Shown: positions 1 through 64,000 of the stretch, piece after piece
Numbering within the stretch: position 1 is the stretch's first letter
Layout: each line of letters starts with the position of its first letter
DNA from: Pelolinea sp.
Lineage (GTDB): Bacteria > Chloroflexota > Anaerolineae > Anaerolineales > Anaerolineaceae
Direction: 5' to 3'
Length of the DNA stretch: 64,000 nucleotides
NCBI GenBank assembly: GCA_012797975.1
Contig: JAAZOD010000031.1
Coordinates: forward strand, 1-64,000
The notes under the pieces: generated by a model
What the model was told of the DNA's origin: nothing
Database searches by the model: none
What the model saw: the letters and a program-made list of their open reading frames with translations, nothing else
Program-made: the position numbers and the translations under genes

Positions 1-84
1 AATCTTTATGTTAGACTCAATCCGGTTGCTTTACGCAATTCGATCGATCGAAAAGTAGATCAACTATGGGAACTATCAAAGTAA
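1..84 (+). pseudogene. C-terminal end of an IS transposase (truncated by window edge)
   Basis: Frame 1 is open from the first base to TAA at 82-84 and encodes 27 residues ending in a pattern of the type LNPVALRxSIDRKVDQLWEL. This resembles the C-terminal tail (Asn-Pro-x-x-Leu-x-x-x-Ile then Leu-Trp) of integrase-core DDE transposases as I recall them. The rest of the gene lies outside the window, so its integrity cannot be judged. The neighbouring direct repeats at 77-133 fit an insertion-sequence end. The family assignment is an inference from a short tail. Confidence 0.5.
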
Positions 85-133
85 CTTTTCTATATGAGTC
101 ATCGTTACCACCAAAGTAACCTTTTCTATTGAG
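77..133. repeat. Two 22-bp direct repeats, probable IS terminal region
   Basis: Two near-identical 22-mers, 77-98 and 112-133, both read CAAAGTAAC, then T-rich sequence, then TGAG. Their starts are 35 bp apart. They begin at the last codons of the transposase remnant. Repeated short AGTAAC-type motifs at the end of an element are expected for transposase-binding sites. The outer boundary of the element and any target duplication cannot be defined here. Confidence 0.5.
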
Positions 134-186
134 GCATTACGCTACTTTATAGAGATTGATCAGCTTTTTTGCAGACATCCGTCTTT

Positions 187-2256
187 TTATTTGAAGATCA
201 CCGTCACCGTGTTCAGGATGGGAGCAATCAACAGCGAGGTCATCCCGATCAATTTCATGAAAATCAACAAGGATGGTCCGGCAACATCCTTCAAAGGATC
301 GCCATAGGTGTCACCCACCACCGCAGAAGCATGCGCCAGTGAACCATCCAGACTGGAATCTTCCTCTATCGTCTTCTTGGCGTTATCAAAAGCGGTGCCG
401 GTGTTATTGAAATAGGCACCCAGTAATGCGGAAGAAGAGACTGCGCCGATCAACAAAGCGCCCAACGCAGCACTGCCAAACAAGAAACCTATTGTGATCG
501 GCAGAACAAATGCGATCGCACCGGGTATCAACATTTCACGCAGTGCATTCTTGGTTGCAATATCCACACAATGGCTGTAGTTGGGCTTCGCTTTGCCCTC
601 CATGATCGCCGGGTTCTGTTTGAACTGGTCGCGAACCTCATCCACCATCAATTCGGCAGTTTTCGCAGTAGCTCCGATTACCAGCGAAGACATCAGAAAA
701 GGCAAAGAAATCCCCACAAAAATAAATCCGATGGCATACGGCGTGATCAGGTCCAACACCGTATTTTTTGTGATGGTAAAGAACGTGGCAAACAGCACAA
801 AGGCAGTTACCGTTCCGGAGGCCATGGCATACGATTTCGTAGTAGCTTTCAATGTATTTCCAATAGTATCCAGATGCGATAGTGATTCAAACACTTTGCG
901 TTTGGCCTTTCCAATCTTGGCAATGCCTGCCGCGTTGTCCACGATCGGACCAAATGCATCGGAGGCCATGATGATCGCAATGAGCAGATCAGTGCCGATA
1001 TTGACCGCAATGATTGCCAGGATCATTCCGCCAGAGATTTTAAAGGCCAGCATGATGGCAGCGATGATGGTCAGCATGCTGATGATGGGGCTGCGCAATC
1101 CAAAAGCAGTGCCGGTCATCAGGGTCAATGCCGCACCGCGATGCGAAGCAGCGGCAATCTTATTGACCGGTGCATGGTTGATGCCTGCATAATGGCGGGT
1201 GGTGGCCGCAGTGATCAATGTGGTCGCGATCCCTAAAATGGCAGCGACACCGATGGTAATGTCATCGATCAACCAGTAAGAAAGCGCCATGGCACCGGCA
1301 GCGCTCAAAATGGAACTGGTCCACAACCCAATATTAAAAATGCTGGTGGGTTTCTGATCGGGTGACCACTGTCTGGTGGCCAGAATCCCGATGGCGGAGG
1401 AAACGATGCCTACGCACTGCAGTAGAATGGGCAAATAAATCACCTTGCTGCCGTAAATGGAAACCAGGGTTGCGCAAACCACACTGGCGGTGATGATATC
1501 ATCACTGAACGTTTGGAAAAGGTCCGCACCACGCCCGGCGCAGTCACCCACGTTATCCCCCACCAGGTCGGCGATCACTGCGGCATTGCGTGGATCGTCT
1601 TCCGGTATTTTTTCTTCAACTTTTCCCACCAGGTCAGCACCCACATCGGCTGATTTTGTGAAAATTCCGCCCCCGATCTGGCCGAAAAGCGCTGCCAGCG
1701 AACCGCCCACCCCAAAACCGACCAACACATTGGGATCTTTGAAAATCAGGAAGAGGATGGTCAGCACCAGCAAACTCAAACCCGTCACCAGCAAACCCAT
1801 CACACCGCCACCAAACACCGCAGTCCGAAAGGCGCTGGAAAAGGATTGTTCGGCCTGGTCGGCGGTTTGAACATTGGTGCGCACACTGATCGACATGCCC
1901 AGATAACCGGCAGTGATGGAGGTACACACACCCAACACAAATGCCGTGGCTTCCCGCCATCCCATAAAGATGCCCACGATGGCTGCCATGAAGGGGACAG
2001 CCAGCAGAATGGTGCGGATTTGACGGCGCAAATACGTTCTGGCAGCGGCGTGGATATCGTCGCTCACTTCCGACATTTCCTTAGAATTGACCTTACGAAA
2101 AATGATGCGGCTGACAAAAACGCCGGCCAGGTAGATGGCAAACAAGCCTACCAAAATTGGAACAGACCAAAGATTGAAACCCGACGTGACTGCTGCGACG
2201 ATCAAACCCCCAAATAATAAAAGGCCCAGAAAATACAACCAGCGGTTTGAAGTCAT
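187..2256 (-). CDS. hppA: K+-independent proton-translocating membrane pyrophosphatase
   Basis: Hydrolyses cytosolic pyrophosphate and pumps H+ across the membrane. The 689-residue length and roughly 16 hydrophobic helices match the family. Substrate-binding acidic motifs are visible: DVGADLVGKVE at 204-214, GDNVGDCAGRGADLF at 233-247 and DAFGPIVDNAAG at 433-444. In the ion-selectivity helix the sequence is GNTLKATTK, with Lys470 and Thr473. Lys and Thr at these positions mark the K+-independent, H+-pumping subclass; K+-dependent enzymes have Ala. The ATG at 2256 is chosen over an in-frame start 48 bases upstream because AAAGGAG lies just before it. The gene is separated from the upstream kinase gene by 137 bp containing its own promoter. 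Confidence 0.95.
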   Translation of the reverse strand: MTSNRWLYFLGLLLFGGLIVAAVTSGFNLWSVPILVGLFAIYLAGVFVSRIIFRKVNSKEMSEVSDDIHAAARTYLRRQIRTILLAVPFMAAIVGIFMGWREATAFVLGVCTSITAGYLGMSISVRTNVQTADQAEQSFSSAFRTAVFGGGVMGLLVTGLSLLVLTILFLIFKDPNVLVGFGVGGSLAALFGQIGGGIFTKSADVGADLVGKVEEKIPEDDPRNAAVIADLVGDNVGDCAGRGADLFQTFSDDIITASVVCATLVSIYGSKVIYLPILLQCVGIVSSAIGILATRQWSPDQKPTSIFNIGLWTSSILSAAGAMALSYWLIDDITIGVAAILGIATTLITAATTRHYAGINHAPVNKIAAASHRGAALTLMTGTAFGLRSPIISMLTIIAAIMLAFKISGGMILAIIAVNIGTDLLIAIIMASDAFGPIVDNAAGIAKIGKAKRKVFESLSHLDTIGNTLKATTKSYAMASGTVTAFVLFATFFTITKNTVLDLITPYAIGFIFVGISLPFLMSSLVIGATAKTAELMVDEVRDQFKQNPAIMEGKAKPNYSHCVDIATKNALREMLIPGAIAFVLPITIGFLFGSAALGALLIGAVSSSALLGAYFNNTGTAFDNAKKTIEEDSSLDGSLAHASAVVGDTYGDPLKDVAGPSLLIFMKLIGMTSLLIAPILNTVTVIFK

Positions 2257-2307
2257 AAATGTTTCTCCTTTAGTTGAAACAATCAATGGCAAATGAGCAA
2301 ACAATCA

Positions 2308-2313
2308 TTATAT
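2308..2313 (-). promoter_or_regulatory. Probable -10 box for hppA
   Basis: TATAAT on the minus strand, about 50 bases before the hppA start codon in an AT-rich gap. No good -35 hexamer stands 16-18 bp upstream. The predicted transcript would carry a normal leader with the AAAGGAG ribosome binding site. Confidence 0.45.
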
Positions 2314-2393
2314 ATGAAATTTATGGAGTGGGATATGTTACCCAAGAACGTGCAAGAATGTTACAAATGAACAAATCAGGAGAAAAATGTTTT

Positions 2394-5300
2394 TTATCGG
2401 CCATCTTTCTTGATGGCCAGTCCCTTAGGAAGCTGTATCTTGAAAACAGCTCCCTTCCCCAGTTCACTTTCTACAGTGATTGTTCCTCTATGCGCATCGA
2501 TGATGAACTTTGCAATATATAGCCCTGATCCGCCAGTTTTCTCCAAAGTAGCATCGCCTGTCTTGGGGTGATAGTATTTCTCAAAAATGAAGGGGGTATC
2601 CAGGGCCGAAATCCCCGGACCGCTGTCATGGACTCCAAGCAGCACATGCTCTTCAGTGTCTGTCAATTTGACAACAACGGAACCATCCAGCTCCGAAAAT
2701 TTAATCGCATTGTGAAGGACATTATAGATGGCCTGCTTTAACAGCACAGCATCCCCCTGGATCACCACGTCGGGGGTGACATCGGTGAGGGAGATCTTCA
2801 CGCGTTTCTGATTCGCCAATGATTCCAATTGAGCAACCACGCTCTGGATCATGACCGGAAGGTCAACCTCACCGGCAGAAAGCACCACGCCTTTTTCGAT
2901 GCGGTCCTCTGTTAAAATGCCTTCCACCAGTGTCATGATGGTATCCAGGCCATTCTTGATTTTCTCCAGATAATCTTGTTGGGTAGGATTCAGTTCACCC
3001 ACCATGGGCAGCATTTTGGAATAGCCCTGCATCACGGTAATGGGAGAGCGCAAGTCATGGCTCAGCATGCTCACAAAATCGTGCGTCAATTCCTCGCGTT
3101 TCTTTTCTCGGGTAATATCTTTCATCAGCATTACCGAGATCTGTCCCGCTTCAGGATCCACCGTGTTGACAAGTTCAATTTCATATTTCTCGCCGGAAGG
3201 CATTTCCTTGGTCAATACCGTTCTATCCCGCAAGTTGTTGCGCAGCATAATGTTGTAGATCTCGTTCTCATGCACGCGCTTTTCAATACTGGTATGCGCT
3301 TCCGCATCATCCAATTTCAGGAAGCTGCACGCCGCTTTGTTCCCATAGAAAAGTTCCTGATTCATAAAAATAAAAAGAGGAAAATTCAAACCGTCGAAAA
3401 GGTTGGATAGGATCTTCTTTTCTGTCAAGTCCTGTTGAAGGCAGAGCAATGAAGCCATCTGGCCATAAAAGGGCACAGCTTTTTTATTGAAACTGGCGAT
3501 ACTTTCTTTGGAAAATTCATGCGCCGATCGAAAAGCATGCACCAGGATACCCTGCCGGTCTTCATCGATCGGGAATTTTGTGATGATCATGGCCTGCGGG
3601 AAAGGTTTCCCAATAGGGCGAACCACTTGATGAAAACGAGCGGTATTCCCGATCACCAATTGATCCTGCTCCCGACTGATGGCAAGGATCTGTTCATCCA
3701 GATAAGAAAAATCTTCCACATCTTTTTCACAGGAGAGCAGATACTTTTCCAAGGCCGAATCTTTCTGCTTTTTCTCAATCAGTATTTCCAGAAAAAGAGA
3801 ATCATCCTCGGTAAACGCTTCCAATGCTTTTTTCACCAGCGGTTGGAACGCGGTTCGATCATCATAGCTGTGCCAGAGGTCGACAAAGGTTTGTGTTTCC
3901 TGGTACCGTTTATCCATCTTCAGAAATACATGCTTTAGGATATCCAGGAATTCCAGGATGATCCTGGGAAAGGAACGAATTCGCTCCGCTTTGTCATCTT
4001 CATTGCGCTCGGCCGAAAAGCGAGCGGAAAGAGCGATGACCGCTTTGGCAAGATTCATCCATTTCAGGAAAAAATATCCGCTGACGGTCATCGTACAGAG
4101 CAGAGTCGCCAGAAGGTAGGGCAGAAAATCATGATAAAAATCGGCCAGGAATGCCTGCTTCTCCAATCCCACTTCGATTCCCCATCCCTCCAATCCAATC
4201 CCGGCATACTGGGAGGAGGCATAACGCGAATTCCCGGATTCACCCAATACATCGTCCGTCCATTGGGCTCTGGCATTGAACAGTGCATTGACAAAAGTGA
4301 CATCCACTCCTTTGTCACGATAAGATTGGATCAATGTTACCAGCGGTAAGAAAGTAGGATTGTTCTGCAAATGAACCCGAGCCAACACAACCCTTTGAAC
4401 GGTTTGGTCCTCTGCTGAAACAGGATAGAGAATGCTGAGAACAGGGTCAGCCAATTTGGTCTTGGAGAATGCTGCCTGAACCGAATTCTCTTGCAGCGAT
4501 GCTTGAAATGCTCTCGCTTCTGCGTCGGGGATCACCAACTGCTCTTCTGAAAGCGCAGGGTAGGCATACACCAGTTCACCCCGGGTGTTGAAAAGGTAGA
4601 ACTCATCCAAATTTTGAACAGGTTGAAAGAGCGATTTGATTTCTTCCCGAATTTCCGCATTGCTTCCATTCAGCAAAGTATTTTTTGAAAGTTGATCGAT
4701 CCTGATCGCATCTGCAGTGAACACCGATGTTACGGACGTATCGATAACTTGAATGCGATCGGAGAGTTCATCTTTCCATTCATTCAAAGCATGCACGCGT
4801 GTGATATTCCATAGAACTGTCAGCAAAACCAATGCGATATAGAGGAATCCGATAAACTGAAGGTTGATTTTCTTCTTTTCAGAGAGACCCTTGGAGAACC
4901 CTTTTTGGTCTTCATGGCTTTCTTTCTTTCGAACCAGCAACTCTCCCACAAGTCCTGCCAGGAACAATTCCAAGATGCGACAGAAGTAATAGATCCACCC
5001 GTCATGCAAGCACAGGTCCAAACGATATGCCACACCCAAACCGCTGCTCATAAACCGTTCCAGATAGAAAAGGGGGAAAACGCACAGAATTGCCAGAGCG
5101 AGCAGGATCAGGGGATGATTTTGAAATTTCGCTAAGGCACCGTTTTTTCGTGAAAGAAAAAAATTGAAGGCAAGCGCAATGGATAAGATCAATGGGACAA
5201 AGAAAATATTATGAACAAAAAAACCGCTGAATAGCATGCTCCCGATCAATGCCAGGGTGATGCTCAGCATTCTTTTTTCAAAAACCGCAGCCGCCACCCA

Positions 5301-5597
5301 AGGTATGGCCTGGAAAAGGATCAAAAAGAATTCGCTTCCGGTTTGAACTGCAGAAGGGAATATCTGAACATGAAATGGAAAAAGATCAATCCGAAAAAGG
5401 GAGGAACAAATGATGGCAAGGAAACCATAGAACAGCCAATCCAGTGGATTGGTTTCAGTCAACCTGACCGTTTGTGAAAACCGGTGAATCAAGAAAAACA
5501 GGATGCAAATCCAGAGACAGAACAATAACCAATCCACCCAAGTGCCGGGGAGGCTCATTTGAAAGTTCGTGGAAATTTGTTGTAAAAATTCTTCCAT
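2394..5597 (-). CDS. Large multi-TM sensor histidine kinase (orphan)
   Basis: Membrane sensor kinase of about 1067 residues. About 6-7 hydrophobic segments fill residues 22-225, with another at 247-267. Residues 268-490 look like an extracytoplasmic sensor region, closed by a membrane span at 491-513. Residues 560-830 carry GAF/PAS-like regions. The HisKA box LSHDLRSPI holds the phospho-acceptor His848 (numbered from a GTG one codon upstream). HATPase motifs follow (HNAIKFSE, DSGPGI, GGSGLYIAK). No receiver domain is fused and no response regulator lies nearby. It sits 30 bp behind the C69 peptidase gene, at the end of the long glycan/lepA run. The start could be this ATG or the adjacent GTG at 5600; neither has a strong ribosome binding site. 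Confidence 0.88.
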   Translation of the reverse strand: MEEFLQQISTNFQMSLPGTWVDWLLFCLWICILFFLIHRFSQTVRLTETNPLDWLFYGFLAIICSSLFRIDLFPFHVQIFPSAVQTGSEFFLILFQAIPWVAAAVFEKRMLSITLALIGSMLFSGFFVHNIFFVPLILSIALAFNFFLSRKNGALAKFQNHPLILLALAILCVFPLFYLERFMSSGLGVAYRLDLCLHDGWIYYFCRILELFLAGLVGELLVRKKESHEDQKGFSKGLSEKKKINLQFIGFLYIALVLLTVLWNITRVHALNEWKDELSDRIQVIDTSVTSVFTADAIRIDQLSKNTLLNGSNAEIREEIKSLFQPVQNLDEFYLFNTRGELVYAYPALSEEQLVIPDAEARAFQASLQENSVQAAFSKTKLADPVLSILYPVSAEDQTVQRVVLARVHLQNNPTFLPLVTLIQSYRDKGVDVTFVNALFNARAQWTDDVLGESGNSRYASSQYAGIGLEGWGIEVGLEKQAFLADFYHDFLPYLLATLLCTMTVSGYFFLKWMNLAKAVIALSARFSAERNEDDKAERIRSFPRIILEFLDILKHVFLKMDKRYQETQTFVDLWHSYDDRTAFQPLVKKALEAFTEDDSLFLEILIEKKQKDSALEKYLLSCEKDVEDFSYLDEQILAISREQDQLVIGNTARFHQVVRPIGKPFPQAMIITKFPIDEDRQGILVHAFRSAHEFSKESIASFNKKAVPFYGQMASLLCLQQDLTEKKILSNLFDGLNFPLFIFMNQELFYGNKAACSFLKLDDAEAHTSIEKRVHENEIYNIMLRNNLRDRTVLTKEMPSGEKYEIELVNTVDPEAGQISVMLMKDITREKKREELTHDFVSMLSHDLRSPITVMQGYSKMLPMVGELNPTQQDYLEKIKNGLDTIMTLVEGILTEDRIEKGVVLSAGEVDLPVMIQSVVAQLESLANQKRVKISLTDVTPDVVIQGDAVLLKQAIYNVLHNAIKFSELDGSVVVKLTDTEEHVLLGVHDSGPGISALDTPFIFEKYYHPKTGDATLEKTGGSGLYIAKFIIDAHRGTITVESELGKGAVFKIQLPKGLAIKKDGR

Positions 5598-5627
5598 CAC
5601 CGGGTCATTTTTCTTGTTTCTCTTATT

Positions 5628-6950
5628 TTATACCGGTATGTTCACTTTTTGATTGTTTTTCTTCCAGTAACTTTCATAATAGGATGCGTTTTTATGCCCA
5701 CTTTTCACTTTTTTCAACAGGTCATTCCACAGAATATAATGATCCTTCTCTAACTGAAAAGCCCGTTTGGAAATTTGGCCACATTCCTCATTGCGCTTCT
5801 CTGCCATGATCCATTCATTAATTTCATCTTCCACTTGCTCGATATTGGGCTCCAGCGCGCTCAGCCGGGCATGAAAATCTTTCAACACACGCCGGTGAAT
5901 GACCTCATGCTCCCACCACAGACTATCTTTCGTGAATTGCTGTTGCGGTTCAGGTCCGATATCCGGCAATCCACCATTCATCCAAACCGGTTTGAACACC
6001 GACAGACAGGGGGCTGCAGTACCGGTGACCCAATGCGTGATCGCATCGTGCTTGAACTGGGTGATCAAGGAACCCGTAGTCTGACTACTGCGGATCGGGC
6101 CGGGGCCTGCATGCATGCACACATTCCAAGCGGTGAGCGAACGATCAGGGAAACTCGAAGCTGGGTTCAGGGAATGAGATCGCAGTACATTTTTCATGAA
6201 CTGTAAATCGATCTTGCCTCTGTTTTCTTCGAAAGCGTTCATCACATGACGGCGACGTTCACGCCCCTGACTGAGTGGCGTATAGATCGCATCCGCAAAG
6301 GCCTCCTTGAAATTAAAATGGTTTCGATCTTTACACCATTTTCTTTCCAGCGCATAATCGATCAGGCCGTCCGAGATCATGTCCCATTCCGCGGTAATGC
6401 TGATCGCATTGGAAATGGCGTAAAAATCCTGTACCTTTTTCACGATCCACATACGATCGACCATCTCCAACACATACGCCTCTTTGCCATCCATGATGAG
6501 GTAGCTGTTATGGTAATACAATCCGTGTTCCCTGCTGCAGTTCCCGCTCTGGCCGTACTGTTGCAACAGATTGGTGATGGTCTGTACCGCAACCCGTGCG
6601 GAAGAGGAGCGTTCCAAAGCCAGGCGCAAATAATCCATCCCGATCAGCCCTGGTTCCTTCAATGCTGGCACTTTGGAAAAGATCGCTTCATTTCCAATGA
6701 CCACCCCACATTCGTTGGCACCCATCTCTGCGCCCCACATCCAGTATGGTTTGGAAAGCAGCACCTGATAGGTATGTCGCACCTGCGGAATGTCTATGTA
6801 AGTACAGTGAACTCGGGCATCCTTCCCATAATCTTTAGCGGGTATCATCACCAGATACTGCGCTTCATTGGGGTCCCGGTCGGAGTTTTTTGCAAAGAAC
6901 GCTTCTCCGTTTTTTGTGGCAGTTGCAAGCACAACACTGGTATCACACAT
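5628..6950 (-). CDS. C69 family (Ntn-hydrolase) dipeptidase/secernin-like peptidase
   Basis: 440 residues beginning Met-Cys-Asp-Thr. In peptidase family C69 the second residue Cys becomes the N-terminal nucleophile after Met removal. The following FFAKNSDRDPNEAQ pattern is the family signature (Asn-Ser-Asp-Arg near residue 22). The substrate is probably dipeptides or small amides; the exact specificity cannot be told. No signal peptide is seen, so a cytoplasmic location is inferred. The ATG lies one base after the cmk stop codon, so translation is probably coupled to cmk. Its link with cytidylate kinase or the glycan genes is unknown. Confidence 0.85.
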   Translation of the reverse strand: MCDTSVVLATATKNGEAFFAKNSDRDPNEAQYLVMIPAKDYGKDARVHCTYIDIPQVRHTYQVLLSKPYWMWGAEMGANECGVVIGNEAIFSKVPALKEPGLIGMDYLRLALERSSSARVAVQTITNLLQQYGQSGNCSREHGLYYHNSYLIMDGKEAYVLEMVDRMWIVKKVQDFYAISNAISITAEWDMISDGLIDYALERKWCKDRNHFNFKEAFADAIYTPLSQGRERRRHVMNAFEENRGKIDLQFMKNVLRSHSLNPASSFPDRSLTAWNVCMHAGPGPIRSSQTTGSLITQFKHDAITHWVTGTAAPCLSVFKPVWMNGGLPDIGPEPQQQFTKDSLWWEHEVIHRRVLKDFHARLSALEPNIEQVEDEINEWIMAEKRNEECGQISKRAFQLEKDHYILWNDLLKKVKSGHKNASYYESYWKKNNQKVNIPV

Positions 6951-6951
6951 G

Positions 6952-7626
6952 TCAAGATTCCCTGATAATGGCTACTATTTCATCAACAACTTGCTGAACA
7001 TTCTTCCCATCGGTATTGATGGTTCTGGCATCTTTGGCGGCGATCAATGGAGCCAGTTTTCGTGATGAATCTTTTCGATCCCGTTCTTTCAATGCATGCT
7101 TGATTTCATCCAGATCTGCCGCTTTTCCACTGGCCTTGATCTCCAGGTATCGTCTTCTGGCCCGCTCATCAACCGATGCCACCAGGAAGAACTTATGTTT
7201 TGCATCAGGCAAAACCACCGTTCCAATATCTCTTCCCACCATGACGATCTTTCCCTTGGCTCCAATCCGGCGCTGTTGCTCGGTCATGGCCTGGCGCACC
7301 CGTTTATAAGAAGAAACCAGCGAAACAGCATCGCGCACATCATCTTCCCAGAGTTTACCGGTTACATCCACTCCATCCACAAACACATCATTCTGTCGCC
7401 CATCTGCCTTCGTAGGAGACAGGATGTCAATCTTCAATTGTTCCGCACGTTCACTGACCGCATTCTCGTCATTCAGGTCGATCTGTTGCTCAAGAGCTGC
7501 CAGAGTGGCCGCCCGGTACATAATTCCGGTATCCAGAAACTGATATCCTAATTTTTCTGCCAGTTGTTTGCCAACGGTGCTCTTTCCAGAAGCTACCGGT
7601 CCGTCAATGGTAATTGCGTCCTTCAA
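6952..7626 (-). CDS. cmk: Cytidylate kinase
   Basis: Phosphorylates CMP/dCMP to the diphosphates using ATP. The P-loop GPVASGKST follows the start, then the CMP-binding region (FLDTGIMYR) and the VGRDIGT motif. 224 residues from a TTG start at 7626, which is preceded by GGAAGGA at suitable spacing. The only upstream ATG, at 7683, would add 19 unfamily-like residues and overlap the preceding gene by 35 bp, so TTG is preferred. It is a housekeeping gene placed at the far end of a surface-glycan gene run. Confidence 0.92.
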   Translation of the reverse strand: MKDAITIDGPVASGKSTVGKQLAEKLGYQFLDTGIMYRAATLAALEQQIDLNDENAVSERAEQLKIDILSPTKADGRQNDVFVDGVDVTGKLWEDDVRDAVSLVSSYKRVRQAMTEQQRRIGAKGKIVMVGRDIGTVVLPDAKHKFFLVASVDERARRRYLEIKASGKAADLDEIKHALKERDRKDSSRKLAPLIAAKDARTINTDGKNVQQVVDEIVAIIRES

Positions 7627-7648
7627 CTTAAGTATCCTTCCCAAGTCT

Positions 7649-9346
7649 TCATGATTTGAACCACACCGAGAAACTGGTGACATTGAGTGATGCTGTGCGG
7701 TATATTAACCATTCTAATATCTCATCCGGAAGAAATCCAGAAAAATCTTCACGAACCCAGGCAACATCACTGGATAAAACGAAATTTTCACTTTCATGAT
7801 CGTTAAAGGTATAGGAGGCATCCGCATCCGTAATAAAAATATCATAATCAACACCATCCAAGGCAGTGGGATCATCCACCACGCTGATGGAATAATTACG
7901 TAATGCCCATTGCAAACTTTCCGTGCGTTCTTTCATGGAAAGCGCAATGGTGATCTCTTTAGGGCTGATGGATTTTTGTGTTCGATAATTTTCTATTTCT
8001 TCCAGCAACAGATCCGAATTTTTGAGATAAGGCGCTTCGCGCATCAGTTCATACTCATAAGTTCCGGTAATATTTGCGGAACGATTTGCATTTCGGACCA
8101 TCGTGAAAAAGCCACACACTAAAAGCAGCGCCGAAAGCACCTGCACCGTTCGGGTCCATGACCAACCATAAGCGTACAAAAGAACAAACAGGATGCATAA
8201 CAACAGTGGAGAAACCAGCAGCATCAGGTTTGTCGTGAGCTCCATACCAGCAGATAACAAATAATGCAACCGCAGGATTTGGAAGGAAAGAAAAACAAGG
8301 ATCGCAATGCCAACCAGGAAAGGAACAAGAATGGTTTTTCTTTCCCGCCAGGTCGCAGAGCCAATCTTCACCATGCAGCCGGCCGCCATCACCCACATGG
8401 GAACACACATCCATACTGCTTCATAGAAAGAGAATTGCGGGATCAAGAAGACCACCATCCCGAGCAAAATCCACACCAGCAGAAATAGATTTTTCTTATT
8501 CTCTTGCTTCTCGGTATGAAAAAAAGCAGCGATACAAAAGACGATGGCATAGAAAGCATAAAAAAGGAATGCGACCAGCCGCACATCGGTAGAAAGAGTC
8601 ATTTCCGGATCTCCGACCGTGGATCCCGGAAAAATTGACAGCAGTGCTTTTACCGGTGACCATAATCCGCTTGGTTCCGTTGCCAAACGTGTGCTGATCC
8701 CCAGCCATAACAAGAACAGGATCAGAAGCAGGTGCATGTTTTGTTTTCGGAAAAGAGGGATATCGATCTCTTGGTGGTCTTCTATCCGCACTTCTTTGTG
8801 TGATAACAGCCAGGTTACCCCGTACGTCATCCCTGTAATGAGAAATCCGATCCAGAAGGTTTTTCCGCTCAATAAACCAAATGCAAAGGTCACCACAGCG
8901 GCTGACCAGTTCCGCTTGAGAAGAAACACAAGAAGGAAAAGGATGAAGACCATGCCGATCATCACGTCACTGGCAGCCCTGGCGGTTTGGATCAGGATTG
9001 GATCGAGCGCCAGACAGATCGCCAGAACAACTGCTGTTTTCTTTTCAAGCAGCGGTTCCAACAGAAGGGGCAGGATCACGATCAGACTGCCCAGCAGCGC
9101 CGGGACAACGCGGGCAGAAAAATTGCTGCTTCCAAATATGGTGAAAAGTGTGTCCGTGAAAAAGAGATAGATCCTGGAAATGGCATCGCAACCGGAACGC
9201 TCTGCATCCACAGCACACAGGGCCTGCTGGGCTTCCGGATTGGTCAGAGGAACGCTGTTGAGGTTCAGCAATCGAAATGCAACCGCAATGATCAAAATGA
9301 TCCCATAGATCCACCGGGTTGCCGTATCTTTTTCAAAGATTTTCAT
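7649..9346 (-). CDS. GT39-family (PMT/ArnT-like) membrane glycosyltransferase
   Basis: 565 residues with about ten to twelve predicted membrane helices and a soluble C-terminal tail from about residue 440. The N-terminal pattern (first helix, short loop with NPEAQQALCAVD, then helix and FGSSNFSARVVPALLGS) is that of dolichyl-phosphate-mannose-protein mannosyltransferase/ArnT-type GT-C enzymes, which transfer sugars from polyprenyl-phosphate donors on the outer face of the membrane. The acidic residue of the first loop is a Glu rather than the usual Asp-Glu pair. It lies 11 bp behind the DUF2298 gene. Donor and acceptor are unknown. Confidence 0.75.
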   Translation of the reverse strand: MKIFEKDTATRWIYGIILIIAVAFRLLNLNSVPLTNPEAQQALCAVDAERSGCDAISRIYLFFTDTLFTIFGSSNFSARVVPALLGSLIVILPLLLEPLLEKKTAVVLAICLALDPILIQTARAASDVMIGMVFILFLLVFLLKRNWSAAVVTFAFGLLSGKTFWIGFLITGMTYGVTWLLSHKEVRIEDHQEIDIPLFRKQNMHLLLILFLLWLGISTRLATEPSGLWSPVKALLSIFPGSTVGDPEMTLSTDVRLVAFLFYAFYAIVFCIAAFFHTEKQENKKNLFLLVWILLGMVVFLIPQFSFYEAVWMCVPMWVMAAGCMVKIGSATWRERKTILVPFLVGIAILVFLSFQILRLHYLLSAGMELTTNLMLLVSPLLLCILFVLLYAYGWSWTRTVQVLSALLLVCGFFTMVRNANRSANITGTYEYELMREAPYLKNSDLLLEEIENYRTQKSISPKEITIALSMKERTESLQWALRNYSISVVDDPTALDGVDYDIFITDADASYTFNDHESENFVLSSDVAWVREDFSGFLPDEILEWLIYRTASLNVTSFSVWFKS

Positions 9347-9357
9347 GTCATCACCTT

Positions 9358-11877
9358 CTACGGAACTTCGTATAAATTTGTGCCATTTTCCTGCAGTACC
9401 AAGAGCAGATTTTCTGCAAACTTTTGCTCACTGACCGAATAACTGCTGCGCTCCAGATATCCGCTAACCACATAGCGAATATTGTATTGATGGAGAATGA
9501 GTTGAGCGGTTGCCCAATCGGTTGTTTCATACAATGTTTTGATGTCTGCTTGCCGCGAACCCATCTCACTGTACCCGCCACGCCACTGCACTTCATGACC
9601 CGGCCAGCCCAGCACCGTCGGATAACCGCTCAGCGTGGCAATGCGCGCATACCCGCTGTAACTGCCTCCTACCGCTTCGGCCACCACGCCATAGGGCAAA
9701 GTTTTCAACTTATCGACCACTGCCCAATCCGCTGAATTGTTCATTTTCGCAGAAGCGGTTCCATCCAGCGTCCAGTTATCTGCGCTGGTATAGCGAATCC
9801 GGTCATAATAAATGAAAAATGAATATGCACAGCACATGATCAGAACAAGAATGGATGCAATTCGAAAAAGGGTACCCCATGCTTTTTTAAGAGCATTCCA
9901 AAGCACCACCAAAATGAACGAGCCGGCAAGAGACCACAGGATCCAGGTCTGAAAATAGAATTTGAAAATAGTATTCATGCGGTCGGAAAACACATCCACT
10001 AAAAAGAAAAATTCGGGAATCATGCACAACCCGCAACCCACAAGGATGAGCAGCAGCACAAAGGAGTGGATCGGAGCATGTTGTGCGGAAGTGGAATTCG
10101 CTTTCCCTTCCTGGTCGACCGGTTTGCGGAAAAAGCAGCGCACTACAAAATACAATATTCCGAACAGCAGCAGCACCACACTGGAATCCTGCACCCGCCT
10201 GCTGAAGGTTTCTTTCATGAGCGTTTGAAGATTCACTGCCCCATAGATCGCTGCGAAGGATTGCGCCTGCTGGATCGCCTGACTGAGCGGATTTTCCAAT
10301 CCACCCAACCAGTTTTGCAGCCCGGTCCATACCGATACTGCCAGTTGCCTGGAAAATGGGAATAATAAGCTGAACACGCACAAAAAGATGAAAAAGAGCA
10401 AACCATACGGCAGGATCTTTTTATCCGGCGCCATTTGCCTGTGGTTCAACCACAGTAGATAGCCCACGATCAGGAACAGGAAAGGGAAGAACATCACAAG
10501 AAATTGAATTCCCCTGGTTCGGTAGATCAGACTGGGCAGGATGCCGCCCGCTTGAGAAGCAAAACCCAAGAAGAAGGGTAGATAAATCAGCACACAGGCA
10601 AATGCCATCAAAGCGATCTTCCACAGCAGTTCTCCTGCACCTTGCCAGCTCCATCCGTTTTGTTTGATAAAACACAATAAAAACACCAAGCAAAATAAGC
10701 CAAAGGTGGCTGGAAAATCCCAGGTGTTCAAAAACAAAATACTGCCCAACACCAGTGCAGAGAGCCAGAACCGTCCCTGCGTTATCAATTTTTTCCAATT
10801 TCCAGATTGCAACAGCCAATCTCCGCCCCCATAAAAAAGGTTCAAACTCAACGCAATGGTCAGTAAAAAGAAGGGGATCGAAAGCACATGCGGATGCAGA
10901 TCCGCCAGATAGAAGGTAAAAGCTGGTGTTTCATCGATCACTTCCCTGAAATTTCCGCCTGCATCATAATCGCTCACCACACGCGATGCACGCCACCACC
11001 AAGTGCCGCCAAGGCGCTGCGGAATCCATTGGGCTTCTCCTGTTGGAGGTTGATTCAATTCCTGAATATCAAGCCATTCCCAAAAAGCGGATTGCTGGTT
11101 CCCCTGCGCATCCGCACTCCAGAATGTGCCGGAAGCATGCAGCATCTCCAATCCCCCTTCGGCGTTGCTCACCACTAGCAGAAAAATGGGTGCCAATAAA
11201 CCGAGCCACAAAATCTTTTTTCGCATTTTTTGCAAATCTGTTTGTCTATGCGCAAAATAGGCGCGAAGAAGATCGACCAGGATTCCATACACAGCGCTGC
11301 AAATCAGCCCCACCCACACAGCAATACCAAGGTTGAAAGCCACCCCCCCGCTCACCCCGGTGATAACAGCCAGCAGCGCGACCATCAAATATCCAAAGTA
11401 ATAATACGAGATGGCATACCCTGACAACCATGGATCGCTGGGCGGGAATTTCGGGGTTTCCAGAATGGCATTGATGAAAGCCAATTCCATCGGTTTCTCT
11501 GTTCCCGATGCGGCCGGCGACATCGCACGCAGTAATGCGGCAATCACGAAAGCTGCCAGAAAAACCAGCTCTACCATACCCATATAGGATTTCTCTTCCA
11601 GCAAACTTTGCTTGATCTCTATTTTCTTACGGATAAAGATATACAGGTTGAGTGCCGCCAACAGCGCCAAGGTTACAATTGCTCCTAGCAGATTGTTTGA
11701 CAGCAGTTGATAGGTATTGGTAATCCAGTAGAGAAACCCCCATACCAGCAGGCCTACAATCTTTGCAAATGCGTATCCCCTGCATTTGACCTTCGGAAGC
11801 AGTAGGCTGGTAAGCGGATAATTCACCCACCCTAAAACCAGCAGGAAAAGATACCAACGAACCATCGCCAAGATCAT
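9358..11877 (-). CDS. DUF2298 (Chlor_Arch_YYY) multi-spanning membrane protein
   Basis: 839 residues, many membrane helices, homologous along its length to the C-terminal half of the next gene. Shared features: EKPMExAxxNAI then FPPSDPWLSGYAISYYYFG (about residues 128-163, the triple-Tyr signature), a Asp-x-His-Pro-His loop, NTWDFP, and RMNTIFKFYFQ. The family is known mainly from Chloroflexota and archaea and has no established biochemistry; the architecture is GT-C-like. The ATG is 3 bp after the stop of the 1730-residue gene; a second ATG four codons on is possible. Acting on a polyprenyl-linked sugar is inferred from context. Confidence 0.85.
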   Translation of the reverse strand: MILAMVRWYLFLLVLGWVNYPLTSLLLPKVKCRGYAFAKIVGLLVWGFLYWITNTYQLLSNNLLGAIVTLALLAALNLYIFIRKKIEIKQSLLEEKSYMGMVELVFLAAFVIAALLRAMSPAASGTEKPMELAFINAILETPKFPPSDPWLSGYAISYYYFGYLMVALLAVITGVSGGVAFNLGIAVWVGLICSAVYGILVDLLRAYFAHRQTDLQKMRKKILWLGLLAPIFLLVVSNAEGGLEMLHASGTFWSADAQGNQQSAFWEWLDIQELNQPPTGEAQWIPQRLGGTWWWRASRVVSDYDAGGNFREVIDETPAFTFYLADLHPHVLSIPFFLLTIALSLNLFYGGGDWLLQSGNWKKLITQGRFWLSALVLGSILFLNTWDFPATFGLFCLVFLLCFIKQNGWSWQGAGELLWKIALMAFACVLIYLPFFLGFASQAGGILPSLIYRTRGIQFLVMFFPFLFLIVGYLLWLNHRQMAPDKKILPYGLLFFIFLCVFSLLFPFSRQLAVSVWTGLQNWLGGLENPLSQAIQQAQSFAAIYGAVNLQTLMKETFSRRVQDSSVVLLLFGILYFVVRCFFRKPVDQEGKANSTSAQHAPIHSFVLLLILVGCGLCMIPEFFFLVDVFSDRMNTIFKFYFQTWILWSLAGSFILVVLWNALKKAWGTLFRIASILVLIMCCAYSFFIYYDRIRYTSADNWTLDGTASAKMNNSADWAVVDKLKTLPYGVVAEAVGGSYSGYARIATLSGYPTVLGWPGHEVQWRGGYSEMGSRQADIKTLYETTDWATAQLILHQYNIRYVVSGYLERSSYSVSEQKFAENLLLVLQENGTNLYEVP

Positions 11878-11880
11878 CGG

Positions 11881-14800
11881 TTACTCCATCACTTCCAAAA
11901 TGATTGTATCCTTATATGTGTAAACTGTCTTCCAGTATACGCCTTCATAGGTGGTGAACTTCTCCAAACCATCCTGAGTGTAGCGAATGCGCTCCAATTG
12001 CCCCAGGACAATATATTTCACCGTATATTTTTCCAGGAATTGCCTGGCAGCGTTGACATCCGCAGTGTTATAAAAAGCATCCACATCGCTGATGCGATCG
12101 GTGACCCAATTGGAGGGCAGAATCGTTTTCTGCTGCCGCTGATGCCAATCCCAGCCGATCACGGCCGGCAATCCGGTATAGATCGAGTAACGGTTTCCCC
12201 ATTGGTAGAGTGAGGAAGTGCCTTCCACAATCACCGGTGACCCCTCGACATTTTCCTGCATCCAACGGATGGCTTGATAATCCTGCTCTAGGTCCATGGT
12301 GACGCCATCTTGCCAGTAAACCGAGGTCTTCATATACTCCATTCCGTCCAATGTCAACGGCACAGCATCCGAAATGCGATCGGTCACCTTATCGATACTG
12401 GCAGCAATCGGAAAGAGCAGCCCACATGCCACCAGTGCGATCCCGATCCCGCGCCAGGTTTTTTTCCATGGTGCCACCTGCGGTCTTTTCAAACGCGGCA
12501 GCAGGTCGATAAAACAATAAGCAGCACTGATAGCAAGGAAAGTCCAGGCCTGCAGGTAAAACTTGAATACCGTGTTCATTCTGCCCACATCCCCGGTCAG
12601 CACAATCACTTCCACCATCAGGATCATGGCAAAACCAGCCAGCAGGAAAAGCAAGATTACCCGATCTGTGAGTTCTATTTTTTTGTTCACGAAAAGGAGG
12701 AGCGCCCAGATCAGCAATGGAAGCATGATCAACGCAATAGATATACCCTTGACCAACAGTCCGATCAACACACCACCTGCCAGAAATACAGCCAACCACA
12801 GCAGACCCTGATAAGGGTGCAGTTTTTTCAGATAGGAAATCGGCGTTTCTGCCAGCCAGTCGCGTGTCTTGATGACCAACCACGATATGATAAAGAAAAG
12901 GAAGATGCCCCAATGCATAAACAGGGAGGAGAGTGGTGTATGGCTTCCTGTCCATCCCTGAACGCTGGTATAACCAGCTCCATACGCATTGTGATACGGG
13001 AGGAAGAATAGATAGGTCGAACCGGCAAAGATGGCCAGGGAGAGAACACACGAAATGACAACTCGCACCGTCTGCGGACACTGCGGGAACAATTGCGGAT
13101 AATAGCGCCTGTGCGTCCAATATTCATATCCGATCGCCAACAGTCCCAGCAAGAGGTACACCGGATAATCCCAAGTATTAGTGGCAGCCAAAGACCCCAC
13201 CACCAGCCCGCCGCCCACCAGCAGCAGAAGCCATTCGCCATCCTTTTGGTCGTTGAACGCTTTTTGCCAAAAGACTATGGACAAGAAGAACCCCAGCGCC
13301 ATGAGCGTGATCGGATAAGCAAACAAATGGGCATGCGGATCGGCGTATAGAAAAGTGAAGTACGGAAATTCCGTGATCGCTTCGCCCGGTATGGTACGGC
13401 TGGGGATCCAGTACCAATCACCCGGATAATAAGTAAAAGGAGTGCCCTTCACAAACAGGATCAAGCCCTTAAACCACAGAACAATCGTTGACAAGAAACC
13501 CGAGCCATTCCCCAAACCAGCATTCACAGCAATTTGATAGATGCCGCTGAAAAACATACGAACGGTACCCAGATTACCGATGATCAGCACCGCCACTGCG
13601 AAGAGGATGCCGCTTTGCAAAGGCGTAAATCCTTTTTTCAACGAGGTTTGATTTTCAAGCCGTTTTGCCTGGAAGTTCCAGCCGATCCCAAATGCTCCTG
13701 TTCCAACAAAAGCAAAGAAAGTGGCCAGAATGAAGTTGTATGCAATGGATGGGATAATGCCCAGCCACTTGGTGAAGATACCCGCAATCAGTGAGCCAAA
13801 ATAGTAATAGTTGATGTATCCGCCAGCATACCATGGGTCATAGGGAGGAAAGACCGAGCTTTTGATGATCGCGTTGAAATAGGCAAAATCCATCGGCTTC
13901 TCGCCGCCCTTGTATTCATGCCAGAGGTCCGGGTTCCCTAATCGAATCAAGGTAAAAAAGACAAAAAATGCGAGAAATACCAGCTCCACCTGCAGCAGGT
14001 ATTTTTTACGATCCTGAAATTCCTGCCCTATCTCGTGCCGGTTCTTCCAAAACAGGATTCCGTTAAAAACCAGTATGCCCATAAATACCAGACTGATCAG
14101 CCAACGTTCCACCGGGATAGAAAACGACCCAAGCAGCCAGACCAGGGTGCCCAGCAGCAGCATGCCGAACAGCCGTGAAAACGCGTACCCTTTTTCTTTC
14201 AATCCTCTGAAAATGATACGGGTGGTCGGATAGACCACCAGTCCCAAACCAAAGATAGCCAGGTACCACACCACGATCCCAATCCATTGGTTCTGGTTCA
14301 AAATGGAGTCACTGGAGAAGAGTTCACTCCAGGTGCCGCCGCTGGTTTGTAGCTGCTGTTCTTTTGCGCTCAGCGAGAGATCTCCGGGAGTTTTACTGGC
14401 TGCGGCAGCCGTCAGGTAGATGACTTTATTCAGGTCCACCTTTCCTAAAATTGACCTGACGGTATCCATATTGAAAGCATCGGTTTTTTTGAAAATGAAC
14501 ACCTTGGGATGATCATAGACCGTAAAGGCCTCTTCCGCGTATTGGGTATTGATCGTGATCCCGGCAATATTTGGTTCGGATTGAAACACTTTCACCAATT
14601 CAAAACCAAGTTCTCCACTGTACATGCCCGGTTGAGCATCCCGGTAACAATCCTGCAGATCTCGATCAGCAGGGCAGCCCAGCAATGCGCGATAGTATGC
14701 CATGTTCAATGGATATCGTTCAGGAATCTGGGTAGTACTACCCCACTGCCGGTTGGAGGTTATGTAAATGTAATCCGCTTCTTCCAGTACAGAGTAGAAG

Positions 14801-17073
14801 TTTTGCAGTTGCTCGGCATTGTTATCGTTGTAAAGCTCCAGATTCAGATTGGAGTAATACACACCGGTGCTTTCGTCATAAGGGTTATATCCGTACAAAT
14901 AGAAAGGCAGTCCATCATCCCAGGAACTCTCATTTAATCGTTTACTGCCATAGATCGCCAGATCCCCGTCTTCCAGATCCGCTTGCAGGATGAGCGTATA
15001 CGATTTCCCTTTGGCCAACCAAAGAGGTTCATCGAAGGTTAGGGTATAAGCCGCACCTCGAAAATCCTTCTCCTCCGTGAAAGTCGAAACCAGTGTCCCG
15101 GTGGTCGAGGTAACCGTGCCTTCATCATTGGATTGAACACGAACCCGAATTTCCTTTTCGGTTGCACTTCCACTCCAATCCAGGATGCGGAAGAAGGTAA
15201 CGCCTTTCAGGGCGCCGTCTTCAAAAGGAGTGAACTGTACGCTGTAGGTGCCCATTTGCGAAAGTGACGGGGCACATTCAAAAATAGTTTGGGTCAAGGC
15301 ACTGTCACCATCCAAAACGCTCATTTTGAAAAAACCCGATAAGCGTAGTGCACTTGCCTGCCCGGATAGTTCTATCTGCAAGGCATATTCCGTACCTTTT
15401 TTCACATTTTGGGGTGTGGCAAGCTGGATCACCTGCGGATTGATCGACCCGCTGTCATTCCAGCCATCCAGAGTGACCGGAATATTCTGCAGGAATACCG
15501 GTTCACCATCCACCATTTCATAGAAGCTCACCGACAATGTCTGATCCGTGTATAAATCTGTAAGGTTCTGGATTTTCTCAATGCTGAAGGCAGTGAGCAT
15601 TTCATCCTGTTCGGGAGAAAAACGGAAGAAGATGGGATTGTTTTGGGTCAAATCGATGAAATGCGGATAGCTCAGCGGTTGGGTAAAATCTTCATCCACT
15701 GTGGAAATTTGCAGGTTGATCGGGCCTTCCACGTTCTTATAGACCCACTCGTTGGCAACCACACGCGTGACCGGTCGGGTATAAATTTCAGAGAAAGCCG
15801 CTGCCCAACTTGCGCCGCCACCCACAACGATCCCAAGTAAGCAAACCGCCAGGAGCATCTTCATGATCTTTTTCCCCCGCCATAGCCAGTCCACAGCATA
15901 ACTAACCAACCAGGCAGCGCAGATGGAAAGTGCCGGATAAACAAACAGCATGTAGCGCATGGTCGGATTCCACATCTGGCTCTGCCATCCACCATACAGA
16001 ATAACCCAGATCCACAACAGAAAATAGGGTTGCCAATCTCCTTTAATGATTTTCCATCCCATCACCACCAATCCGATCAGGGCTGGGATGCCGATCGGCA
16101 ACCCAAATCCCCATTCCAACAGGTTCTGCCAGGCAAAATAGGAAGGACGGCGCGCCCATTGAATGGATGGAGGATAATTAATATCGCCCGAACTGAGGAG
16201 CGATAACTCACGCAGGTTATCCAACCATTTTGGATTCAGGGATATGCCAAAGAAACCCGGGCCTGCAAACGCATAGGGTTGAAAGATGCGGAAGGTGATC
16301 AGGCAAGTAAATGCGGCAATGCCCAGATGGAGCAGCCATTGGTTGCGCCGCTGGGAGGAATTTTTCAATTCAGGAAAATCGCGCAAGATACCTGCCAGGG
16401 GCAGTAATAGGACACACACCACGGTATTGATCTTGGAAGCAGCCGCCAACCCTGACACCACCCCAAACAGCACATGCAATCCCACATCTCGGGATATATG
16501 CTTTTTACCATCGTCTTTAGGAATTCTTTTCTTATCAGTGAAAATGCAGATTGCCAGATAGAGCGCCAACGCGACAAAAAAATTAGCAAACGTATCAACG
16601 GTGAAATAATGTGATTGCTGGATGGGCAGGGTCGTCAATCCATAGAAAAGCGCACTCAACAAACTGACCGCTGGGTTTTTAAATAATTTTTGTGCAATGA
16701 AATAGACCAGTAGAACGACCCCCAGGTCAAAGATCGCAGAAAGATAACGTCCTACAATATGAACCTGCGAGTATCCGGTTTGGTTGAGTCCTTCAGCAAT
16801 ATAGCGCACCAAGAAAAGAGGAAAAGTCCCATATACATAAAACGTCTGACCGACATTATGCGGATTGAGCGTAGAGGTGCTGGTATTGAAATATTCTTTA
16901 ACGGAATCGACCGGATAGATGCTGTTTTCCACCATGGTTAAGAAACGTTCATCCGGGTGCAAATGATAATCCCCGTCCCAACGCATGCCCCTCATTCTCA
17001 GAAATGCACTGACCAGGATGATCAGAATGAGCAGCAGTACCTGCAAAGTTTTGGATTGAATTGCTTTTTTCAT
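11881..17073 (-). CDS. Giant fusion: N-terminal GT39 glycosyltransferase plus C-terminal DUF2298
   Basis: 1730 residues. Residues 1-430 form a GT39-type membrane domain with HPDERFLT in the first loop (the acidic pair typical of GT-C enzymes) and about ten helices. Residues about 430-925 form a large, mostly soluble, probably beta-rich region, expected outside the membrane. Residues about 928-1730 are a complete DUF2298 domain: GGEKPMDFAYFNAI, FPPYDPWYAGGY then INYYYFG near 1085-1093, the ADPHAH loop, NTWDYP and RMNTVFKFY. The last part duplicates the stand-alone protein encoded immediately downstream. The reading frame is intact throughout. The fusion argues that GT39 and DUF2298 units act together. 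Confidence 0.87.
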   Translation of the reverse strand: MKKAIQSKTLQVLLLILIILVSAFLRMRGMRWDGDYHLHPDERFLTMVENSIYPVDSVKEYFNTSTSTLNPHNVGQTFYVYGTFPLFLVRYIAEGLNQTGYSQVHIVGRYLSAIFDLGVVLLVYFIAQKLFKNPAVSLLSALFYGLTTLPIQQSHYFTVDTFANFFVALALYLAICIFTDKKRIPKDDGKKHISRDVGLHVLFGVVSGLAAASKINTVVCVLLLPLAGILRDFPELKNSSQRRNQWLLHLGIAAFTCLITFRIFQPYAFAGPGFFGISLNPKWLDNLRELSLLSSGDINYPPSIQWARRPSYFAWQNLLEWGFGLPIGIPALIGLVVMGWKIIKGDWQPYFLLWIWVILYGGWQSQMWNPTMRYMLFVYPALSICAAWLVSYAVDWLWRGKKIMKMLLAVCLLGIVVGGGASWAAAFSEIYTRPVTRVVANEWVYKNVEGPINLQISTVDEDFTQPLSYPHFIDLTQNNPIFFRFSPEQDEMLTAFSIEKIQNLTDLYTDQTLSVSFYEMVDGEPVFLQNIPVTLDGWNDSGSINPQVIQLATPQNVKKGTEYALQIELSGQASALRLSGFFKMSVLDGDSALTQTIFECAPSLSQMGTYSVQFTPFEDGALKGVTFFRILDWSGSATEKEIRVRVQSNDEGTVTSTTGTLVSTFTEEKDFRGAAYTLTFDEPLWLAKGKSYTLILQADLEDGDLAIYGSKRLNESSWDDGLPFYLYGYNPYDESTGVYYSNLNLELYNDNNAEQLQNFYSVLEEADYIYITSNRQWGSTTQIPERYPLNMAYYRALLGCPADRDLQDCYRDAQPGMYSGELGFELVKVFQSEPNIAGITINTQYAEEAFTVYDHPKVFIFKKTDAFNMDTVRSILGKVDLNKVIYLTAAAASKTPGDLSLSAKEQQLQTSGGTWSELFSSDSILNQNQWIGIVVWYLAIFGLGLVVYPTTRIIFRGLKEKGYAFSRLFGMLLLGTLVWLLGSFSIPVERWLISLVFMGILVFNGILFWKNRHEIGQEFQDRKKYLLQVELVFLAFFVFFTLIRLGNPDLWHEYKGGEKPMDFAYFNAIIKSSVFPPYDPWYAGGYINYYYFGSLIAGIFTKWLGIIPSIAYNFILATFFAFVGTGAFGIGWNFQAKRLENQTSLKKGFTPLQSGILFAVAVLIIGNLGTVRMFFSGIYQIAVNAGLGNGSGFLSTIVLWFKGLILFVKGTPFTYYPGDWYWIPSRTIPGEAITEFPYFTFLYADPHAHLFAYPITLMALGFFLSIVFWQKAFNDQKDGEWLLLLVGGGLVVGSLAATNTWDYPVYLLLGLLAIGYEYWTHRRYYPQLFPQCPQTVRVVISCVLSLAIFAGSTYLFFLPYHNAYGAGYTSVQGWTGSHTPLSSLFMHWGIFLFFIISWLVIKTRDWLAETPISYLKKLHPYQGLLWLAVFLAGGVLIGLLVKGISIALIMLPLLIWALLLFVNKKIELTDRVILLFLLAGFAMILMVEVIVLTGDVGRMNTVFKFYLQAWTFLAISAAYCFIDLLPRLKRPQVAPWKKTWRGIGIALVACGLLFPIAASIDKVTDRISDAVPLTLDGMEYMKTSVYWQDGVTMDLEQDYQAIRWMQENVEGSPVIVEGTSSLYQWGNRYSIYTGLPAVIGWDWHQRQQKTILPSNWVTDRISDVDAFYNTADVNAARQFLEKYTVKYIVLGQLERIRYTQDGLEKFTTYEGVYWKTVYTYKDTIILEVME

Positions 17074-17091
17074 ATTGATGTTGATCGATCT

Positions 17092-19140
17092 CTACTTTTG
17101 TACACGGATCTCGATAAAGTTCTTACCAGGGATTTCTGAAATATAAGTATACAGCGTGTTGTTTGGAAACAAGCTTTGCAGGGCAGCCACATTGCCCACA
17201 TCTTCCGGTTTTAGAATGAACAGATAGGATCCCGCTTCCTGTACCACATTCCCGAAATCCTCTGGCCACAATGCATAGTCTTTGCGCGGTAATCCAGCAT
17301 TAATCCCAACCAGGCGGGTATCCACCCAATAGGGATATGGCACCACAAATGCATTTTGCATGTCTCCTCCCTCCTGATGGAAGCGTTGAATTTCGGCTGC
17401 CAGCTCCGAAGTGTTCCAGGCATTCAGATCGTATTCTTCGCGATACTGGTTGAAAACCAGGTCATAATTCTGCACCGCACAGCCCAACACGAAGGCAAAA
17501 CACATCCCGATCATGAGATGTTTGCGCATCTTTTGCGGTCGATCCCCCAGGTAATGTTCCACAATCTTCACCCATCCATACCCTGCCAGCACAAACACCA
17601 GCACATAGGCACCCCCCGTCCGATTCAAACAGGGATTTTCTCCTGGATAAACCAGTGAAAGAATGGAAGGCATCAACAGCAGTGGGATGGAAGTCAAGAT
17701 GGCTGTGGTCAACCAATTCTTTTCCCTGACCGATTCAAAAACAGCATAGCCAGTCCCAATAAAGTAAAGGGCTGCGCTCACCACATCCAGCGCAGGGCGG
17801 TTGGGAATAGAATGAACCCAGATCACCCCATTATTATTGAAAAACATGGTGATGGCATTCCAAAAATTGCTGCAGAAAATAAGCAGAGGATTCCCAGGAT
17901 AATCTTGATCCACCGGCAACAGACGCGAGGAAGCCCGATAGCTGAACATCCCCGGATTCTCAATGAGATAACGGAAGAGGGGTAGAAAAACAAAAAAAGC
18001 TGCCAGTGCCACCAGCAGATACATCCAAACGAGCTGGCTTTTCTCTTCTTTTGTCTTTAATTTCAGAAAGAAAATGAAACAGACAACGGTAACTACAATC
18101 GGCAAAAACCGGGTAGAACTGTAACCATGCAATCCCAATCCCAGCAAAAGGCCGGCCAGCAAAAAGTCATTGCGCCGCCTGGTGCGCAGTCCTTTGATCA
18201 AATAATAGAAGGTTGCAGCGGTGAATAGTGGATAAAAAGCATAACGCAATGCCACCCGCGAGATCACGTTCGGCCAATAGGCCATCCCTGCCAGGAATAA
18301 AGCTGCCAGCCCGGTCCATTTTCCGCCCAGTTCTTTCCCGATCAAGTAAATGAAAGGCAGGGTAAGCAAGCCTGCCAGCACCGTACCCAACTTCAAACTC
18401 AAAAACGAAATACCGGTATGAAAAAGTCTGATGATGGCTGCAGTTAGATAAAACTGCAGCGCTTCCCTGCCGGTATTGCGCACAAAGAAAATGGGGGTTG
18501 TCCCATCCAGTACATCCGCAACATCCAGCAGTTTTTCCGCATGATCGCTGTACATTTCGGATGGCACTTCGTTTAGATCGTAGACACGGAAGAAAATGCT
18601 GATGACGACCACCAGTACCACCAGCACTGTATAAGAGTCAATCGTCTTTTGTCGTGAATGATGTTCTCCTTGTTTTTCCCACACCGCCAGCACGAACAAA
18701 ACCAGCCCAATGGTCCATAAAGAAACATTGAGTAGGGTAAATCGATTGTCCTGAAAGAACCAGAAGGCGGCAGCCAGAAAGACGGTAGCCGGGATCAAGA
18801 ATTGGATGCGCACTTCCTGTGTAACTTGCCAACCTGTTTCTTTCGCTTTCGGTCCATGAGCACGGTTTAGCAGAAAAAAAGACAGCAGAAAAATGGCGGA
18901 TGCGCCGTAGCCCAGAATCCCAAACGCAACCTTTCGATTTGCCGGTTCCAGAAAATATTGTCCGATCAAAGCCATTAACAGAGCGAACAGGGGTAGAAAA
19001 GAAAAGGAAACCTGGTTTCTTTTTTCCGCCACAGTTGGTTTTGGCAGGGATGCTTCCTGCAAATTCTTGCGGTATTTTTCAGGTTGAAATTCCAAAAGGG
19101 ATTTCAGATAGTCCAGCAGACTGGGTTCTTTTTCAGGCAT
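17092..19140 (-). CDS. GT39-family (PMT/ArnT-like) membrane glycosyltransferase
   Basis: 682 residues. A soluble N-terminal stretch of about 45 residues precedes four helices, then a second membrane domain with the pattern MYSDHAEKLLDVADVLDG near residue 190, TGREALQFYLTAA and a following LxxLPFIYLIGKELGG helix. This is the ArnT/PMT layout, with the acidic first loop placed after extra N-terminal helices. The C-terminal 150 residues are soluble. The start codon directly abuts the TGA of the methyltransferase gene (TGAATG), so translational coupling is likely. Donor sugar unknown; a polyprenyl-phosphate sugar is expected from the family. Confidence 0.75.
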   Translation of the reverse strand: MPEKEPSLLDYLKSLLEFQPEKYRKNLQEASLPKPTVAEKRNQVSFSFLPLFALLMALIGQYFLEPANRKVAFGILGYGASAIFLLSFFLLNRAHGPKAKETGWQVTQEVRIQFLIPATVFLAAAFWFFQDNRFTLLNVSLWTIGLVLFVLAVWEKQGEHHSRQKTIDSYTVLVVLVVVISIFFRVYDLNEVPSEMYSDHAEKLLDVADVLDGTTPIFFVRNTGREALQFYLTAAIIRLFHTGISFLSLKLGTVLAGLLTLPFIYLIGKELGGKWTGLAALFLAGMAYWPNVISRVALRYAFYPLFTAATFYYLIKGLRTRRRNDFLLAGLLLGLGLHGYSSTRFLPIVVTVVCFIFFLKLKTKEEKSQLVWMYLLVALAAFFVFLPLFRYLIENPGMFSYRASSRLLPVDQDYPGNPLLIFCSNFWNAITMFFNNNGVIWVHSIPNRPALDVVSAALYFIGTGYAVFESVREKNWLTTAILTSIPLLLMPSILSLVYPGENPCLNRTGGAYVLVFVLAGYGWVKIVEHYLGDRPQKMRKHLMIGMCFAFVLGCAVQNYDLVFNQYREEYDLNAWNTSELAAEIQRFHQEGGDMQNAFVVPYPYWVDTRLVGINAGLPRKDYALWPEDFGNVVQEAGSYLFILKPEDVGNVAALQSLFPNNTLYTYISEIPGKNFIEIRVQK

Positions 19141-19947
19141 TCAATCCTTTCTGGCGATATAGAAAGTATAACTGCCTTCCGGATGGATAGGATTTTGAAC
19201 ATACTGTTTGCGCAGTCGCTTTTCAGGGATGAAAGGATTCCCGTGCAGCGGGAAGAGGATCCATTTTCCAAATACTTTTTTATTGATCAAGGATGGCAAC
19301 CCAGCATAATGTCCCCATTCCAAAGTCCGCAGATTCTGTGGGGTGAAATAATGCCACCACTTTTCTATACGAAAACCATTTTTGGCCAATCTGGCCTGCC
19401 ATACCTCTACCGCGTCTGCATGATGATGGCGTGAGATAAAGTTAAAGAAATTCCGGTAACCATCGGCCAGTCCATGCAACCCGATGCGATCCAGAGCATT
19501 GCTGATAGAAAGGTTTGTCAACAATTTCTCGTTGGGAACACAAAAAACGAACAGGCCTGCGGGTTTTAGAACCCTCCGGATCTCAAGCAGCACCTGTTCC
19601 AATTCCGGAATATGTTCCAGAACGGAATTACTGATGACGGTCGAGAAAGAGGCATCGGCGAATGGGATGGCTGCCCCTCCGGCGCACAGGATGCTGCTGT
19701 AGGCCACACGGTTGGCTGGCTCAAGCAAACTTTGAAATGCAGGGTCAAAACCAACGGTGATCTTTTTATCGAACGTGATTTCGGCAAAAATCCCATCCCC
19801 ACAGCCCACATCCAACACCGGTTCAGTCAGAGCCATATCATCATAAAAACGGCTTTCCACCGCGCGCAGAAAAGCCCTGAAATACGGCAGCCGCTTCAGA
19901 TTCTCCCACAGGTAATCTTTCTTTTCGATCTTTGTTTGTTCTTCCAT
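19141..19947 (-). CDS. Class I SAM-dependent methyltransferase
   Basis: 268 residues. Motif I VLDVGCGDGIFAEI lies near residues 45-58, followed by IPFADASFSTVISNSVLEHIPELE (motifs II-III region) and LKPAGLFVF, as in the Methyltransf_11 group. The substrate cannot be told. Its position between a GT4 transferase and a GT39 transferase suggests methylation of a sugar or a lipid-linked glycan. It starts 3 bp after the GT4 stop codon. Confidence 0.85.
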   Translation of the reverse strand: MEEQTKIEKKDYLWENLKRLPYFRAFLRAVESRFYDDMALTEPVLDVGCGDGIFAEITFDKKITVGFDPAFQSLLEPANRVAYSSILCAGGAAIPFADASFSTVISNSVLEHIPELEQVLLEIRRVLKPAGLFVFCVPNEKLLTNLSISNALDRIGLHGLADGYRNFFNFISRHHHADAVEVWQARLAKNGFRIEKWWHYFTPQNLRTLEWGHYAGLPSLINKKVFGKWILFPLHGNPFIPEKRLRKQYVQNPIHPEGSYTFYIARKD

Positions 19948-19950
19948 TAT

Positions 19951-21120
19951 TTATTGATTCTTGATCTCGTCCGTGATCTCAGCAAAAAGAATCTCATACT
20001 GCCGGGCTATTTTATCCGGAGAGTACATATCCTTGATGGCCTGTGCATCCGCATGGAATGCTGCAGGGTGTTGTGCAATTTCGATGACCGCTTCAGCAAG
20101 TGCATCCGAATTCCCGACCTCCACCACCTTTCCCATGGCATGGCACAGCACCGGCTGGCGCACTCCGGGAAGATTGGAAGCAACGCTGGGTTTTCCATTC
20201 ATCATGGCCTCAATCTGCACCAGCCCGAAAGCTTCGGTGGAATTCAAGCTGGGAATCACCAGCATATCAATATTAGGGTAGTACACTGCCATTTGTTCCG
20301 GGTTCAAAGTGCCCAAGAATTTCCAGGCGCCCTGCTCGATCAATGCTTGAATGGCTGGTTCCAGTCGTTTGAAATAAGCTTCTTCCCCGATGATATTTTC
20401 ATAGGGCCCGGCGAACCATACCTGGACTTGCGGGCATGCCTCACGGATGCGCGGCATGGCATTCAGCAGAACTTCCACACCCTTTTCCGATGCAAAGCGG
20501 GCTGCCATTCCAATGATGGGATGTTGATCTTCAGGGTTTTGTTTTTTTCTAAAGTCTTGGATCGCCGCCAGTGTTGCAATTGGCAGTTCAACCGGCGGTG
20601 GAATGATGCGTAATTTTTTACGGAACCTTCTCAAGTATGGAGAGTGGTCGGCATAATCTTGTGTATAGGTTACGATGCGGTTGGTATTCAGGGCAGCCAG
20701 TTGATTCATTACATGCACGCCCTGATTCGCCAGCCAGCTCATGATGCCCCAAGGCATGCGCAGATCGCAATGATAGGTTAGCACGATCGGTTTTTTCCAA
20801 ATCCTGCCGCGTAAAGCAATTCCGGCCGCATCGATCTGCGGCAAATGCAGATGGATGACATCATTTTCCTTGACGAGCTTCGTTGCCATCCGGCCCAGCG
20901 AAGGCATCACCACACCCTTGCTGATGCGAAATAGCACCGGCAGGCGGATCACGTGCACGCCATCCATCCACTCATCGCGCGCCAGTTTTTTATCGAACTG
21001 CGAGGTCAAGACCGTGACCTGGTGTCCACGTTTGGCCAGTGCTTTGGCCAATCGTTCGGCATAAATGGTCAATCCGCTGGTATGGGGTCGATAATAGGTA
21101 AGCTCGATCAGAATCTTCAT
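19951..21120 (-). CDS. GT4-family glycosyltransferase
   Basis: 389 residues with the GT-B two-domain layout. The N-terminal domain opens MKILIELTYYRPHTSGLTIYAERLAKALAKRGHxV, with a donor-binding C-terminal domain containing GMAARFASEKGVEVLL and the E-x7-E motif in SLNSTEAFGLVQIEAM. Cytoplasmic, using a nucleotide sugar. The ATG at 21120 is preferred over an in-frame codon at 21153, which would overlap the preceding epimerase gene. It probably adds a sugar to a lipid-linked intermediate before export; this is inferred from the neighbouring flippase-like and GT-C genes. Confidence 0.88.
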   Translation of the reverse strand: MKILIELTYYRPHTSGLTIYAERLAKALAKRGHQVTVLTSQFDKKLARDEWMDGVHVIRLPVLFRISKGVVMPSLGRMATKLVKENDVIHLHLPQIDAAGIALRGRIWKKPIVLTYHCDLRMPWGIMSWLANQGVHVMNQLAALNTNRIVTYTQDYADHSPYLRRFRKKLRIIPPPVELPIATLAAIQDFRKKQNPEDQHPIIGMAARFASEKGVEVLLNAMPRIREACPQVQVWFAGPYENIIGEEAYFKRLEPAIQALIEQGAWKFLGTLNPEQMAVYYPNIDMLVIPSLNSTEAFGLVQIEAMMNGKPSVASNLPGVRQPVLCHAMGKVVEVGNSDALAEAVIEIAQHPAAFHADAQAIKDMYSPDKIARQYEILFAEITDEIKNQ

Positions 21121-21125
21121 ACCGC

Positions 21126-22148
21126 TTAATCTTCTCGAATGCTCTCCACCCAATCCACCAGGCGCGAAATACCTTCGTCAACATTGATTTGCGGCTGCCA
21201 GTTGAGGTATTGTTTTGCCTTGCGGATATCCGATACATAGATCTTTTGATCACCCGGTCGCCAGGCAGATGAGGCGGTAGGAATTCTTTTCCCGATCTTC
21301 TTTTCCAACAAGGGTGCGAATTCCTGCCAAACCGAGATGGTGTTCGCAGGTCCTCCGCCAACATTGAAGGCCTGCCCGGCTGCCTGATCGATATTCTGGA
21401 TGGCGCTATCATACACGTTCAGCAAATCCTCGACAAAAAGTACGTCGCGCACCTGCTTGCCATCACCATAAATGGTAATGGGTTTATTTTGCGTGGCAGC
21501 AATGGCAAACCATGCCAGCCAACCCTGATCTTCTATCCCAAATTGGCGCGTCCCATAGATGCAGCTCTGTCGAAAGACAACGCTGCGGATGCCGTAGATG
21601 CGTTGATAGTCGCGCACATACTGATCTCCGCAGCCCTTCGAACAGCCATAGGGAGAATGAAAATCCAGCGGGTAAAGTTCCGGGATACCAAATGGGTAAT
21701 CTGCATATGCATAGCGTGTGGCTTCTTCTTTCACCGCCACATCTTCCATACCACCATAAACCTTATTGGTAGAAGCATAAATAAAGATCGGCTGTTGGCC
21801 GTTCTTGCGAGCCGCTTCCAGCACATTGAAAGTTCCCAACGCGTTGATCTCAAAATCTTCGCGAGGGTCCACCACCGAAGTGGTGACCGCAACCTGGGCA
21901 GCCAGGTGCACGATGACCTGTTTTCCGTTAGCTGCTTTCTCCAAAGCGGAACCATTGCGGATATCCTCCTGAATGAACTGAAAGGCGCTCATGCCATGTT
22001 GTGTATACAACCACTCTAGATTTTTCTCAGTGCCGTCGCGAGAGAGATTATCGTAAATGGTTACATCTTCTCCTCTTGTCAAAAGCCGGTGGGCATAGTT
22101 CGATCCGATAAAGCCAGCGCCTCCGGTGATCAGATATTGATATGCCAT
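21126..22148 (-). CDS. NAD-dependent sugar epimerase/dehydratase (CDP-paratose 2-epimerase-like SDR)
   Basis: 340 residues of extended SDR type. The dinucleotide site TGGAGFIGSNY is at residues 8-18 and the catalytic Tyr-x3-Lys is in SPYGCSKGCGDQY. DNLSRDGTEKNLEWL after the second strand resembles CDP-paratose/CDP-tyvelose epimerases more than GalE. It probably makes or interconverts a nucleotide sugar for the transferases around it. The exact substrate is not proven. It lies 2 bp after the flippase-like gene and 5 bp before the GT4 gene. Confidence 0.83.
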   Translation of the reverse strand: MAYQYLITGGAGFIGSNYAHRLLTRGEDVTIYDNLSRDGTEKNLEWLYTQHGMSAFQFIQEDIRNGSALEKAANGKQVIVHLAAQVAVTTSVVDPREDFEINALGTFNVLEAARKNGQQPIFIYASTNKVYGGMEDVAVKEEATRYAYADYPFGIPELYPLDFHSPYGCSKGCGDQYVRDYQRIYGIRSVVFRQSCIYGTRQFGIEDQGWLAWFAIAATQNKPITIYGDGKQVRDVLFVEDLLNVYDSAIQNIDQAAGQAFNVGGGPANTISVWQEFAPLLEKKIGKRIPTASSAWRPGDQKIYVSDIRKAKQYLNWQPQINVDEGISRLVDWVESIRED

Positions 22149-22150
22149 CG

Positions 22151-23167
22151 CTACTCCTTCTTCTTCAACCGATCAAAAACTTTGCCTATTAATGTGCTGA
22201 GGGAGTTGCCCTGCGCTGCCAGACTGATGATGCCCAGTGCAGCGATCGTCACCAATTGCACAGCATGCATGATGATGGCAAAACTCAAAGCGGTTTCCTT
22301 TTCGACAGAAAAGACGCTTAAAGCTGCCACCAATGTTCCTTCATAAACTCCCAGACCAGCCGGCGCCGATGGTAACGCAATTCCAAAAGACAGGATGGAT
22401 TGCATGAAAACGATCTTCCAGAACGGTTGGCTGCCGATGAAGCTGGTCAATAAAATAAATGAAACAGAGATCCACATAGTCCAACAAAGGGCAATAAAGA
22501 GAACCGCCAAAAGGATCCTTTTTGGATCCTGAATGACCTGTGCACCTTTGATGATCGCTTTCAAATTCGGGCTGATATAAGTTCGAAAAAATCTTGATCT
22601 CTGATCGGCGCGGTCAAGCCACGCTATGACCGTTTCTTGTTTCCTGATCGCCCAGAAGAGGAACAGAAAACCAGCCAATACCACACCTAGAATGGTGATC
22701 GCCACCGGAGTGATCCAATCCATCGCGATCGCATTTCCAACCGTTGAAAGGAACATGATGGCTGCAATTCCAAGGTCGATGGCGCGCTCGATGATGATGG
22801 TGGACAATGTTTCGAAAAAGTTCATTTGCACTGCGCTGTTTACCAATAAGGCACGTCCTACCTCACCGGAGCGGGGAATAATCTGGTTGAGCAGATATCC
22901 TTCATTGACGATGCAGAATGCATCCTTTAAATGAATCCTTCTGCCTAGCAATTCCCGCCAGGCAGCTGCACGCGAAAGGTTTGCCAGCACCATCAAAATA
23001 AAAGCAATGCCGACATACAGATAATTTGTTTTTTTCAATGCGCCGAACAGCGTATCGATATCAATCAATCGATACAGCACATAGATGACAATCGCACTAA
23101 CTACCAGACCCGGAAGCCAACGTTTCCATGAATTTTTTGATGTCGTTTGTGAGGGCAATTTATTCAT
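22151..23167 (-). CDS. Flippase-like integral membrane protein (LPG_synthase_TM/UPF0104, YbhN-type)
   Basis: 338 residues, about eight membrane helices. Family landmarks are visible: [39 protein letters not shown] and [13 protein letters not shown]. Relatives include the membrane part of lysylphosphatidylglycerol flippase MprF and many proteins encoded beside glycosyltransferases. A role in moving a lipid-linked intermediate is plausible but unproven. Its start overlaps the lepA stop by 8 bp, which ties the glycan genes to lepA translation. Confidence 0.83.
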
Positions 23168-24959
23168 CCTCCAATTTCAGAATTGCCATGAAAGCTTCCT
23201 GGGGAATCTCCACATTCCCCACCATTTTCATGCGTTTTTTCCCCTTCTTCTGTTTCTCAAGCAATTTCTTCTTGCGGGTGATGTCTCCGCCATAACATTT
23301 TGCCAGTACATCTTTGCGCATGGCTTTGATATTCGCTCTCGAAATCACCCGCCCGTCAGCCGATGCCTGAACAGCCACATCAAACAACTGCCGGGGGATC
23401 AATTCCTTTAATTTCGTAACCAGTTTCTGTCCAAGATGATAGGCAGAATCTTTGTGCACAATGCTCGCCAGTGCATCTACCGGTTCTCCACCGATCAGCA
23501 CTTCCAGTTTTACCAGATTACTGGCCCGATATTCATTAAAGGAATAATCCATTGAAGCGTATCCGCGCGTCTTTGATTTCAATTCATCAAAAAAATCCAC
23601 GATCATTTCTGAAAGCGGCAGTTCAAAATTCAATTGGACCCGATTGGGTGAAGGATACTCCTGCGAAACAAAGGTTCCCAATCTTCTTTTTACCAGTTCC
23701 ATGACCGCACCATAAAATTCCGTTGGAGTGAAAACAGAAAGGTTCATCCACGGCTCCTGGATCTGCTCAATGGTGGATTCATCCGGCAGCATGGCCGGTG
23801 AATCGATCAACACTTCCTCTCCGTTCCGCAAGATAACCCTGTATTCCACCGTGGGGGCAGTCAGTACAATATCCAGGTCATATTCACGCTCCAACCGTTC
23901 CTGGAAAATTTCCATGTGGAAAAGGCCCAGAAAACCACAGCGAAAACCAAAATTCAACGCTTGCGAAGTTTCCGGGGTAAAGATCAAGGAAGCATCATTC
24001 AACTGCAACTTTGCCAGCGCATCCTTCAAATTATCATAATCTTCCCCTTCCACCGGATAGACACCTGCAAAGACCATGGGTTTGGGATGTTTATAACCAG
24101 GCAATGCTTCTGCTGCCGGATCATTTTTATCCGTCAACGTGTCACCCACCCGGCAGTCTTTCACCGTCTTCAAACCGGTGGCAATGTACCCCACATCCCC
24201 GGCAGATAGCACGCTCACCGGTTTCATGTTGGGGGCAAATACTCCAATTTCAATTGGATCGGTTTCCACATTGGTTTCCATCAGCAAGAATTTCCCCTGC
24301 ATATCCACGGTACCGTTGAAAACCCTCACATAAGCGATCACCCCTTTATAAGAATCGTAATGAGAGTCAAAGATGAGCGCTTTCAAGGGTTCATTTTCAT
24401 TTCCTTGTGGCGAAGGGATGCGCTCAATGACCGCATCCAGCACTTTCTCAACATTCAATCCGGTTTTGGCTGAAATGCGAATGATGGATTTCGGATCGCA
24501 ACCCAACAAATTCCCCACATCCTCTGCCACGTCATCGGCATGCGCAGAAGGCAGATCGATCTTGTTCAAAACCGGGATAATCACCAGATCGTGTTCAATC
24601 GCCAGATACAGGTTTGCCAGCGTTTGCGCCTCGATCCCCTGGGTGGCATCCACCACCAGCACAGCCCCTTCACAGGCAATCAGGGAACGGCTAACCTCAT
24701 AGGAAAAATCAACATGACCAGGGGTATCGATCAGATTGAGCTCATAAACTGACCCATCTTTTTTGTATTCCATGCGCACCGCAGAAGCTTTGATGGTCAC
24801 CCCTTTTTCACGTTCCAGGTCCATGTTATCCAGCACCTGATTGACCATATCCCGTTCTGAAATAAGCCCTGTCATCTGCAACATACGGTCTGCCAGGGTT
24901 GACTTCCCATGATCCACATGGGCAATAATACAGAAATTACGTTTTTGCGTTAATTGCAT
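23160..24959 (-). CDS. lepA: Elongation factor 4 (back-translocating GTPase)
   Basis: 599 residues, full family length. G1 [14 protein letters not shown] (G3) and NKIDLP (G4) are in place, and the LepA-specific C-terminal domain ends with the usual basic segment ([17 protein letters not shown]). Cytoplasmic ribosome-associated GTPase. The 37-bp gap after tlyA holds a TATACT hexamer (minus strand, 24971-24976), so lepA could have its own promoter as well as read-through from tlyA. Confidence 0.97.
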
Positions 24960-24996
24960 GGCAACTGATTAGTATAATCGATTTTCGCGGATGAGT

Positions 24997-25803
24997 TTAT
25001 TTCAGATCATTAACCTGGCCCATACTCTCCATGACCTGACCAATAAGAGTTTCAGGATTACCTGCTGCTGGCACTTGTCTGAAATGAGCCAGGAACTCAA
25101 TATTTCCCTTGGGTCCTTTAATGGGCGATTGGATCAAGCCGTGCAGATACAGCCCCTGTTCTTGCGCATCTCCGAGGACAGATTCCAAAACCCTGCGATG
25201 AATCGTATGATCGCGAATCACTCCCCGACCTCTGGCAGCTTCCTGCCTGCCGGCTTCGAATTGAGGTTTGATGAGGGTGATCACCTCCGCTCCGTTTTTT
25301 TTCAGCAGGTTTTTAAGAACAGGGAACAAAGTGCGCAGAGAAATAAAAGAGACATCCACCACAACCATATCCATTGCTTCAGGAAGCTTCTGTAAATTGC
25401 GCGCATTGGTTTTTTCCATCACCACCACGCGCGCATCGTTGCGCAGCTTCCAGTGCAATTGTCCATAGCCAACATCTACCGCATACACTTTTTGTGCACC
25501 ATGCTGCAAGAGGCAATCCGTAAATCCTCCGGTCGATGCACCAATATCCGCACAGATTTTCCCTTCCAGATTGGTCAAATGAAATGCCTGCAGTGCCCCT
25601 TCCAGTTTTTCCCCTCCGCGCGAAAGAAAGGGAGGGTTTTCTTTCAGAGTTATTGCTACATCGTCAGAAAAAACCTCCGATGGCCTGCTTGGCAGTTCAC
25701 CATTCACCAGCACTTCTCCAGCCATGATCAGGCGCTGCGCCTGGTTCCGGCTTTCCACCAATCCCTTTTCAACCATCAGCACATCCAACCGTTTTTTCTG
25801 CAT
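24997..25803 (-). CDS. tlyA: TlyA-family rRNA 2'-O-methyltransferase/hemolysin-like protein
   Basis: About 268 residues from ATG 25803. The N-terminal S4 RNA-binding domain (MQKKRLDVLMVEKGLVESRNQAQ, then GEVLVNG) is followed by an FtsJ/RrmJ-type SAM domain with CADIGASTGGFTDCLLQHGA. TlyA proteins methylate 2'-OH of cytidines in 16S/23S rRNA. An earlier in-frame ATG at 25845 would add 14 atypical residues. The chosen ATG lies 6 bp after a TACAAT hexamer, so the message may be leaderless. It is the first gene of the long minus-strand run. Confidence 0.9.
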   Translation of the reverse strand: MQKKRLDVLMVEKGLVESRNQAQRLIMAGEVLVNGELPSRPSEVFSDDVAITLKENPPFLSRGGEKLEGALQAFHLTNLEGKICADIGASTGGFTDCLLQHGAQKVYAVDVGYGQLHWKLRNDARVVVMEKTNARNLQKLPEAMDMVVVDVSFISLRTLFPVLKNLLKKNGAEVITLIKPQFEAGRQEAARGRGVIRDHTIHRRVLESVLGDAQEQGLYLHGLIQSPIKGPKGNIEFLAHFRQVPAAGNPETLIGQVMESMGQVNDLK

Positions 25804-25859
25804 AGTTCCATTGTACATCCGGCTGTTCCCGCAATAATTTTTCATGTTATGATTCGTAT
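25804..25859. promoter_or_regulatory. Divergent, back-to-back leaderless promoters
   Basis: 56 bp separate tlyA and the UbiA-type gene. On the minus strand TACAAT (25810-25815) ends 6 bp before the tlyA ATG. On the plus strand TATGAT (25848-25853) ends 6 bp before the UbiA ATG, with a poor -35 at 25826-25831. Neither start has a Shine-Dalgarno sequence. A single regulator bound here could control both operons. The boxes are seen; their use is inferred. Confidence 0.55.
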
Positions 25860-26750
25860 ATGTTAAAATCCATCATTCAAAGCATGCGTCCAAAACAATG
25901 GGTTAAAAATATTTTCATTGTTGCCGCATTGGTTTTTGATCGCCAACTCACCAACTGGCCCGCCACACAGATCACGCTGATGGGGGTTTTTATTTTTTGT
26001 ATGCTTTCCGGGGCGGTATATCTCATCAATGATGTCTGTGATAAAAAGGCCGACCAGAATCACCCGACCAAGAAAAATCGTCCCATCGCAGCCGGCAAAT
26101 TGCCGGTCAATGTGGCTGCCGGTTCTGCCGCCGTTATCGTCGTCGGATCTTTATATTGGGCATTCCGTTTAACCACCGGCTTTGGAATCATCAGCGTCAT
26201 CTACTTTTTGTTGAATTTAGCATACTCCTTCAAACTTAAACACATCCCACTCATTGATGTCATGGTGATTGCAGCCGGTTTTGTTCTGCGTGTGGCAGCC
26301 GGTGTGTCACTCATTCAAGTGGAACGTTTTTCACCCTGGCTATACGTCTGCACCACCCTGCTTTCACTTTTCATCGGATTGGGCAAACGCCGGGCTGAAA
26401 TTGTGTGTTTAAATGAAAATGCCGCTCAACATCGCAAAGTGTTGGATGGCTATTCACTGGAATTTTTGGATCAGTTGATCACCATTGTCTCCAGCACCAC
26501 CATTGTGGCATACAGTTTATACACTTTCTCCGCTCCCAACCTGCCGGAGAACAACTCCATGATGCTCACCATTCCTTTCGTATTGTATGGGTTGTTTCGC
26601 TATCTGTATTTGATCAAGATTCAAAACTCAGGCGGGGCCCCGGAAGATGTTGTCCTTTCTGACCGACCACTGCAAATCTGCGTTGTGCTATGGGGCATCA
26701 GCGTGTTTGTGATCTTCTACTGGGCAAAGATCAGCGCCCTGATTTCATAA
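25860..26750 (+). CDS. UbiA-family decaprenyl-phosphate phosphoribosyltransferase-like protein
   Basis: 296 residues, about seven to nine membrane helices. It opens with SMRPKQWVKNIFI and has the first acidic site NDVCDKKADQNHPTKKNRPIA, which is the pattern of decaprenyl-phosphate phosphoribosyltransferase (DPPR synthase) rather than of quinone-type UbiA enzymes. The known reaction transfers phosphoribose from PRPP to polyprenyl phosphate, giving the precursor of lipid-linked arabinose. No partner epimerase (DprE1/DprE2 type) is in the window. It heads an operon with two isoprenoid kinases. Confidence 0.83.
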   Translation: MLKSIIQSMRPKQWVKNIFIVAALVFDRQLTNWPATQITLMGVFIFCMLSGAVYLINDVCDKKADQNHPTKKNRPIAAGKLPVNVAAGSAAVIVVGSLYWAFRLTTGFGIISVIYFLLNLAYSFKLKHIPLIDVMVIAAGFVLRVAAGVSLIQVERFSPWLYVCTTLLSLFIGLGKRRAEIVCLNENAAQHRKVLDGYSLEFLDQLITIVSSTTIVAYSLYTFSAPNLPENNSMMLTIPFVLYGLFRYLYLIKIQNSGGAPEDVVLSDRPLQICVVLWGISVFVIFYWAKISALIS

Positions 26751-26753
26751 AAA

Positions 26754-27695
26754 ATGCCTGCGATTGCTGTTCACACGATCGGGAAATCCATACTCTTCGG
26801 AGAGCATGCAGTCGTTTATGGTTACCCAGCAATCGCCGTACCGATCCCGGACCTTCAAACCACCGTCACCATTTTTCCTTTGATCGGAGAGAAACAAGAA
26901 ACGATCATTTATGAAGCGCCGGATTTGGGAACCGCCGCAAACCTCAGCGATTTACCTGCCAATCACGTGCTCGGGAAAGCCGTGGAACTTTTCAAACAGG
27001 CCTATGGCATCCAGAAAATTCCTTCTTTTCGCTTAAAAATAAACTCGCAGATCCCTGTGGCATCCGGCCTTGGATCAAGCGCTTCAATCTCAGTGGGCAT
27101 CATCAAAGCTCTATCGCAATTTTTGGGATTGAAATTATCCGTTCAAAGGATCAACGAACTTGCCTTTGAATTGGAAAAATTGTATCATGGCACCCCCTCA
27201 GGCATCGATAACACCGTGGTCAGCTATGAACAATCCTTATGGTTTACAAAAGGTCAGGAACCGGAGTTTCTGCGAGCCCCATTTCCCTTCCATCTTCTGC
27301 TGATCAACAGCTCCATCCCTTCTCTCACCGCAGAATCTGTGGCCGCGGTCAGAAAAGAAAGAGAGAATGATCCCGTTCGGGTGAATGGACTTTTACAAGA
27401 AATAGGGGATCTGGTAATCATCGCCAAAGAAGCCTTTTCGGAAGGTAATCTTGTGGAATTAGGGAAGTTGATGGTGAAGAATCATGCTCTTCTTCAAAAA
27501 CTGCATGTTTCCCTTCCAGAATTGGATGCCATCGTCAATCTGGCTCTTGAAAAAGGCGCATTGGGAGCAAAGCTATGCGGAGCTGGTCGGGGGGGAAATG
27601 TGATAGCATTGGTACGAGAAGAAAAAGTGCATGATCTTCAACAAACATTCATGGCACATGGCTATCAGGGGATCGTGCATACGAAAATCCAATAA
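26754..27695 (+). CDS. mvk: Mevalonate kinase
   Basis: 313 residues of the GHMP kinase superfamily. Motif 1 is KSILFGEHAVVYGYPAIAVPI, the ATP loop is PVASGLGSSASISVG, and GTPSGIDNTV and the C-terminal motif GAKLCGAGRGGNVIAL follow. It phosphorylates mevalonate to mevalonate 5-phosphate. It starts 3 bp after the UbiA-type gene. Together with the next gene it indicates a mevalonate-based isoprenoid route, uncommon among bacteria but recorded in Chloroflexota. Confidence 0.92.
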   Translation: MPAIAVHTIGKSILFGEHAVVYGYPAIAVPIPDLQTTVTIFPLIGEKQETIIYEAPDLGTAANLSDLPANHVLGKAVELFKQAYGIQKIPSFRLKINSQIPVASGLGSSASISVGIIKALSQFLGLKLSVQRINELAFELEKLYHGTPSGIDNTVVSYEQSLWFTKGQEPEFLRAPFPFHLLLINSSIPSLTAESVAAVRKERENDPVRVNGLLQEIGDLVIIAKEAFSEGNLVELGKLMVKNHALLQKLHVSLPELDAIVNLALEKGALGAKLCGAGRGGNVIALVREEKVHDLQQTFMAHGYQGIVHTKIQ

Positions 27696-27697
27696 TT

Positions 27698-28492
27698 ATG
27701 CTGATATTTGTTAAATTAGGTGGTTCTCTCATTACCAATAAAAACCAGGTGGGTTCGGCCAGGCATCCTGTGATCGCACGCCTGGCGCAGGAATTAAAAC
27801 AAGCACTGGGGAAAGACCCGGAGCTGCGCATTATCCTCGGACATGGTTCGGGGTCCTTCGGCCACCCTCCTGCCAAGAAATATCAAACTCGCCTGGGAGT
27901 GCATTCAGAGGAAGATTGGCGCGGTTTCATCGAGGTCCGCAGCCAAGCCGACGCGCTGCATCGCATCATGATGGATGAATTATGGAAAGCTGGCCTGCCT
28001 GCTATTAGTTTTCCCCCTTCTGCGGCTGCGGTCACCTGCGATCATGATGAAGTTTTTTGGGATACGGAGCCACTGAAAAATGCTCTCCAGCATGCACTAC
28101 TGCCAGTGGTTTTTGGCGATGTGGTCTTTGATACGCAAATCGGTGGGACCATCCTCTCGACAGAAGAGATCCTCAGGCATCTTTGCTTGCATCTGCCCAT
28201 CCAAAAAATCCTGATCGCCAGCATCGAAAAAGGGGTTTGGAAGGATGCCCGCGATCCGCAGGATATCTACACAATCCTGACGCCTGATTCATTCGTGACC
28301 CATTCAGAAAATATTGGCAGGTCGGGTGCCCCCGATGTCACCGGAGGAATGCAATCTAAAGTGGAAATTCTTTTTTCCATACTTCGGCAAAATCCGTCCA
28401 TTCAAGTGTCGATTTTCAGCGGGGAAGAGAAGGATAATCTTTTCAATGCATTAAGCGGGAAAAAGGTCGGAACAATCTTAATGGACCAGTAA
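27698..28492 (+). CDS. ipk: Isopentenyl phosphate kinase
   Basis: 264 residues of the amino-acid-kinase fold. The start IFVKLGGSLITNK and the loop ILGHGSGSFGHPPAKKY carry the Gly-rich site and the His typical of isopentenyl phosphate kinases; N-acetylglutamate kinases lack the GSFGH pattern. DVTGGMQSKVE near residue 219 closes the nucleotide site. It converts isopentenyl phosphate to IPP in the archaeal-type alternative mevalonate pathway. It is 2 bp behind mvk. No decarboxylase is in the window, so how isopentenyl phosphate is made here is open. Confidence 0.87.
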   Translation: MLIFVKLGGSLITNKNQVGSARHPVIARLAQELKQALGKDPELRIILGHGSGSFGHPPAKKYQTRLGVHSEEDWRGFIEVRSQADALHRIMMDELWKAGLPAISFPPSAAAVTCDHDEVFWDTEPLKNALQHALLPVVFGDVVFDTQIGGTILSTEEILRHLCLHLPIQKILIASIEKGVWKDARDPQDIYTILTPDSFVTHSENIGRSGAPDVTGGMQSKVEILFSILRQNPSIQVSIFSGEEKDNLFNALSGKKVGTILMDQ

Positions 28493-28537
28493 AACAAACT
28501 GATTTATAGTAAAATTTTTGCTCAATTGAGGTAAATC

Positions 28538-29005
28538 ATGGCAGATAATATGTATTTGACCGCCGACGGTGTTCAAAAATTAGAAAAAGAACTGGCTGAA
28601 TTAAAAGGTCCGGCACGTGCCGCATTATCCAAACGTCTAAAAGCCGCCATTGAGCAAGGCGATCTTTCCGAAAATGCCGATTACAGCAAAGCGAAAGAAG
28701 ATCAGAGCTTCATGGAAGGCCGCATCCAGGAAATCGAAGCCATGTTGAAAAGCTACGTTATCATCGATGCGAACGGCAACAAAAGAGACGCAGTCGACAT
28801 CGGTGCAACCATTACAATCCAGGAAGGTTCCGATGATCCAGAAACCTATTTTTTGGTCGGTCCTGCCGAAGCAGACCCCGCTCACGGGAAAATTTCATTT
28901 GAATCCCCCATTGGCAGCGCATTGTTAAAGCACAAGGTCGGGGATACGGTCAAGGTGGCCGCACCGGGTGGAGATATTCTCTTCCGGATTCTGGAGATTA
29001 AATAA
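28538..29005 (+). CDS. greA: Transcription elongation factor GreA
   Basis: 155 residues. An N-terminal coiled coil (YLTADGVQKLEKELAELKG, then LSENADYSKAKEDQSFMEGRIQEIE) carries the acidic tip that rescues backtracked RNA polymerase. The C-terminal FKBP-like domain ends SPIGSALLKHKVGDTV. The start has GAGG 6 bp upstream. An AT-rich TATAGTAAAAT stretch 25 bp upstream suggests its own promoter apart from the ipk operon. A strong terminator follows directly. Confidence 0.96.
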   Translation: MADNMYLTADGVQKLEKELAELKGPARAALSKRLKAAIEQGDLSENADYSKAKEDQSFMEGRIQEIEAMLKSYVIIDANGNKRDAVDIGATITIQEGSDDPETYFLVGPAEADPAHGKISFESPIGSALLKHKVGDTVKVAAPGGDILFRILEIK

Positions 29006-29038
29006 AAACTGCCCCGCATGAAACGGGGCAGTTTTCTT
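29005..29038. terminator. Intrinsic terminator, greA / unknown membrane gene (bidirectional)
   Basis: Perfect 12-bp stem (AAAACTGCCCCG, 29005-29016, with 29024-29035), 7-base loop, then a T-rich tail. A-rich on the other side, so it can serve both converging genes. Confidence 0.88.
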
Positions 29039-29040
29039 TG

Positions 29041-30099
29041 TTACATTTTATTCCAGATTGAAATTTCTAATGTCAAGCGGGAGAAGTGACTGTTTTCAGG
29101 CAGTGCATCGCGCGCATAAACCATATCCACAACTCGCGCTTCCAGTTGCAACGTAGCGGTTTCCATGACAAAACGCTGTCCAGGTTCCACCGAAATGGTC
29201 TCTCCCTTGGCAGCCAATCGTTGTCGTGTGGCAGCATCGTTGAAAGCATGCTCACTCATCAATACTTTTGTGATGGTTTGAATATCGTTCTTGTCAAAAA
29301 GCCAGACTTCCAGTGCAGTGACTTTTTTCGGGTCACCCACACCGATTGTCTCGGCAATGCTAACGCCGCATTCTCCAAGGAATTCACCAGCAGGAGAATC
29401 GATACTGAAAGAATCATCATACAAATCATCGCCCAAGCGATAGGTGGTCATGAACTGAGCCAACACAGGTTCTTGATTGGTCTGAGCGGTATCCGTGGAT
29501 AAAGGCACATCTTCTTCAAATCCTTTGTGGATTTCGCGTTTAGGTGCATTCTGTTTGTTAAGGTTGATCTTTCCCCTCTTAACCAGGATGAAGAAAGCTG
29601 CTCCTCCCACAATGAGAACGACCAGCAACCCTAGCAAAATGGTGCCAAAGGATGATTTCTTCGTCCCATCTGTTTGCTCTTTGTTTAATTCGGCAGCCTG
29701 TTGTGTGAGGGTCGAGTCGGTTGCAGTATTCGGCGTTGCGCTGGTGGTAACAGAAGTGGAGCCAGTGAATTTTAACGCTTTGAAGCTGGCAATTTCTTCG
29801 ACAGAAGTGAATTTGCACAATTCAGGGGTAAGGGTATTCACATAAGCTTCAGCGTCTTCTCCAAAAGCGCTCAAGCGTTTGTTGACAAGATCTTCGTCGT
29901 GATTACGCACATAAGAATCGATCACCATGCACAAATAATCGCGTTTATATTCATTCTGCATTTGTGATGGGGCAGCATCCACCCATTCCACCGGCCACAA
30001 CCACCATCCGAGAACGACCAGGCCTAAAACCAATCCCAGAATAAAGGTCACAATGGGCCAAAACATGGGTTTATCGTAAGCTTTTCGTACAGTATTCAT
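29041..30099 (-). CDS. Unknown membrane protein with two TM helices
   Basis: I do not recognise the family. 352 residues from ATG 30099, which has GGAGAAG 6 bp upstream. A membrane helix lies near residues 8-30, followed by an extracytoplasmic segment rich in acidic residues with one Cys pair (Cys about 53 and about 88). A Ser/Thr linker leads to a second helix near 150-170 (FGTILLGLLVVLIVGG), then a basic stop, and a C-terminal folded domain of about 150 residues containing DDSFSIDS and EVWLFDKNDIQT. It probably has both termini in the cytoplasm. It is the last gene of the rpsP-topA run, 60 bp behind topA. Confidence 0.75.
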   Translation of the reverse strand: MNTVRKAYDKPMFWPIVTFILGLVLGLVVLGWWLWPVEWVDAAPSQMQNEYKRDYLCMVIDSYVRNHDEDLVNKRLSAFGEDAEAYVNTLTPELCKFTSVEEIASFKALKFTGSTSVTTSATPNTATDSTLTQQAAELNKEQTDGTKKSSFGTILLGLLVVLIVGGAAFFILVKRGKINLNKQNAPKREIHKGFEEDVPLSTDTAQTNQEPVLAQFMTTYRLGDDLYDDSFSIDSPAGEFLGECGVSIAETIGVGDPKKVTALEVWLFDKNDIQTITKVLMSEHAFNDAATRQRLAAKGETISVEPGQRFVMETATLQLEARVVDMVYARDALPENSHFSRLTLEISIWNKM

Positions 30100-30159
30100 G
30101 ATATCTTCTCCCAACGGATCTTTTTAATCCATCTAGTTCAATAAAATGAATAGCAAGTT

Positions 30160-32463
30160 CTATGCCAATTCTTCCTGGTTTTCCAGAATATCCGAAGAGA
30201 AGGTATTCCCACAATCTGCACAGACCAATTCTTTGCTGTTTTTAATGGTCAATAATCCTTTGCATGCCGGACAGGGCAGGGAAACCGGCCGCTTCCAGGA
30301 AGTGAAATCACAATTGGGATAATGTTCACAGCCGTAGAAAATGCGCCCCTTGCGAGTCTTTCGCTGAACAATCTCACCGCCATCTTTCGGGCAGATCACG
30401 CCAATCTTTTCAAGATATGCTTCGGTGTATCGGCATTCGGGAAAATTGCTGCAGCTGATAAATTTTCCATAACGTCCCCAGCGGATAATAAGGTCATGCC
30501 CGCAGTTAGGGCATGCTTTCCCCACTTTCTCGGGTTCCGCAGTCATTTCTGGCATATCCGCCCGGGCATGTTCCAGGCGTGGCTCGAAGGCGCTGTAGAA
30601 AGTTCGCAGAACGTCCACCCAATCCTTCTGCCCGTTGGCAATCTCGTCTAGGTCCTGTTCCATTTCCGCTGTGAAATTGATTTCCAGAACATCCGGGAAG
30701 TATTCCACTAACAGGTCATTCACCGTATAGGCAATCTCGGTTGGCTTCAATTTGCTGGCTTCCCTTTCCACATATCCGCGAGTTTGAATGGTAGAGATAA
30801 TAGGAGCATATGTGGAAGGTCGTCCGATCCCATATTTTTCTAATGCTTGGATCAAAGTCGCTTCGGAATAGCGCGGTGGGGGCTGTGTGAAATGCTGCTG
30901 CGGATTGATACTGATCAGGTTTTGTTTCTGTCCTTCAAAAATTCCAACAGGGATCTGAATATTCTTCTCCCCTTCTTTTTGATCCTCCTCTTTCGCATCT
31001 TCATAAAGCGCTAAAAAGCCCGGGAAGCGCACTTTGGAACCGGAAGCGCGCAGCAAATACTGGTGTTGAACTCCTTTTCCATCCACCTGAACCGAAATGG
31101 TATCATAAATGGCATTTTCCATTTGCGACGCGACAAAGCGCTTCCAGATAAGCTGGTACAGTCGATATTGATCGCGGTTCAAAAAATCCTTCATCTTCTC
31201 GGGAGTACGAAAAACTGAAGTAGGTCTGATGGCTTCATGTGCTTCCTGAGCCACTGCTGCCCTTGTTTTATAAAAACGCGGACCGGATGGCAGAAAAGAA
31301 TCACCAAACACAGATTGGATATACTGGCGCGCCTCGTTGATTGCGATCGGCGAGACATTGGTTGAATCTGTTCTCATATAGGTGATCAGGCCTGTCTGGC
31401 CTCCTCCATCCAGGGGAATGCCTTCATACAACTGCTGGGCGATCATCATGGTACGTTTGGCACGGAAGTTCAATTGCCTGGCAGCTTGCTGCTGCAAGGT
31501 ACTGGTGATGAAGGGCGCAGAAGGACTGCGTTTTCTCTCCCCTTCTTTGATCTTTCCGATCACATAATCGGCCTTTTTCAGATCGTCTAAAATTTCATCC
31601 ACTGCTGTTTTGCTGGTGAGAGATAATTCTTTCCCATCCACCTGGCTTAATTGAGCAAGGTAAGTTTTTTTCAGGTTCTCGGGCTTGAATTCCACTTCCA
31701 CCGACCAGTATTCCTCCGGGATGAAAGCATCAATCTCCCGTTCACGTTCTACGATCAAGCGGGTGGCAATGGATTGTACACGTCCGGCCGATAACCGTCC
31801 GCGCACTTTTTGCCATAATAAAGGTGTCAGGTTGTACCCGACCAGACGATCCAGCACGCGCCTGGCCTGCTGGGCATTGACCAAATCCATATCAATATCC
31901 TTTGGATTGGCAAAGGATTCCTGAATGGCGGGCTTGGTGATTTCATGAAAGACCACCCGACGTACCCGGGAAGCGTCCATGTTGGTAGATTCTTTCAAAT
32001 GCCAGGCGATCGCCTCCCCTTCCCGATCGGGATCGGTCGCGATATAGATCTCCTCCGCGCCTTCCACATCCTTGGTCAATTCCTTGACGATCGGCCTCTT
32101 TTCATTCGGCACGCGATATTTGGGGGTGAAATTATTTTCCACATCCACCGATAATTGCGACCGTAGCAGGTCGCGTACATGGCCAACAGACGCTTTTACC
32201 TTATAGTCTTTGCCAAGATAATTTCCAATGGTTTTGGCTTTTGCAGGGGATTCGACGATGACCAGTTTTCCTGAACGGACAACCTTTTTCTCTTGTTTTA
32301 CCGCTTCCATCCCCGCATGGCTTTCGGTTTTTCCAATACGCACTAATTTTGTCCCGCAAACGCTGCAGGTTCCAGTGGTGATCGGTGTTCCACGTTTATT
32401 GAAGTCGGGTTTGGGGTCTTTCATTTCCCTTTTCGTTTTACATTTTACGCAATACGCTTCCAC
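30160..32463 (-). CDS. topA: DNA topoisomerase I with extra N-terminal zinc ribbon
   Basis: 767 residues; relaxes negative supercoils. Toprim motifs KLVIVESPAKAKTIGNYLG (from about residue 67) and DPDREGEAIAWHL, and the active-site Tyr in GLITYMRTDSTN, are intact. Three C-terminal zinc ribbons follow (CPNC, CPKDGG-type and CPAC/CADC pairs). Unusually, about 50 residues at the N-terminus form another four-Cys unit (CVKC ... CSVC) joined by a short linker; it resembles the DUF5679 ribbon known in Chloroflexota. The start is GTG at 32463 with AGGAGC 6 bp upstream, so the ribbon is clearly translated with the enzyme. Confidence 0.95.
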   Translation of the reverse strand: MEAYCVKCKTKREMKDPKPDFNKRGTPITTGTCSVCGTKLVRIGKTESHAGMEAVKQEKKVVRSGKLVIVESPAKAKTIGNYLGKDYKVKASVGHVRDLLRSQLSVDVENNFTPKYRVPNEKRPIVKELTKDVEGAEEIYIATDPDREGEAIAWHLKESTNMDASRVRRVVFHEITKPAIQESFANPKDIDMDLVNAQQARRVLDRLVGYNLTPLLWQKVRGRLSAGRVQSIATRLIVEREREIDAFIPEEYWSVEVEFKPENLKKTYLAQLSQVDGKELSLTSKTAVDEILDDLKKADYVIGKIKEGERKRSPSAPFITSTLQQQAARQLNFRAKRTMMIAQQLYEGIPLDGGGQTGLITYMRTDSTNVSPIAINEARQYIQSVFGDSFLPSGPRFYKTRAAVAQEAHEAIRPTSVFRTPEKMKDFLNRDQYRLYQLIWKRFVASQMENAIYDTISVQVDGKGVQHQYLLRASGSKVRFPGFLALYEDAKEEDQKEGEKNIQIPVGIFEGQKQNLISINPQQHFTQPPPRYSEATLIQALEKYGIGRPSTYAPIISTIQTRGYVEREASKLKPTEIAYTVNDLLVEYFPDVLEINFTAEMEQDLDEIANGQKDWVDVLRTFYSAFEPRLEHARADMPEMTAEPEKVGKACPNCGHDLIIRWGRYGKFISCSNFPECRYTEAYLEKIGVICPKDGGEIVQRKTRKGRIFYGCEHYPNCDFTSWKRPVSLPCPACKGLLTIKNSKELVCADCGNTFSSDILENQEELA

Positions 32464-32473
32464 GTGTTCGCTC

Positions 32474-33562
32474 CTATAAGAACTGGCCTAGATTCTTTTG
32501 CTTTAATTCATTCACTATCTCGCGGACTTTTTGTGATTGTCCCTTTTGACAGATTAACAGTGCATCTTTTGTATCTACGATGATTATATCTTCGAGCCCT
32601 GCCAGCACAATCATCTTCTGTTCGTTATCGGTTTTGATCAAACAGTTTTCGCTTTCACGAACAATGGATAGATTGGCTAAATTAATGTTCCCATTTTCAT
32701 CCGGTTGAACGATTTCAAACAATGAATCCCAGCTTCCCACGTCACTCCATTCGAGGTTTTCAGCCGGAATCACAGCCACATGCTGGGCGTGCTCCATAAT
32801 ACCATAATCAATTGTCTGCGGCGCAATCTTCTCCCACGTTTCAGCGAGCAGTGTATCATACCCGTCTTTTCCGAAACGCTGTCCTAACAATTCCAAATTG
32901 GAATAAAGCACCGGCATTTGCCGGTTGAATTCCTGCAATATCCTGCTGGTTTTCCATACAAACATGCCGGAATTCCAAAAATAGGCACCGCATGTCAGAT
33001 ATTCCTGTGCATGGCTTAGATCCGGTTTTTCGACAAAGGATTCCACCGCGTGGGCTGGAAATGGGAACGATTGCAAAGCCCCTCCCCGGTGAATATATCC
33101 GTATCCGGTTGCTGGAAAGGTCGGCTGGATTCCCAGCGTGACCAGATAATCCTCCCGGGCAACCGTATAGGCATTTTCTAACAATGCATGAAATAAGGCC
33201 ACATTTTCAATGATATGATCGGAAGTGAGCACAGCCATCACCGCATCAGGGTTCTTCTGTTGCAATACTTCCGCCGCATATCCCACCACGGATGCGGTCC
33301 CGCGTGGCATGGGTTCGATCAGATAGTTCTCTAGCGGTATGCCCTCTACCTGACAATGCAGATCCTTCATCTGAGATGCCACAGTCACCACCAGGATATG
33401 ATCGGGAGCAAAAATTGGCAAGAGCCGGTCAACCGCCAATTGGAAGAAAGTCCGCTCGCCAAATAGCTGCAAAAGTTGTTTGGGCTTTGACTGGCGGGAG
33501 AGCGGCCACAAACGCGTTCCACCACCACCAGCCATGATCACAGCATAATAGTTTTCATGCAT
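32474..33562 (-). CDS. manC: Mannose-1-phosphate guanylyltransferase
   Basis: 362 residues. The nucleotidyltransferase signature YAVIMAGGGGTRLWPLSRQSKPKQLL is at the N-terminus, with FVEKPD and EWSDVGSWDSLF further on, as in GDP-mannose pyrophosphorylases. It makes GDP-mannose from mannose-1-phosphate and GTP. The ATG at 33562 is one base after the dprA stop, with AGAGGAG inside the end of dprA; an in-frame codon nine residues upstream is less likely. The product would supply mannosyl donors for the glycan genes at 7-23 kb (inference). A C-terminal isomerase domain is absent. Confidence 0.88.
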   Translation of the reverse strand: MHENYYAVIMAGGGGTRLWPLSRQSKPKQLLQLFGERTFFQLAVDRLLPIFAPDHILVVTVASQMKDLHCQVEGIPLENYLIEPMPRGTASVVGYAAEVLQQKNPDAVMAVLTSDHIIENVALFHALLENAYTVAREDYLVTLGIQPTFPATGYGYIHRGGALQSFPFPAHAVESFVEKPDLSHAQEYLTCGAYFWNSGMFVWKTSRILQEFNRQMPVLYSNLELLGQRFGKDGYDTLLAETWEKIAPQTIDYGIMEHAQHVAVIPAENLEWSDVGSWDSLFEIVQPDENGNINLANLSIVRESENCLIKTDNEQKMIVLAGLEDIIIVDTKDALLICQKGQSQKVREIVNELKQKNLGQFL

Positions 33563-33563
33563 T

Positions 33564-34667
33564 TCAGGAATACTCCTCTTGATACTCATAAATTGCGGAA
33601 AAAATCATATTTCCAGTTTTCTGCACATATCCTTTTAGTTCTAAGAAGCTCAATGCCGCTGAGACGCGCTCAATGGGGAATCCGGAGAGCGCCTGGATAT
33701 CATCAATGTGCAGTGCCTCTTTTTGCAGGATTTTCAAGATCAATAATTCCGTCTCATCGGTAGGAAGTTCATTCTGTACCTTCTTCGGATATTGTACATT
33801 GTCCAGGCCCAAAATCTCAAAGATACTGTCAAATCGAATCAGTGGATGAGCGCCATCAAAGATCAATTTATTCGTACCCTTGCTTTGTGGAGCGTAGATG
33901 GAACCTGGAACTGCGAAAACATCCTTTCCCTGATCCGCAGCAAATTCTGCAGTGATCAAGGCACCGCTGCGCAATCCCGCCTCCACCACGATGGTTGCCA
34001 GTGATAAACCCGCGATGATGCGATTACGCGGCGGAAAATTGATCCCCTCGGGCTGCGTGCCGGGCGCATAATCGCTGATCAGTGCGCCGTTGGCGATGAT
34101 CTGTTCCGCAAGAGAGCGATTTTCGGGAGGGTAGATGATATCAATTCCACTTCCCAGAACCGCAATGGTCCTTCCATCGTGATTCAGGATTGCCTGATGT
34201 GCTTCTGAATCCACTCCACGCGCCAATCCGCTGATGATCGTTATGCCATTATGAGCCAGAATTTCTCCCAGCTCATGCACCACACTCTTGCCATAAGCCG
34301 TTACCTTGCGGGTGCCGACCACCGCCACGGAACGAGCATCCTGCTCCAAAATTGTTCCTTTGATATACAAAACGGGGGGCGGATTTGAGATAGTTTTGAG
34401 CGCCGAGGGATAATTTTGATCATCACGAATGATGATCTCAATCCCTTTTTTCAGGATATCTTCGTAAATGCGGTCCAGGTCGTTCTGTTTTCGGAAATAG
34501 AGCAAGTTTGCCAGCGGTTTCTCCCCGATACCCGCATTTCGCAATTCCACCCCTGTGGCGTTCCAGGCCGTTTCAAGATCGTGGAAATAATCCAGCAGCC
34601 GTTGGAAACGGACAGCACCAATTCCTTTTACATGGTTAAATCCCACCCAGTATTTCTTTTCTTCCAT
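33564..34667 (-). CDS. dprA: DNA-processing protein DprA
   Basis: 367 residues. A SAM-like N-terminal region (HVKGIGAVRFQRLLDYF) precedes the Rossmann-like DprA fold with VGTRKVTAYGK, SGLARGVDSEAHQAIL and the FPPRNRIIAGLS signature. A winged-helix C-terminus follows (about residues 300-360). It loads RecA on incoming single-stranded DNA during transformation in studied species. No other competence gene is in the window. It is translationally coupled to rimM, with a one-base gap. Confidence 0.93.
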   Translation of the reverse strand: MEEKKYWVGFNHVKGIGAVRFQRLLDYFHDLETAWNATGVELRNAGIGEKPLANLLYFRKQNDLDRIYEDILKKGIEIIIRDDQNYPSALKTISNPPPVLYIKGTILEQDARSVAVVGTRKVTAYGKSVVHELGEILAHNGITIISGLARGVDSEAHQAILNHDGRTIAVLGSGIDIIYPPENRSLAEQIIANGALISDYAPGTQPEGINFPPRNRIIAGLSLATIVVEAGLRSGALITAEFAADQGKDVFAVPGSIYAPQSKGTNKLIFDGAHPLIRFDSIFEILGLDNVQYPKKVQNELPTDETELLILKILQKEALHIDDIQALSGFPIERVSAALSFLELKGYVQKTGNMIFSAIYEYQEEYS

Positions 34668-34668
34668 G

Positions 34669-35220
34669 TCATTTCCATTCTTGCATCTTCACCGTGATAG
34701 TTTTTTCCTTTTGGTCAACAGCCAGGACCACCTGCTTGATAAATGGAAGCAAAACTTCTTTTTCCGCCTGTTTCACTACCAGCACATCGTTGGCACCTGT
34801 CTCCAATATTTCATTCACTTTCCCAAGAATCTCCCCACCCTCTGTTTGGACTTGCATATCGATGAGCTCATGAAAATAATACTGGTCATTTCCCAGTTTG
34901 GGCAGACTTTCCGCCCGGACATAGATCAAAGCAGTGCGGAACTGTCCGGCTGTTTCACGATCGTGGATTGCGCAAAACTTAAGAAGTAATCCTTCATGCT
35001 GCGAACGGACAGTTTCGATCTGCTGTTCAACCTTTTTTTCTCCGATGAAGACCGTCTTTCCCGGCTTTATTCTTTCCGGGAATTCCGTCAATACATCGAT
35101 CAATATTTCCCCTTTGACCCCATGCGGTTTACGGACCCTTCCAATCATTAAAAAGAATGGCTCCCCTTTTTCGGGCGAGCCATCATCTCTTTCATCTTTT
35201 TTGGAAAGTTTTTGAGCCAT
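34669..35220 (-). CDS. rimM: 16S rRNA processing protein RimM
   Basis: 183 residues. The N-terminal RimM domain begins near residue 24 with IGRVRKPHGVKGEILI, and a PRC-barrel domain follows (YYFHELIDMQVQTEGGEILGKV). The extreme N-terminus is a charged 20-residue extension. It binds S19 and helps mature the 30S head. The start overlaps the khpA stop by one base (TAATG). Confidence 0.93.
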   Translation of the reverse strand: MAQKLSKKDERDDGSPEKGEPFFLMIGRVRKPHGVKGEILIDVLTEFPERIKPGKTVFIGEKKVEQQIETVRSQHEGLLLKFCAIHDRETAGQFRTALIYVRAESLPKLGNDQYYFHELIDMQVQTEGGEILGKVNEILETGANDVLVVKQAEKEVLLPFIKQVVLAVDQKEKTITVKMQEWK

Positions 35221-35453
35221 TATGGTTCAATGACATCCAAGGACGCACGTTTTCCTTCGCGCGCGGCTGCAACACGCAGCAGGGTACGAATTGAATTAGC
35301 AACGCGTCCACCTTTTCCAATGATGCGACCCATATCTTCTTTCGCAACGGTCAATTCGATGCGAACATGATCGCCTTCTTCTGTTTCCACCACTTTGACC
35401 TGGGCGGGATCTTCCACTAAGGATTTCGCGATATATTCAACCAGTTCTTTCAC
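35220..35453 (-). CDS. khpA: KH-domain RNA-binding protein KhpA
   Basis: 77 residues, a single KH domain with the GxxG loop in GRIIGKGGRVANSIRTLL, the layout of KhpA/YlqC. Standard place between rpsP and rimM. In other bacteria it binds RNA together with KhpB and affects cell division. The start is 27 bp after the rpsP stop. Confidence 0.93.
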   Translation of the reverse strand: MKELVEYIAKSLVEDPAQVKVVETEEGDHVRIELTVAKEDMGRIIGKGGRVANSIRTLLRVAAAREGKRASLDVIEP

Positions 35454-35480
35454 GGTAACTCCTTTGATAGCAAAACCTTT

Positions 35481-35825
35481 TTAGTCTTTTCTGGTTTGCT
35501 GCTTTATTTTGCGGTTCTCATAATAGCTCTTGGCTTCTTTTAAAACCGCCTCTTCCGGTTCTCCGTTCTTCACCTTTTCGAAACGATCGGTCAATCCGAC
35601 CGCTTTGAACAATTTCGCTACCGATTCACTGGGCTGGGCACCTTTCCCCAACCAGTAATAGATGCGATCTTCCTGAACATCAAACGTGAATGGTTCTGTG
35701 CGCGGATTATATGCGCCAACGATCTCAATAAAACGACCGTTGCGTGGTGCTTCCTTATCACAAACCACAAGTCTGTAACTTGACTGGTTTCGCAGACCAG
35801 TTCTGCGTAATCGAATTTTTACCAT
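35481..35825 (-). CDS. rpsP: 30S ribosomal protein S16
   Basis: 114 residues; MVKIRLRRTGLRNQSSYRLVVCDKEAPRNGRFIEIVGAYNP-type N-terminus is diagnostic. The C-terminal 25-30 residues are a charged extension beyond the core. The ribosome binding site is AGGAGTAGAAC before ATG. First gene of the rpsP-khpA-rimM-dprA-manC-topA-unknown run, whose gaps are 27 bp or less until topA. Confidence 0.97.
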   Translation of the reverse strand: MVKIRLRRTGLRNQSSYRLVVCDKEAPRNGRFIEIVGAYNPRTEPFTFDVQEDRIYYWLGKGAQPSESVAKLFKAVGLTDRFEKVKNGEPEEAVLKEAKSYYENRKIKQQTRKD

Positions 35826-35934
35826 GTTCTACTCCTGCAATCTCCTATTATTTCCGTTATTGAGAGGTAGTTGACTGCGAGGGGGCGCGAAAGGATGCGC
35901 TTTCAAAGTCATTCCTCACTTCGTTAACTTGCAT

Positions 35935-35940
35935 ATTATA
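35935..35940 (-). promoter_or_regulatory. Probable -10 box of the rpsP operon
   Basis: Perfect TATAAT on the minus strand about 110 bases before rpsP, with no convincing -35 hexamer. The 222-bp region between rpsP and degV (35826-36047) holds no gene that I can see; the leader may carry ribosomal-protein control, but no clear structure was identified. Confidence 0.45.
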
Positions 35941-36047
35941 AACGGGTTTTTAAAATCTTGACATAGCCCAAATAGGCGCAACGATTGAAAAATATGCGGG
36001 TTATAATTTTTAATGATTCAGGATGCGATTTGCTGAAAGGAGTGAGC

Positions 36048-36908
36048 ATGCCAAAAGTTGTCGTTGTTACTGATAGTACTGCATATCTTCCGAAAAATAT
36101 TTTACAGGAATTGAATATTCAAGTTGTACCCCTGCATGTCATTTGGGGTGACAAAATCTATAAAGACGGCGTCGATCTGAAAGCAGAGGAATTCTATCCC
36201 ATGCTGAAAGCCGCAAAAGAACTTCCAACCACATCCCAACCATCTCCACAAGAATTCATCGATGTCTATAAACCGATTCTTGATAAAGGCGATAAGATCA
36301 TCAGCATTCATATCTCCTCCGGAATTTCGGGAACGTTGAATTCAGCCCATCAAGCAAAAGAAATGCTTGAAACAAAAGATGTTGAGATCATCGATTCCAA
36401 ATCTTCAGGGATGGCATTGGGATATGTTGCCATGGAAACCGCCCGCTATGCGCAAAAAGGGAATAGTTATGAGGACTGTATAAGAATTGCGAGAAAAGCG
36501 GTTGAGAACATCGATGTTTATTTTGTCGTTGATACGTTGGAATACCTGCACAAGGGTGGCCGCATTGGAGGCGCTTCCGCAGTTCTGGGATCCGCACTGG
36601 ATTTAAAGCCAATCCTATATTTCAATAAAGAAGGAAAATTGGATTCTTTTGAAAAGGTACGCACCAAGAAAAAAGCCATGAAGCGCCTGCTCGAAATTGC
36701 ACAGGAAAAGGTAGGCGAGAAAAAACCCATTCATTTCGCCATTATGCAGGTTGAAGCAATGGAAGATGCTGAATTCTTGCGTGCCGAACTGGAAAAAATG
36801 TTCAAACCAGACGAAATTGCTGAAATGATGATCGTAACTTTAAGCCCCGTCATCGGATCGCACACCGGTCCTGGTCTGGTTTCTATCTCATTTTTGGCAG
36901 GAATGTAA
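36048..36908 (+). CDS. DegV family fatty-acid-binding protein
   Basis: 286 residues. The DegV opening VVVVTDSTAYLP, the SSGISGTLNSA loop and the DTLEYLHKGGRIGGASAVLGSAL motif are all present. Family members bind a fatty acid and work with fatty-acid kinase FakA in some Firmicutes; no FakA is in the window. The ATG at 36048 has AAAGGAG 5 bp upstream, so it is preferred to a TTG at 35985. TATAAT at 36002-36007 may be its -10 box. A terminator follows. Confidence 0.9.
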   Translation: MPKVVVVTDSTAYLPKNILQELNIQVVPLHVIWGDKIYKDGVDLKAEEFYPMLKAAKELPTTSQPSPQEFIDVYKPILDKGDKIISIHISSGISGTLNSAHQAKEMLETKDVEIIDSKSSGMALGYVAMETARYAQKGNSYEDCIRIARKAVENIDVYFVVDTLEYLHKGGRIGGASAVLGSALDLKPILYFNKEGKLDSFEKVRTKKKAMKRLLEIAQEKVGEKKPIHFAIMQVEAMEDAEFLRAELEKMFKPDEIAEMMIVTLSPVIGSHTGPGLVSISFLAGM

Positions 36909-36926
36909 TTGTTATTTTTGTCCCAT

Positions 36927-36954
36927 AAAAGCCATCCAGAAGATGGCTTTTTTT
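36927..36954 (+). terminator. Intrinsic terminator after degV
   Basis: 10-bp perfect stem (AAAAGCCATC, 36927-36936, with 36942-36951), 5-base loop and T run. Confidence 0.85.
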
Positions 36955-36971
36955 CTTTAAGTTCCCTTTGG

Positions 36972-36977
36972 TACAAT
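36972..36977 (+). promoter_or_regulatory. Possible -10 box for the DUF1015-M23-queG operon
   Basis: TACAAT just after the degV terminator and 24 bp before the ATG at 37002, leaving room for the CGGAG ribosome binding site. The -35 region is T-rich and weak. Confidence 0.4.
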
Positions 36978-37001
36978 AGAAATCATCAAGCGGAGCAAAC
37001 C

Positions 37002-38306
37002 ATGATCAAAAATGAAGCTTACCAAAAACCAGTTTTTTATTTACCCAAGGAAAACATCGACCTTCAAAAATGGGCAGTCATTGCCTGTGATCAATTCACC
37101 AGCCAACCTGCCTACTGGGAAAAAGTAGAAGCATTGGTCGGTGATTCTCCTTCAACTTACCACCTTATCCTTCCAGAAGCATATCTTGATACCCCCAAAG
37201 CAGAGGAACATGGACGAAAAGCCAACGAATTCATGCGTGAATATATGGACCAAAATCTGCTCGTGCAGCAGGAAGGTTTTGTTTATATCGAAAGAGACTT
37301 GGGTTCAAAAACACGCCGTGGGTTGCTGCTGAACCTGGATCTGGAACAGTATGATTTCAACAAGGGCTCGCAATCCCTGATCCGTGCCAGCGAAGGCACA
37401 ATTTTAGACCGGCTTCCTCCGCGCGTCAAAATCAGGGAAAAAGCGCTTCTCGAACTGCCACATATTATGGTTTTGATCGATGACCGGACTGATGAACTCT
37501 TCTCGTATCTTTCTGAAAATAAAAACAAGTATCAAAAAATCTATGATTTTGACTTAATGCAAGACAGTGGGTCATTAAAAGGTTTCTTGATCAACAACCA
37601 AGGTGAAGAAAAGATCCATTCTGTTTTTGAAACTCTGGCAGATGAAAAAGAATTTAAGCGTAAATACGAGCTTTCCAAAGATCTTCCTCCGCTTTTATTT
37701 GCCGTGGGAGACGGGAATCATTCCCTGGCTACCGCGAAATCCATTTGGGAAAAAATCAAAGACCATGTTCCTGCCAATCATCCCGCCCGTTATGCCATGG
37801 TAGAAATTGTGAACATCCACGATAAGAGTCTGGTATTTGAACCGATCCATCGCGTGCTCTTCAATTTTCAGGGCGATATTGTTTCCGAACTGCAGACATA
37901 TTTCAAGAATGCCGTCGAAGTTCAGGAAATGGATGCTTTCGCAACCTTGCAGACCCGTGTAAAGAACGCAGGATCAGATCAAACCGTCGGATTGCTTCAA
38001 CAAAACCAATACCGGCTGGTTCGATTTACGCAACCCACCACCAGTCTGGCAGTGGGTACTTTACAGCAATTCCTGGACGACCTGCTGAAAAAACAAGCCG
38101 GTGCCAATCTCGATTATGTACATGGCGATGATGTGTTGAACGAATTGAGCATGAAAAAGGACAGCACGGGTTTTATGCTCCCGGCCATGCAGAAAAATGA
38201 TTTCTTTCGCACGGTTATTTTGGATGGCTCTCTGCCCCGTAAAACTTTCTCCATGGGAGATGCCAGAGAAAAACGTTTTTACCTGGAATGTCGCAGGATT
38301 CAATGA
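37002..38306 (+). CDS. DUF1015 family protein
   Basis: 434 residues. Landmarks of the family: DLQKWAVIACDQFTSQPAYW near the start, LPHIMVLIDD in the middle, LLFAVGDGNHSLATAK (the GDGNHSL motif) and VEIVNIHDKSLVFEPIHRV. Proteins of this family are widespread but lack an assigned reaction; soluble and cytoplasmic from the absence of signals. The ATG has CGGAG 8 bp upstream; an earlier in-frame codon lies within the terminator of degV and is rejected. The stop overlaps the next start (ATGA). Confidence 0.88.
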   Translation: MIKNEAYQKPVFYLPKENIDLQKWAVIACDQFTSQPAYWEKVEALVGDSPSTYHLILPEAYLDTPKAEEHGRKANEFMREYMDQNLLVQQEGFVYIERDLGSKTRRGLLLNLDLEQYDFNKGSQSLIRASEGTILDRLPPRVKIREKALLELPHIMVLIDDRTDELFSYLSENKNKYQKIYDFDLMQDSGSLKGFLINNQGEEKIHSVFETLADEKEFKRKYELSKDLPPLLFAVGDGNHSLATAKSIWEKIKDHVPANHPARYAMVEIVNIHDKSLVFEPIHRVLFNFQGDIVSELQTYFKNAVEVQEMDAFATLQTRVKNAGSDQTVGLLQQNQYRLVRFTQPTTSLAVGTLQQFLDDLLKKQAGANLDYVHGDDVLNELSMKKDSTGFMLPAMQKNDFFRTVILDGSLPRKTFSMGDAREKRFYLECRRIQ

Positions 38307-39151
38307 AGAAGAAAGTTATTCCTGTCCTTGGCGTCTTTCTTTTTTTGGTTGGCTGCACCGTGGGTGGAATGACTACCACCGAAACAGCCACGCTTGTGCC
38401 ACCCACGGCAACGATTACGGTTGAACCGACCAGCACTGCCACTCCGCTCCCGCCCACAGCGACTGTTATCCCTTACACCAGCATCAGTTCACCACTGCAA
38501 AACATTTCGCTGGATGAATTGAATTCCATCAACACCAATGCATTCGATCCTCCGCCGGTCGGATTTGATGAACCGCATCAGGGCATCGATTACAGCTATT
38601 TCCGTTTCGAAAATACCGTCATGACCGATATCGACGGGATTGAAGGGTTGGAAATCCTTTCCGTACTGGATGGCACGGTTTCCACAGTGATTACTGACCG
38701 CATGCCATACGGGAACGCGGTCATCATCGAAACGCCGCTTGACTTGCTGCCTGCGGAATGGCTGAATGCCATGAATCTGCCGCAGATCGCCCCCACCATC
38801 GTACCTGACCCACGCCATAACTGCCCTGACCTGGCTGACAGCTCGTCTTGGGATAATGCCCATCGCTCGCTGTATCTCATCTATGCGCACATGAAAAATG
38901 CTCCTCAATTGGTGGTCGGCCAGCAGGTGAAAAGTGGAGAGGTGATCGGCTTAGTTGGCAGCACCGGAGATTCCACCAATCCTCATCTGCATTTCGAAAT
39001 CCGTCTGGGTCCGGGAGGGGTCACTTTTCCAAGCATGGCAAAATATGATACGCGAGCCAGCATGGAAGAAATGGCCAATTATTGCACCTGGCGCTTGAGC
39101 AACCGCTTCGAAGTAATCGACCCTGGTTTATTGCTGCAATTCAGACCCTGA
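38303..39151 (+). CDS. M23-family (LytM-like) peptidase lipoprotein
   Basis: 282 residues. The signal peptide KKKVIPVLGVFLFLVGC ends in a lipobox Cys near residue 17, so a membrane-anchored lipoprotein is expected. A Pro/Thr-rich linker (about 24-60) follows. The M23 zinc ligands are recognisable: His and Asp in PHQGIDYSY, and HLHFEIRLG, with YAHM between. An insertion of about 60 residues splits the fold. It probably cleaves peptidoglycan peptides or acts as a binding scaffold. It overlaps the DUF1015 stop by 4 bp. Confidence 0.85.
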   Translation: MKKKVIPVLGVFLFLVGCTVGGMTTTETATLVPPTATITVEPTSTATPLPPTATVIPYTSISSPLQNISLDELNSINTNAFDPPPVGFDEPHQGIDYSYFRFENTVMTDIDGIEGLEILSVLDGTVSTVITDRMPYGNAVIIETPLDLLPAEWLNAMNLPQIAPTIVPDPRHNCPDLADSSSWDNAHRSLYLIYAHMKNAPQLVVGQQVKSGEVIGLVGSTGDSTNPHLHFEIRLGPGGVTFPSMAKYDTRASMEEMANYCTWRLSNRFEVIDPGLLLQFRP

Positions 39152-39163
39152 TCGAGTTCGGAT

Positions 39164-40303
39164 ATGACTACCCTGCCTGAGAAAGTAGAAGCGTACTGCC
39201 ATTCACTTGGGTTCATCCTGGTGGGAGCAATCCCCCCTGTTGATTTACAATATTTTTCTCTTTATCAACGATGGATTGAAAGGGGCTGCCAGGCAGGAAT
39301 GCACTATCTGAGCGGTGAGCATGCCCTGTACCAGCGGGAAAATCCATGCCATGTGATGCCTTCTTGCCAGTCGATCCTCGTTCTGGCATACCCCTATCCA
39401 CCCACCACGCTAGCTGATCTTGAAAAGCAAAAGTTTCCCTTTTCCATCGCAGCATATGCACAGGTGGAAGATTATCACCTTTTCCTTCCACGACTTTTAG
39501 CACAGATCGTGCAGTTCATGCAGGAGCAGACGGATCAATCTTTTCAAAGCATGATTTTTACAGATAGCGGGCCTTTGTTGGAAAGGGAAATCGCAACTCG
39601 AGCAGGGTTGGGCTGGATCGGAAAAAATTCTTGCCTCATTAACCGGAGATTTGGTTCCAATTTTTTTCTTTCGGAAATCTTGCTAGATTTTTCTCTTGTC
39701 AAACCAACCGCCCTTCCCGAGGTTTCTCCGGACCGCTGCGGCAATTGCCAGCGTTGTATTGAGATTTGCCCGACCCATTGCATTCAAAGTGACCGCACAC
39801 TGGATGCGGGAAGATGTATTTCTTACCTGACCATTGAAAACAAGGGTGAAATTCCCATCTTGCTCCGATCTTCGCTTGGCAATCACCTTTTCGGATGCGA
39901 TCTCTGTCAGCAATGTTGTCCGTGGAATCAAAAAAAGAGCAGCAGTTCAACCATGCAGCGATCGCCAAATTCCCCGGAGGATTTTCTCCAGGAAATTTCT
40001 GCCATGGATATTCTCAATGAGGTTGAATTCAAAAAGAAATTCGCTTCGTCCCCCATTTGCCGGGCAAAGCGCAGAGGGTTCTATCGGAATCTGGCGGTCG
40101 TGTTAGGAAACCAGAAGAAAATGTCTTCTGGTCCAATCCTGTTCAATCTGCTGCACGACCAGGACGCGCTCGTTCGACAGCACGCCGCCTGGGCATTAGG
40201 TTGTATGCCCCAAAGATCCGTTCACAGTGAATTAAAAGCAGCTCTGCAATCAGAAACGGAGCAGAGTGTGATTCAAGAAATAGAATTGGCCTTGAAGCAA
40301 TAA
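39164..40303 (+). CDS. queG: Epoxyqueuosine reductase
   Basis: 379 residues. The cobalamin-binding reductase region holds FTDSGPLLEREIATRAGLGWIGKNSCLI. Two [4Fe-4S] clusters come from CGNCQRCIEICP and CDLCQQCCPWN. A HEAT-like C-terminal repeat (DALVRQHAAWALGCM) follows. It performs the last step of queuosine synthesis, reducing the epoxide on the tRNA base. queA is also in this window at 60.6 kb but in another operon. It starts 12 bp after the M23 gene. Confidence 0.95.
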   Translation: MTTLPEKVEAYCHSLGFILVGAIPPVDLQYFSLYQRWIERGCQAGMHYLSGEHALYQRENPCHVMPSCQSILVLAYPYPPTTLADLEKQKFPFSIAAYAQVEDYHLFLPRLLAQIVQFMQEQTDQSFQSMIFTDSGPLLEREIATRAGLGWIGKNSCLINRRFGSNFFLSEILLDFSLVKPTALPEVSPDRCGNCQRCIEICPTHCIQSDRTLDAGRCISYLTIENKGEIPILLRSSLGNHLFGCDLCQQCCPWNQKKSSSSTMQRSPNSPEDFLQEISAMDILNEVEFKKKFASSPICRAKRRGFYRNLAVVLGNQKKMSSGPILFNLLHDQDALVRQHAAWALGCMPQRSVHSELKAALQSETEQSVIQEIELALKQ

Positions 40304-40337
40304 AAAAAGCCCGATCTCACTATCGGGCTTTTTGTTT
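40304..40337. terminator. Bidirectional intrinsic terminator, queG / LysM gene
   Basis: 12-bp perfect stem (AAAAAGCCCGAT, 40304-40315, with 40322-40333), 6-base loop, A-rich on the left and T-rich on the right, between converging genes. Confidence 0.88.
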
Positions 40338-41027
40338 TTATTGAGCCAGGGTGCTGGTTGGTGCAAAGGTTGGAGTTGGTGTCACCAAGTTCACCCGGAT
40401 AGTCAAGACGATCCCTACCGCAATATTATCCTGATCGGTGATTATCTTCTTATTCAATGCCAGAATATCATCGATGGTAGTGTTGAATTTGCTTGCGATC
40501 GAGGCAAGCGTATCGCCGGATTGCACCGTATAACTGATCTTGGTGCCTGACTTGGTATCGGAGGGCACATTGGTGGGGGTCGGCAACGACTGCCCTGGTG
40601 CAGGTATTAAAATCTTATCGCCCGGCACAATAGGACATGTGCCGTCGGTGAAATTGTTGATGGCAAGCAAGGTAAGAAAATCGACATCGAAATTCTGTGC
40701 AATGCCCCAGCAGCTATCGTTTTCCTTCACTTCATATTCAAAAGGCCCGCTAGGAGTGGTGGTGAGAGTGGGTTCAGGAGTGAATGTTTCCGTAGGAATA
40801 AGACTGGCGGTTGGAGACATGACCGGTGTAGGTGGCATGGTACTGGTCGGGGTTGGTTTCTTGGAGAACAAGGAGAAAGAGAATCCTCCTCCGGCTATCC
40901 AAAGCACGATCATCAAGATACCGATGACCACCAGAATGATAGCAAGAACTGTCAGCACCATGAGCATGGAGCGTTTCTTTCCATTCCCCCCACCCATTAT
41001 GTTCTTTGTGTTTTTTCTATCTAGCAT
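40338..41027 (-). CDS. LysM-domain membrane-anchored protein
   Basis: 229 residues. A basic N-terminus and one membrane helix (about 22-46) are followed by a Pro/Thr-rich linker (52-90) and two LysM modules: about 97-145 (YEVKENDSCWGIAQNFDVDFLTLLAINNF) and about 165-215 (YTVQSGDTLASIASKFNTTIDDILALNK). LysM binds N-acetylglucosamine-containing glycans such as peptidoglycan; the topology places the modules outside the cell. No catalytic domain is visible. The start has AGGGA 5 bp upstream. It follows the DivIC-like gene by 67 bp. Confidence 0.85.
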   Translation of the reverse strand: MLDRKNTKNIMGGGNGKKRSMLMVLTVLAIILVVIGILMIVLWIAGGGFSFSLFSKKPTPTSTMPPTPVMSPTASLIPTETFTPEPTLTTTPSGPFEYEVKENDSCWGIAQNFDVDFLTLLAINNFTDGTCPIVPGDKILIPAPGQSLPTPTNVPSDTKSGTKISYTVQSGDTLASIASKFNTTIDDILALNKKIITDQDNIAVGIVLTIRVNLVTPTPTFAPTSTLAQ

Positions 41028-41094
41028 TTTTCCCTGTTTCTTTCTGGTTTTTACAGCTTTCGTACCTTATTGTACTCGATTTTGTCAACCCGAT

Positions 41095-41475
41095 TTATTG
41101 GCTGCCAAAGAGAAACCTTTTCCAGATCTGCCAGTTTTCAGTTAAGGAAGGCGTAGGGGTAGCCGGCAAAGCAGATTGCCCGCTTTGTGCGCTGGGGGTC
41201 ACCGGCACGATAACCTCGTCTCCGGGCAAAGCCATGTGCGCTTCTCCCCTTGCCCAATCCTCTACCGCATTATCCCCCGTTGCATAAGCAATTTGGGTGC
41301 GCAGCGCAATTTCTGTGCTTTGCAAACCATATACTTCGGTTGCAATCTCATCCCGCTGTTTGGCAAGTTTAAAATACTCCGATAAGCGATCATTTAATCC
41401 CAGTAACATAAAAAAGAAAGCAGCGATTAGAACGATGCTGATAACTTTTTGAGGACGCTTGGTATCACCGCTCAT
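41095..41475 (-). CDS. DivIC/FtsB-like septum formation initiator
   Basis: 126 residues: short cytoplasmic N-terminus, one membrane helix (about 11-28), then a coiled coil (RLSEYFKLAKQRDEIATEVYGLQSTEIALRTQIAYA) and a short conserved stretch ending EDWARGEAHMALPGDEV, as in the DivIC/FtsB family. A Pro/Ser-rich tail follows. It is expected to join the FtsL/FtsQ divisome complex. The message is probably leaderless (see the promoter entry). Confidence 0.82.
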   Translation of the reverse strand: MSGDTKRPQKVISIVLIAAFFFMLLGLNDRLSEYFKLAKQRDEIATEVYGLQSTEIALRTQIAYATGDNAVEDWARGEAHMALPGDEVIVPVTPSAQSGQSALPATPTPSLTENWQIWKRFLFGSQ

Positions 41476-41481
41476 GATTCA

Positions 41482-41509
41482 ATGATACTCTAGAGAGAAG
41501 GGTTGTCAA
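41482..41509 (-). promoter_or_regulatory. Sigma-70-type promoter giving a leaderless DivIC mRNA
   Basis: TTGACA (minus strand, 41504-41509), 16-bp spacer, TATCAT (41482-41487), then only 6 bp to the ATG at 41475. No ribosome binding site fits in that gap. Confidence 0.65.
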
Positions 41510-41510
41510 T

Positions 41511-41535
41511 AAAAAAACCCTATCGAAGATAGGGT
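41511..41535 (-). terminator. Intrinsic terminator of tRNA-Leu
   Basis: 8-bp stem ACCCTATC/GATAGGGT with a 3-base loop followed by seven T on the minus strand, right after the tRNA 3' end. Confidence 0.85.
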
Positions 41536-41539
41536 CTTA

Positions 41540-41624
<85 letters not shown>

Positions 41625-41641
41625 ATTTTTCTTGCTTGAGT

Positions 41642-41669
41642 ATTCTATCAAATGTATCCTGTTTGTCAA
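41642..41669 (-). promoter_or_regulatory. Promoter of tRNA-Leu
   Basis: TTGACA (41664-41669, minus strand), 16-bp spacer, TAGAAT (41642-41647), 17 bp before the mature tRNA 5' end. Confidence 0.7.
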
Positions 41670-41697
41670 CCCAAAAAACCTGATGCACAGTTTCCCA

Positions 41698-41706
41698 TGC
41701 TATAAT
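41698..41706 (+). promoter_or_regulatory. Extended -10 promoter for the 7-TM/GAF-like gene
   Basis: TGC followed by TATAAT at 41701-41706 and only 10 bp to the ATG at 41717. Nearly leaderless; no Shine-Dalgarno sequence is present. Confidence 0.55.
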
Positions 41707-41716
41707 TTTTTCATCT

Positions 41717-43114
41717 ATGGATAAAATCGCGGCTTTGTTCGCTTCAATGATTGATTTTTTAGGTTCCTCCTCCGGGTTGATCCTTCAATCCATTTTCACC
41801 ACAATACTAGTGATGTGTGCTTTCCCGCTTTTGAATGTACACAGTCAGCAGATCGATAAAAAAGACCTGTCGCGGGCGCAACGCACATTCCTTCTAATTA
41901 TTCTGTTGAATCTCGGATTGATCGGCGTTCGGCTCAATCATCTTTTTCCTATCATCGCTCTCCCTGAAAATTTTTATAACGCCTATCCGCAACTGGTGTG
42001 GTGCTGCAATCTGGTTTTGATCGGCTGGCTATGGATAAAACCTGCCAGGCAGATACAATTCTCCGTATTCAAACTCATTTTGCTGTGCACCGCCATTGTT
42101 TTTTGTTTGATTGAAACATTCCAACCCATTGAAATGCTCGTTGCTCCCATGAAGATTGAGATCCCATACACCTTGATGTGGAGGATCTTTGAGTTCATCA
42201 CTGCCCTTTTCTTATTTTTCCTTTTTCTGTTTAACACCGGAAAAGCGCAAGCCGCAGCGATTCTCTTTGCCATTCTGCAGATCCTCGGCTTGGGGGCGGA
42301 TAAAATCCTGAACGTCACTCCACTCTTCGCACAAACCTTTTCTCAACTGCTGGCATTCTTTTTCACCAGCATGATATTCGAAGCGCTCCTGTTTGATTTT
42401 TCAAACTCCGAAAAAGATATCCAATTTCCACCACCGATCCTGTCTGAAAACCAAAACGCCCTGCCCACTCTTTCGCTTACAGAATCTTGGCTGCAGACAG
42501 CGTTGGAGAGTGAATCTTCCGTGGTACCATTTGCATTATGTAAAGCGCTCGCAGCCACGGTTTGTGCCGATTCCTGTCTGATCATCCAGCAGGAAACAAC
42601 AAGACCGGAAATGAAAGTGATTTGCGGTTACTCGCTGACCCGCCAAAAAAGGATCCTGCCGCAAGCATTGACGCTCACCGAAGAGATCATCACTCAAAAA
42701 AAATCTGTGCTGCTTCATCAGGAAGAAACTTTTCCTGTCTGGATCAAGGTATTGATGCGATCAGTCCACCAAATCGATGCCGAATCAGCCTGGTATGTCC
42801 CTTTGGATGGATTTGCTGAAAAATATTTGCTGGTTTTCCTCTCCAAAAAGGATCAATGGTCGGAACCTCACCGGAAGTATTTCAAGAAGATCATGCCCGA
42901 TCTGGTACAATTCTTGCATAAATATTTCAGTGAAGAACATCACCAACTTCCGGAAAAAGGGCCATCAAAGACCAGTCAAAATCCGTTTCTGGATCTGATG
43001 CGTACGGAGATCAATCAGACCAAAGATATTCATCAAGTGGAAGCGGAACTGCAATTGGCTCTTGAGGAATATAATCGTATCCGCAAAATTCTGGAAGAAC
43101 GTGGAATAGGATAA
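41717..43114 (+). CDS. Seven-helix membrane protein with GAF-like region, unknown function
   Basis: 465 residues; I do not recognise a named family. Seven hydrophobic helices lie between residues about 15 and 232 (e.g. LILQSIFTTILVMCAFPLL, FLLIILLNLGLIG, FAQTFSQLLAFFFTSMIF). Residues about 255-405 look like a degenerate GAF domain (LCKALAATVCADSCLIIQQ, then SAWYVPLDG). A C-terminal coiled coil (425-462) follows. This is the layout of a 7TM sensor that has lost, or never had, a kinase output. It lies 7 bp before the LCP gene, so a link to envelope sensing is plausible. Confidence 0.75.
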   Translation: MDKIAALFASMIDFLGSSSGLILQSIFTTILVMCAFPLLNVHSQQIDKKDLSRAQRTFLLIILLNLGLIGVRLNHLFPIIALPENFYNAYPQLVWCCNLVLIGWLWIKPARQIQFSVFKLILLCTAIVFCLIETFQPIEMLVAPMKIEIPYTLMWRIFEFITALFLFFLFLFNTGKAQAAAILFAILQILGLGADKILNVTPLFAQTFSQLLAFFFTSMIFEALLFDFSNSEKDIQFPPPILSENQNALPTLSLTESWLQTALESESSVVPFALCKALAATVCADSCLIIQQETTRPEMKVICGYSLTRQKRILPQALTLTEEIITQKKSVLLHQEETFPVWIKVLMRSVHQIDAESAWYVPLDGFAEKYLLVFLSKKDQWSEPHRKYFKKIMPDLVQFLHKYFSEEHHQLPEKGPSKTSQNPFLDLMRTEINQTKDIHQVEAELQLALEEYNRIRKILEERGIG

Positions 43115-43121
43115 GAATATT

Positions 43122-44150
43122 GTGAATAAATCCATCATACGCTATGGATCAGCAGCATTGGCTGTTCTGTTGATCCTGACTTTTACTGCTGGCTGTTCCA
43201 TTATCGGATCAACGCTCGGATTCACCACAAAAGCAACCCCGGAAGTCCGTTTATTGGCCGATAAAAGCAGCAATGATGCTGAACCGACCCCCTTTCAACC
43301 GTTCTTGAGCACACCGGTCCCCACCTCCGCTCCGATTGTGATCACGGATACACTTGTTCCCAATAAGGGGTATTCCAAACCGGATGGTCAAATCAATGTT
43401 CTCTTGCTTGGATCTGACTGGCGGGCAGACAGCGGTTACCGAACGGATGTGATCATGCTGGTTTCTTTCTATACCAAAGAAGAAAAGATCAGCATTGTTT
43501 CCTTCCCGCGCGACCTGTGGGTTTCCATCCCCGGTGTTGGAGAACAACGCATCAATACTGCGCAGGCATATGGAGGTTTCCCATTAACCCAAAAAACCTT
43601 TGCATACAACTTTGGCACCAGCGTGGATCATTACATGATGACCAATTTCAACGGTTTTCTGAGCATCATCGACACGCTGGGCGGAATTGAGATCAACGCC
43701 GCCCAAAATCTTTACGACCGCTGCGACCTTTCTTATTCGCATGGTGGCTATTGCTCTGTCGGACCCGGTCCGGTCACCCTCGATAGCGAAATGGCGCTCT
43801 GGTATGTTCGTTCCCGTTACACCTCCAGTGATTTTTACCGGATGGACCGGGCGCGCGAGGTCATAATGGGCATCTTGCGCAAGATCGTCAGTTTAGATGG
43901 CGTTGCCCGGGCCGGAGATATCTACAACACCCTGTCAAGCAGCGTGGTAACCGACCTCTCCCTTTCTGATATCGTGCCTTTGATCACACTGGCAGCCAAG
44001 GTGATGAACGACTCATCCAAGATCACCATGTATGAGATCGGAGAATCGCAGGTCACCGCGTATGTTATGCCTTCCAGCGGTGCGAATGTGCTGTTGCCGA
44101 ATTACGATGCTATCTGGCAGATACTGAAAACAGCCCTGTTCACTCCCTAA
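43122..44150 (+). CDS. LytR-CpsA-Psr (LCP) family protein
   Basis: 342 residues from a GTG start with AGGATAAG upstream. An N-terminal lipobox-like signal (LLILTFTAGC) is followed by a Thr/Pro-rich linker. The LCP domain begins near residue 90: INVLLLGSDWRADSGYRTDVIMLVS, then VSFPRDLWVSIPGVGEQRINTAQAYGG, and LGGIEINAAQNLYD. LCP proteins transfer polyprenyl-phosphate-linked glycopolymers onto peptidoglycan or protein. That makes it a candidate last step for the glycan made by the 7-23 kb genes, though it is distant. Confidence 0.93.
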   Translation: MNKSIIRYGSAALAVLLILTFTAGCSIIGSTLGFTTKATPEVRLLADKSSNDAEPTPFQPFLSTPVPTSAPIVITDTLVPNKGYSKPDGQINVLLLGSDWRADSGYRTDVIMLVSFYTKEEKISIVSFPRDLWVSIPGVGEQRINTAQAYGGFPLTQKTFAYNFGTSVDHYMMTNFNGFLSIIDTLGGIEINAAQNLYDRCDLSYSHGGYCSVGPGPVTLDSEMALWYVRSRYTSSDFYRMDRAREVIMGILRKIVSLDGVARAGDIYNTLSSSVVTDLSLSDIVPLITLAAKVMNDSSKITMYEIGESQVTAYVMPSSGANVLLPNYDAIWQILKTALFTP

Positions 44151-44153
44151 TAC

Positions 44154-44182
44154 TTGACGAAACTCTCTAGAATAGATACACT
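44154..44182 (+). promoter_or_regulatory. Sigma-70-type promoter for the recombinase homologue
   Basis: TTGACG (44154-44159), 17-bp spacer, TACACT (44177-44182), about 31 bp before the ATG at 44214. It begins 3 bp after the LCP stop codon, so this gene can be expressed apart from the LCP gene. Confidence 0.55.
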
Positions 44183-44213
44183 TTCCATAACTATACGCAA
44201 TATGGAGGATGAT

Positions 44214-45131
44214 ATGTCATCTGCCAATGGGAATTTGTCGTTCATTGACAAAAACACTTCACTGCAACCCGCCATTCAAACCTGGAAAATCTATCTGCGC
44301 GATCAAAATAAATCCATGTACACGGTGAAAGCATTTGAAGGAGATCTAAAATTGCTCTCTTCTTTCCTGCCTGCGGATAAGACCATCGGAAACATCACCA
44401 CCAATGAGTTGCAGCATTTTTTGGATTGGGTCAACAATGGGCGTGGAAAGGGCGTCCCCTGCTCCCCCAAGAGTCTCAGCCGGCGGATCACCACCATTAA
44501 ATCCTTCTTCAACTGGCTTTTTGTGAATGGTCGCATTCCCTCCGATCCGGCAGAAAAAATCCTTCAGAAGAGCGTGATCAGCCCCGTGCCGGAGGTGCTC
44601 ACCGATGATGAACAGATCCTCGCCCTGGCAGCAGCCGCAGAGATGAGCGAACAGGAAAATCCCGATACCCGCCCTTATGCCCTGTTCAAATTGTTGCTGG
44701 AAACTGGCATCAAAAAGAGCGAGTGTTTGAATATCCGGCTCCAACATATCGATGAAAGCGACCCGCAAAACCCATTCCTGTTCGTGCGCTATACCGAAGC
44801 CAAAGACCGCAACAAGGAACGCAAGATACCGCTGACTCCCGCCTGGGTGCAGTTCTACAAACGCTATTTGGCACAATACAAGCCGGAAGATATTGTTTTT
44901 CCATGGTCACCCCGCAGACTGGAATACATCCTGGAAGATATCAGCAAGGCAGCTCATCTGGAAAAACATATTTCCTTCAGCATGTGCCGCTGGACCTGTG
45001 CACTGAACGCGTTTCGCAAAGGTGTTGAGCACGATCTTATCCGTCAGCGGCTGGGCATTTCCAAAATCCAATGGCGTGAGATCGATATGAAGTTACAGCA
45101 GTTGGATAAAACAACCGGCGCTTCTATCTGA
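44214..45131 (+). CDS. Catalytically degenerate tyrosine recombinase (XerC/D-like fold)
   Basis: 305 residues from ATG 44214, which has GGAGG 5 bp upstream. Residues about 15-115 match the SAM-like core-binding domain (YTVKAFEGDLKLLSSFL, then SRRITTIKSFFNWLFVNG). Residues about 128-292 match the catalytic fold in length and pattern. However, the active site is altered: the first Arg is Lys167 (GIKKSE), the H-x-x-R motif is SMCR (Ser256, Arg259 kept), the third His is Ile282 (LGIS), and the Tyr position is Asp291. Lys197 remains. Strand cleavage should be impossible; DNA binding may persist. The frame is intact. The 3' end overlaps tilS by 8 bp. Confidence 0.82.
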   Translation: MSSANGNLSFIDKNTSLQPAIQTWKIYLRDQNKSMYTVKAFEGDLKLLSSFLPADKTIGNITTNELQHFLDWVNNGRGKGVPCSPKSLSRRITTIKSFFNWLFVNGRIPSDPAEKILQKSVISPVPEVLTDDEQILALAAAAEMSEQENPDTRPYALFKLLLETGIKKSECLNIRLQHIDESDPQNPFLFVRYTEAKDRNKERKIPLTPAWVQFYKRYLAQYKPEDIVFPWSPRRLEYILEDISKAAHLEKHISFSMCRWTCALNAFRKGVEHDLIRQRLGISKIQWREIDMKLQQLDKTTGASI

Positions 45132-46557
45132 TCCTTTGAAGCTGTAAATGCCATATCCGGCTTGTTTTGGCATGAAGACGAGCAGCATGCGCCGGCTGGA
45201 ACCCTGTGATCCACAAGACCGATTCATTGATGACGAGAAGCGGCCATTTTTTTCGAAGCGCCACGGGCACTTTCTTATTCGTGAAAAAATCGGATACCTT
45301 GATCTGTTTTCCACCCATTCCCAAAGGTGCAAATCGGTCACCTGCATAGAACGGGCGTATCGTTGCCTGTGCAGAAGTGATCGCATCCGCGTCCAGATAC
45401 GCTTCCCAAAGAAAATTCCCAACCCAGTCCGGCTTTTTGAAATTCCCGACCGGCTCAATCTTGCCGGTCAGGAAAAAATCAGGAGAAATTTTCACCTGAA
45501 AAGGATCTACCATCGAAAAAGTTTGCTGTTCATCACATTGTGGAAACACACCAGCGCAGGATGGTGCTTCTTGTTTGGTCAGGACCAAACGCTCATTTTC
45601 GAGAAAGGCATGCAGATGGTTCGGCAAGGAAATATGCCGGGTGATGGTGGGTTGATGGGCGAAATCCACAACAGCCATGATAGTGGCAAAATCAATTTGA
45701 TCCTGTTCACCCTCTCTCAATTTGCTCAAAGCGTTTTGGACCACTGCTTTTTGAGCCCCCTTCTCCTGCGCAAGTAAACTTGACCGCTGAATTTCCAGTG
45801 TATCTTCAGAAACAGAGCGGATCAGTTCAGCGCTGATCTGCCCGTAACTTTTCCCCAAAAAATCCCAATCGTCCTGCACAATATCCGCCAGATGCAGCAC
45901 ATTGGCTTTCACAGCCGGATTGTATGTCTCCAGGAGTGGGATCAATTCATGCCGAACACGGTTGCGGAAGTAGGTCCGGTCCTGGTTGCTGGCATCCTGC
46001 ACAGGAACCAATCCTTCACTTTTACAGTACGCATCAATCTCTTCACGCCAGGTATTCAAGAGTGGTCTGACCAGGGGAATAGAAGGGTGAAAAGCGCTTT
46101 TACTGCACAGGTGCATTCCGGTCAACCCGTTCAAACCGCTACCGCGCAATATATGCATCAGAACAGTCTCCACCTGGTCATCGGCAGTATGTGCGATAAG
46201 CACAGCCCGGGCATGAATGTGCTGTGCCGTTTGGAATAAAAAATGATACCGCTGCGTCCGCGCCATTTCTTCAATGGAACGGTTTTCTTCCTCCGCCATT
46301 TTTTGAATGGGCTTCGCACTTTGATAGAAATCAAGGCCAAGGTCCGCAGCCATTTGTTTTACAAACCTGCAATCACGGGCAGATTCTGGGCGCAGTTGAT
46401 GATCAAAATGGGCAAATGCCATCTTCCAGTTCAGCTTGCATAAAGCATGTGCCAACGCCAGCGAATCAGGCCCTCCCGACACCCCCACCAACAGCAGGTC
46501 ATCAGGTGTGAATCCCGCTTTCATCAGGTTCGTGCGGACTTCCGTTTCAATGGTCAC
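45124..46557 (-). CDS. tilS: tRNA(Ile)-lysidine synthase
   Basis: 477 residues. The PP-loop VGVSGGPDSLALAHAL (about 23-38), HFDHQLRPES and the TilS C-terminal domain near 385-460 (FYAGDRFAPLGMGGKQIKVSDFF) are present. It modifies C34 of the AUA-reading tRNA-Ile. It starts 30 bp after the mutL stop. Its 3' end runs 8 bp into the converging recombinase-homologue gene. Confidence 0.94.
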   Translation of the reverse strand: MTIETEVRTNLMKAGFTPDDLLLVGVSGGPDSLALAHALCKLNWKMAFAHFDHQLRPESARDCRFVKQMAADLGLDFYQSAKPIQKMAEEENRSIEEMARTQRYHFLFQTAQHIHARAVLIAHTADDQVETVLMHILRGSGLNGLTGMHLCSKSAFHPSIPLVRPLLNTWREEIDAYCKSEGLVPVQDASNQDRTYFRNRVRHELIPLLETYNPAVKANVLHLADIVQDDWDFLGKSYGQISAELIRSVSEDTLEIQRSSLLAQEKGAQKAVVQNALSKLREGEQDQIDFATIMAVVDFAHQPTITRHISLPNHLHAFLENERLVLTKQEAPSCAGVFPQCDEQQTFSMVDPFQVKISPDFFLTGKIEPVGNFKKPDWVGNFLWEAYLDADAITSAQATIRPFYAGDRFAPLGMGGKQIKVSDFFTNKKVPVALRKKWPLLVINESVLWITGFQPAHAARLHAKTSRIWHLQLQRIR

Positions 46558-46587
46558 ACTGCGATTATAGCATTCTTGAAATCGAAC

Positions 46588-48336
46588 TCAGCGGCTGCCC
46601 TTGCGACCAAACTGCCGTTCCAGTATATCCACCGAGAGATGGATCATGGTCGGCCTGCCGTGCGGACAGGTGCGCGGGTTCTGGCAACTTTCCAATTGGC
46701 GAACAAGATGCTCCTGCTCCTCTTTAGAAAGGATGCTTCCCCCTTTCACTGCCGCTCCTTTGCAGATCGAACGGATGAGAATCTCCTCTTTCTCTTTCGC
46801 CACAGGAGAAGGATCCTCTTCATCCAATTCATGCAATGCATCTCTTAAAATACTCAGAGAAAATGTATGGCTCATGAAAGCCGGCACAGCGCGGATGGAA
46901 TACGTGTTTGGACCAAAAGCTTCCATCTGAAAGCCGATCTCGTTCAACGTATCTTCAACAGAAACCAACAGCTCGGCCTCGCGGGCATTGGGTGCAAATA
47001 GCAGTGGCTCCAGCAACAACTGGCTGTCCTGTTTCTGTAATCGATTCACCAGCAGCTGTTCGTACAACACCCGTTCATGAGCAGCATGCTGATCGATCAG
47101 ATACAACCCGTCTGGCCCTTCCGCCACAATGTAAGTACCACCAACCTGCCCGATGACCCGCAGAAGAGGAATTGGATTCTCCAATCCCAGGGCAGGCTGT
47201 GCTTGATCTTTTTCTTTGAACATCTCTGCCGCAGGTGTGGGAAATTGCAGCACAGAAGGGTGTTCGGGGTATAAAAGCGACTTTTCTGGTTGACCGGGGG
47301 ACTCCGAATGAGAACCTGTCCAGAGAGAAGCATTGAAAACGGGGGCCGGTGAGGACGCCATCAGCGCCAAGCGCACTGCCCTGGCCACCTTTCCTGAAAT
47401 CGCGCGCGCATCCGCGAAACGCACCTCCGCTTTGGCGGGATGGATGTTGATATCCACTTCGGTGGGGGCAATCTCAACAAATACAATGGCGATCGGAAAG
47501 CGTCCAACCATCAAATAAGAATGATAAGAATTCACCAGAGCCGAGCTGAGCTGCACATCCTGCACCAAGCGCCCATTAACAAAGAAATGGATATCGCGCC
47601 GGTTGGAGCGGGTCAGCCCGACCGGACTGCAGAAACCATGGATGCGGCATTCCGGCTCATCCAGATTGATCTCCAGCATTTGCCGAGCGGCATCCACATC
47701 ATACATGGCTGCCAGAATCTCACGCTGGTTGCCATTCCCCGCAGTTTGCAGCATAGTTCGCCCTTCCATTTCCAAGGTAAAGTGCAGGAAGGGATACGCC
47801 AACGCATAAAAAAGCACCAAATCGGCGATACGGCTGCGTTCTGTGCGTTCTAATTTGAGAAATTTCATGCGGGCAGGCACATTGGCAAATAGGTCACGTA
47901 CTTCGAAACGGCTGCCTTGCGGAAAGCCTTTGCGGGTAATGCTCTTCACTTTGCCATATTCGCAGATCAGCTCACTGCCTTCTGTTTCCGCTCTGGAACG
48001 GGTTTGAACGCGCAAGGAGGAGACCGCCGCAATGGAAGCCAGTGCTTCACCACGGAAGCCCAACGAATGAATACGCTGCAGGTCTTCAATGGAATCGATC
48101 TTGCTGGTAGCAAAACGGGTGATCGCCAGAGCCACCTCATCCGCGGGAATGCCATCGCCATCATCGCTGATCGCAATCAGACCTTTCCCTCCCCCTTCCA
48201 CTCTGACCCGGATGCTGCGCGCAGAAGCGTCGATGGCATTTTCCATCAATTCTTTCACCACGGAAGCAGGATTTTCAACCACCTCACCGGCAGCAATCTT
48301 ATTGGTCACAGATTCGGGCAGCAATTTGATCGACAA
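46588..48336 (-). CDS. mutL: DNA mismatch repair protein MutL
   Basis: 582 residues. The GHKL ATPase motifs NAIDA, DDGDGI and GFRGEALASI are present. The C-terminal domain has the endonuclease motif DQHAAHERVLYE and the zinc-linked CPHGRP motif, so it should be a nicking MutL. The start is TTG at 48336 with GAGAGGTG just upstream; TATAAT on the minus strand (48354-48359) is a likely -10. No mutS is nearby. Confidence 0.95.
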   Translation of the reverse strand: MSIKLLPESVTNKIAAGEVVENPASVVKELMENAIDASARSIRVRVEGGGKGLIAISDDGDGIPADEVALAITRFATSKIDSIEDLQRIHSLGFRGEALASIAAVSSLRVQTRSRAETEGSELICEYGKVKSITRKGFPQGSRFEVRDLFANVPARMKFLKLERTERSRIADLVLFYALAYPFLHFTLEMEGRTMLQTAGNGNQREILAAMYDVDAARQMLEINLDEPECRIHGFCSPVGLTRSNRRDIHFFVNGRLVQDVQLSSALVNSYHSYLMVGRFPIAIVFVEIAPTEVDINIHPAKAEVRFADARAISGKVARAVRLALMASSPAPVFNASLWTGSHSESPGQPEKSLLYPEHPSVLQFPTPAAEMFKEKDQAQPALGLENPIPLLRVIGQVGGTYIVAEGPDGLYLIDQHAAHERVLYEQLLVNRLQKQDSQLLLEPLLFAPNAREAELLVSVEDTLNEIGFQMEAFGPNTYSIRAVPAFMSHTFSLSILRDALHELDEEDPSPVAKEKEEILIRSICKGAAVKGGSILSKEEQEHLVRQLESCQNPRTCPHGRPTMIHLSVDILERQFGRKGSR

Positions 48337-48380
48337 TGAACACCTCTCAGGAAATTATATCGCGCGGACTTTTTTTTCGG

Positions 48381-48386
48381 TATACT
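48381..48386 (+). promoter_or_regulatory. -10 box for a leaderless HAD mRNA
   Basis: TATACT ends 7 bp before the ATG at 48394. No ribosome binding site is present. The mutL promoter lies on the other strand in the same 57-bp gap. Confidence 0.5.
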
Positions 48387-48393
48387 TACCACC

Positions 48394-49038
48394 ATGCAAA
48401 ATTCGTTCACAATTTTATTGATCGATTTGGATAGAACCATGTACCCCTTCGAAAGCGGTGTTTGGGATGCAATCGGAGCCAGGATTCATATTTTCATCAG
48501 AAAGAGATTGGATTTATCCGATGAAGAAGCGTTGGCCTTGCGCACCCGCTTGCGTGCACAATATAAGACCACCATGCGTGGGTTGAATACCGAATTTGGC
48601 ATTGATGAAGCGGAATATTTGCAGTTCGTCCACGACGTTGATCTCACGGAACTGATCCCTCCCAACCCCACACTTCCGGGATTGCTTTCAGCGATTCCTC
48701 AAACGAAATATATCTTCACCAATGCCAGCCGATTTCATGCCGAACGAGTGCTTCAACTGCTCAAGGTTCGCCATTTCTTCACAGGTATCATCGACGTCAG
48801 CATGATCGATCCCTACACCAAATTTGAAAGGGAAGCTTTCCCAACTGCACTAAAATTGATCGGCGACCCCGCACCGGTAGAATGTGTGATGGTGGATGAT
48901 GAAGAAGAAATCATCGATCGCGCCATGGAATCCGGATTGCGAGGAATTCTGGTGAATAAGAATCCGCAGCAGAACGGTCACAACCATATCCAGATCCCGA
49001 CCATCAATCAATTGGATCAAGCGCTGCTTCAACTTTGA
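48394..49038 (+). CDS. HAD-superfamily pyrimidine 5'-nucleotidase-like hydrolase
   Basis: 214 residues. HAD motif I is LLIDLDRTMYP (Asp12, Asp14), motif II Thr is in YIFTNASRFHAERVL, and the acidic motif IV is MVDDEEEIIDRA. The cap (DLSDEEALALRTRLRAQYKTTMRGL) resembles that of Sdt1-type pyrimidine 5'-nucleotidases, which dephosphorylate UMP/CMP. The substrate is inferred from similarity of pattern only. Confidence 0.83.
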   Translation: MQNSFTILLIDLDRTMYPFESGVWDAIGARIHIFIRKRLDLSDEEALALRTRLRAQYKTTMRGLNTEFGIDEAEYLQFVHDVDLTELIPPNPTLPGLLSAIPQTKYIFTNASRFHAERVLQLLKVRHFFTGIIDVSMIDPYTKFEREAFPTALKLIGDPAPVECVMVDDEEEIIDRAMESGLRGILVNKNPQQNGHNHIQIPTINQLDQALLQL

Positions 49039-49110
49039 AAGCAATCTTTCCCTCTCACAAAATTAAATCCAGGCATACAATTATGGGTTGACTTTAATGG
49101 AGTGAATAGA

Positions 49111-50349
49111 ATGAACAAATCCTTGAAAACAATCTTGATTGTTTTTTTGATCGTGGCAGGTTTGTCGGCCGCTTTCTATGCGGGCATGTGGGTCGGCAAC
49201 GGTTCGGAGACAGGCAAACAGCAACCGACCAATTACCTTTCCAGTTCCGATCCCGAACTGGCCACCCTTTTCTCCCCCTTCTTTGAAGCCTGGAATATCA
49301 TTCATGAACAGTACATCGATCAACCGGTTGACGATGTGAAATTGATGCAGAGCGCAATCGGTGGAATGATGGAAGGGCTGGGAGATAAACATTCTTCGTA
49401 CATGGATCCAGAAACCTATCAACAGGTAAACGCGCCTCTGATGGGCAGCTACACCGGCATCGGTGCCTGGGTTGATACTTCCGGCGAGTCTCTGGTCATC
49501 ATCGCCCCCATGCCGGGCTCACCCGCCGAGGCAGCCGGAATTCTCTCGGGCGATACGGTGATCGCCATCGACGGTAAAGATATGACCGGCGTCGATCCAA
49601 ATGTGGTGCTGCAGAGCATTCTTGGGCCGGCCGATACCAAAGTCACCCTGACCATCACCCGGGAGGGCGTTGACCAACCGTTGGAGATCACCATCACCAG
49701 AGCCACCATTGAGATTCCGGTGATCGAGTATGAGATGCTCGACAACAATATTGGCTATATCTATCTCTCGCAATTCAGCGTGAATGCCGGCGAGGAAGTA
49801 CGCAAGGCATTGAACGATCTGATGGCCCAGAATCCTCAGGGTTTAATCCTGGATCTGCGCGATAATACCGGCGGATTTCTGGATGCGGCTTTTGATGTCA
49901 CCTCAGCTTTCATTGAGGTTGGACCGATCATGATCGAAGAAACCGGCGATGGAGCAAAACAAACCTACAGCGCATACGGCAATGCCATTGCACCCGACAT
50001 CCCGCTGGTTGTGCTGGTCAATGGCGGCTCCGCCTCCGCTTCCGAGATCACCGCTGGCGCCATCCAGGACCGCGGGAGAGGAATGCTAGTTGGCACCACC
50101 ACCTATGGAAAAGGTTCCGTCCAGAATTGGATCGAACTGGAAGGGGATAATGGCGCCATCCGGGTCACCATTGCTCGTTGGTTGACCCCCAATGGCAAGC
50201 AGATCAACGATATCGGCCTGACACCCGATGTGGTGGTGGATTACACGCAGGCGGATGCCGATGCCGGCATCGATCCACAGCGTGAAAAAGCAATCGAGAT
50301 CCTGCTGGGATTAATCCAGGACGCTCAAGAAACCAATACCGGCAATTAA
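49111..50349 (+). CDS. S41 family C-terminal processing peptidase (CtpA-like)
   Basis: 412 residues from ATG 49111, which has GGAG 8 bp upstream; a GTG three codons earlier is less likely. An uncleaved signal anchor (residues 5-27) leads to a PDZ domain (about 105-190, YTGIGAWVDTSG ... GDTVIAIDG). The Ser/Lys protease domain holds NGGSASASEITAGAIQD (nucleophile Ser) and TTYGKGSVQ (catalytic Lys). It acts outside the membrane on C-terminal tails of exported proteins. Followed by a terminator. Confidence 0.93.
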   Translation: MNKSLKTILIVFLIVAGLSAAFYAGMWVGNGSETGKQQPTNYLSSSDPELATLFSPFFEAWNIIHEQYIDQPVDDVKLMQSAIGGMMEGLGDKHSSYMDPETYQQVNAPLMGSYTGIGAWVDTSGESLVIIAPMPGSPAEAAGILSGDTVIAIDGKDMTGVDPNVVLQSILGPADTKVTLTITREGVDQPLEITITRATIEIPVIEYEMLDNNIGYIYLSQFSVNAGEEVRKALNDLMAQNPQGLILDLRDNTGGFLDAAFDVTSAFIEVGPIMIEETGDGAKQTYSAYGNAIAPDIPLVVLVNGGSASASEITAGAIQDRGRGMLVGTTTYGKGSVQNWIELEGDNGAIRVTIARWLTPNGKQINDIGLTPDVVVDYTQADADAGIDPQREKAIEILLGLIQDAQETNTGN

Positions 50350-50354
50350 CCATC

Positions 50355-50389
50355 AAAAAGCTGCTTGCAAATCAACAGGCAGCTTTTTA
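50355..50389 (+). terminator. Intrinsic terminator after the S41 protease gene
   Basis: Stem AAAAAGCTGC (50355-50364) with 50379-50388, extendable by three pairs (one wobble), 8-base loop, T run. Confidence 0.85.
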
Positions 50390-50444
50390 TAGTTCGGTTA
50401 TCCATCAACAACTGCAGAAGAAAAACAAATTCTTCTTCTATTAA

Positions 50445-50473
50445 TTGACAGATAGAATTGTGAAGGGTATAAT
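50445..50473 (+). promoter_or_regulatory. Consensus sigma-70 promoter for the S1-domain gene
   Basis: TTGACA (50445-50450), exact 17-bp spacer, TATAAT (50468-50473). Both hexamers are perfect. The ATG follows 38 bp later with GGGAG in the leader. It is the strongest promoter match seen in the window. Confidence 0.88.
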
Positions 50474-50511
50474 GAACGACCGTTTGACTAAACTAACGGG
50501 AGATTGACAGA

Positions 50512-51291
50512 ATGGAATCGAGTATGAATACCGACATCAAAAATTCCTCAGCACTAGAGAGAAAAATGCATTTGAAAGGAAAAGTGCTGAAAACCAGCAC
50601 CGCTGGAGCCATTGTTGATATCGGTGTGGAACAACCCGCTCTTCTGCATGTATCCCAGATCGTCACTCCCGATAATCAACCGCTCAAACGCGTCTCAGAC
50701 ATCCTTAAAGATGGCCAGGAGATCGATGTTTATGTGCGCGGGGTCCGCAATGATCAGATCGAAGTGACCATGAAAAAACCTTTTGACCTGGAATGGCGTG
50801 ACATTGAAAAAGACCAGGTAGTAAAAGGAAAAGTTGTTGAGATCGAGAAATTCGGCGTCTATGTGGATATCGGCGCTGAAAAACCCGGATTGGTACATAT
50901 CAGCGAACTCACCCACGGTTATGTCAAATCGGCCACCGATGTGGTCAATGTGGGCGACGAAGTGGAAGTCAAGATCCTTGATTTCAATCGTCGCAAACAC
51001 CAGATCAAACTGAGCATGCGCGCCCTGGAACCAGAACCGGAATCCATTGAAGGTGTCACCATCACCTCTGCCAGAAAACCGCGCAAATCAAAAAAATCCA
51101 AAGCAGCTGGTGAAAAGAGCGAAGCGGATGCTCCCGCTGTAGCCGAACCCACCGCAATGGAGATCGCGCTGCGGGCTGCCATGGAAAAATCGGAAGAAAC
51201 TCCCATCACTCAATCAGGAAAAGCAAAAAAGAGCAAAGGCATTTCGGAAGAGCAGGAAAGCATTCTGAAACGCACTCTCAAAAATCGCTAA
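50512..51291 (+). CDS. Two-domain S1 RNA-binding protein
   Basis: 259 residues. The first S1 domain is at about 20-90 (KGKVLKTSTAGAIVDIGVEQPALLHVSQI) and the second at about 102-172 (VKGKVVEIEKFGVYVDIGAEKPGLVHISEL). A low-complexity Lys/Ala/Glu tail (185-259) follows. It is shorter than ribosomal protein S1 and closer to small general-stress or RpsA-like proteins. The perfect promoter suggests high expression. The role is probably translation or RNA binding. Confidence 0.87.
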   Translation: MESSMNTDIKNSSALERKMHLKGKVLKTSTAGAIVDIGVEQPALLHVSQIVTPDNQPLKRVSDILKDGQEIDVYVRGVRNDQIEVTMKKPFDLEWRDIEKDQVVKGKVVEIEKFGVYVDIGAEKPGLVHISELTHGYVKSATDVVNVGDEVEVKILDFNRRKHQIKLSMRALEPEPESIEGVTITSARKPRKSKKSKAAGEKSEADAPAVAEPTAMEIALRAAMEKSEETPITQSGKAKKSKGISEEQESILKRTLKNR

Positions 51292-51298
51292 AAAGATC

Positions 51299-51337
51299 AA
51301 AGAGATCACAGGCATGAAACTGTGATCTCTTTTTTTA
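51299..51337 (+). terminator. Intrinsic terminator after the S1-domain gene
   Basis: 13-bp stem AAAGAGATCACAG (51299-51311) with 51320-51332, 8-base loop, seven T. Confidence 0.88.
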
Positions 51338-51368
51338 AGTGAAAAGTTCACCGAGTTGGAGCTTTCCA

Positions 51369-51377
51369 TGCTATGAT
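51369..51377 (+). promoter_or_regulatory. Extended -10 promoter of pyrG
   Basis: TGC then TATGAT (51372-51377) lies between the previous terminator and the pyrG leader hairpin. A transcript from here would have about 130 nt of leader before the ATG at 51515. Confidence 0.5.
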
Positions 51378-51440
51378 TAGAGAAAGAATGAAATGAAACC
51401 GATGTATTTACTGCAAATGACAATTGCCGATTTGCACTCC

Positions 51441-51480
51441 AAGGGAGGGTTCTTCAAACAACCCTCCCTTCTTCTTTTAA
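51441..51480 (+). terminator. Terminator-like hairpin in the pyrG leader (possible attenuator)
   Basis: Perfect 11-bp stem AAGGGAGGGTT (51441-51451) with 51460-51470, 8-base loop, then CTTCTTTT. It stands after a promoter and 35-70 bp before pyrG, behind a complete terminator for the previous gene. Its only obvious target is therefore pyrG transcription. Confidence 0.7.
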
Positions 51481-51514
51481 TACCAAACCATCAATGAAAC
51501 CGAGAAAAGCGAAC

Positions 51515-53137
51515 ATGGCAGAGAAAAACATTCAAACAAAATTCATTTTTTTCACCGGCGGTGTGGTCAGTTCGGTCGGAAAAGGATTGACCGCAGCTTC
51601 GTTGGGAAGATTATTAAAAGAACGCGGTTTCAAAGTCGGCGTTCAGAAACTGGATCCATACCTTAATGTAGACCCGGGAACCATGAGCCCTTACCAGCAC
51701 GGCGAGGTGTTTGTGCTGGATGACGGTGCAGAAACCGATCTGGACCTGGGTCATTATGAACGTTTCATCGATATTCACCTGAACAAAGATTGCAATGTCA
51801 CCACCGGTCAGGTATATGCCGAAGTGATCAGCAAAGAGCGTCAGGGAGATTATCTGGGCGGCACCATTCAGGTCATTCCACACATCACCAATGAGATCAA
51901 ACGCCGCATCATGAAAGTGGCAGAGACCTCGAGGGCAGATTTCATCATGCTCGAAGTGGGAGGAACGGTCGGCGATATCGAGAGCCAGCCCTATCTCGAA
52001 GCCATTCGCCAGCTGCGCAACGAGATCGGCCGCGATCACACCTTTCACATCCATGTCACCTGGCTGCCCTATATCGGGGCAACCAACGAACTGAAGACCA
52101 AACCCACTCAGCATTCAGTGCGCGAACTGCGTTCCATGGGCATCACCCCCAATATGATCATCGCCCGCGCCGACCAGCCAATCGACGACTCGCTGTGCGA
52201 GAAGATCGCCCTTTTCTGCGACGTGGAAAAGAAAGCGGTCATTCCCATGCAAACGCTGAACTCCTACTATGAAGTGCCGCTGGTGCTTGAAAAATATCAC
52301 GTGGGCGAATACCTGCTGGAACATTTCAACCGCAAACCGCTTAAGAAACCAGAATGGCAGCAGTGGAACGAGCTGGTGGATGCTGTCCACAACCCTGAAC
52401 GGGAAGTAAATATCGCCATCGTAGGAAAGTATGTAGAACTGCACGATGCCTATATCAGTGTGCGCGAAGCCCTCAACCATGCGGCTCTGGCCCACAAAGC
52501 CAAGCTGCATATCAACTGGATCCACTCCTGCGATCTCGAAAAAGGGAATGGCTGGGATGAATTGAAACAAGCCGCCGGCATCGTGGTGCCGGGAGGGTTT
52601 GGCAACCGCGGCATCGAAGGCAAGATCGCCGCTGCCCGTTATGCGCGCGAGAACAAAATACCTTACCTGGGATTGTGCCTAGGCATGCAAATGATGGTGG
52701 TGGAATTCACGCGCTTCCATCTGCAAAATGAAAAAGCCAATTCTACTGAATTCGATGAACACACTCCCCTGCCGGTTATCGATCTGATGCCCGACCAGAA
52801 AAATATTACCGATAAAGGCGGCACTATGCGCCTGGGGCTGTACCCATGCGACCTCACTCCCGGTTCCATCGCTGCCCGAGCCTACAAGATCAGCCAGGTG
52901 GAAGAACGCCACCGCCACCGCTATGAATTCAATAATGCCTACCGGGAAGTGCTGGCGGAAAAAGGACTGGTCTTCTCAGGCCTTTCCCCCGACCAACGCC
53001 TGGTGGAGATCGCCGAGATCAAGGATCACCCATTCATGCTGGGCACGCAATTCCATCCCGAATTTCTCTCACGTCCCAGCCGCCCCCATCCCCTGTTCAA
53101 CGAATTCATGCGCGTGGCGCTGGAACTTTCCCGATAA
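51515..53137 (+). CDS. pyrG: CTP synthase
   Basis: 540 residues from ATG 51515. The synthetase domain opens FIFFTGGVVSSVGKGLTAASLG, with DPYLNVDPGTMSPYQHGEVFV. The glutaminase domain has GGFGNRG, GLCLGMQ (catalytic Cys) and the final FHPEFLSRP with His-x-Glu. It makes CTP from UTP and glutamine. An in-frame ATG at 51494 has no ribosome binding site and gives an atypical extension; 51515 has GAGAAAAG nearby. The leader hairpin suggests CTP-responsive control. Confidence 0.96.
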   Translation: MAEKNIQTKFIFFTGGVVSSVGKGLTAASLGRLLKERGFKVGVQKLDPYLNVDPGTMSPYQHGEVFVLDDGAETDLDLGHYERFIDIHLNKDCNVTTGQVYAEVISKERQGDYLGGTIQVIPHITNEIKRRIMKVAETSRADFIMLEVGGTVGDIESQPYLEAIRQLRNEIGRDHTFHIHVTWLPYIGATNELKTKPTQHSVRELRSMGITPNMIIARADQPIDDSLCEKIALFCDVEKKAVIPMQTLNSYYEVPLVLEKYHVGEYLLEHFNRKPLKKPEWQQWNELVDAVHNPEREVNIAIVGKYVELHDAYISVREALNHAALAHKAKLHINWIHSCDLEKGNGWDELKQAAGIVVPGGFGNRGIEGKIAAARYARENKIPYLGLCLGMQMMVVEFTRFHLQNEKANSTEFDEHTPLPVIDLMPDQKNITDKGGTMRLGLYPCDLTPGSIAARAYKISQVEERHRHRYEFNNAYREVLAEKGLVFSGLSPDQRLVEIAEIKDHPFMLGTQFHPEFLSRPSRPHPLFNEFMRVALELSR

Positions 53138-53181
53138 GCGCCCTGCCCGTGATGACAACCCGGAGAAAAAGCATTTCGTAT

Positions 53182-53187
53182 TATACT
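53182..53187 (+). promoter_or_regulatory. Possible -10 box for eno
   Basis: TATACT 43 bp before the eno ATG in the 92-bp gap after pyrG, within an AT-rich patch. The -35 is not clear. Confidence 0.35.
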
Positions 53188-53214
53188 TAAAGGTTGGATT
53201 ATAAATTCACCTAA

Positions 53215-54528
<1,314 letters not shown>

Positions 54529-54537
54529 ATGGAATGC

Positions 54538-54573
54538 AAAGAGAGGAGAAGCAATCTCCTCTCTTTTTTTATC
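54538..54573 (+). terminator. Intrinsic terminator after eno
   Basis: 12-bp stem AAAGAGAGGAGA (54538-54549) with 54555-54566, 5-base loop and T run. Confidence 0.88.
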
Positions 54574-54739
54574 CAGTGACATGTAAAAGGAGTTTCAAAA
54601 TTCTCCGGCAGTCAGATGACAACTGTTGACAAAAGTTGACAGCAGAGAAACGCTCAAAATTGGTTTCAAGGAACAAAGCATATTTTCCACCGACGCTGGT
54701 GTGACATGCCCCGCCAGCATGAATTTTTTTATGAATATA

Positions 54740-54766
54740 TTGTCATGTGGGCAATCCGGATATAAT
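54740..54766 (+). promoter_or_regulatory. Promoter of the 76-residue protein gene
   Basis: TTGTCA (54740-54745), 15-bp spacer, TATAAT (54761-54766), 37 bp before the ATG. The spacer is short. The rest of the gap 54574-54739 holds two TTGACA hexamers 10 bp apart (54626, 54636) but no matching -10, and no gene that I can support. Confidence 0.5.
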
Positions 54767-54803
54767 TCGTAGATACCCATAAACCGAATTTGGAGAACAG
54801 ACA

Positions 54804-55034
54804 ATGGAACTGGATTTGAAAAAACTCACAGATGAGCTCTTGAACCTGCTGACGGATTATTTGAAGCGAGAGCCGCAGACCCTGGCACGCATCACGGAAA
54901 TCGGCGAACAGTTGAACAATGAAGGGGGTATGAGGTTAATGCGCCAGGTCGGTTCCATGGTGCAGGATCAGGACCTGTTGAAGGCATCCTGGTTGAACAA
55001 TGCCTGGGATGGGATCGGCAATTGGATGGCATAA
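54804..55034 (+). CDS. Small conserved-looking protein of unknown function
   Basis: 76 residues, family not recognised. It has its own TATAAT box and a GGAG ribosome binding site 8 bp before the ATG, which supports a real gene. It is helical and charged in the first half (LKKLTDELLNLLTDYLKRE, then ITEIGEQLNNEGG) and ends with Trp-rich SWLNNAWDGIGNWMA. No signal peptide or membrane helix. Soluble; possibly a small partner or regulatory protein. Confidence 0.65.
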   Translation: MELDLKKLTDELLNLLTDYLKREPQTLARITEIGEQLNNEGGMRLMRQVGSMVQDQDLLKASWLNNAWDGIGNWMA

Positions 55035-55210
55035 GGGAATAACCTCCCTCACCATGCCGCATTCCCAAGTGCACCCAGAAGCTGCATATTCAAGCCAGAG
55101 TTGGCGAAAGCGGTGCCTTTAGCGGCTGGGGCATATTGAATACCAAGTAGCATTAATGGAACACAAAAAAAGGGAAGAATGTTTAGAGAGTACGTTTGCA
55201 ATGCACCTTA

Positions 55211-55253
55211 CCAAATCGTAAATTTATCGGTGCATTTATAACGCACCCTACTA
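55211..55253. repeat. 43-bp repeat, copy A
   Basis: Matches copy B (55919-55961) at 36 of 43 positions in the same orientation, most differences being transitions. Read on the minus strand it contains GGTGCGTTATAAATGCACC, an imperfect palindrome of the kind found in dispersed intergenic repeats. It ends 4 bp from the stop codon of the lipoprotein gene. The rest of 55035-55210 holds nothing that I can identify. Confidence 0.65.
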
Positions 55254-55257
55254 AAAC

Positions 55258-55821
55258 TTACGGGGTATTGGCAGCAGATTGGGTGATACAGAGCATGCCC
55301 GGGGCATAAACATCGCTCTGCGGCATGCCAACCCAGATAGTATAGCTGCCCGAAGAGGCATATTCCATATCCAAAACAGGGCTCGTCCCGCTGCTATTGG
55401 ATGAATTGTCTATGCATATCCATTCTTGATCCGGCATGTGGACGATCAGCGCTGTATCCATCCCATCATCCGAAGGAACAAAGTAGATGCGCAAGAATCC
55501 TTCGGAAGCACCGCCGCTCAAGTTGAAAGCAAATGTTGGAGCAACCGTGGTGAACCCACACGCAAGATCCATCATCGAAGTGTCGAAGGTACCTCCCGCC
55601 CCCACACCTACAACGTAGGGATCCGGAGAGAAGCCACGCTGCAGGTCAGCCAGACCGTAGAGCGGGTCACCCTCATAATCCAATATTTTAGAGCTATCAG
55701 TATTCGTTGACTCTATTGGAGAGGGAGGTAAGGTGCCGATTGGTGCTGGCTTGCTGCAAGCGGAATTGATCACGCCCAGGATGCATAAAATTAACCCGAT
55801 GCGAATTAACTTCCTAACCAT
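55258..55821 (-). CDS. Lipoprotein of unknown function
   Basis: 187 residues from ATG 55821, which has GGAAGGG 8 bp upstream. The signal peptide ends in a lipobox (INSAC), so it is membrane-anchored. A Pro/Ser-rich linker follows. The mature part starts with YGLADLQRGFSPDPYVVGVGAGG and has an all-beta look with repeated hydrophobic strands (LRIYFVPSDDG, YTIWVGMP), similar in style to secreted pre-peptidase C-terminal domains. Two Cys (in LACGF and WICID) may form a disulfide, with a third near the C-terminus. It is flanked by 43-bp direct repeats, which suggests a mobile or duplicated module. Confidence 0.75.
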   Translation of the reverse strand: MVRKLIRIGLILCILGVINSACSKPAPIGTLPPSPIESTNTDSSKILDYEGDPLYGLADLQRGFSPDPYVVGVGAGGTFDTSMMDLACGFTTVAPTFAFNLSGGASEGFLRIYFVPSDDGMDTALIVHMPDQEWICIDNSSNSSGTSPVLDMEYASSGSYTIWVGMPQSDVYAPGMLCITQSAANTP

Positions 55822-55918
55822 TTTTTTATCCCTTCCTGCCAGCATTCATGCAAAAATATTTCGCTTATGATGCTAACGCAGTTCCTTACAGCAGTAAGGT
55901 ACATTTTTATCTCACCAT

Positions 55919-55961
55919 CCAAATTGTAAACCTATCGATTCATTCATAACACACCCTACTA
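55919..55961. repeat. 43-bp repeat, copy B
   Basis: Direct-orientation partner of copy A (84 percent identity by eye). Its right end runs into TATAAT (55960-55965), so the repeat supplies part of the promoter of the M28 peptidase gene. Confidence 0.65.
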
Positions 55962-55965
55962 TAAT
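55960..55965 (+). promoter_or_regulatory. Probable -10 box of the M28 peptidase gene
   Basis: TATAAT 32 bp before the ATG, with GAAGGG as ribosome binding site between. It overlaps the end of repeat B. No clear -35. Confidence 0.5.
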
Positions 55966-55997
55966 TATGAAATACCACACTCTGAAGGGAAAACGCC

Positions 55998-57200
55998 ATG
56001 ACCGCATCTCAACCTAACCCATTTGAAATCTTAAAATCCAGCATCCTCAGCCGCCCGCGCATGATGGGCACGGATGGCGAGCAAGAAACCCATGTTTTCC
56101 TGATCGATTTCCTCAGCAAGCACAAGTTGAACCCCTATTCCGAAGAGATCGAATGGTCCACCGCTTTTATGGAAGGACGCAAGCTTCTGTATGCTTTCAT
56201 GAGTCTGTTTGTGATGCTGATCAACCTGTGCCTGCGCCTGTCTTCGCCATGGAACAGCATCCTCCCCGGGGTGTTGGCCATTCTTTCCATCATCACTCTG
56301 GTGGTAGGAATGAAAGGGCTTACCGACGACAAATATCAAGCGGTTGGAAAAACCTTCAAGGGGCAGAATGTGCTGTGCGACATTGAGCCGCAGCACAAGA
56401 AGGATAACACCCCTGTCATCTATTTCACCGCCCACTCCGACAGCATCTCCTCCAAGCATCCAAAATTGAACACGCTCGCCATGCTGGGCATGCTGCTGGG
56501 ATTTCTGATCACCATTTCGCTCACCCTTGCCAGCACAGTTCTGCACTGGACATCTCCGCAAACCGCTGCGATCCAGACCCTCACCCTCATCATCCTGATC
56601 AGCAGCATGATCAACCTGCTGTGCACTGCTTTTGTATACACCACAAAGCACGTGAACAGCGGTCCGGGTGCGGTTGACAATGGCAGCGGTTCCGCCATCC
56701 TGCTGTGCCTGGCAGCCCACTTTCGGGAACATCCCTTGATGAACACACGCCTGAAATTCATCTGGTGCACCGCGGAGGAATGGGGCCTGTACGGTTCCAA
56801 GGGTTATGTCAAAGCGCATCGAGAGGAGATCGCCGCCCAACGCGAGCGCAGCCGCCTCATCAATGTGGATATGGTCGGGTCGGAACTGGCATATCTGAAA
56901 AAATACGGTTTTCCGTTCCAAAAACCGCTCAACAAGACCTTGAACACGTTAATCGCACAGACCGCCAGCGAGGCCGGCATCGCAGCGCGCCCGTTCAATT
57001 CGGTGATCGGCAGCAACAGCGACCATGCTCCCTTCCACAAAGAAAAGGTAGAAGTATGTTTCTTCCTTGCCAATAAAGATTCCAAGATCATCCACAGCCC
57101 GCAGGATACCATCGCGAAGGTGAAACCGGAGAAACTGGCGGATGCGGTGAGTTTGATCGAACGGTTGGCGGAAAAGATCGACGTTGACTGGGACAAATGA
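55998..57200 (+). CDS. M28-family membrane metallopeptidase
   Basis: 400 residues. Zinc-aminopeptidase motifs in order: TAHSDS (His, Asp), GAVDNGSGSAILL (bridging Asp), TAEEWGLYGS (catalytic Glu and ligand), VDMVGS (Asp) and SNSDHAPF (last His). Two pairs of membrane helices are inserted, at about 67-110 before the first ligand and 158-208 between the first and second ligands. The active-site domain is therefore tethered at several points. No signal peptide; the side of the membrane facing the active site is not clear. Substrate unknown. Confidence 0.87.
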   Translation: MTASQPNPFEILKSSILSRPRMMGTDGEQETHVFLIDFLSKHKLNPYSEEIEWSTAFMEGRKLLYAFMSLFVMLINLCLRLSSPWNSILPGVLAILSIITLVVGMKGLTDDKYQAVGKTFKGQNVLCDIEPQHKKDNTPVIYFTAHSDSISSKHPKLNTLAMLGMLLGFLITISLTLASTVLHWTSPQTAAIQTLTLIILISSMINLLCTAFVYTTKHVNSGPGAVDNGSGSAILLCLAAHFREHPLMNTRLKFIWCTAEEWGLYGSKGYVKAHREEIAAQRERSRLINVDMVGSELAYLKKYGFPFQKPLNKTLNTLIAQTASEAGIAARPFNSVIGSNSDHAPFHKEKVEVCFFLANKDSKIIHSPQDTIAKVKPEKLADAVSLIERLAEKIDVDWDK

Positions 57201-57249
57201 CCTTGATTGTCTCATTTTTATATATTGTTTGGAGGTCGGTTTTTTCACT

Positions 57250-57470
57250 GCGACTGGTTCTTTGATTGAACAGGTGGGTGACCAATGCTTCGCTGGCGCT
57301 TAGAATGACCGGCGTTTTGAGGGCGTTTCTTGTTTGCTGCGACCGATTTTGGAACTTGACAGGTGGGTGACCAATGTTTCGCTTACGCTCAACATGACAT
57401 CTTTTTATTGCGACTGGTCATGGAGTTTGACAGGCGGGCGACCAATGCTTTGCTGGCGCTCAGCATGACA
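57250..57470. repeat. Three 61-bp direct repeats in a non-coding stretch
   Basis: Copies at 57250-57310, 57339-57399 and 57410-57470, each exactly 61 bp, beginning TGCGAC and ending ATGAC, with a shared core CAGGTGGGTGACCAATG followed by TTCGCTGGCGCT (variants in each copy). Spacers are 28 and 10 bp of unrelated sequence. On the minus strand the units read GTCATGCTGAGCG...AGCAAAGCATTGGTC, which resembles the dispersed 'TCATGCTGAGCG...GAAGCAT' intergenic repeats known from several phyla. The whole gap 57201-57560 otherwise contains only the promoter of the next gene. Confidence 0.8.
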
Positions 57471-57543
57471 AATCCAGTCGAAAAATGGAATGCCGGTTGC
57501 GATAAAGCAATCATATAATCACCCGAAGGATCTTCATATTTCG

Positions 57544-57552
57544 TGCTACAAT
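57544..57552 (+). promoter_or_regulatory. Extended -10 promoter for a leaderless RNHCP mRNA
   Basis: TGC plus TACAAT (57547-57552), 8 bp before the GTG at 57561. A second TATAAT lies at 57515-57520. No Shine-Dalgarno sequence before the GTG. Confidence 0.5.
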
Positions 57553-57560
57553 AACGTTTC

Positions 57561-58045
57561 GTGTATAAATCTAATCGCAATCACGGTAAAGATTTTCTCA
57601 TCGTCAGACATCCTTCCGATGTCTGAATTGCCATACCATCATTTCAAATAATCCATTAGGTACAAAACACCGGAATCACTGTCCAATGTGTTTGTGGTCC
57701 AAACATCTTGACCTGTATATTCCCGGTGACAGAAGATCGAATTGCGGATCGCGCATGAAACCGATCGGATTGGCTTTTAAAAAGTCGAATTCATATTCAG
57801 AACAAACCAACGGTGAAATAATGATCGTTCATCAATGTTTGAATTGCGGAAAAATCGCGGCCAACAGGATCGCAGGCGATGATGATTCTTTTGCTATCCT
57901 TGCTGCATTCAACGCTTCATTGACAACCGATGCAGCAATAGCTATCCAGACAATGAATTTACCGATCCATTTGCTGACCATCGAGGATAAGGAAAAAGTC
58001 CTCAGAAGCTTGTTTGGAAACAATTATTCCAAATTCATTGACTAG
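57561..58045 (+). pseudogene. RNHCP-domain zinc-binding protein gene with a -1 frameshift near the 5' end
   Basis: The downstream frame, read upstream of its first ATG (57686), continues as FRCLNCHTI ... PLGTKHRNHCPMCLWSKHLD, then PGDRRSNCG, IVHQCLNCGK and NRIAGDD. This is the complete RNHCP domain with its Cys pairs. That frame has no start codon and is closed by TAA at 57588-57590. The other frame starts at GTG 57561, encodes VYKSNRNHGKDF and reaches TGA 57 bases further. The two join if the T run at 57593-57596 is read with a -1 shift (GKDF-SHRQTSFRC). This could be a lost T in a homopolymer, a sequencing error, a real pseudogene or ribosomal slippage. The function of RNHCP proteins is unknown. 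Confidence 0.75.
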
Positions 58046-58081
58046 ATCCACTCGTATTGGAACAAAAGACCATTCAAGTAC

Positions 58082-58111
58082 GAAAAGAGCGATGGGTCCA
58101 TCGCTCTTTTC
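58082..58111. terminator. Bidirectional terminator between RNHCP and phosphatase-like genes
   Basis: Near-perfect 14-bp palindrome GAAAAGAGCGATGG (58082-58095) with 58098-58111, A-rich on one side and T-rich on the other, between converging genes. Confidence 0.85.
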
Positions 58112-58124
58112 AGTGTCTTCTATT

Positions 58125-59759
58125 TTATGCTTTCTTTTTAACACCCGCGACCAATGCCGATAGACCCGTCAACAGCAACCCAAAGACCGCCACAAACATG
58201 CTCTGTAATATGGATAAAAAGCCGATAAACATGGAGCCAAACTCAGGCAGGGTCCAGGTTATCAGGATCCCATTGCGATACAGGTTCCACAAGATCGGCA
58301 GGAAGAGCATGTAGAGCAGGATGAAAAGAAAATCGATGCTGGTTTGAGCAGCGGTACGAGAACCTTCCCTAAACCCTTTGACCCACAGCATGCTGACCAG
58401 CCAGCCGATCAGCAGTCCGATCCCCATATCCTGTGCAGCGCACAAGATGAAAGCATTTGCGTCTGCCATGGAACTGAGCGTATAGGTATTTCCCTGAACG
58501 ACCGCATACAGCAAATGAAATACCAGAATGGCAACAAGCGCACCCAACCCATACTTTGGCAGATTGCGATCTTTCTTGCGATAGATGAAATAACCAGGAA
58601 GGAGAACCAGCAGCACTGTGACCACCAGGCGGAAGATGCGTTCCCTGGCCAAGCGCTGCGACCGGATGGTTTGCATGGCCGTTGCAGCCGAGCCCGTTCC
58701 ATCCACTTGAAAGCCATCCACACCCATGGCCGTCTGATACTTCTGCAGCAGTTGTTCTTGTTGAAGCTGCTGCAATTCATTGAACGCTTCTTCTTGTTCA
58801 CCGGTAAACGCAAGCATCTCGGTCAATGCGCGCCCCTGATTGCTGGCAGGGATGCTGGTTCCGAGCAACGCCGCCAGTGTCGGAGCGATATCCACCATCT
58901 CAATATCCGCATACTGCCCGGGCACCACGCCGGCACCCAGCATCACAAAGGGTTCCAACATGGTAATGGGCTCTGTCCCTCCATGGCCGCCTGCATCGAT
59001 CTGCCCATGGTCGGAGATCACCAACAGGGTATCTTTTTCAAGATCAAGCCCTGCAGTGATGGTTTGCAGCATAGCATCCACCCGTCTGGCGGCGGCCGCC
59101 CAGTCCTCGCCCAGCGGTCCGCCCTGGTGATGACCGGCATAATCCACCTGATCCAGATGGATGAGAACAAGCTGGTACTGCGCATCCTGCAGCCAGGGAA
59201 CAGCAGCCCCCAGCACATCCATATCCGCGGCGCTGTCTTCCCCGGGAGTATAAAAACCTTCGTCCACACCCGAGTTGGCCAGCATCTGTTCAAACCAGGA
59301 GAAGCCGGAGACTGCCGTTTTAATTCCTGCCCGATCGGCAGCCGCGAAAATATCATCCTGGGTAAATGTGCGCACGCTATCATCATCCGGCGGATTGGCC
59401 GGCTGGCTGTCGTTGATGTCGGGCCAGGCACCGCTAAGAACGGTCGCCCAGCCGGGATCAGAATAAGAAGGCGGCTGGCTGTGCATGGTGGCCACAGCCG
59501 CGTTCTGGCGCAGCTTGTTCAGGTACGGCATCACCTGTACATCCAGCGAAGTATCCTCGCGCAGCGCATCCACCAGCACGACCACCACCCGCCGGCTGAG
59601 AGCCGAGCCGCTCGCATCCCCTGCCAGCGGCGGATCGCCAGCCAAAGGAGAGCGGAAATTCATGAGGGAATCCATGACCGCATTCGCTAAAAAGTAGGCA
59701 CCCAGCGCAATAAGCAACAGCGCAGTTATTCCCATCCATAATCTGGTTTTATTTTTCAT
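58125..59759 (-). CDS. Alkaline-phosphatase-superfamily (type I phosphodiesterase) membrane protein
   Basis: 544 residues from ATG 59759 (GAAGGA upstream; an earlier in-frame codon at 59822 is rejected). An N-terminal anchor (about 9-28) is followed by a Gly/Pro-rich linker with two SPLAGDPPLAGD-like repeats. The superfamily core has VVVVLVDALREDT (metal Asp), SDPGWATVLSG (nucleophile region), HLDQVDYAGHHQG and ISDHGQIDAGGHGG. Four or five helices at the C-terminus (from about 385) follow. Relatives cleave phosphodiesters or transfer phospho-head groups onto lipid-linked sugars, as in GPI synthesis. That makes envelope work likely, but the substrate is unknown. Confidence 0.85.
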   Translation of the reverse strand: MKNKTRLWMGITALLLIALGAYFLANAVMDSLMNFRSPLAGDPPLAGDASGSALSRRVVVVLVDALREDTSLDVQVMPYLNKLRQNAAVATMHSQPPSYSDPGWATVLSGAWPDINDSQPANPPDDDSVRTFTQDDIFAAADRAGIKTAVSGFSWFEQMLANSGVDEGFYTPGEDSAADMDVLGAAVPWLQDAQYQLVLIHLDQVDYAGHHQGGPLGEDWAAAARRVDAMLQTITAGLDLEKDTLLVISDHGQIDAGGHGGTEPITMLEPFVMLGAGVVPGQYADIEMVDIAPTLAALLGTSIPASNQGRALTEMLAFTGEQEEAFNELQQLQQEQLLQKYQTAMGVDGFQVDGTGSAATAMQTIRSQRLARERIFRLVVTVLLVLLPGYFIYRKKDRNLPKYGLGALVAILVFHLLYAVVQGNTYTLSSMADANAFILCAAQDMGIGLLIGWLVSMLWVKGFREGSRTAAQTSIDFLFILLYMLFLPILWNLYRNGILITWTLPEFGSMFIGFLSILQSMFVAVFGLLLTGLSALVAGVKKKA

Positions 59760-59875
59760 AGAATCCTTCTTCTCTTTAAATGATCGATCTGCCAGGCATG
59801 GATGAACGATAGCCCTCGTCAAGATTTCAGTTCATCATGGTAGTGGATTATTATACTGAAAAAGTGCAATGAATT

Positions 59876-60556
59876 CTACAAATCCATTCTTTGGCGGGCT
59901 TTTTGCCAAACCTCATCGAACATGGAGGCGGTCAGCCGACCGGTCTGGGTATTCTGCCGGCTGGGGTGATAGGATGCCAACAGCCAGGGCAGGCCAGAAA
60001 ATTCAAACAAAACGCCATGCGCAAAGACAGGCCTCTTTGAGAAATGGCAGCCATACTGCTTGCGGTAAACCTCCAACAGCCGATCAAAGGCAATGCTGCC
60101 CAGCGCCACAAAACCCTGCAAGCGGGGCAATAACCCAATCTCGCGCAACAGATACGGCCGGCAGGTTTCGATCTCGGCACCGGTCGGTTTATTTTGCGGA
60201 GGTGCACAGCGAGCGACAGCGGTGATGAACAAATTATTCAACTGAAGCCCATCTCCGATGGCCAAAGAAGCCGGCCGGTTACAGAAACCGGCCCGATAGA
60301 GAGCCGGATACAAAAAATTCCCCGAGGCATCCCCGGTGAACATGCGCCCGGTGCGGTTGGAACCGTGCGCCCCCGGCGCCAATCCCACCACCATCACCTG
60401 TGCAGCGTGATCGCCAAAGCCCGGCACCGGCTTTCCCCAATATTCGCAGAAGCGATAAGCGGCTTTCTTTTCCTGTGCCACCCGTTCGCGCCAAGCCACC
60501 AGCCGCGGACACTTCCGGCAGGCGATCAACTCTTTTTCGTGCATTTCCCAATCCAT
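59876..60556 (-). CDS. udgB: Family 5 uracil-DNA glycosylase (UdgB type)
   Basis: 226 residues from ATG 60556 (4 bp after the queA stop); an ATG at 60544 is the alternative. The N-terminal Cys pair (IACRKCPRL) belongs to an Fe-S cluster with later Cys residues. Motif 1 VGLAPGAHGSNRTGRMFTGD and the C-terminal motif SYHPSRQNTQTGRLT are typical of family 5 (UDGb), which lacks the usual catalytic Asp/Asn in motif 1. It removes uracil and other deaminated bases from DNA. It is last in the ruvB-queA-udgB run. Confidence 0.9.
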   Translation of the reverse strand: MDWEMHEKELIACRKCPRLVAWRERVAQEKKAAYRFCEYWGKPVPGFGDHAAQVMVVGLAPGAHGSNRTGRMFTGDASGNFLYPALYRAGFCNRPASLAIGDGLQLNNLFITAVARCAPPQNKPTGAEIETCRPYLLREIGLLPRLQGFVALGSIAFDRLLEVYRKQYGCHFSKRPVFAHGVLFEFSGLPWLLASYHPSRQNTQTGRLTASMFDEVWQKARQRMDL

Positions 60557-60560
60557 ATTT

Positions 60561-61580
60561 TCACCGGATGAACATGGCATCACCAAAGGAATAGAAACGG
60601 TAGTGTTCCTGTTTGGCAACCTCATAGGCATGGCGGATATTCCCCCACCCCGCAAACGCGCTCACCAGCATGATGAGCGTGGATTTGGGTAAATGAAAAT
60701 TGGTGATCATTGCATCGACCACATGAAATGGATGACCCGGCAGGATGAACAGATCGGTCATGCCCTCATAAGCGCGAATGACCTCGTGCGGGGGCACATC
60801 CCGCGCCGCTGATTCGAGAGTGCGCACAGAGGTGGTGCCCACCGCGATCACCCGCCCGCCGGCCTGTTTGGTCGCCCGGATGCAGTTCGCTGTCTCCTCG
60901 CTCACCTGGCACCATTCACAGTGAATGTGATGATCTTCCACATTTTCTTCATTCACCGGAGCAAAGGTATCCAGTCCAACATGCAGCAGCACTTCTGTGA
61001 ATTGGACGCCCTGTGCTTTTAAACTTCGGATAAGCTGTTCGGTAAAATGCAATCCTGCCGTCGGGGCAGCCGCCGAACCAGCCACTTCGCTATAAATGGT
61101 CTGGTATCGTTCAGGGTTGAGCAATTTTTCATGGATATAGGGAGGGAGCGGTGTATTCCCGATGGCGGGCAGGAAACTCTCCACCGGCTGCGCAAACCGA
61201 ATAGTGCGGTTCGCCCCATCCTCCTCCGCCAGGATCTCCACCTCCGGCCCATCGTCAATGGTCAGATGCATGCCGGCCTTCAAGCGCTTGCCGCCCAGCA
61301 TGGCCAGCCAGGTATCATCGCCATTCTTGCGCAGCAACAAAATCTCCACTTTCCCGCCGGTGGGTTTGCGGGCATAAATGCGAGCCGGGATGACACGTGT
61401 TTTGTTCAGCACCAGCAGATCGCCAGGGTTCAAAAAATCGCCGATCTCGTGAAAAATGGAATGGGTGATGCTGCCGTCGGCGCGCGAAAGCACCAACAGC
61501 CTGGAAGCATCGCGCGGTTCCAAGGGGGTCTGGGCAATATACTCCACGGGGAGTTCGTAATCAAAATCCTGGGTTTTCAC
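60561..61580 (-). CDS. queA: tRNA preQ1(34) S-adenosylmethionine ribosyltransferase-isomerase
   Basis: 339 residues. [27 protein letters not shown] at the start, [25 protein letters not shown] and [10 protein letters not shown] are diagnostic. It transfers the ribosyl part of SAM to preQ1 in tRNA, giving epoxyqueuosine, the substrate of QueG (encoded at 39-40 kb). Its start overlaps the ruvB stop by 4 bp. Confidence 0.97.
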
Positions 61581-62611
61581 GATGGGATCAAACTCGGTTG
61601 AGAAGGATTATCGGGAAAAGTGTATCCCAAATGTTCATACGCCAGTTGGGTGGCACATCTGCCCTGCGGCGTGCGGCTGAGGAAACCGATCTGCAACAAA
61701 TACGGTTCCACCACATCCATAATGGTATCGGCTTCTTCACTGATGGAAGCGGCGATGGTGCTCAACCCCACCGGCCCGCCGTTGTATTTTTTAATGATGG
61801 TCTCCAGCACCATGCGGTCGATCTCATCCAGCCCCAACGCGTCAATGCTCAACAAGCTCATGGCTTCGCTGGCCGCTTCACGGGTAATCGTACCCGAAGC
61901 GCGCACCTGGGCATAATCGCGCACCCTGCGCAGCAAACGCAGCGCCACGCGCGGGGTACCGCGCGAGCGGCGGGCGATCTCCTCCACCCCCTTTTCATCC
62001 GCCTGGATATGCAGGCGCTCCGCAGCGTTCAGCACAATATACTTAAGCGCATTAGGATCGTAGTAATCCAAGCGGTAAATGGCTCCAAAGCGCGTGCGCA
62101 ACGGGGAACTGATCAGCGCCAGGCGTGTGGTGGCTCCGATGACAGTAAAACGGGGCAGTTTCAGGCGGATGGAACGCGCGGAAGGGCCTTTTCCGATGAT
62201 GATGTCCAGCGCAAAATCCTCCATGGCGGGGTAGAGCACTTCTTCCACCGCTTTCCCCAAGCGATGAATCTCATCGATAAACAGAATATCCCCACCGTTC
62301 AGATTGGAAAGGATGGCAGCCAGGTCTCCCGGCCGTTCAATGGCAGGCCCGGAGGAAACCTTGATGTTGACCCCCATCTCGTTCGCCAGCACATGCGCCA
62401 GGGTAGTCTTTCCCAACCCGGGAGGACCGTAGAAGAGCACATGATCGAGCGCATCGTTGCGCTGCTGGGCCGCCTTGATAAGGATCTGCAGATTCTCGAT
62501 GACCTGGTTCTGTCCGATGACATCTTTCAGAAAGCGCGGGCGCAGCGCATTATCGAGCTGTTCGCCCTCTTCCGGCTGTGGATCGATGATTCTGGGTGGT
62601 TCTGCATTCAT
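61577..62611 (-). CDS. ruvB: Holliday junction branch-migration ATPase RuvB
   Basis: 344 residues from ATG 62611. [11 protein letters not shown], Walker [12 protein letters not shown], Walker [10 protein letters not shown], sensor GATTR and the winged-helix C-terminus ([10 protein letters not shown]) are in place. A longer frame to 62773 would add 54 unrelated residues and cross the divergent promoter region. The chosen ATG lies 7 bp after TATAAT, so a leaderless mRNA is likely. ruvA and ruvC are not in the window. Confidence 0.96.
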
Positions 62612-62618
62612 AAAAAAG

Positions 62619-62624
62619 ATTATA
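62619..62624 (-). promoter_or_regulatory. -10 box for a leaderless ruvB operon mRNA
   Basis: TATAAT on the minus strand, with only 7 bases before the ruvB ATG and no ribosome binding site. The upp promoter (AT-rich TATTATATAG, about 62649-62658, plus strand) lies in the same 82-bp gap. Confidence 0.6.
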
Positions 62625-62693
62625 CCTTTGGTTATCAACCAATTTCTGATATTATATAGGTTTGTATGAAATAATTCTAATGGAGAATGGCTT

Positions 62694-63320
62694 ATGGATA
62701 ATGTTTTCGTTTCAAAGCATCCCCTGGTGCAGCATAAGCTGGCGAAACTGCGTAGCAAGGACACCGAACCCAAAAAGTTCCGCGAGCTGATCCGTGAGAT
62801 CGCCGGATTGCTGGCCTACGAAGCCACCCTCGACCTGGAACTTTCTCCCCAGGAAGTAACCACTCCTCTTGAAAAGATGAGTGGTTTTATTTTAAAGGAG
62901 AAGATAGGTCTAGTCCCCATCCTGCGCGCAGGCCTGGGAATGGTGGAAGGGGTGTGGGATCTGATGCCCTCATCGGAGGTGTGGCATATCGGTTTGTATC
63001 GCGATGAGAAAACGCTCAAACCGGTACAGTATTACAACAAGCTCCCGGTGGAGCCGCGCGTATCGGTATGCCTGATCCTCGACCCCATGCTGGCGACCGG
63101 TGGGTCAGCCACCGCCACCATCGACGTGTTGAAAAACTGGGGGGTGAAGCGCATCAAATTCGTCGGCATCATCGGCGCTCCCGAAGGGATCAAACTGGTA
63201 CACGACAACCATCCGGACGTTCCCATCCATCTGGCTGCCATTGACAGGCAGTTGAACGATCACGGTTACATCTTGCCCGGTTTGGGCGATGCGGGTGACC
63301 GCCAGTTTGGTACCGGATAA
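62694..63320 (+). CDS. upp: Uracil phosphoribosyltransferase
   Basis: 208 residues. [27 protein letters not shown] is the usual start, [15 protein letters not shown] and the PRPP loop [11 protein letters not shown] follow, and the C-terminus has [17 protein letters not shown]. It salvages uracil with PRPP to UMP. GGAG lies 8 bp before the ATG. A terminator follows directly. Confidence 0.97.
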
Positions 63321-63353
63321 AAAAACGGCTGATCTCTATCAGCCGTTTTTTAC
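63321..63353. terminator. Bidirectional intrinsic terminator, upp / tpiA
   Basis: 14-bp perfect stem AAAAAACGGCTGAT (63321-63334) with 63339-63352 and a 4-base loop, between converging genes. Confidence 0.9.
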
Positions 63354-63367
63354 TCTTTAAGGATGGA

Positions 63368-64000
63368 TCATTTTATTGAGCCCTGAGCGGCCTGGCAGAT
63401 CTGGATAAATTCATCCGCTTTCAGACTGGCCCCGCCCACCAGAGCGCCATCGATATCCGGCATGCCGAAGAACTCGGCCGCGTTGCTGCCCTTCACCGAT
63501 CCGCCGTACAAAATGCGGATCTGTTCTGCGCTTTCGCTGCCAAAGCGATCCGCCAAACTGCCGCGCACGATCTTGCCGATGATGTCTTCGGCCTGCTGGG
63601 AGGTGGCAGCTTTGCCGGTGCCGATGGCCCAGATGGGTTCATAGGCAATGACCAGCTTGACCGCATCTTCAGAGCTGAGATCCTTCAAACCCTCCAGCAC
63701 TTCGCGCTGGACGATCTCGGCGGTGCGGCCGGCCTCATTTTCCGTTATCGTTTCGCCGACACACACAATGGGGGTCAACCCCATTTTCAAAGCCGCTTTC
63801 ACTTTGGCATTCACGGTTTGATCCGTTTCCGCGAAGAACTGGCGCCGCTCGGAGTGACCCACGATGACGTAATCGCAGAACTCTTTCACCATGGCAGGCG
63901 CCACTTCACCGGTGAACGCACCGGATTCTTCCCAGTGCATGTTCTGTGCGCCCAATCCAATATCGGTTCCAGCGATCATTTGTGAAATGACCATCAGCGA
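63368..64000 (-). CDS. tpiA: Triosephosphate isomerase (N-terminus beyond the window)
   Basis: The 3' 211 codons of tpiA; the frame is open to the window edge, so the first 40 or so residues are missing. VIVGHSERR (catalytic His), AYEPIWAIGTGKAAT (catalytic Glu), ILYGGSVKGSN and DGALVGGASL are intact. Interconverts dihydroxyacetone phosphate and glyceraldehyde 3-phosphate. Confidence 0.95.
   Translation of the reverse strand, partial: SLMVISQMIAGTDIGLGAQNMHWEESGAFTGEVAPAMVKEFCDYVIVGHSERRQFFAETDQTVNAKVKAALKMGLTPIVCVGETITENEAGRTAEIVQREVLEGLKDLSSEDAVKLVIAYEPIWAIGTGKAATSQQAEDIIGKIVRGSLADRFGSESAEQIRILYGGSVKGSNAAEFFGMPDIDGALVGGASLKADEFIQICQAAQGSIK

Follow-up and report, generated by a model that had tools for sequence, protein, structure and literature searches.

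What is the DUF2298 domain, and why does one copy of it form the end of a very long membrane protein while a second copy is encoded directly beside it? The question is raised by two genes in the 64,000-nucleotide stretch of DNA analysed here (the window), which is contig C14 of a source genome of 2.57 Mb that is 98.5% complete. The fusion protein (1730 aa; 11,881–17,073, minus strand) and the solo DUF2298 protein (839 aa, predicted to form one GT-C module; 9358–11,877, minus strand) are encoded by intact ORFs, with the solo ORF 3 bp downstream of the fusion ORF, and they carry the only two DUF2298 copies of this genome, the closest kin of which, as judged by the fusion protein, are Anaerolineaceae. 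DUF2298 has no assigned function in the profile libraries or the literature searched; in the latter, two papers mention DUF2298 but give it no function, no mention of COG5427, TIGR03662 or TIGR03663 was found, and no publication naming DUF2298 as a GT-C protein. The original prediction described a family without known function; the predicted GT-C fold described below now provides a clue.

The two proteins are clearly related. TIGR03662 matches the fusion with 518 bits (residues 929–1710) and the solo protein with 422 bits (residues 2–838; cut-off 300), and the corresponding scores for PF10060 are 377 and 345 bits (cut-off 27.8). BLASTP aligns the C-terminal half of the fusion with the solo protein over 872 columns, at 27% identity (193 bits, E 2e-54), and the raw alignment score of 619 compares with a best of 93 for 100 shuffles preserving local composition. 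The fusion had been described as standing beside a stand-alone paralogue with which it shares a series of motifs, and both points were confirmed: every motif listed is shared, and the similarity runs through the full domain, far beyond the YYY motif. In an alignment of 68 fusions and 34 solos, the residues that are invariant, or nearly so, include (fusion/solo numbering) E1058/E127, K1059/K128, M1061/M130, D1245/D326, H1249/H330, N1299/N384, D1302/D387, R1498/R633 and N1500/N635. This alignment places EKPME of the solo protein at residues 127–131 (11,485–11,499), DLHPH at residues 326–330 (10,888–10,902) and the RMNT motif from residue 633 onwards (9943–9981), all on the minus strand. Fusions and solos also display fixed differences close to these motifs: GGEKPMD versus GTEKPM(E), NYYY versus SYYY, DxHAH versus DxHPH, and GWxxHQxQQ versus GWxxHExQW. 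Judging from these differences, both DUF2298 proteins look active and may act on different substrates.

A fold was predicted with AlphaFold2 from the alignment of the 102 fusion and solo sequences (pLDDT 92.5, pTM 0.93), and matching structures were retrieved with Foldseek and re-aligned with VIA-align. The first 40 rows of the re-alignment are all GT-C proteins, with Z scores of 14.4–7.1, and the next, unrelated rows score no more than 6.5. The best match is AftA (Z 14.4, 5.5 Å over 504 residues); the others include STT3 (Z 12.9), ALG12 (Z 11.8), Pmt4 (Z 11.7, 4.1 Å over 353 residues), AglB (Z 11.2), DPY19 (Z 11.1) and ArnT (Z 10.8), together with ALG9, ALG3, PglB, AftD, AftB and a GPI-transamidase subunit (PIG-U, 9ub7_B). 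The top ranks in Foldseek itself were DPY19 (1.8e-6) and AftA (1.4e-4). In the model, DUF2298/TIGR03662 begins with three extra TM helices (fusion residues 929–1022, with helices at 929–954, 963–983 and 990–1010; 14,008–14,289, minus strand), which set the core in the right orientation, with K/R-rich loops on the inner side according to the model topology. They are followed by a 13-TM core with an EL1 helix (residues 1023–1566; 12,376–14,007, minus strand), in agreement with the 11–13 TM helices and large EL1 expected of a GT-C protein, and by a soluble C-terminal domain (residues 1567–1730; 11,881–12,375, minus strand), which on its own matches the C-terminal globular domain of AglB (3vu0; Z 10.2, 2.5 Å over 118 residues).

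This link lies beyond the reach of sequence methods, and the assignment of DUF2298 to GT-C thus rests on the predicted fold. In the PDB, the DUF2298 profile found only chance matches, and hhalign comparisons with three GT-C profiles were weak (0.6–39%), including that with the family of the TIGR03663-like neighbour (38.7% over 81 columns). Global superposition on GT-C structures is also loose, with an rmsd of 4–8 Å. It could be argued from this looseness and from the lack of a sequence-level link to GT-C families that the resemblance is a generic likeness between helical bundles, and that the motifs mirror the mere structure of a functionally unrelated membrane protein. We consider this very improbable, as the topology and the places of the motifs are those of the GT-C plan. 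Z scores of 11–14 are close to what helical bundles can attain by chance, but chance seems unlikely here, given the uniform list of GT-C proteins, the drop in score to the next fold and the independent match of the soluble domain. A GT-C fold does not, however, prove transferase activity, since PIG-U, which has this fold, is to our knowledge not an active transferase and since Agl23 has been reported to be a flippase.

In the 13-TM core, the residues that are invariant across the 68 fusions and 34 solos are all on the predicted outer side: R1044, E1058-K-P-M-D/E1062, FPPxDPW and YYY in EL1; N1167, R1226, E1235 and D1245-x-H-x-H1249 from EL2 to TM4; N1299 and D1302 between TM5 and TM6; and R1498-x-N, with K1504, at the start of a late helix. 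The soluble domain adds E1617, Y1623, R1628, GW1640–1641, H1644 and E1694. Three motifs stand out (all minus strand): EKPM[DE] (residues 1058–1062; 13,888–13,902), the first acidic site in EL1, with E, K and M invariant and D or E at 1062; D-x-H-x-H in EL2/TM4 (residues 1245–1249; 13,327–13,341), in which D1245, H1247 and H1249 are at least 97% conserved in fusions and solos; and RMNTxFKFYxQxW (residues 1498–1510; 12,544–12,582), conserved where a late TM helix begins on the outer side. The DxHxH residues are kept in Halarchaeum and Pseudobutyrivibrio, and nearly all the invariant residues persist in a copy on a clostridial plasmid and in a partial copy from a haloarchaeon; in the haloarchaeal copy, D1302 is replaced by S at a position where the alignment is less sure. 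The suggestion that the shared residues define a likely active site is supported by this conservation and by their predicted outer-face position; judged by membrane side and topology of the model, the core motifs are not scattered but all placed on the predicted outer face.

In AglB, the metal ligands are Asp47 of the first DXD motif and Asp161 and His163 of the second, an Asp-His-His motif (PMC8342417). On the basis of topological place and chemistry, we propose that DxHxH may correspond to the second DXD metal site in oligosaccharyltransferases (OSTs). The EL1 helix starts with PM[D/E] in DUF2298 and with PDER (HPDER) in the N-terminal half of the fusion, and a weak hhalign match (26.8%) places the RMNT motif on MRYxLPIYP of that half. 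Given the outer-face invariant residues, the position of DxHxH and the likeness in EL1, an OST-like, possibly metal-dependent GT-C site can be proposed. A rival reading is that DUF2298 is an OST in the full sense, transferring glycans en bloc from a lipid diphosphate to protein in place of STT3, AglB or PglB. The AglB-type soluble domain and the place of DxHxH would fit such a role, as would the lack of any STT3 match in a search of the whole source genome. However, the WWDYG sequon pocket is found in 0 of the 102 DUF2298 sequences, a Pfam scan at E<1 gave no match of PF02516/STT3 to the window proteins, and Haloferax and Methanosarcina, included as control rows, carry both STT3 and DUF2298; en bloc transfer is, thus, quite unlikely.

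The N-terminal half of the fusion was originally attributed to GT39. No GT39 (PMT/PMT_2) HMM of Pfam or NCBIfam matches it at E<1, but kinship of the PMT_2 type emerges from both profile–profile comparison and fold, and in this loose sense the attribution is right. Its profile aligns with that of the neighbouring PMT_2 family, which carries PF13231 (hhalign, 98.5%, E 1.7e-15), and with that of the Agl23-like neighbour family (93.5%), and a search of the PDB gave marginal matches to STT3, ArnT and ALG9 (E 0.006–0.1). The model of residues 1–925 (pLDDT 92.0) resembles AglB (Z 29.4), STT3 (Z 28.6), Pmt4 (Z 27.0) and ArnT (Z 26.9). The first GT-C membrane module, of PMT_2 type according to the model, structure matches and hhalign, covers residues 1–445 (15,739–17,073, minus strand), with the EL1 motif HPDER at residues 39–43 and R373 (in MRY) where a late TM helix begins; D41, E42 and R373 are invariant in 67 N-half sequences. 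As modelled, the fusion is a GT-C + GT-C protein in which this half provides a second, PMT_2-type module. An internal duplication was also considered, but the two halves cannot be shown to derive from one: hhalign of the whole profiles aligned only a 26-residue overlap, and with sub-profiles the match was 27% between the cores and 2% between the soluble domains.

The insert of some 500 residues between the two membrane domains, previously left unexplained, can now be divided into modules (all minus strand); the model has a soluble stretch at residues 450–870. Strands in the model define beta-sandwich module 1 (residues 446–603; 15,265–15,738), which is homologous to the single module of about 130 aa in other Anaerolineae (hhalign, 96.7%, E 3e-10), and the DUF4082-like module 2 (residues 604–715; 14,929–15,264), for which PF13313 (DUF4082) matches 7 of 15 members (best 4.8e-7; 1.2e-4 for the window protein, under the Pfam cut-off). 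The alpha/beta domain that follows (residues 716–875; 14,449–14,928) resembles the C-terminal domain of OSTs, is present in all fusions and most likely closes the first GT-C module, because the alignments of this half with AglB (3waj) and STT3 (8agc) extend into it, to residues 866–868. A linker (residues 876–928; 14,290–14,448), with low pLDDT around residues 899–925, leads to DUF2298. The number of beta-sandwich modules varies with lineage: SAR202/Dehalococcoidia and Ardenticatenaceae lack them, many Anaerolineae have one (about 130 aa), and Anaerolineaceae and close relatives have two (about 270 aa). Foldseek also paired the insert with beta-sandwiches from viruses, phages and discoidin, but these matches were judged generic; a carbohydrate- or envelope-binding role for these modules would be a guess.

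The neighbouring genes, all on the minus strand, point to glycan synthesis. The third gene of the block (7649–9346) encodes a TIGR03663/Agl23-like GT-C protein of 565 aa, which scores 44.8 bits, below the TIGR03663 cut-off of 126; the full member of this family is encoded elsewhere in the source genome (C29:7451–9445). Upstream of the fusion, in conserved synteny, is a PMT_2 GT-C glycosyltransferase of 682 aa (17,092–19,140; PF13231, 7e-11), and profile matches identify methyltransferase, GT4 glycosyltransferase, sugar-nucleotide epimerase/dehydratase and TIGR00374 flippase-like genes at 19,141–23,167, in an order kept in Anaerolineaceae. The source genome also encodes a GtrA/DPMS_TM protein, and a clostridial DUF2298 relative adjoins an O-antigen ligase and glycosyltransferases. 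The simplest reading is that the cluster builds a surface glycan from polyprenyl-phosphate sugars via several GT-C enzymes.

The link to TIGR03663 extends well beyond this locus. Among 101 Chloroflexota genomes, which include related and, therefore, non-independent ones, DUF2298 occurs alongside TIGR03663 in 66 of 66, versus 0 of 35 (Fisher p <1e-25). All 65 genomes that match DUF2298 strongly are among the 66 with TIGR03663 above the cut-off. The last of the 66 is G025 (81% complete), in which a fragment of DUF2298 lies at the edge of the TIGR03663 locus (L090), and the remaining 35 genomes have no strong match to either. The description of the TIGR03663 model also mentions a pairing with DUF2298/TIGR03662. 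Haloarcula Agl23, named for the TIGR03663 family, has been described as a hexose-phosphate-dolichol flippase; it complements yeast rft1 and translocates lipid-linked oligosaccharide in vitro (PMC11182771). By analogy, and in view of the exact co-occurrence, DUF2298 could be a GT-C-fold lipid-sugar translocase or an accessory to one. This seems unlikely, given that its dense invariant acidic, His and Arg residues lie at the outer face, not along a path through the membrane, and look catalytic, as does the substrate-binding type of soluble domain that it has in common with OSTs.

We therefore favour, as the probable explanation, the reading of DUF2298 as a GT-C glycosyltransferase and of the fusion as a PMT_2-type GT-C enzyme joined to a DUF2298 enzyme, in a cluster that adds successive sugars. 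DUF2298/TIGR03662 would be an extracytoplasmic membrane enzyme taking a sugar from a polyprenyl-phosphate carrier. The sugar-lipid would enter from the outer leaflet, with its phosphate held by R1498 and the N/D of NTWD; an acidic residue of EL1 (E1058 or D/E1062) may act as catalytic base or metal ligand, and D1245-x-H1247-x-H1249 may bind a divalent metal, like the Asp-His-His motif of AglB. The soluble domain (E1617, Y1623, R1628, GWxxH) would present the acceptor. In the fusion, a PMT_2-type GT-C enzyme (residues 1–875, with lineage-specific beta-sandwiches) would stand back to back with the DUF2298 enzyme, and fusion, solo, Agl23-like and PMT_2 proteins would most likely act in succession, each adding sugar to the same glycan, glycolipid or glycoprotein of the cell surface. 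A bolder version, which we put forward only tentatively and regard as rather doubtful, is that DUF2298 represents a distinct metal-dependent, OST-like GT-C class of Chloroflexota, some Clostridia and some Euryarchaeota, operating with Agl23 in general surface glycosylation, possibly of proteins, without or beside STT3, the two-site fusion adding two sugars without release of the substrate. With a predicted GT-C fold, an AglB-like domain, catalytic candidates and an exact partner in TIGR03663/Agl23, DUF2298 is directly testable. Its interpretation as GT-C would open up the chemistry of surface glycans, so far poorly known, in a major phylum, and the back-to-back fusion of GT-C modules is an unusual architecture suggestive of processive or coupled glycosylation.

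The distribution of the fusion bears on its origin. A contig scan of genomes yielded 77 loci, and ORF analysis revealed this fusion in Anaerolineae, Thermoflexales, Ardenticatenaceae, Dehalococcoidia and SAR202, with a length of 1424–1773 aa where complete. A chimeric or artefactual ORF is ruled out by the recurrence of this architecture in more than 70 loci, and the fusion is best explained as a two-enzyme GT-C protein, as the models suggest, conserved across Chloroflexota. The solo gene directly follows the fusion in nearly all Anaerolineae loci; no solo copy was seen within the flanks of SAR202 fusions. The gene order in Anaerolineaceae is flippase-like, epimerase, GT4, methyltransferase, PMT_2, fusion, solo, Agl23-like and cytidylate kinase, and the block of fusion, solo and Agl23-like genes has the same order in most Anaerolineae loci, reaching wider than the full Anaerolineaceae order. 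In a sample of 201 Chloroflexota genomes, 137 have DUF2298, which also occurs in haloarchaea, with Haloferax volcanii as one example, and in methanogens and some Clostridia. Genomes of the Chloroflexales type have ORFs of 2336–2774 aa with two DUF2298 domains; in four loci (L080, L081, L083 and L084), similarity to the N-terminal half lies upstream, in the same frame as the two-DUF2298 ORF, and these ORFs apparently join three GT-C enzymes.

A maximum-likelihood tree separates all fusions from all solos, with each group in a clade of its own (SH-aLRT 98 for either), and the fusion/solo labels require one change, a number as low as this being obtained in 0 of 500 shuffles. The duplication is, thus, ancient, and a recent tandem duplication is ruled out. 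The proposed sequence of tandem duplication followed by fusion consequently fails as a local event, given these clades and the conserved adjacency, and stands only as an ancient one; fusion before and fusion after the duplication both fit the tree, in which the rows from archaea and Clostridia are long and have no settled place.

Among known systems, AglB, STT3 and PglB (GT66) resemble the DUF2298 model in their GT-C core with 13 TM helices and the AglB-like C-terminal domain, and may also have a counterpart of their second metal motif in the DxH-type motif of EL2; unlike them, DUF2298 lacks WWDYG and an STT3 HMM match and has three additional N-terminal TM helices. PMT, ArnT and PMT_2 proteins (GT39/GT83-like) have in common with the N-terminal half the DE motif of EL1, the late-TM Arg, a structural match (Z 27) and the PMT_2 profile match, whereas this half has no PMT or PMT_2 HMM match of its own and is distinguished by its own soluble domain, its beta-sandwiches and a second GT-C module fused to it. 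The mycobacterial Emb/Aft arabinosyltransferases provide the best match to DUF2298 (AftA), and Emb aligns over the N-half core and beta-sandwiches, but the motifs differ and the window protein has its insert modules between core and soluble domain. Agl23/TIGR03663 co-occurs exactly with DUF2298 and has a weak relative in the third gene of the block; it is, nevertheless, a separate, PMT_2-type family, described as a hexose-P-Dol flippase (PMC11182771), and DUF2298 has no convincing sequence link to the family of the TIGR03663-like neighbour. The known systems include the DUF2298 (PF10060)/TIGR03662 Chlor_Arch_YYY family itself, to which both domains of the window belong over their full length, with scores well over the curated cut-offs, and to the entry of which, hitherto without a function in the libraries and papers searched, a predicted GT-C fold and a candidate active site are added here.

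Two DUF2298 domains are found in a single frame in ORFs of 2336-2774 aa among genomes of the Chloroflexales type (loci L080-L084 and L087-L089; families f20, f56 and f59), which belong to the Chloroflexota and are related to the window by phylum. Several of these double-domain ORFs or their loci also display similarity to the N-terminal half of the fusion, and this combination would give three GT-C modules per polypeptide. Elsewhere, one locus carries a tandem pair of fusion genes followed by the stand-alone gene (L040, 7935-20645), and another a fusion gene and a second DUF2298 gene, the latter nearer to the double-domain type, along with the beginning of a stand-alone gene (L034, 3570-11706). 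Duplication of the fusion/stand-alone array is ongoing in some lineages.

The genome of the window encodes a full TIGR03663/Agl23 member (contig C29, 7451-9445; open frame of 1238 aa), on a different contig from the DUF2298 pair. Within the window, a C69/C45-like Ntn hydrolase gene (5628-6950) occupies a position near the glycan cluster that is kept in many Anaerolineaceae loci, for no obvious reason, and a 357-aa ORF (29041-30114) has no match in Pfam or NCBIfam.

A typical Chloroflexota fusion gene (L042, 7947-13163) lies on a contig labelled as a Bacillota MAG (UR.bin48), reflecting either misbinning or lateral transfer. Its product (1739 aa) has about 300 additional C-terminal residues, the DUF2298 match stopping near residue 1436, and this extension is a putative additional domain.

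DUF2298 genes are also borne by plasmids outside the Chloroflexota. The haloarchaeal gene of Halarchaeum pCBA1220-01 (L093, 2-1837), where the PLSDB table has no annotated feature, appears to span the start of the plasmid record. Plasmid pNP95 of Pseudobutyrivibrio (rumen Clostridia) carries a divergent copy (L092, 5920-8175), which adjoins O-antigen ligase and glycosyltransferase genes and retains most of the invariant DUF2298 residues.

Follow-up and report, generated by a model that had tools for sequence, protein, structure and literature searches.

Programmed -1 ribosomal frameshifting in bacteria is known from insertion sequences and dnaX, where a Z_ZZN or X_XXZ_ZZN motif lies in frame 0 and a structure follows a few nucleotides downstream (PMC4066793). 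In E. coli, Z_ZZN tetramers with a strong 3' pseudoknot shift in the order A_AA.G >> U_UU.C > U_UU.U > C_CC.U = C_CC.C > A_AA.A, and these six active motifs span 0.26-5.6% (PMC4066793). Another case is the autoregulatory frameshift of prfB (release factor 2), in which a short first ORF ends at UGA and an obligatory +1 shift occurs at CUU_UGA with a Shine-Dalgarno stimulator (PMC5009743). Conserved frame transitions in prokaryotic genes have also been surveyed as GeneTack recoding clusters (PMC3711429). Here, we examined a gene for the zinc-binding RNHCP domain (PF12647) that appears broken, located in a 64,000-nt stretch (hereafter the window) of contig JAAZOD010000031.1 from Pelolinea sp. (Chloroflexota; assembly GCA_012797975.1). 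We show that at least 15 species, apparently of two phyla, keep the same split, which suggests that ribosomes must slip back one nucleotide to make this protein.

A split RNHCP gene conserved in one clade

The RNHCP domain is encoded in frame 57590-58045 (151 codons between stops; 100.7 bits against a gathering cut-off of 24, E 4.7e-29, residues 7-103), and its CxxC, NHCPxC and later Cys/His residues are invariant or nearly so in a 49-row alignment. The first ATG of this frame, at 57686, comes directly after Arg-Asn-His-Cys-Pro. From there back to the upstream TAA, the in-frame codons hold no ATG, GTG or TTG, and between that TAA and the first cysteine (Cys1) there is no CTG, ATT, ATC or ATA either. 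The only usable start, a GTG, opens another frame that encodes VYKSNRNHGKDFLIVRHPSDV before its stop, and joining the two frames requires a step of -1 (or +2). An earlier note had described this split, with the junction at the T run, and had left assembly error, pseudogene and slippage as options. We confirm its frames, with two corrections. First, a start at 57686 would lose 26 of the 97 matched domain residues, about a quarter and not half as the note had claimed. Second, the T run is only the slippery part, since a perfect 8-bp hairpin follows 8 nt later (Table 1).

Table 1 Features of the split RNHCP gene in the window
Positions	Strand	Feature	Basis
57242-57469		Three direct repeats of 68 nt (two at 74 and 78% identity to the first) just upstream of the gene	A 23-nt core is found nowhere else in the window at up to 3 mismatches
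57544-57552	+	Extended -10 box, TGC-TACAAT (hexamer 57547-57552)	Sequence; promoter function inferred
57561-57626	+	Frame-0 ORF: GTG start, 21 codons, TGA stop (57624-57626); its first 12 codons would form the N-terminus of the protein	Reading frames
57587-57589	+	TAA in the RNHCP (-1) frame; the shift must happen downstream of it	Reading frames
57593-57596	+	Slippery tetranucleotide T_TTT (Z_ZZN)	Only in-frame Z_ZZN in the permitted stretch
57597-57604	+	8-nt spacer between slip site and hairpin	Sequence
57605-57625	+	Hairpin CAGACATC-CTTCC-GATGTCTG (arms 57605-57612 and 57618-57625), predicted frameshift stimulator	dG -12.5 kcal/mol, z -3.9
57596-58045	+	RNHCP coding frame as read after a -1 slip (stop TAG 58043-58045)	Reading frames, domain match, selection
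57608-57898	+	RNHCP domain PF12647 (first CxxC, RNHCPxC and further Cys/His)	Profile match; AlphaFold2 model pLDDT 90.9

Protein searches recovered the same arrangement in 14 other species. Three belong to the window's family, namely G002 (genomes are given by our labels; same genus, 70% identity) and G020 and G145 (another genus of the family, G145 being a single-contig genome). The other eleven are small-genome bacteria, probably Patescibacteria: G557 (record JAJXYH010000048.1), G700, G685, G668, G1115, G1112, G1178, G1114, G721, G1084 and G1088. The count might be incomplete, because loci were inspected only for the best matches (30 of 53 matching genomes in one search and 30 of 35 matches in another), and the locus in G001, of the same genus, is cut by a contig end. 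In a tree of 116 RNHCP domains the 15 split genes form one clade (bootstrap 99, SH-aLRT 94) with G721 deepest, while thirty-two unsplit rows, all but one of the window's own family, form a different clade (100/97). More distant relatives do encode the domain in one frame, but the nearest clade does not. The four split genes of the window's family sit as two pairs among small-genome rows, and the simplest reading is transfer between phyla with the frameshift kept.

The downstream frame is under purifying selection. Nei-Gojobori dN/dS of the -1 frame downstream of the overlap is 0.16 (G020/G145), 0.14 (G685/G1114) and 0.11 (G1115/G1114); dS was saturated in the five other pairs tried, with dN 0.25-0.40. 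In contrast, the other two frames of the same DNA give pN/pS 1.0-1.6 in four pairs. An assembly error in the T run or a recent pseudogene was worth considering because the window comes from a draft assembly of 35 contigs and frameshifts at short homopolymers are a common artefact. However, the split recurs in 14 other species including a single-contig genome, in G020 the run is only TTT followed by C, and three members have a different slip sequence. Together with the selection on the -1 frame, this conservation argues against both readings for this gene, and we consider them very unlikely.

Protein searches of viral contigs returned no relatives, and a DNA pattern search returned a single hit without RNHCP, taken as a chance palindrome. 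Phages gave six weak unannotated hits. Of three hits to a DNA pattern over 400 phylum genomes, only the window is an RNHCP gene, and a profile search over 396 class genomes at E 1e-48 found only the window. Rfam found nothing at 52000-64000.

Start, slip site and hairpin

All 15 split genes have a TANAAT box followed, 6-9 nt on (8 nt in 12 of 15), by an NTG start in frame 0: ATG in 10, TTG in 4 and GTG in the window. Without choosing boxes by frame, an NTG 5-10 nt after any TANAAT within 115 nt of Cys1 is found in frame 0 in 15 of 15, in the +1 frame in 1 of 15 and in the RNHCP frame in 0 of 15, and the same counts hold for open NTG frames with the promoter ignored. Such spacing suggests a near-leaderless mRNA. 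Similar boxes are enriched 6-9 nt before candidate starts of long ORFs in 200 kb of G1115 (21 against 6.2 expected) and weakly in 238 kb of the genome labelled G000 (18 against 12.7). A +1 shift from the third frame was rejected (an open NTG in 1 of 15), whereas stop-codon readthrough was rejected because several stops lie in the RNHCP frame upstream in the window. A rival reading is that RNHCP starts in its own frame at a non-canonical codon and that the upstream ORF, which is short and ends inside the gene, is a separate leader peptide: G700 has a TTG, and G1084 an ATA and a CTG, in the RNHCP frame before Cys1. Yet 13 of 15 have none of ATG, GTG, TTG, CTG, ATT, ATC and ATA between the -1 frame stop and Cys1, making this reading highly improbable.

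Twelve members have T_TTY at the same aligned place, with 9-12 codons from start to slip, so that this stretch varies in length by whole codons. Of the remaining three, G721 and G1084 have A_AAA, and G1088 has the heptamer T_TTA_AAA among five Z_ZZN candidates; its slip site is ambiguous and further from the hairpin. The presence of a Z_ZZN alone is weak evidence, as codon shuffles give at least one in 10.3 of 15 permitted stretches against 15 of 15 observed. In G1178, however, the RNHCP frame is closed just upstream and frame 0 just downstream (taa-GGTTTTTGTC-taa), the frame-0 TAA coming two codons after the slip codon, with a non-shifted product of only 12 residues. This natural experiment confines the shift to the codons AAG GTT TTT GTC, whose only Z_ZZN is T_TTT. 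A +2 shift gives the same frame and cannot be excluded by frame alone, although the slip motif favours -1.

In the twelve T_TTY members, the 8-nt spacer is followed by a hairpin of 8 pairs with a 5-nt loop. Of 96 stem cells, 95 pair (8 as G-U), the exception being an A-C mismatch in G557, and no pair changes on both sides. The loop third positions vary; that of the TCN codon is T in 6, C in 4 and A in 2. Hairpin codons show 0.354 synonymous differences per site against 0.883 elsewhere at unchanged residues. Around Cys1, 14 of 15 split loci fold at z <= -2, the exception being G1084 (z -0.87), against 4 of 103 unsplit RNHCP loci (mean z -2.88 and -0.13, respectively). The hairpin thus belongs to the split clade and not to the domain's coding sequence in general. 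It also bears on slippage by RNA polymerase, which the T or A runs at the slip sites could suggest: that mechanism does not need a conserved RNA hairpin, and runs of 3 to 5 bases at the T_TTY and A_AAA sites are probably short for transcriptional slippage. We therefore regard polymerase slippage as very unlikely.

Taken together, and on computational evidence alone, programmed -1 ribosomal frameshifting is strongly favoured as the explanation. Transcription probably starts at or within a couple of bases of the GTG, as inferred from the -10 box. The ribosome would read about a dozen codons of frame 0 to the Phe codon of T_TTT, where the hairpin is inferred to make it pause and the Phe tRNA re-pairs one base back (UUU to UUU), after which the -1 frame is read through the whole zinc domain. 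Ribosomes that do not slip would stop at the TGA and make only a short peptide. The protein would exist only if the slip happens, so slip efficiency would set its dose. Because U_UUN tetramers were weak in E. coli, the yield may be low.

Gene neighbourhoods and predicted fold of RNHCP

Unsplit RNHCP genes often neighbour rsgA, coding a ribosome-assembly GTPase. Among 56 nearest neighbours in the window's order, 19 match RsgA_GTPase; the 12 MMR_HSR1 matches come from a general GTPase model, and no other family exceeds 3. In Vibrio coralliilyticus pOCN014 RNHCP overlaps rsgA, and in a Streptomyces plasmid two RNHCP genes precede a gene annotated FBP domain protein, a group that may be related to EF-G-binding FusB. 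These observations hint at work on the ribosome and give a first functional lead for the domain. However, no family dominates among 74 neighbours in other lineages or 28 neighbours of split genes, and RsgA passes its cut-off in the 4 split genomes of the window's family but in none of the 11 small genomes. Hence, the RsgA link cannot explain the frameshift by itself. In several small genomes RNHCP follows an ORF whose end reads like a UvrD-type helicase, and UvrD_C was matched by 3 of the 74 neighbours, although the tally does not tell which loci. The AlphaFold2 model is confident (pLDDT 90.9, pTM 0.85), but no solved structure matched it well (Foldseek best E 0.11; VIA-align 2 best Z 2.8), and a profile search gave only eL42 at E 0.08.

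A speculative and rather unlikely possibility is that the slip acts as a regulatory sensor of the translation apparatus. In this hypothesis, RNHCP would be a ribosome-associated factor, partner of RsgA-type assembly GTPases, made only when ribosomes slip on its own mRNA and in turn lowering slipping, a -1 counterpart of the prfB loop. The near-leaderless cassette would have moved between Patescibacteria and Chloroflexota as a working unit.

Comparison with described frameshift systems

In the literature we searched, we found no relevant paper on RNHCP and no earlier report of this frameshift. A search combining ribosomal frameshifting with zinc ribbon, bacteria and slippery led only to the human antiviral protein Shiftless. 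Neither RNHCP nor zinc occurs in the main text of the GeneTack survey (PMC3711429), and zinc, leaderless and RsgA do not occur in the first 300,000 characters of a 2016 review (PMC5009743), where RNHCP was not looked for. The present case recurs in 15 species with different slip sequences within one clade, has closely comparable unsplit relatives as a built-in control, and exemplifies a gene that automated callers would truncate or miss.

Compared with unsplit RNHCP genes, the split genes carry the same domain and Cys/His pattern, but the other RNHCP loci that we scanned have an in-frame start before the first CxxC. Like prfB, the gene has a short first ORF ending at UGA, a shift near the start of a cellular gene that appears obligatory, and a conserved cassette. 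Yet the shift is -1 instead of +1, the slip lies 27 nt before the stop, and there is a 3' hairpin, whereas prfB has a Shine-Dalgarno stimulator; autoregulation is not shown here. With the -1 frameshifting of insertion sequences and dnaX (PMC4066793) it shares a Z_ZZN tetramer in frame 0, a structure a few nucleotides downstream and a shift of -1. It differs in being a chromosomal gene of unknown function in which the slip is needed for any domain product, 9-12 codons after the start of an apparently near-leaderless mRNA, with no Shine-Dalgarno-like stimulator seen by eye upstream of the slip site.
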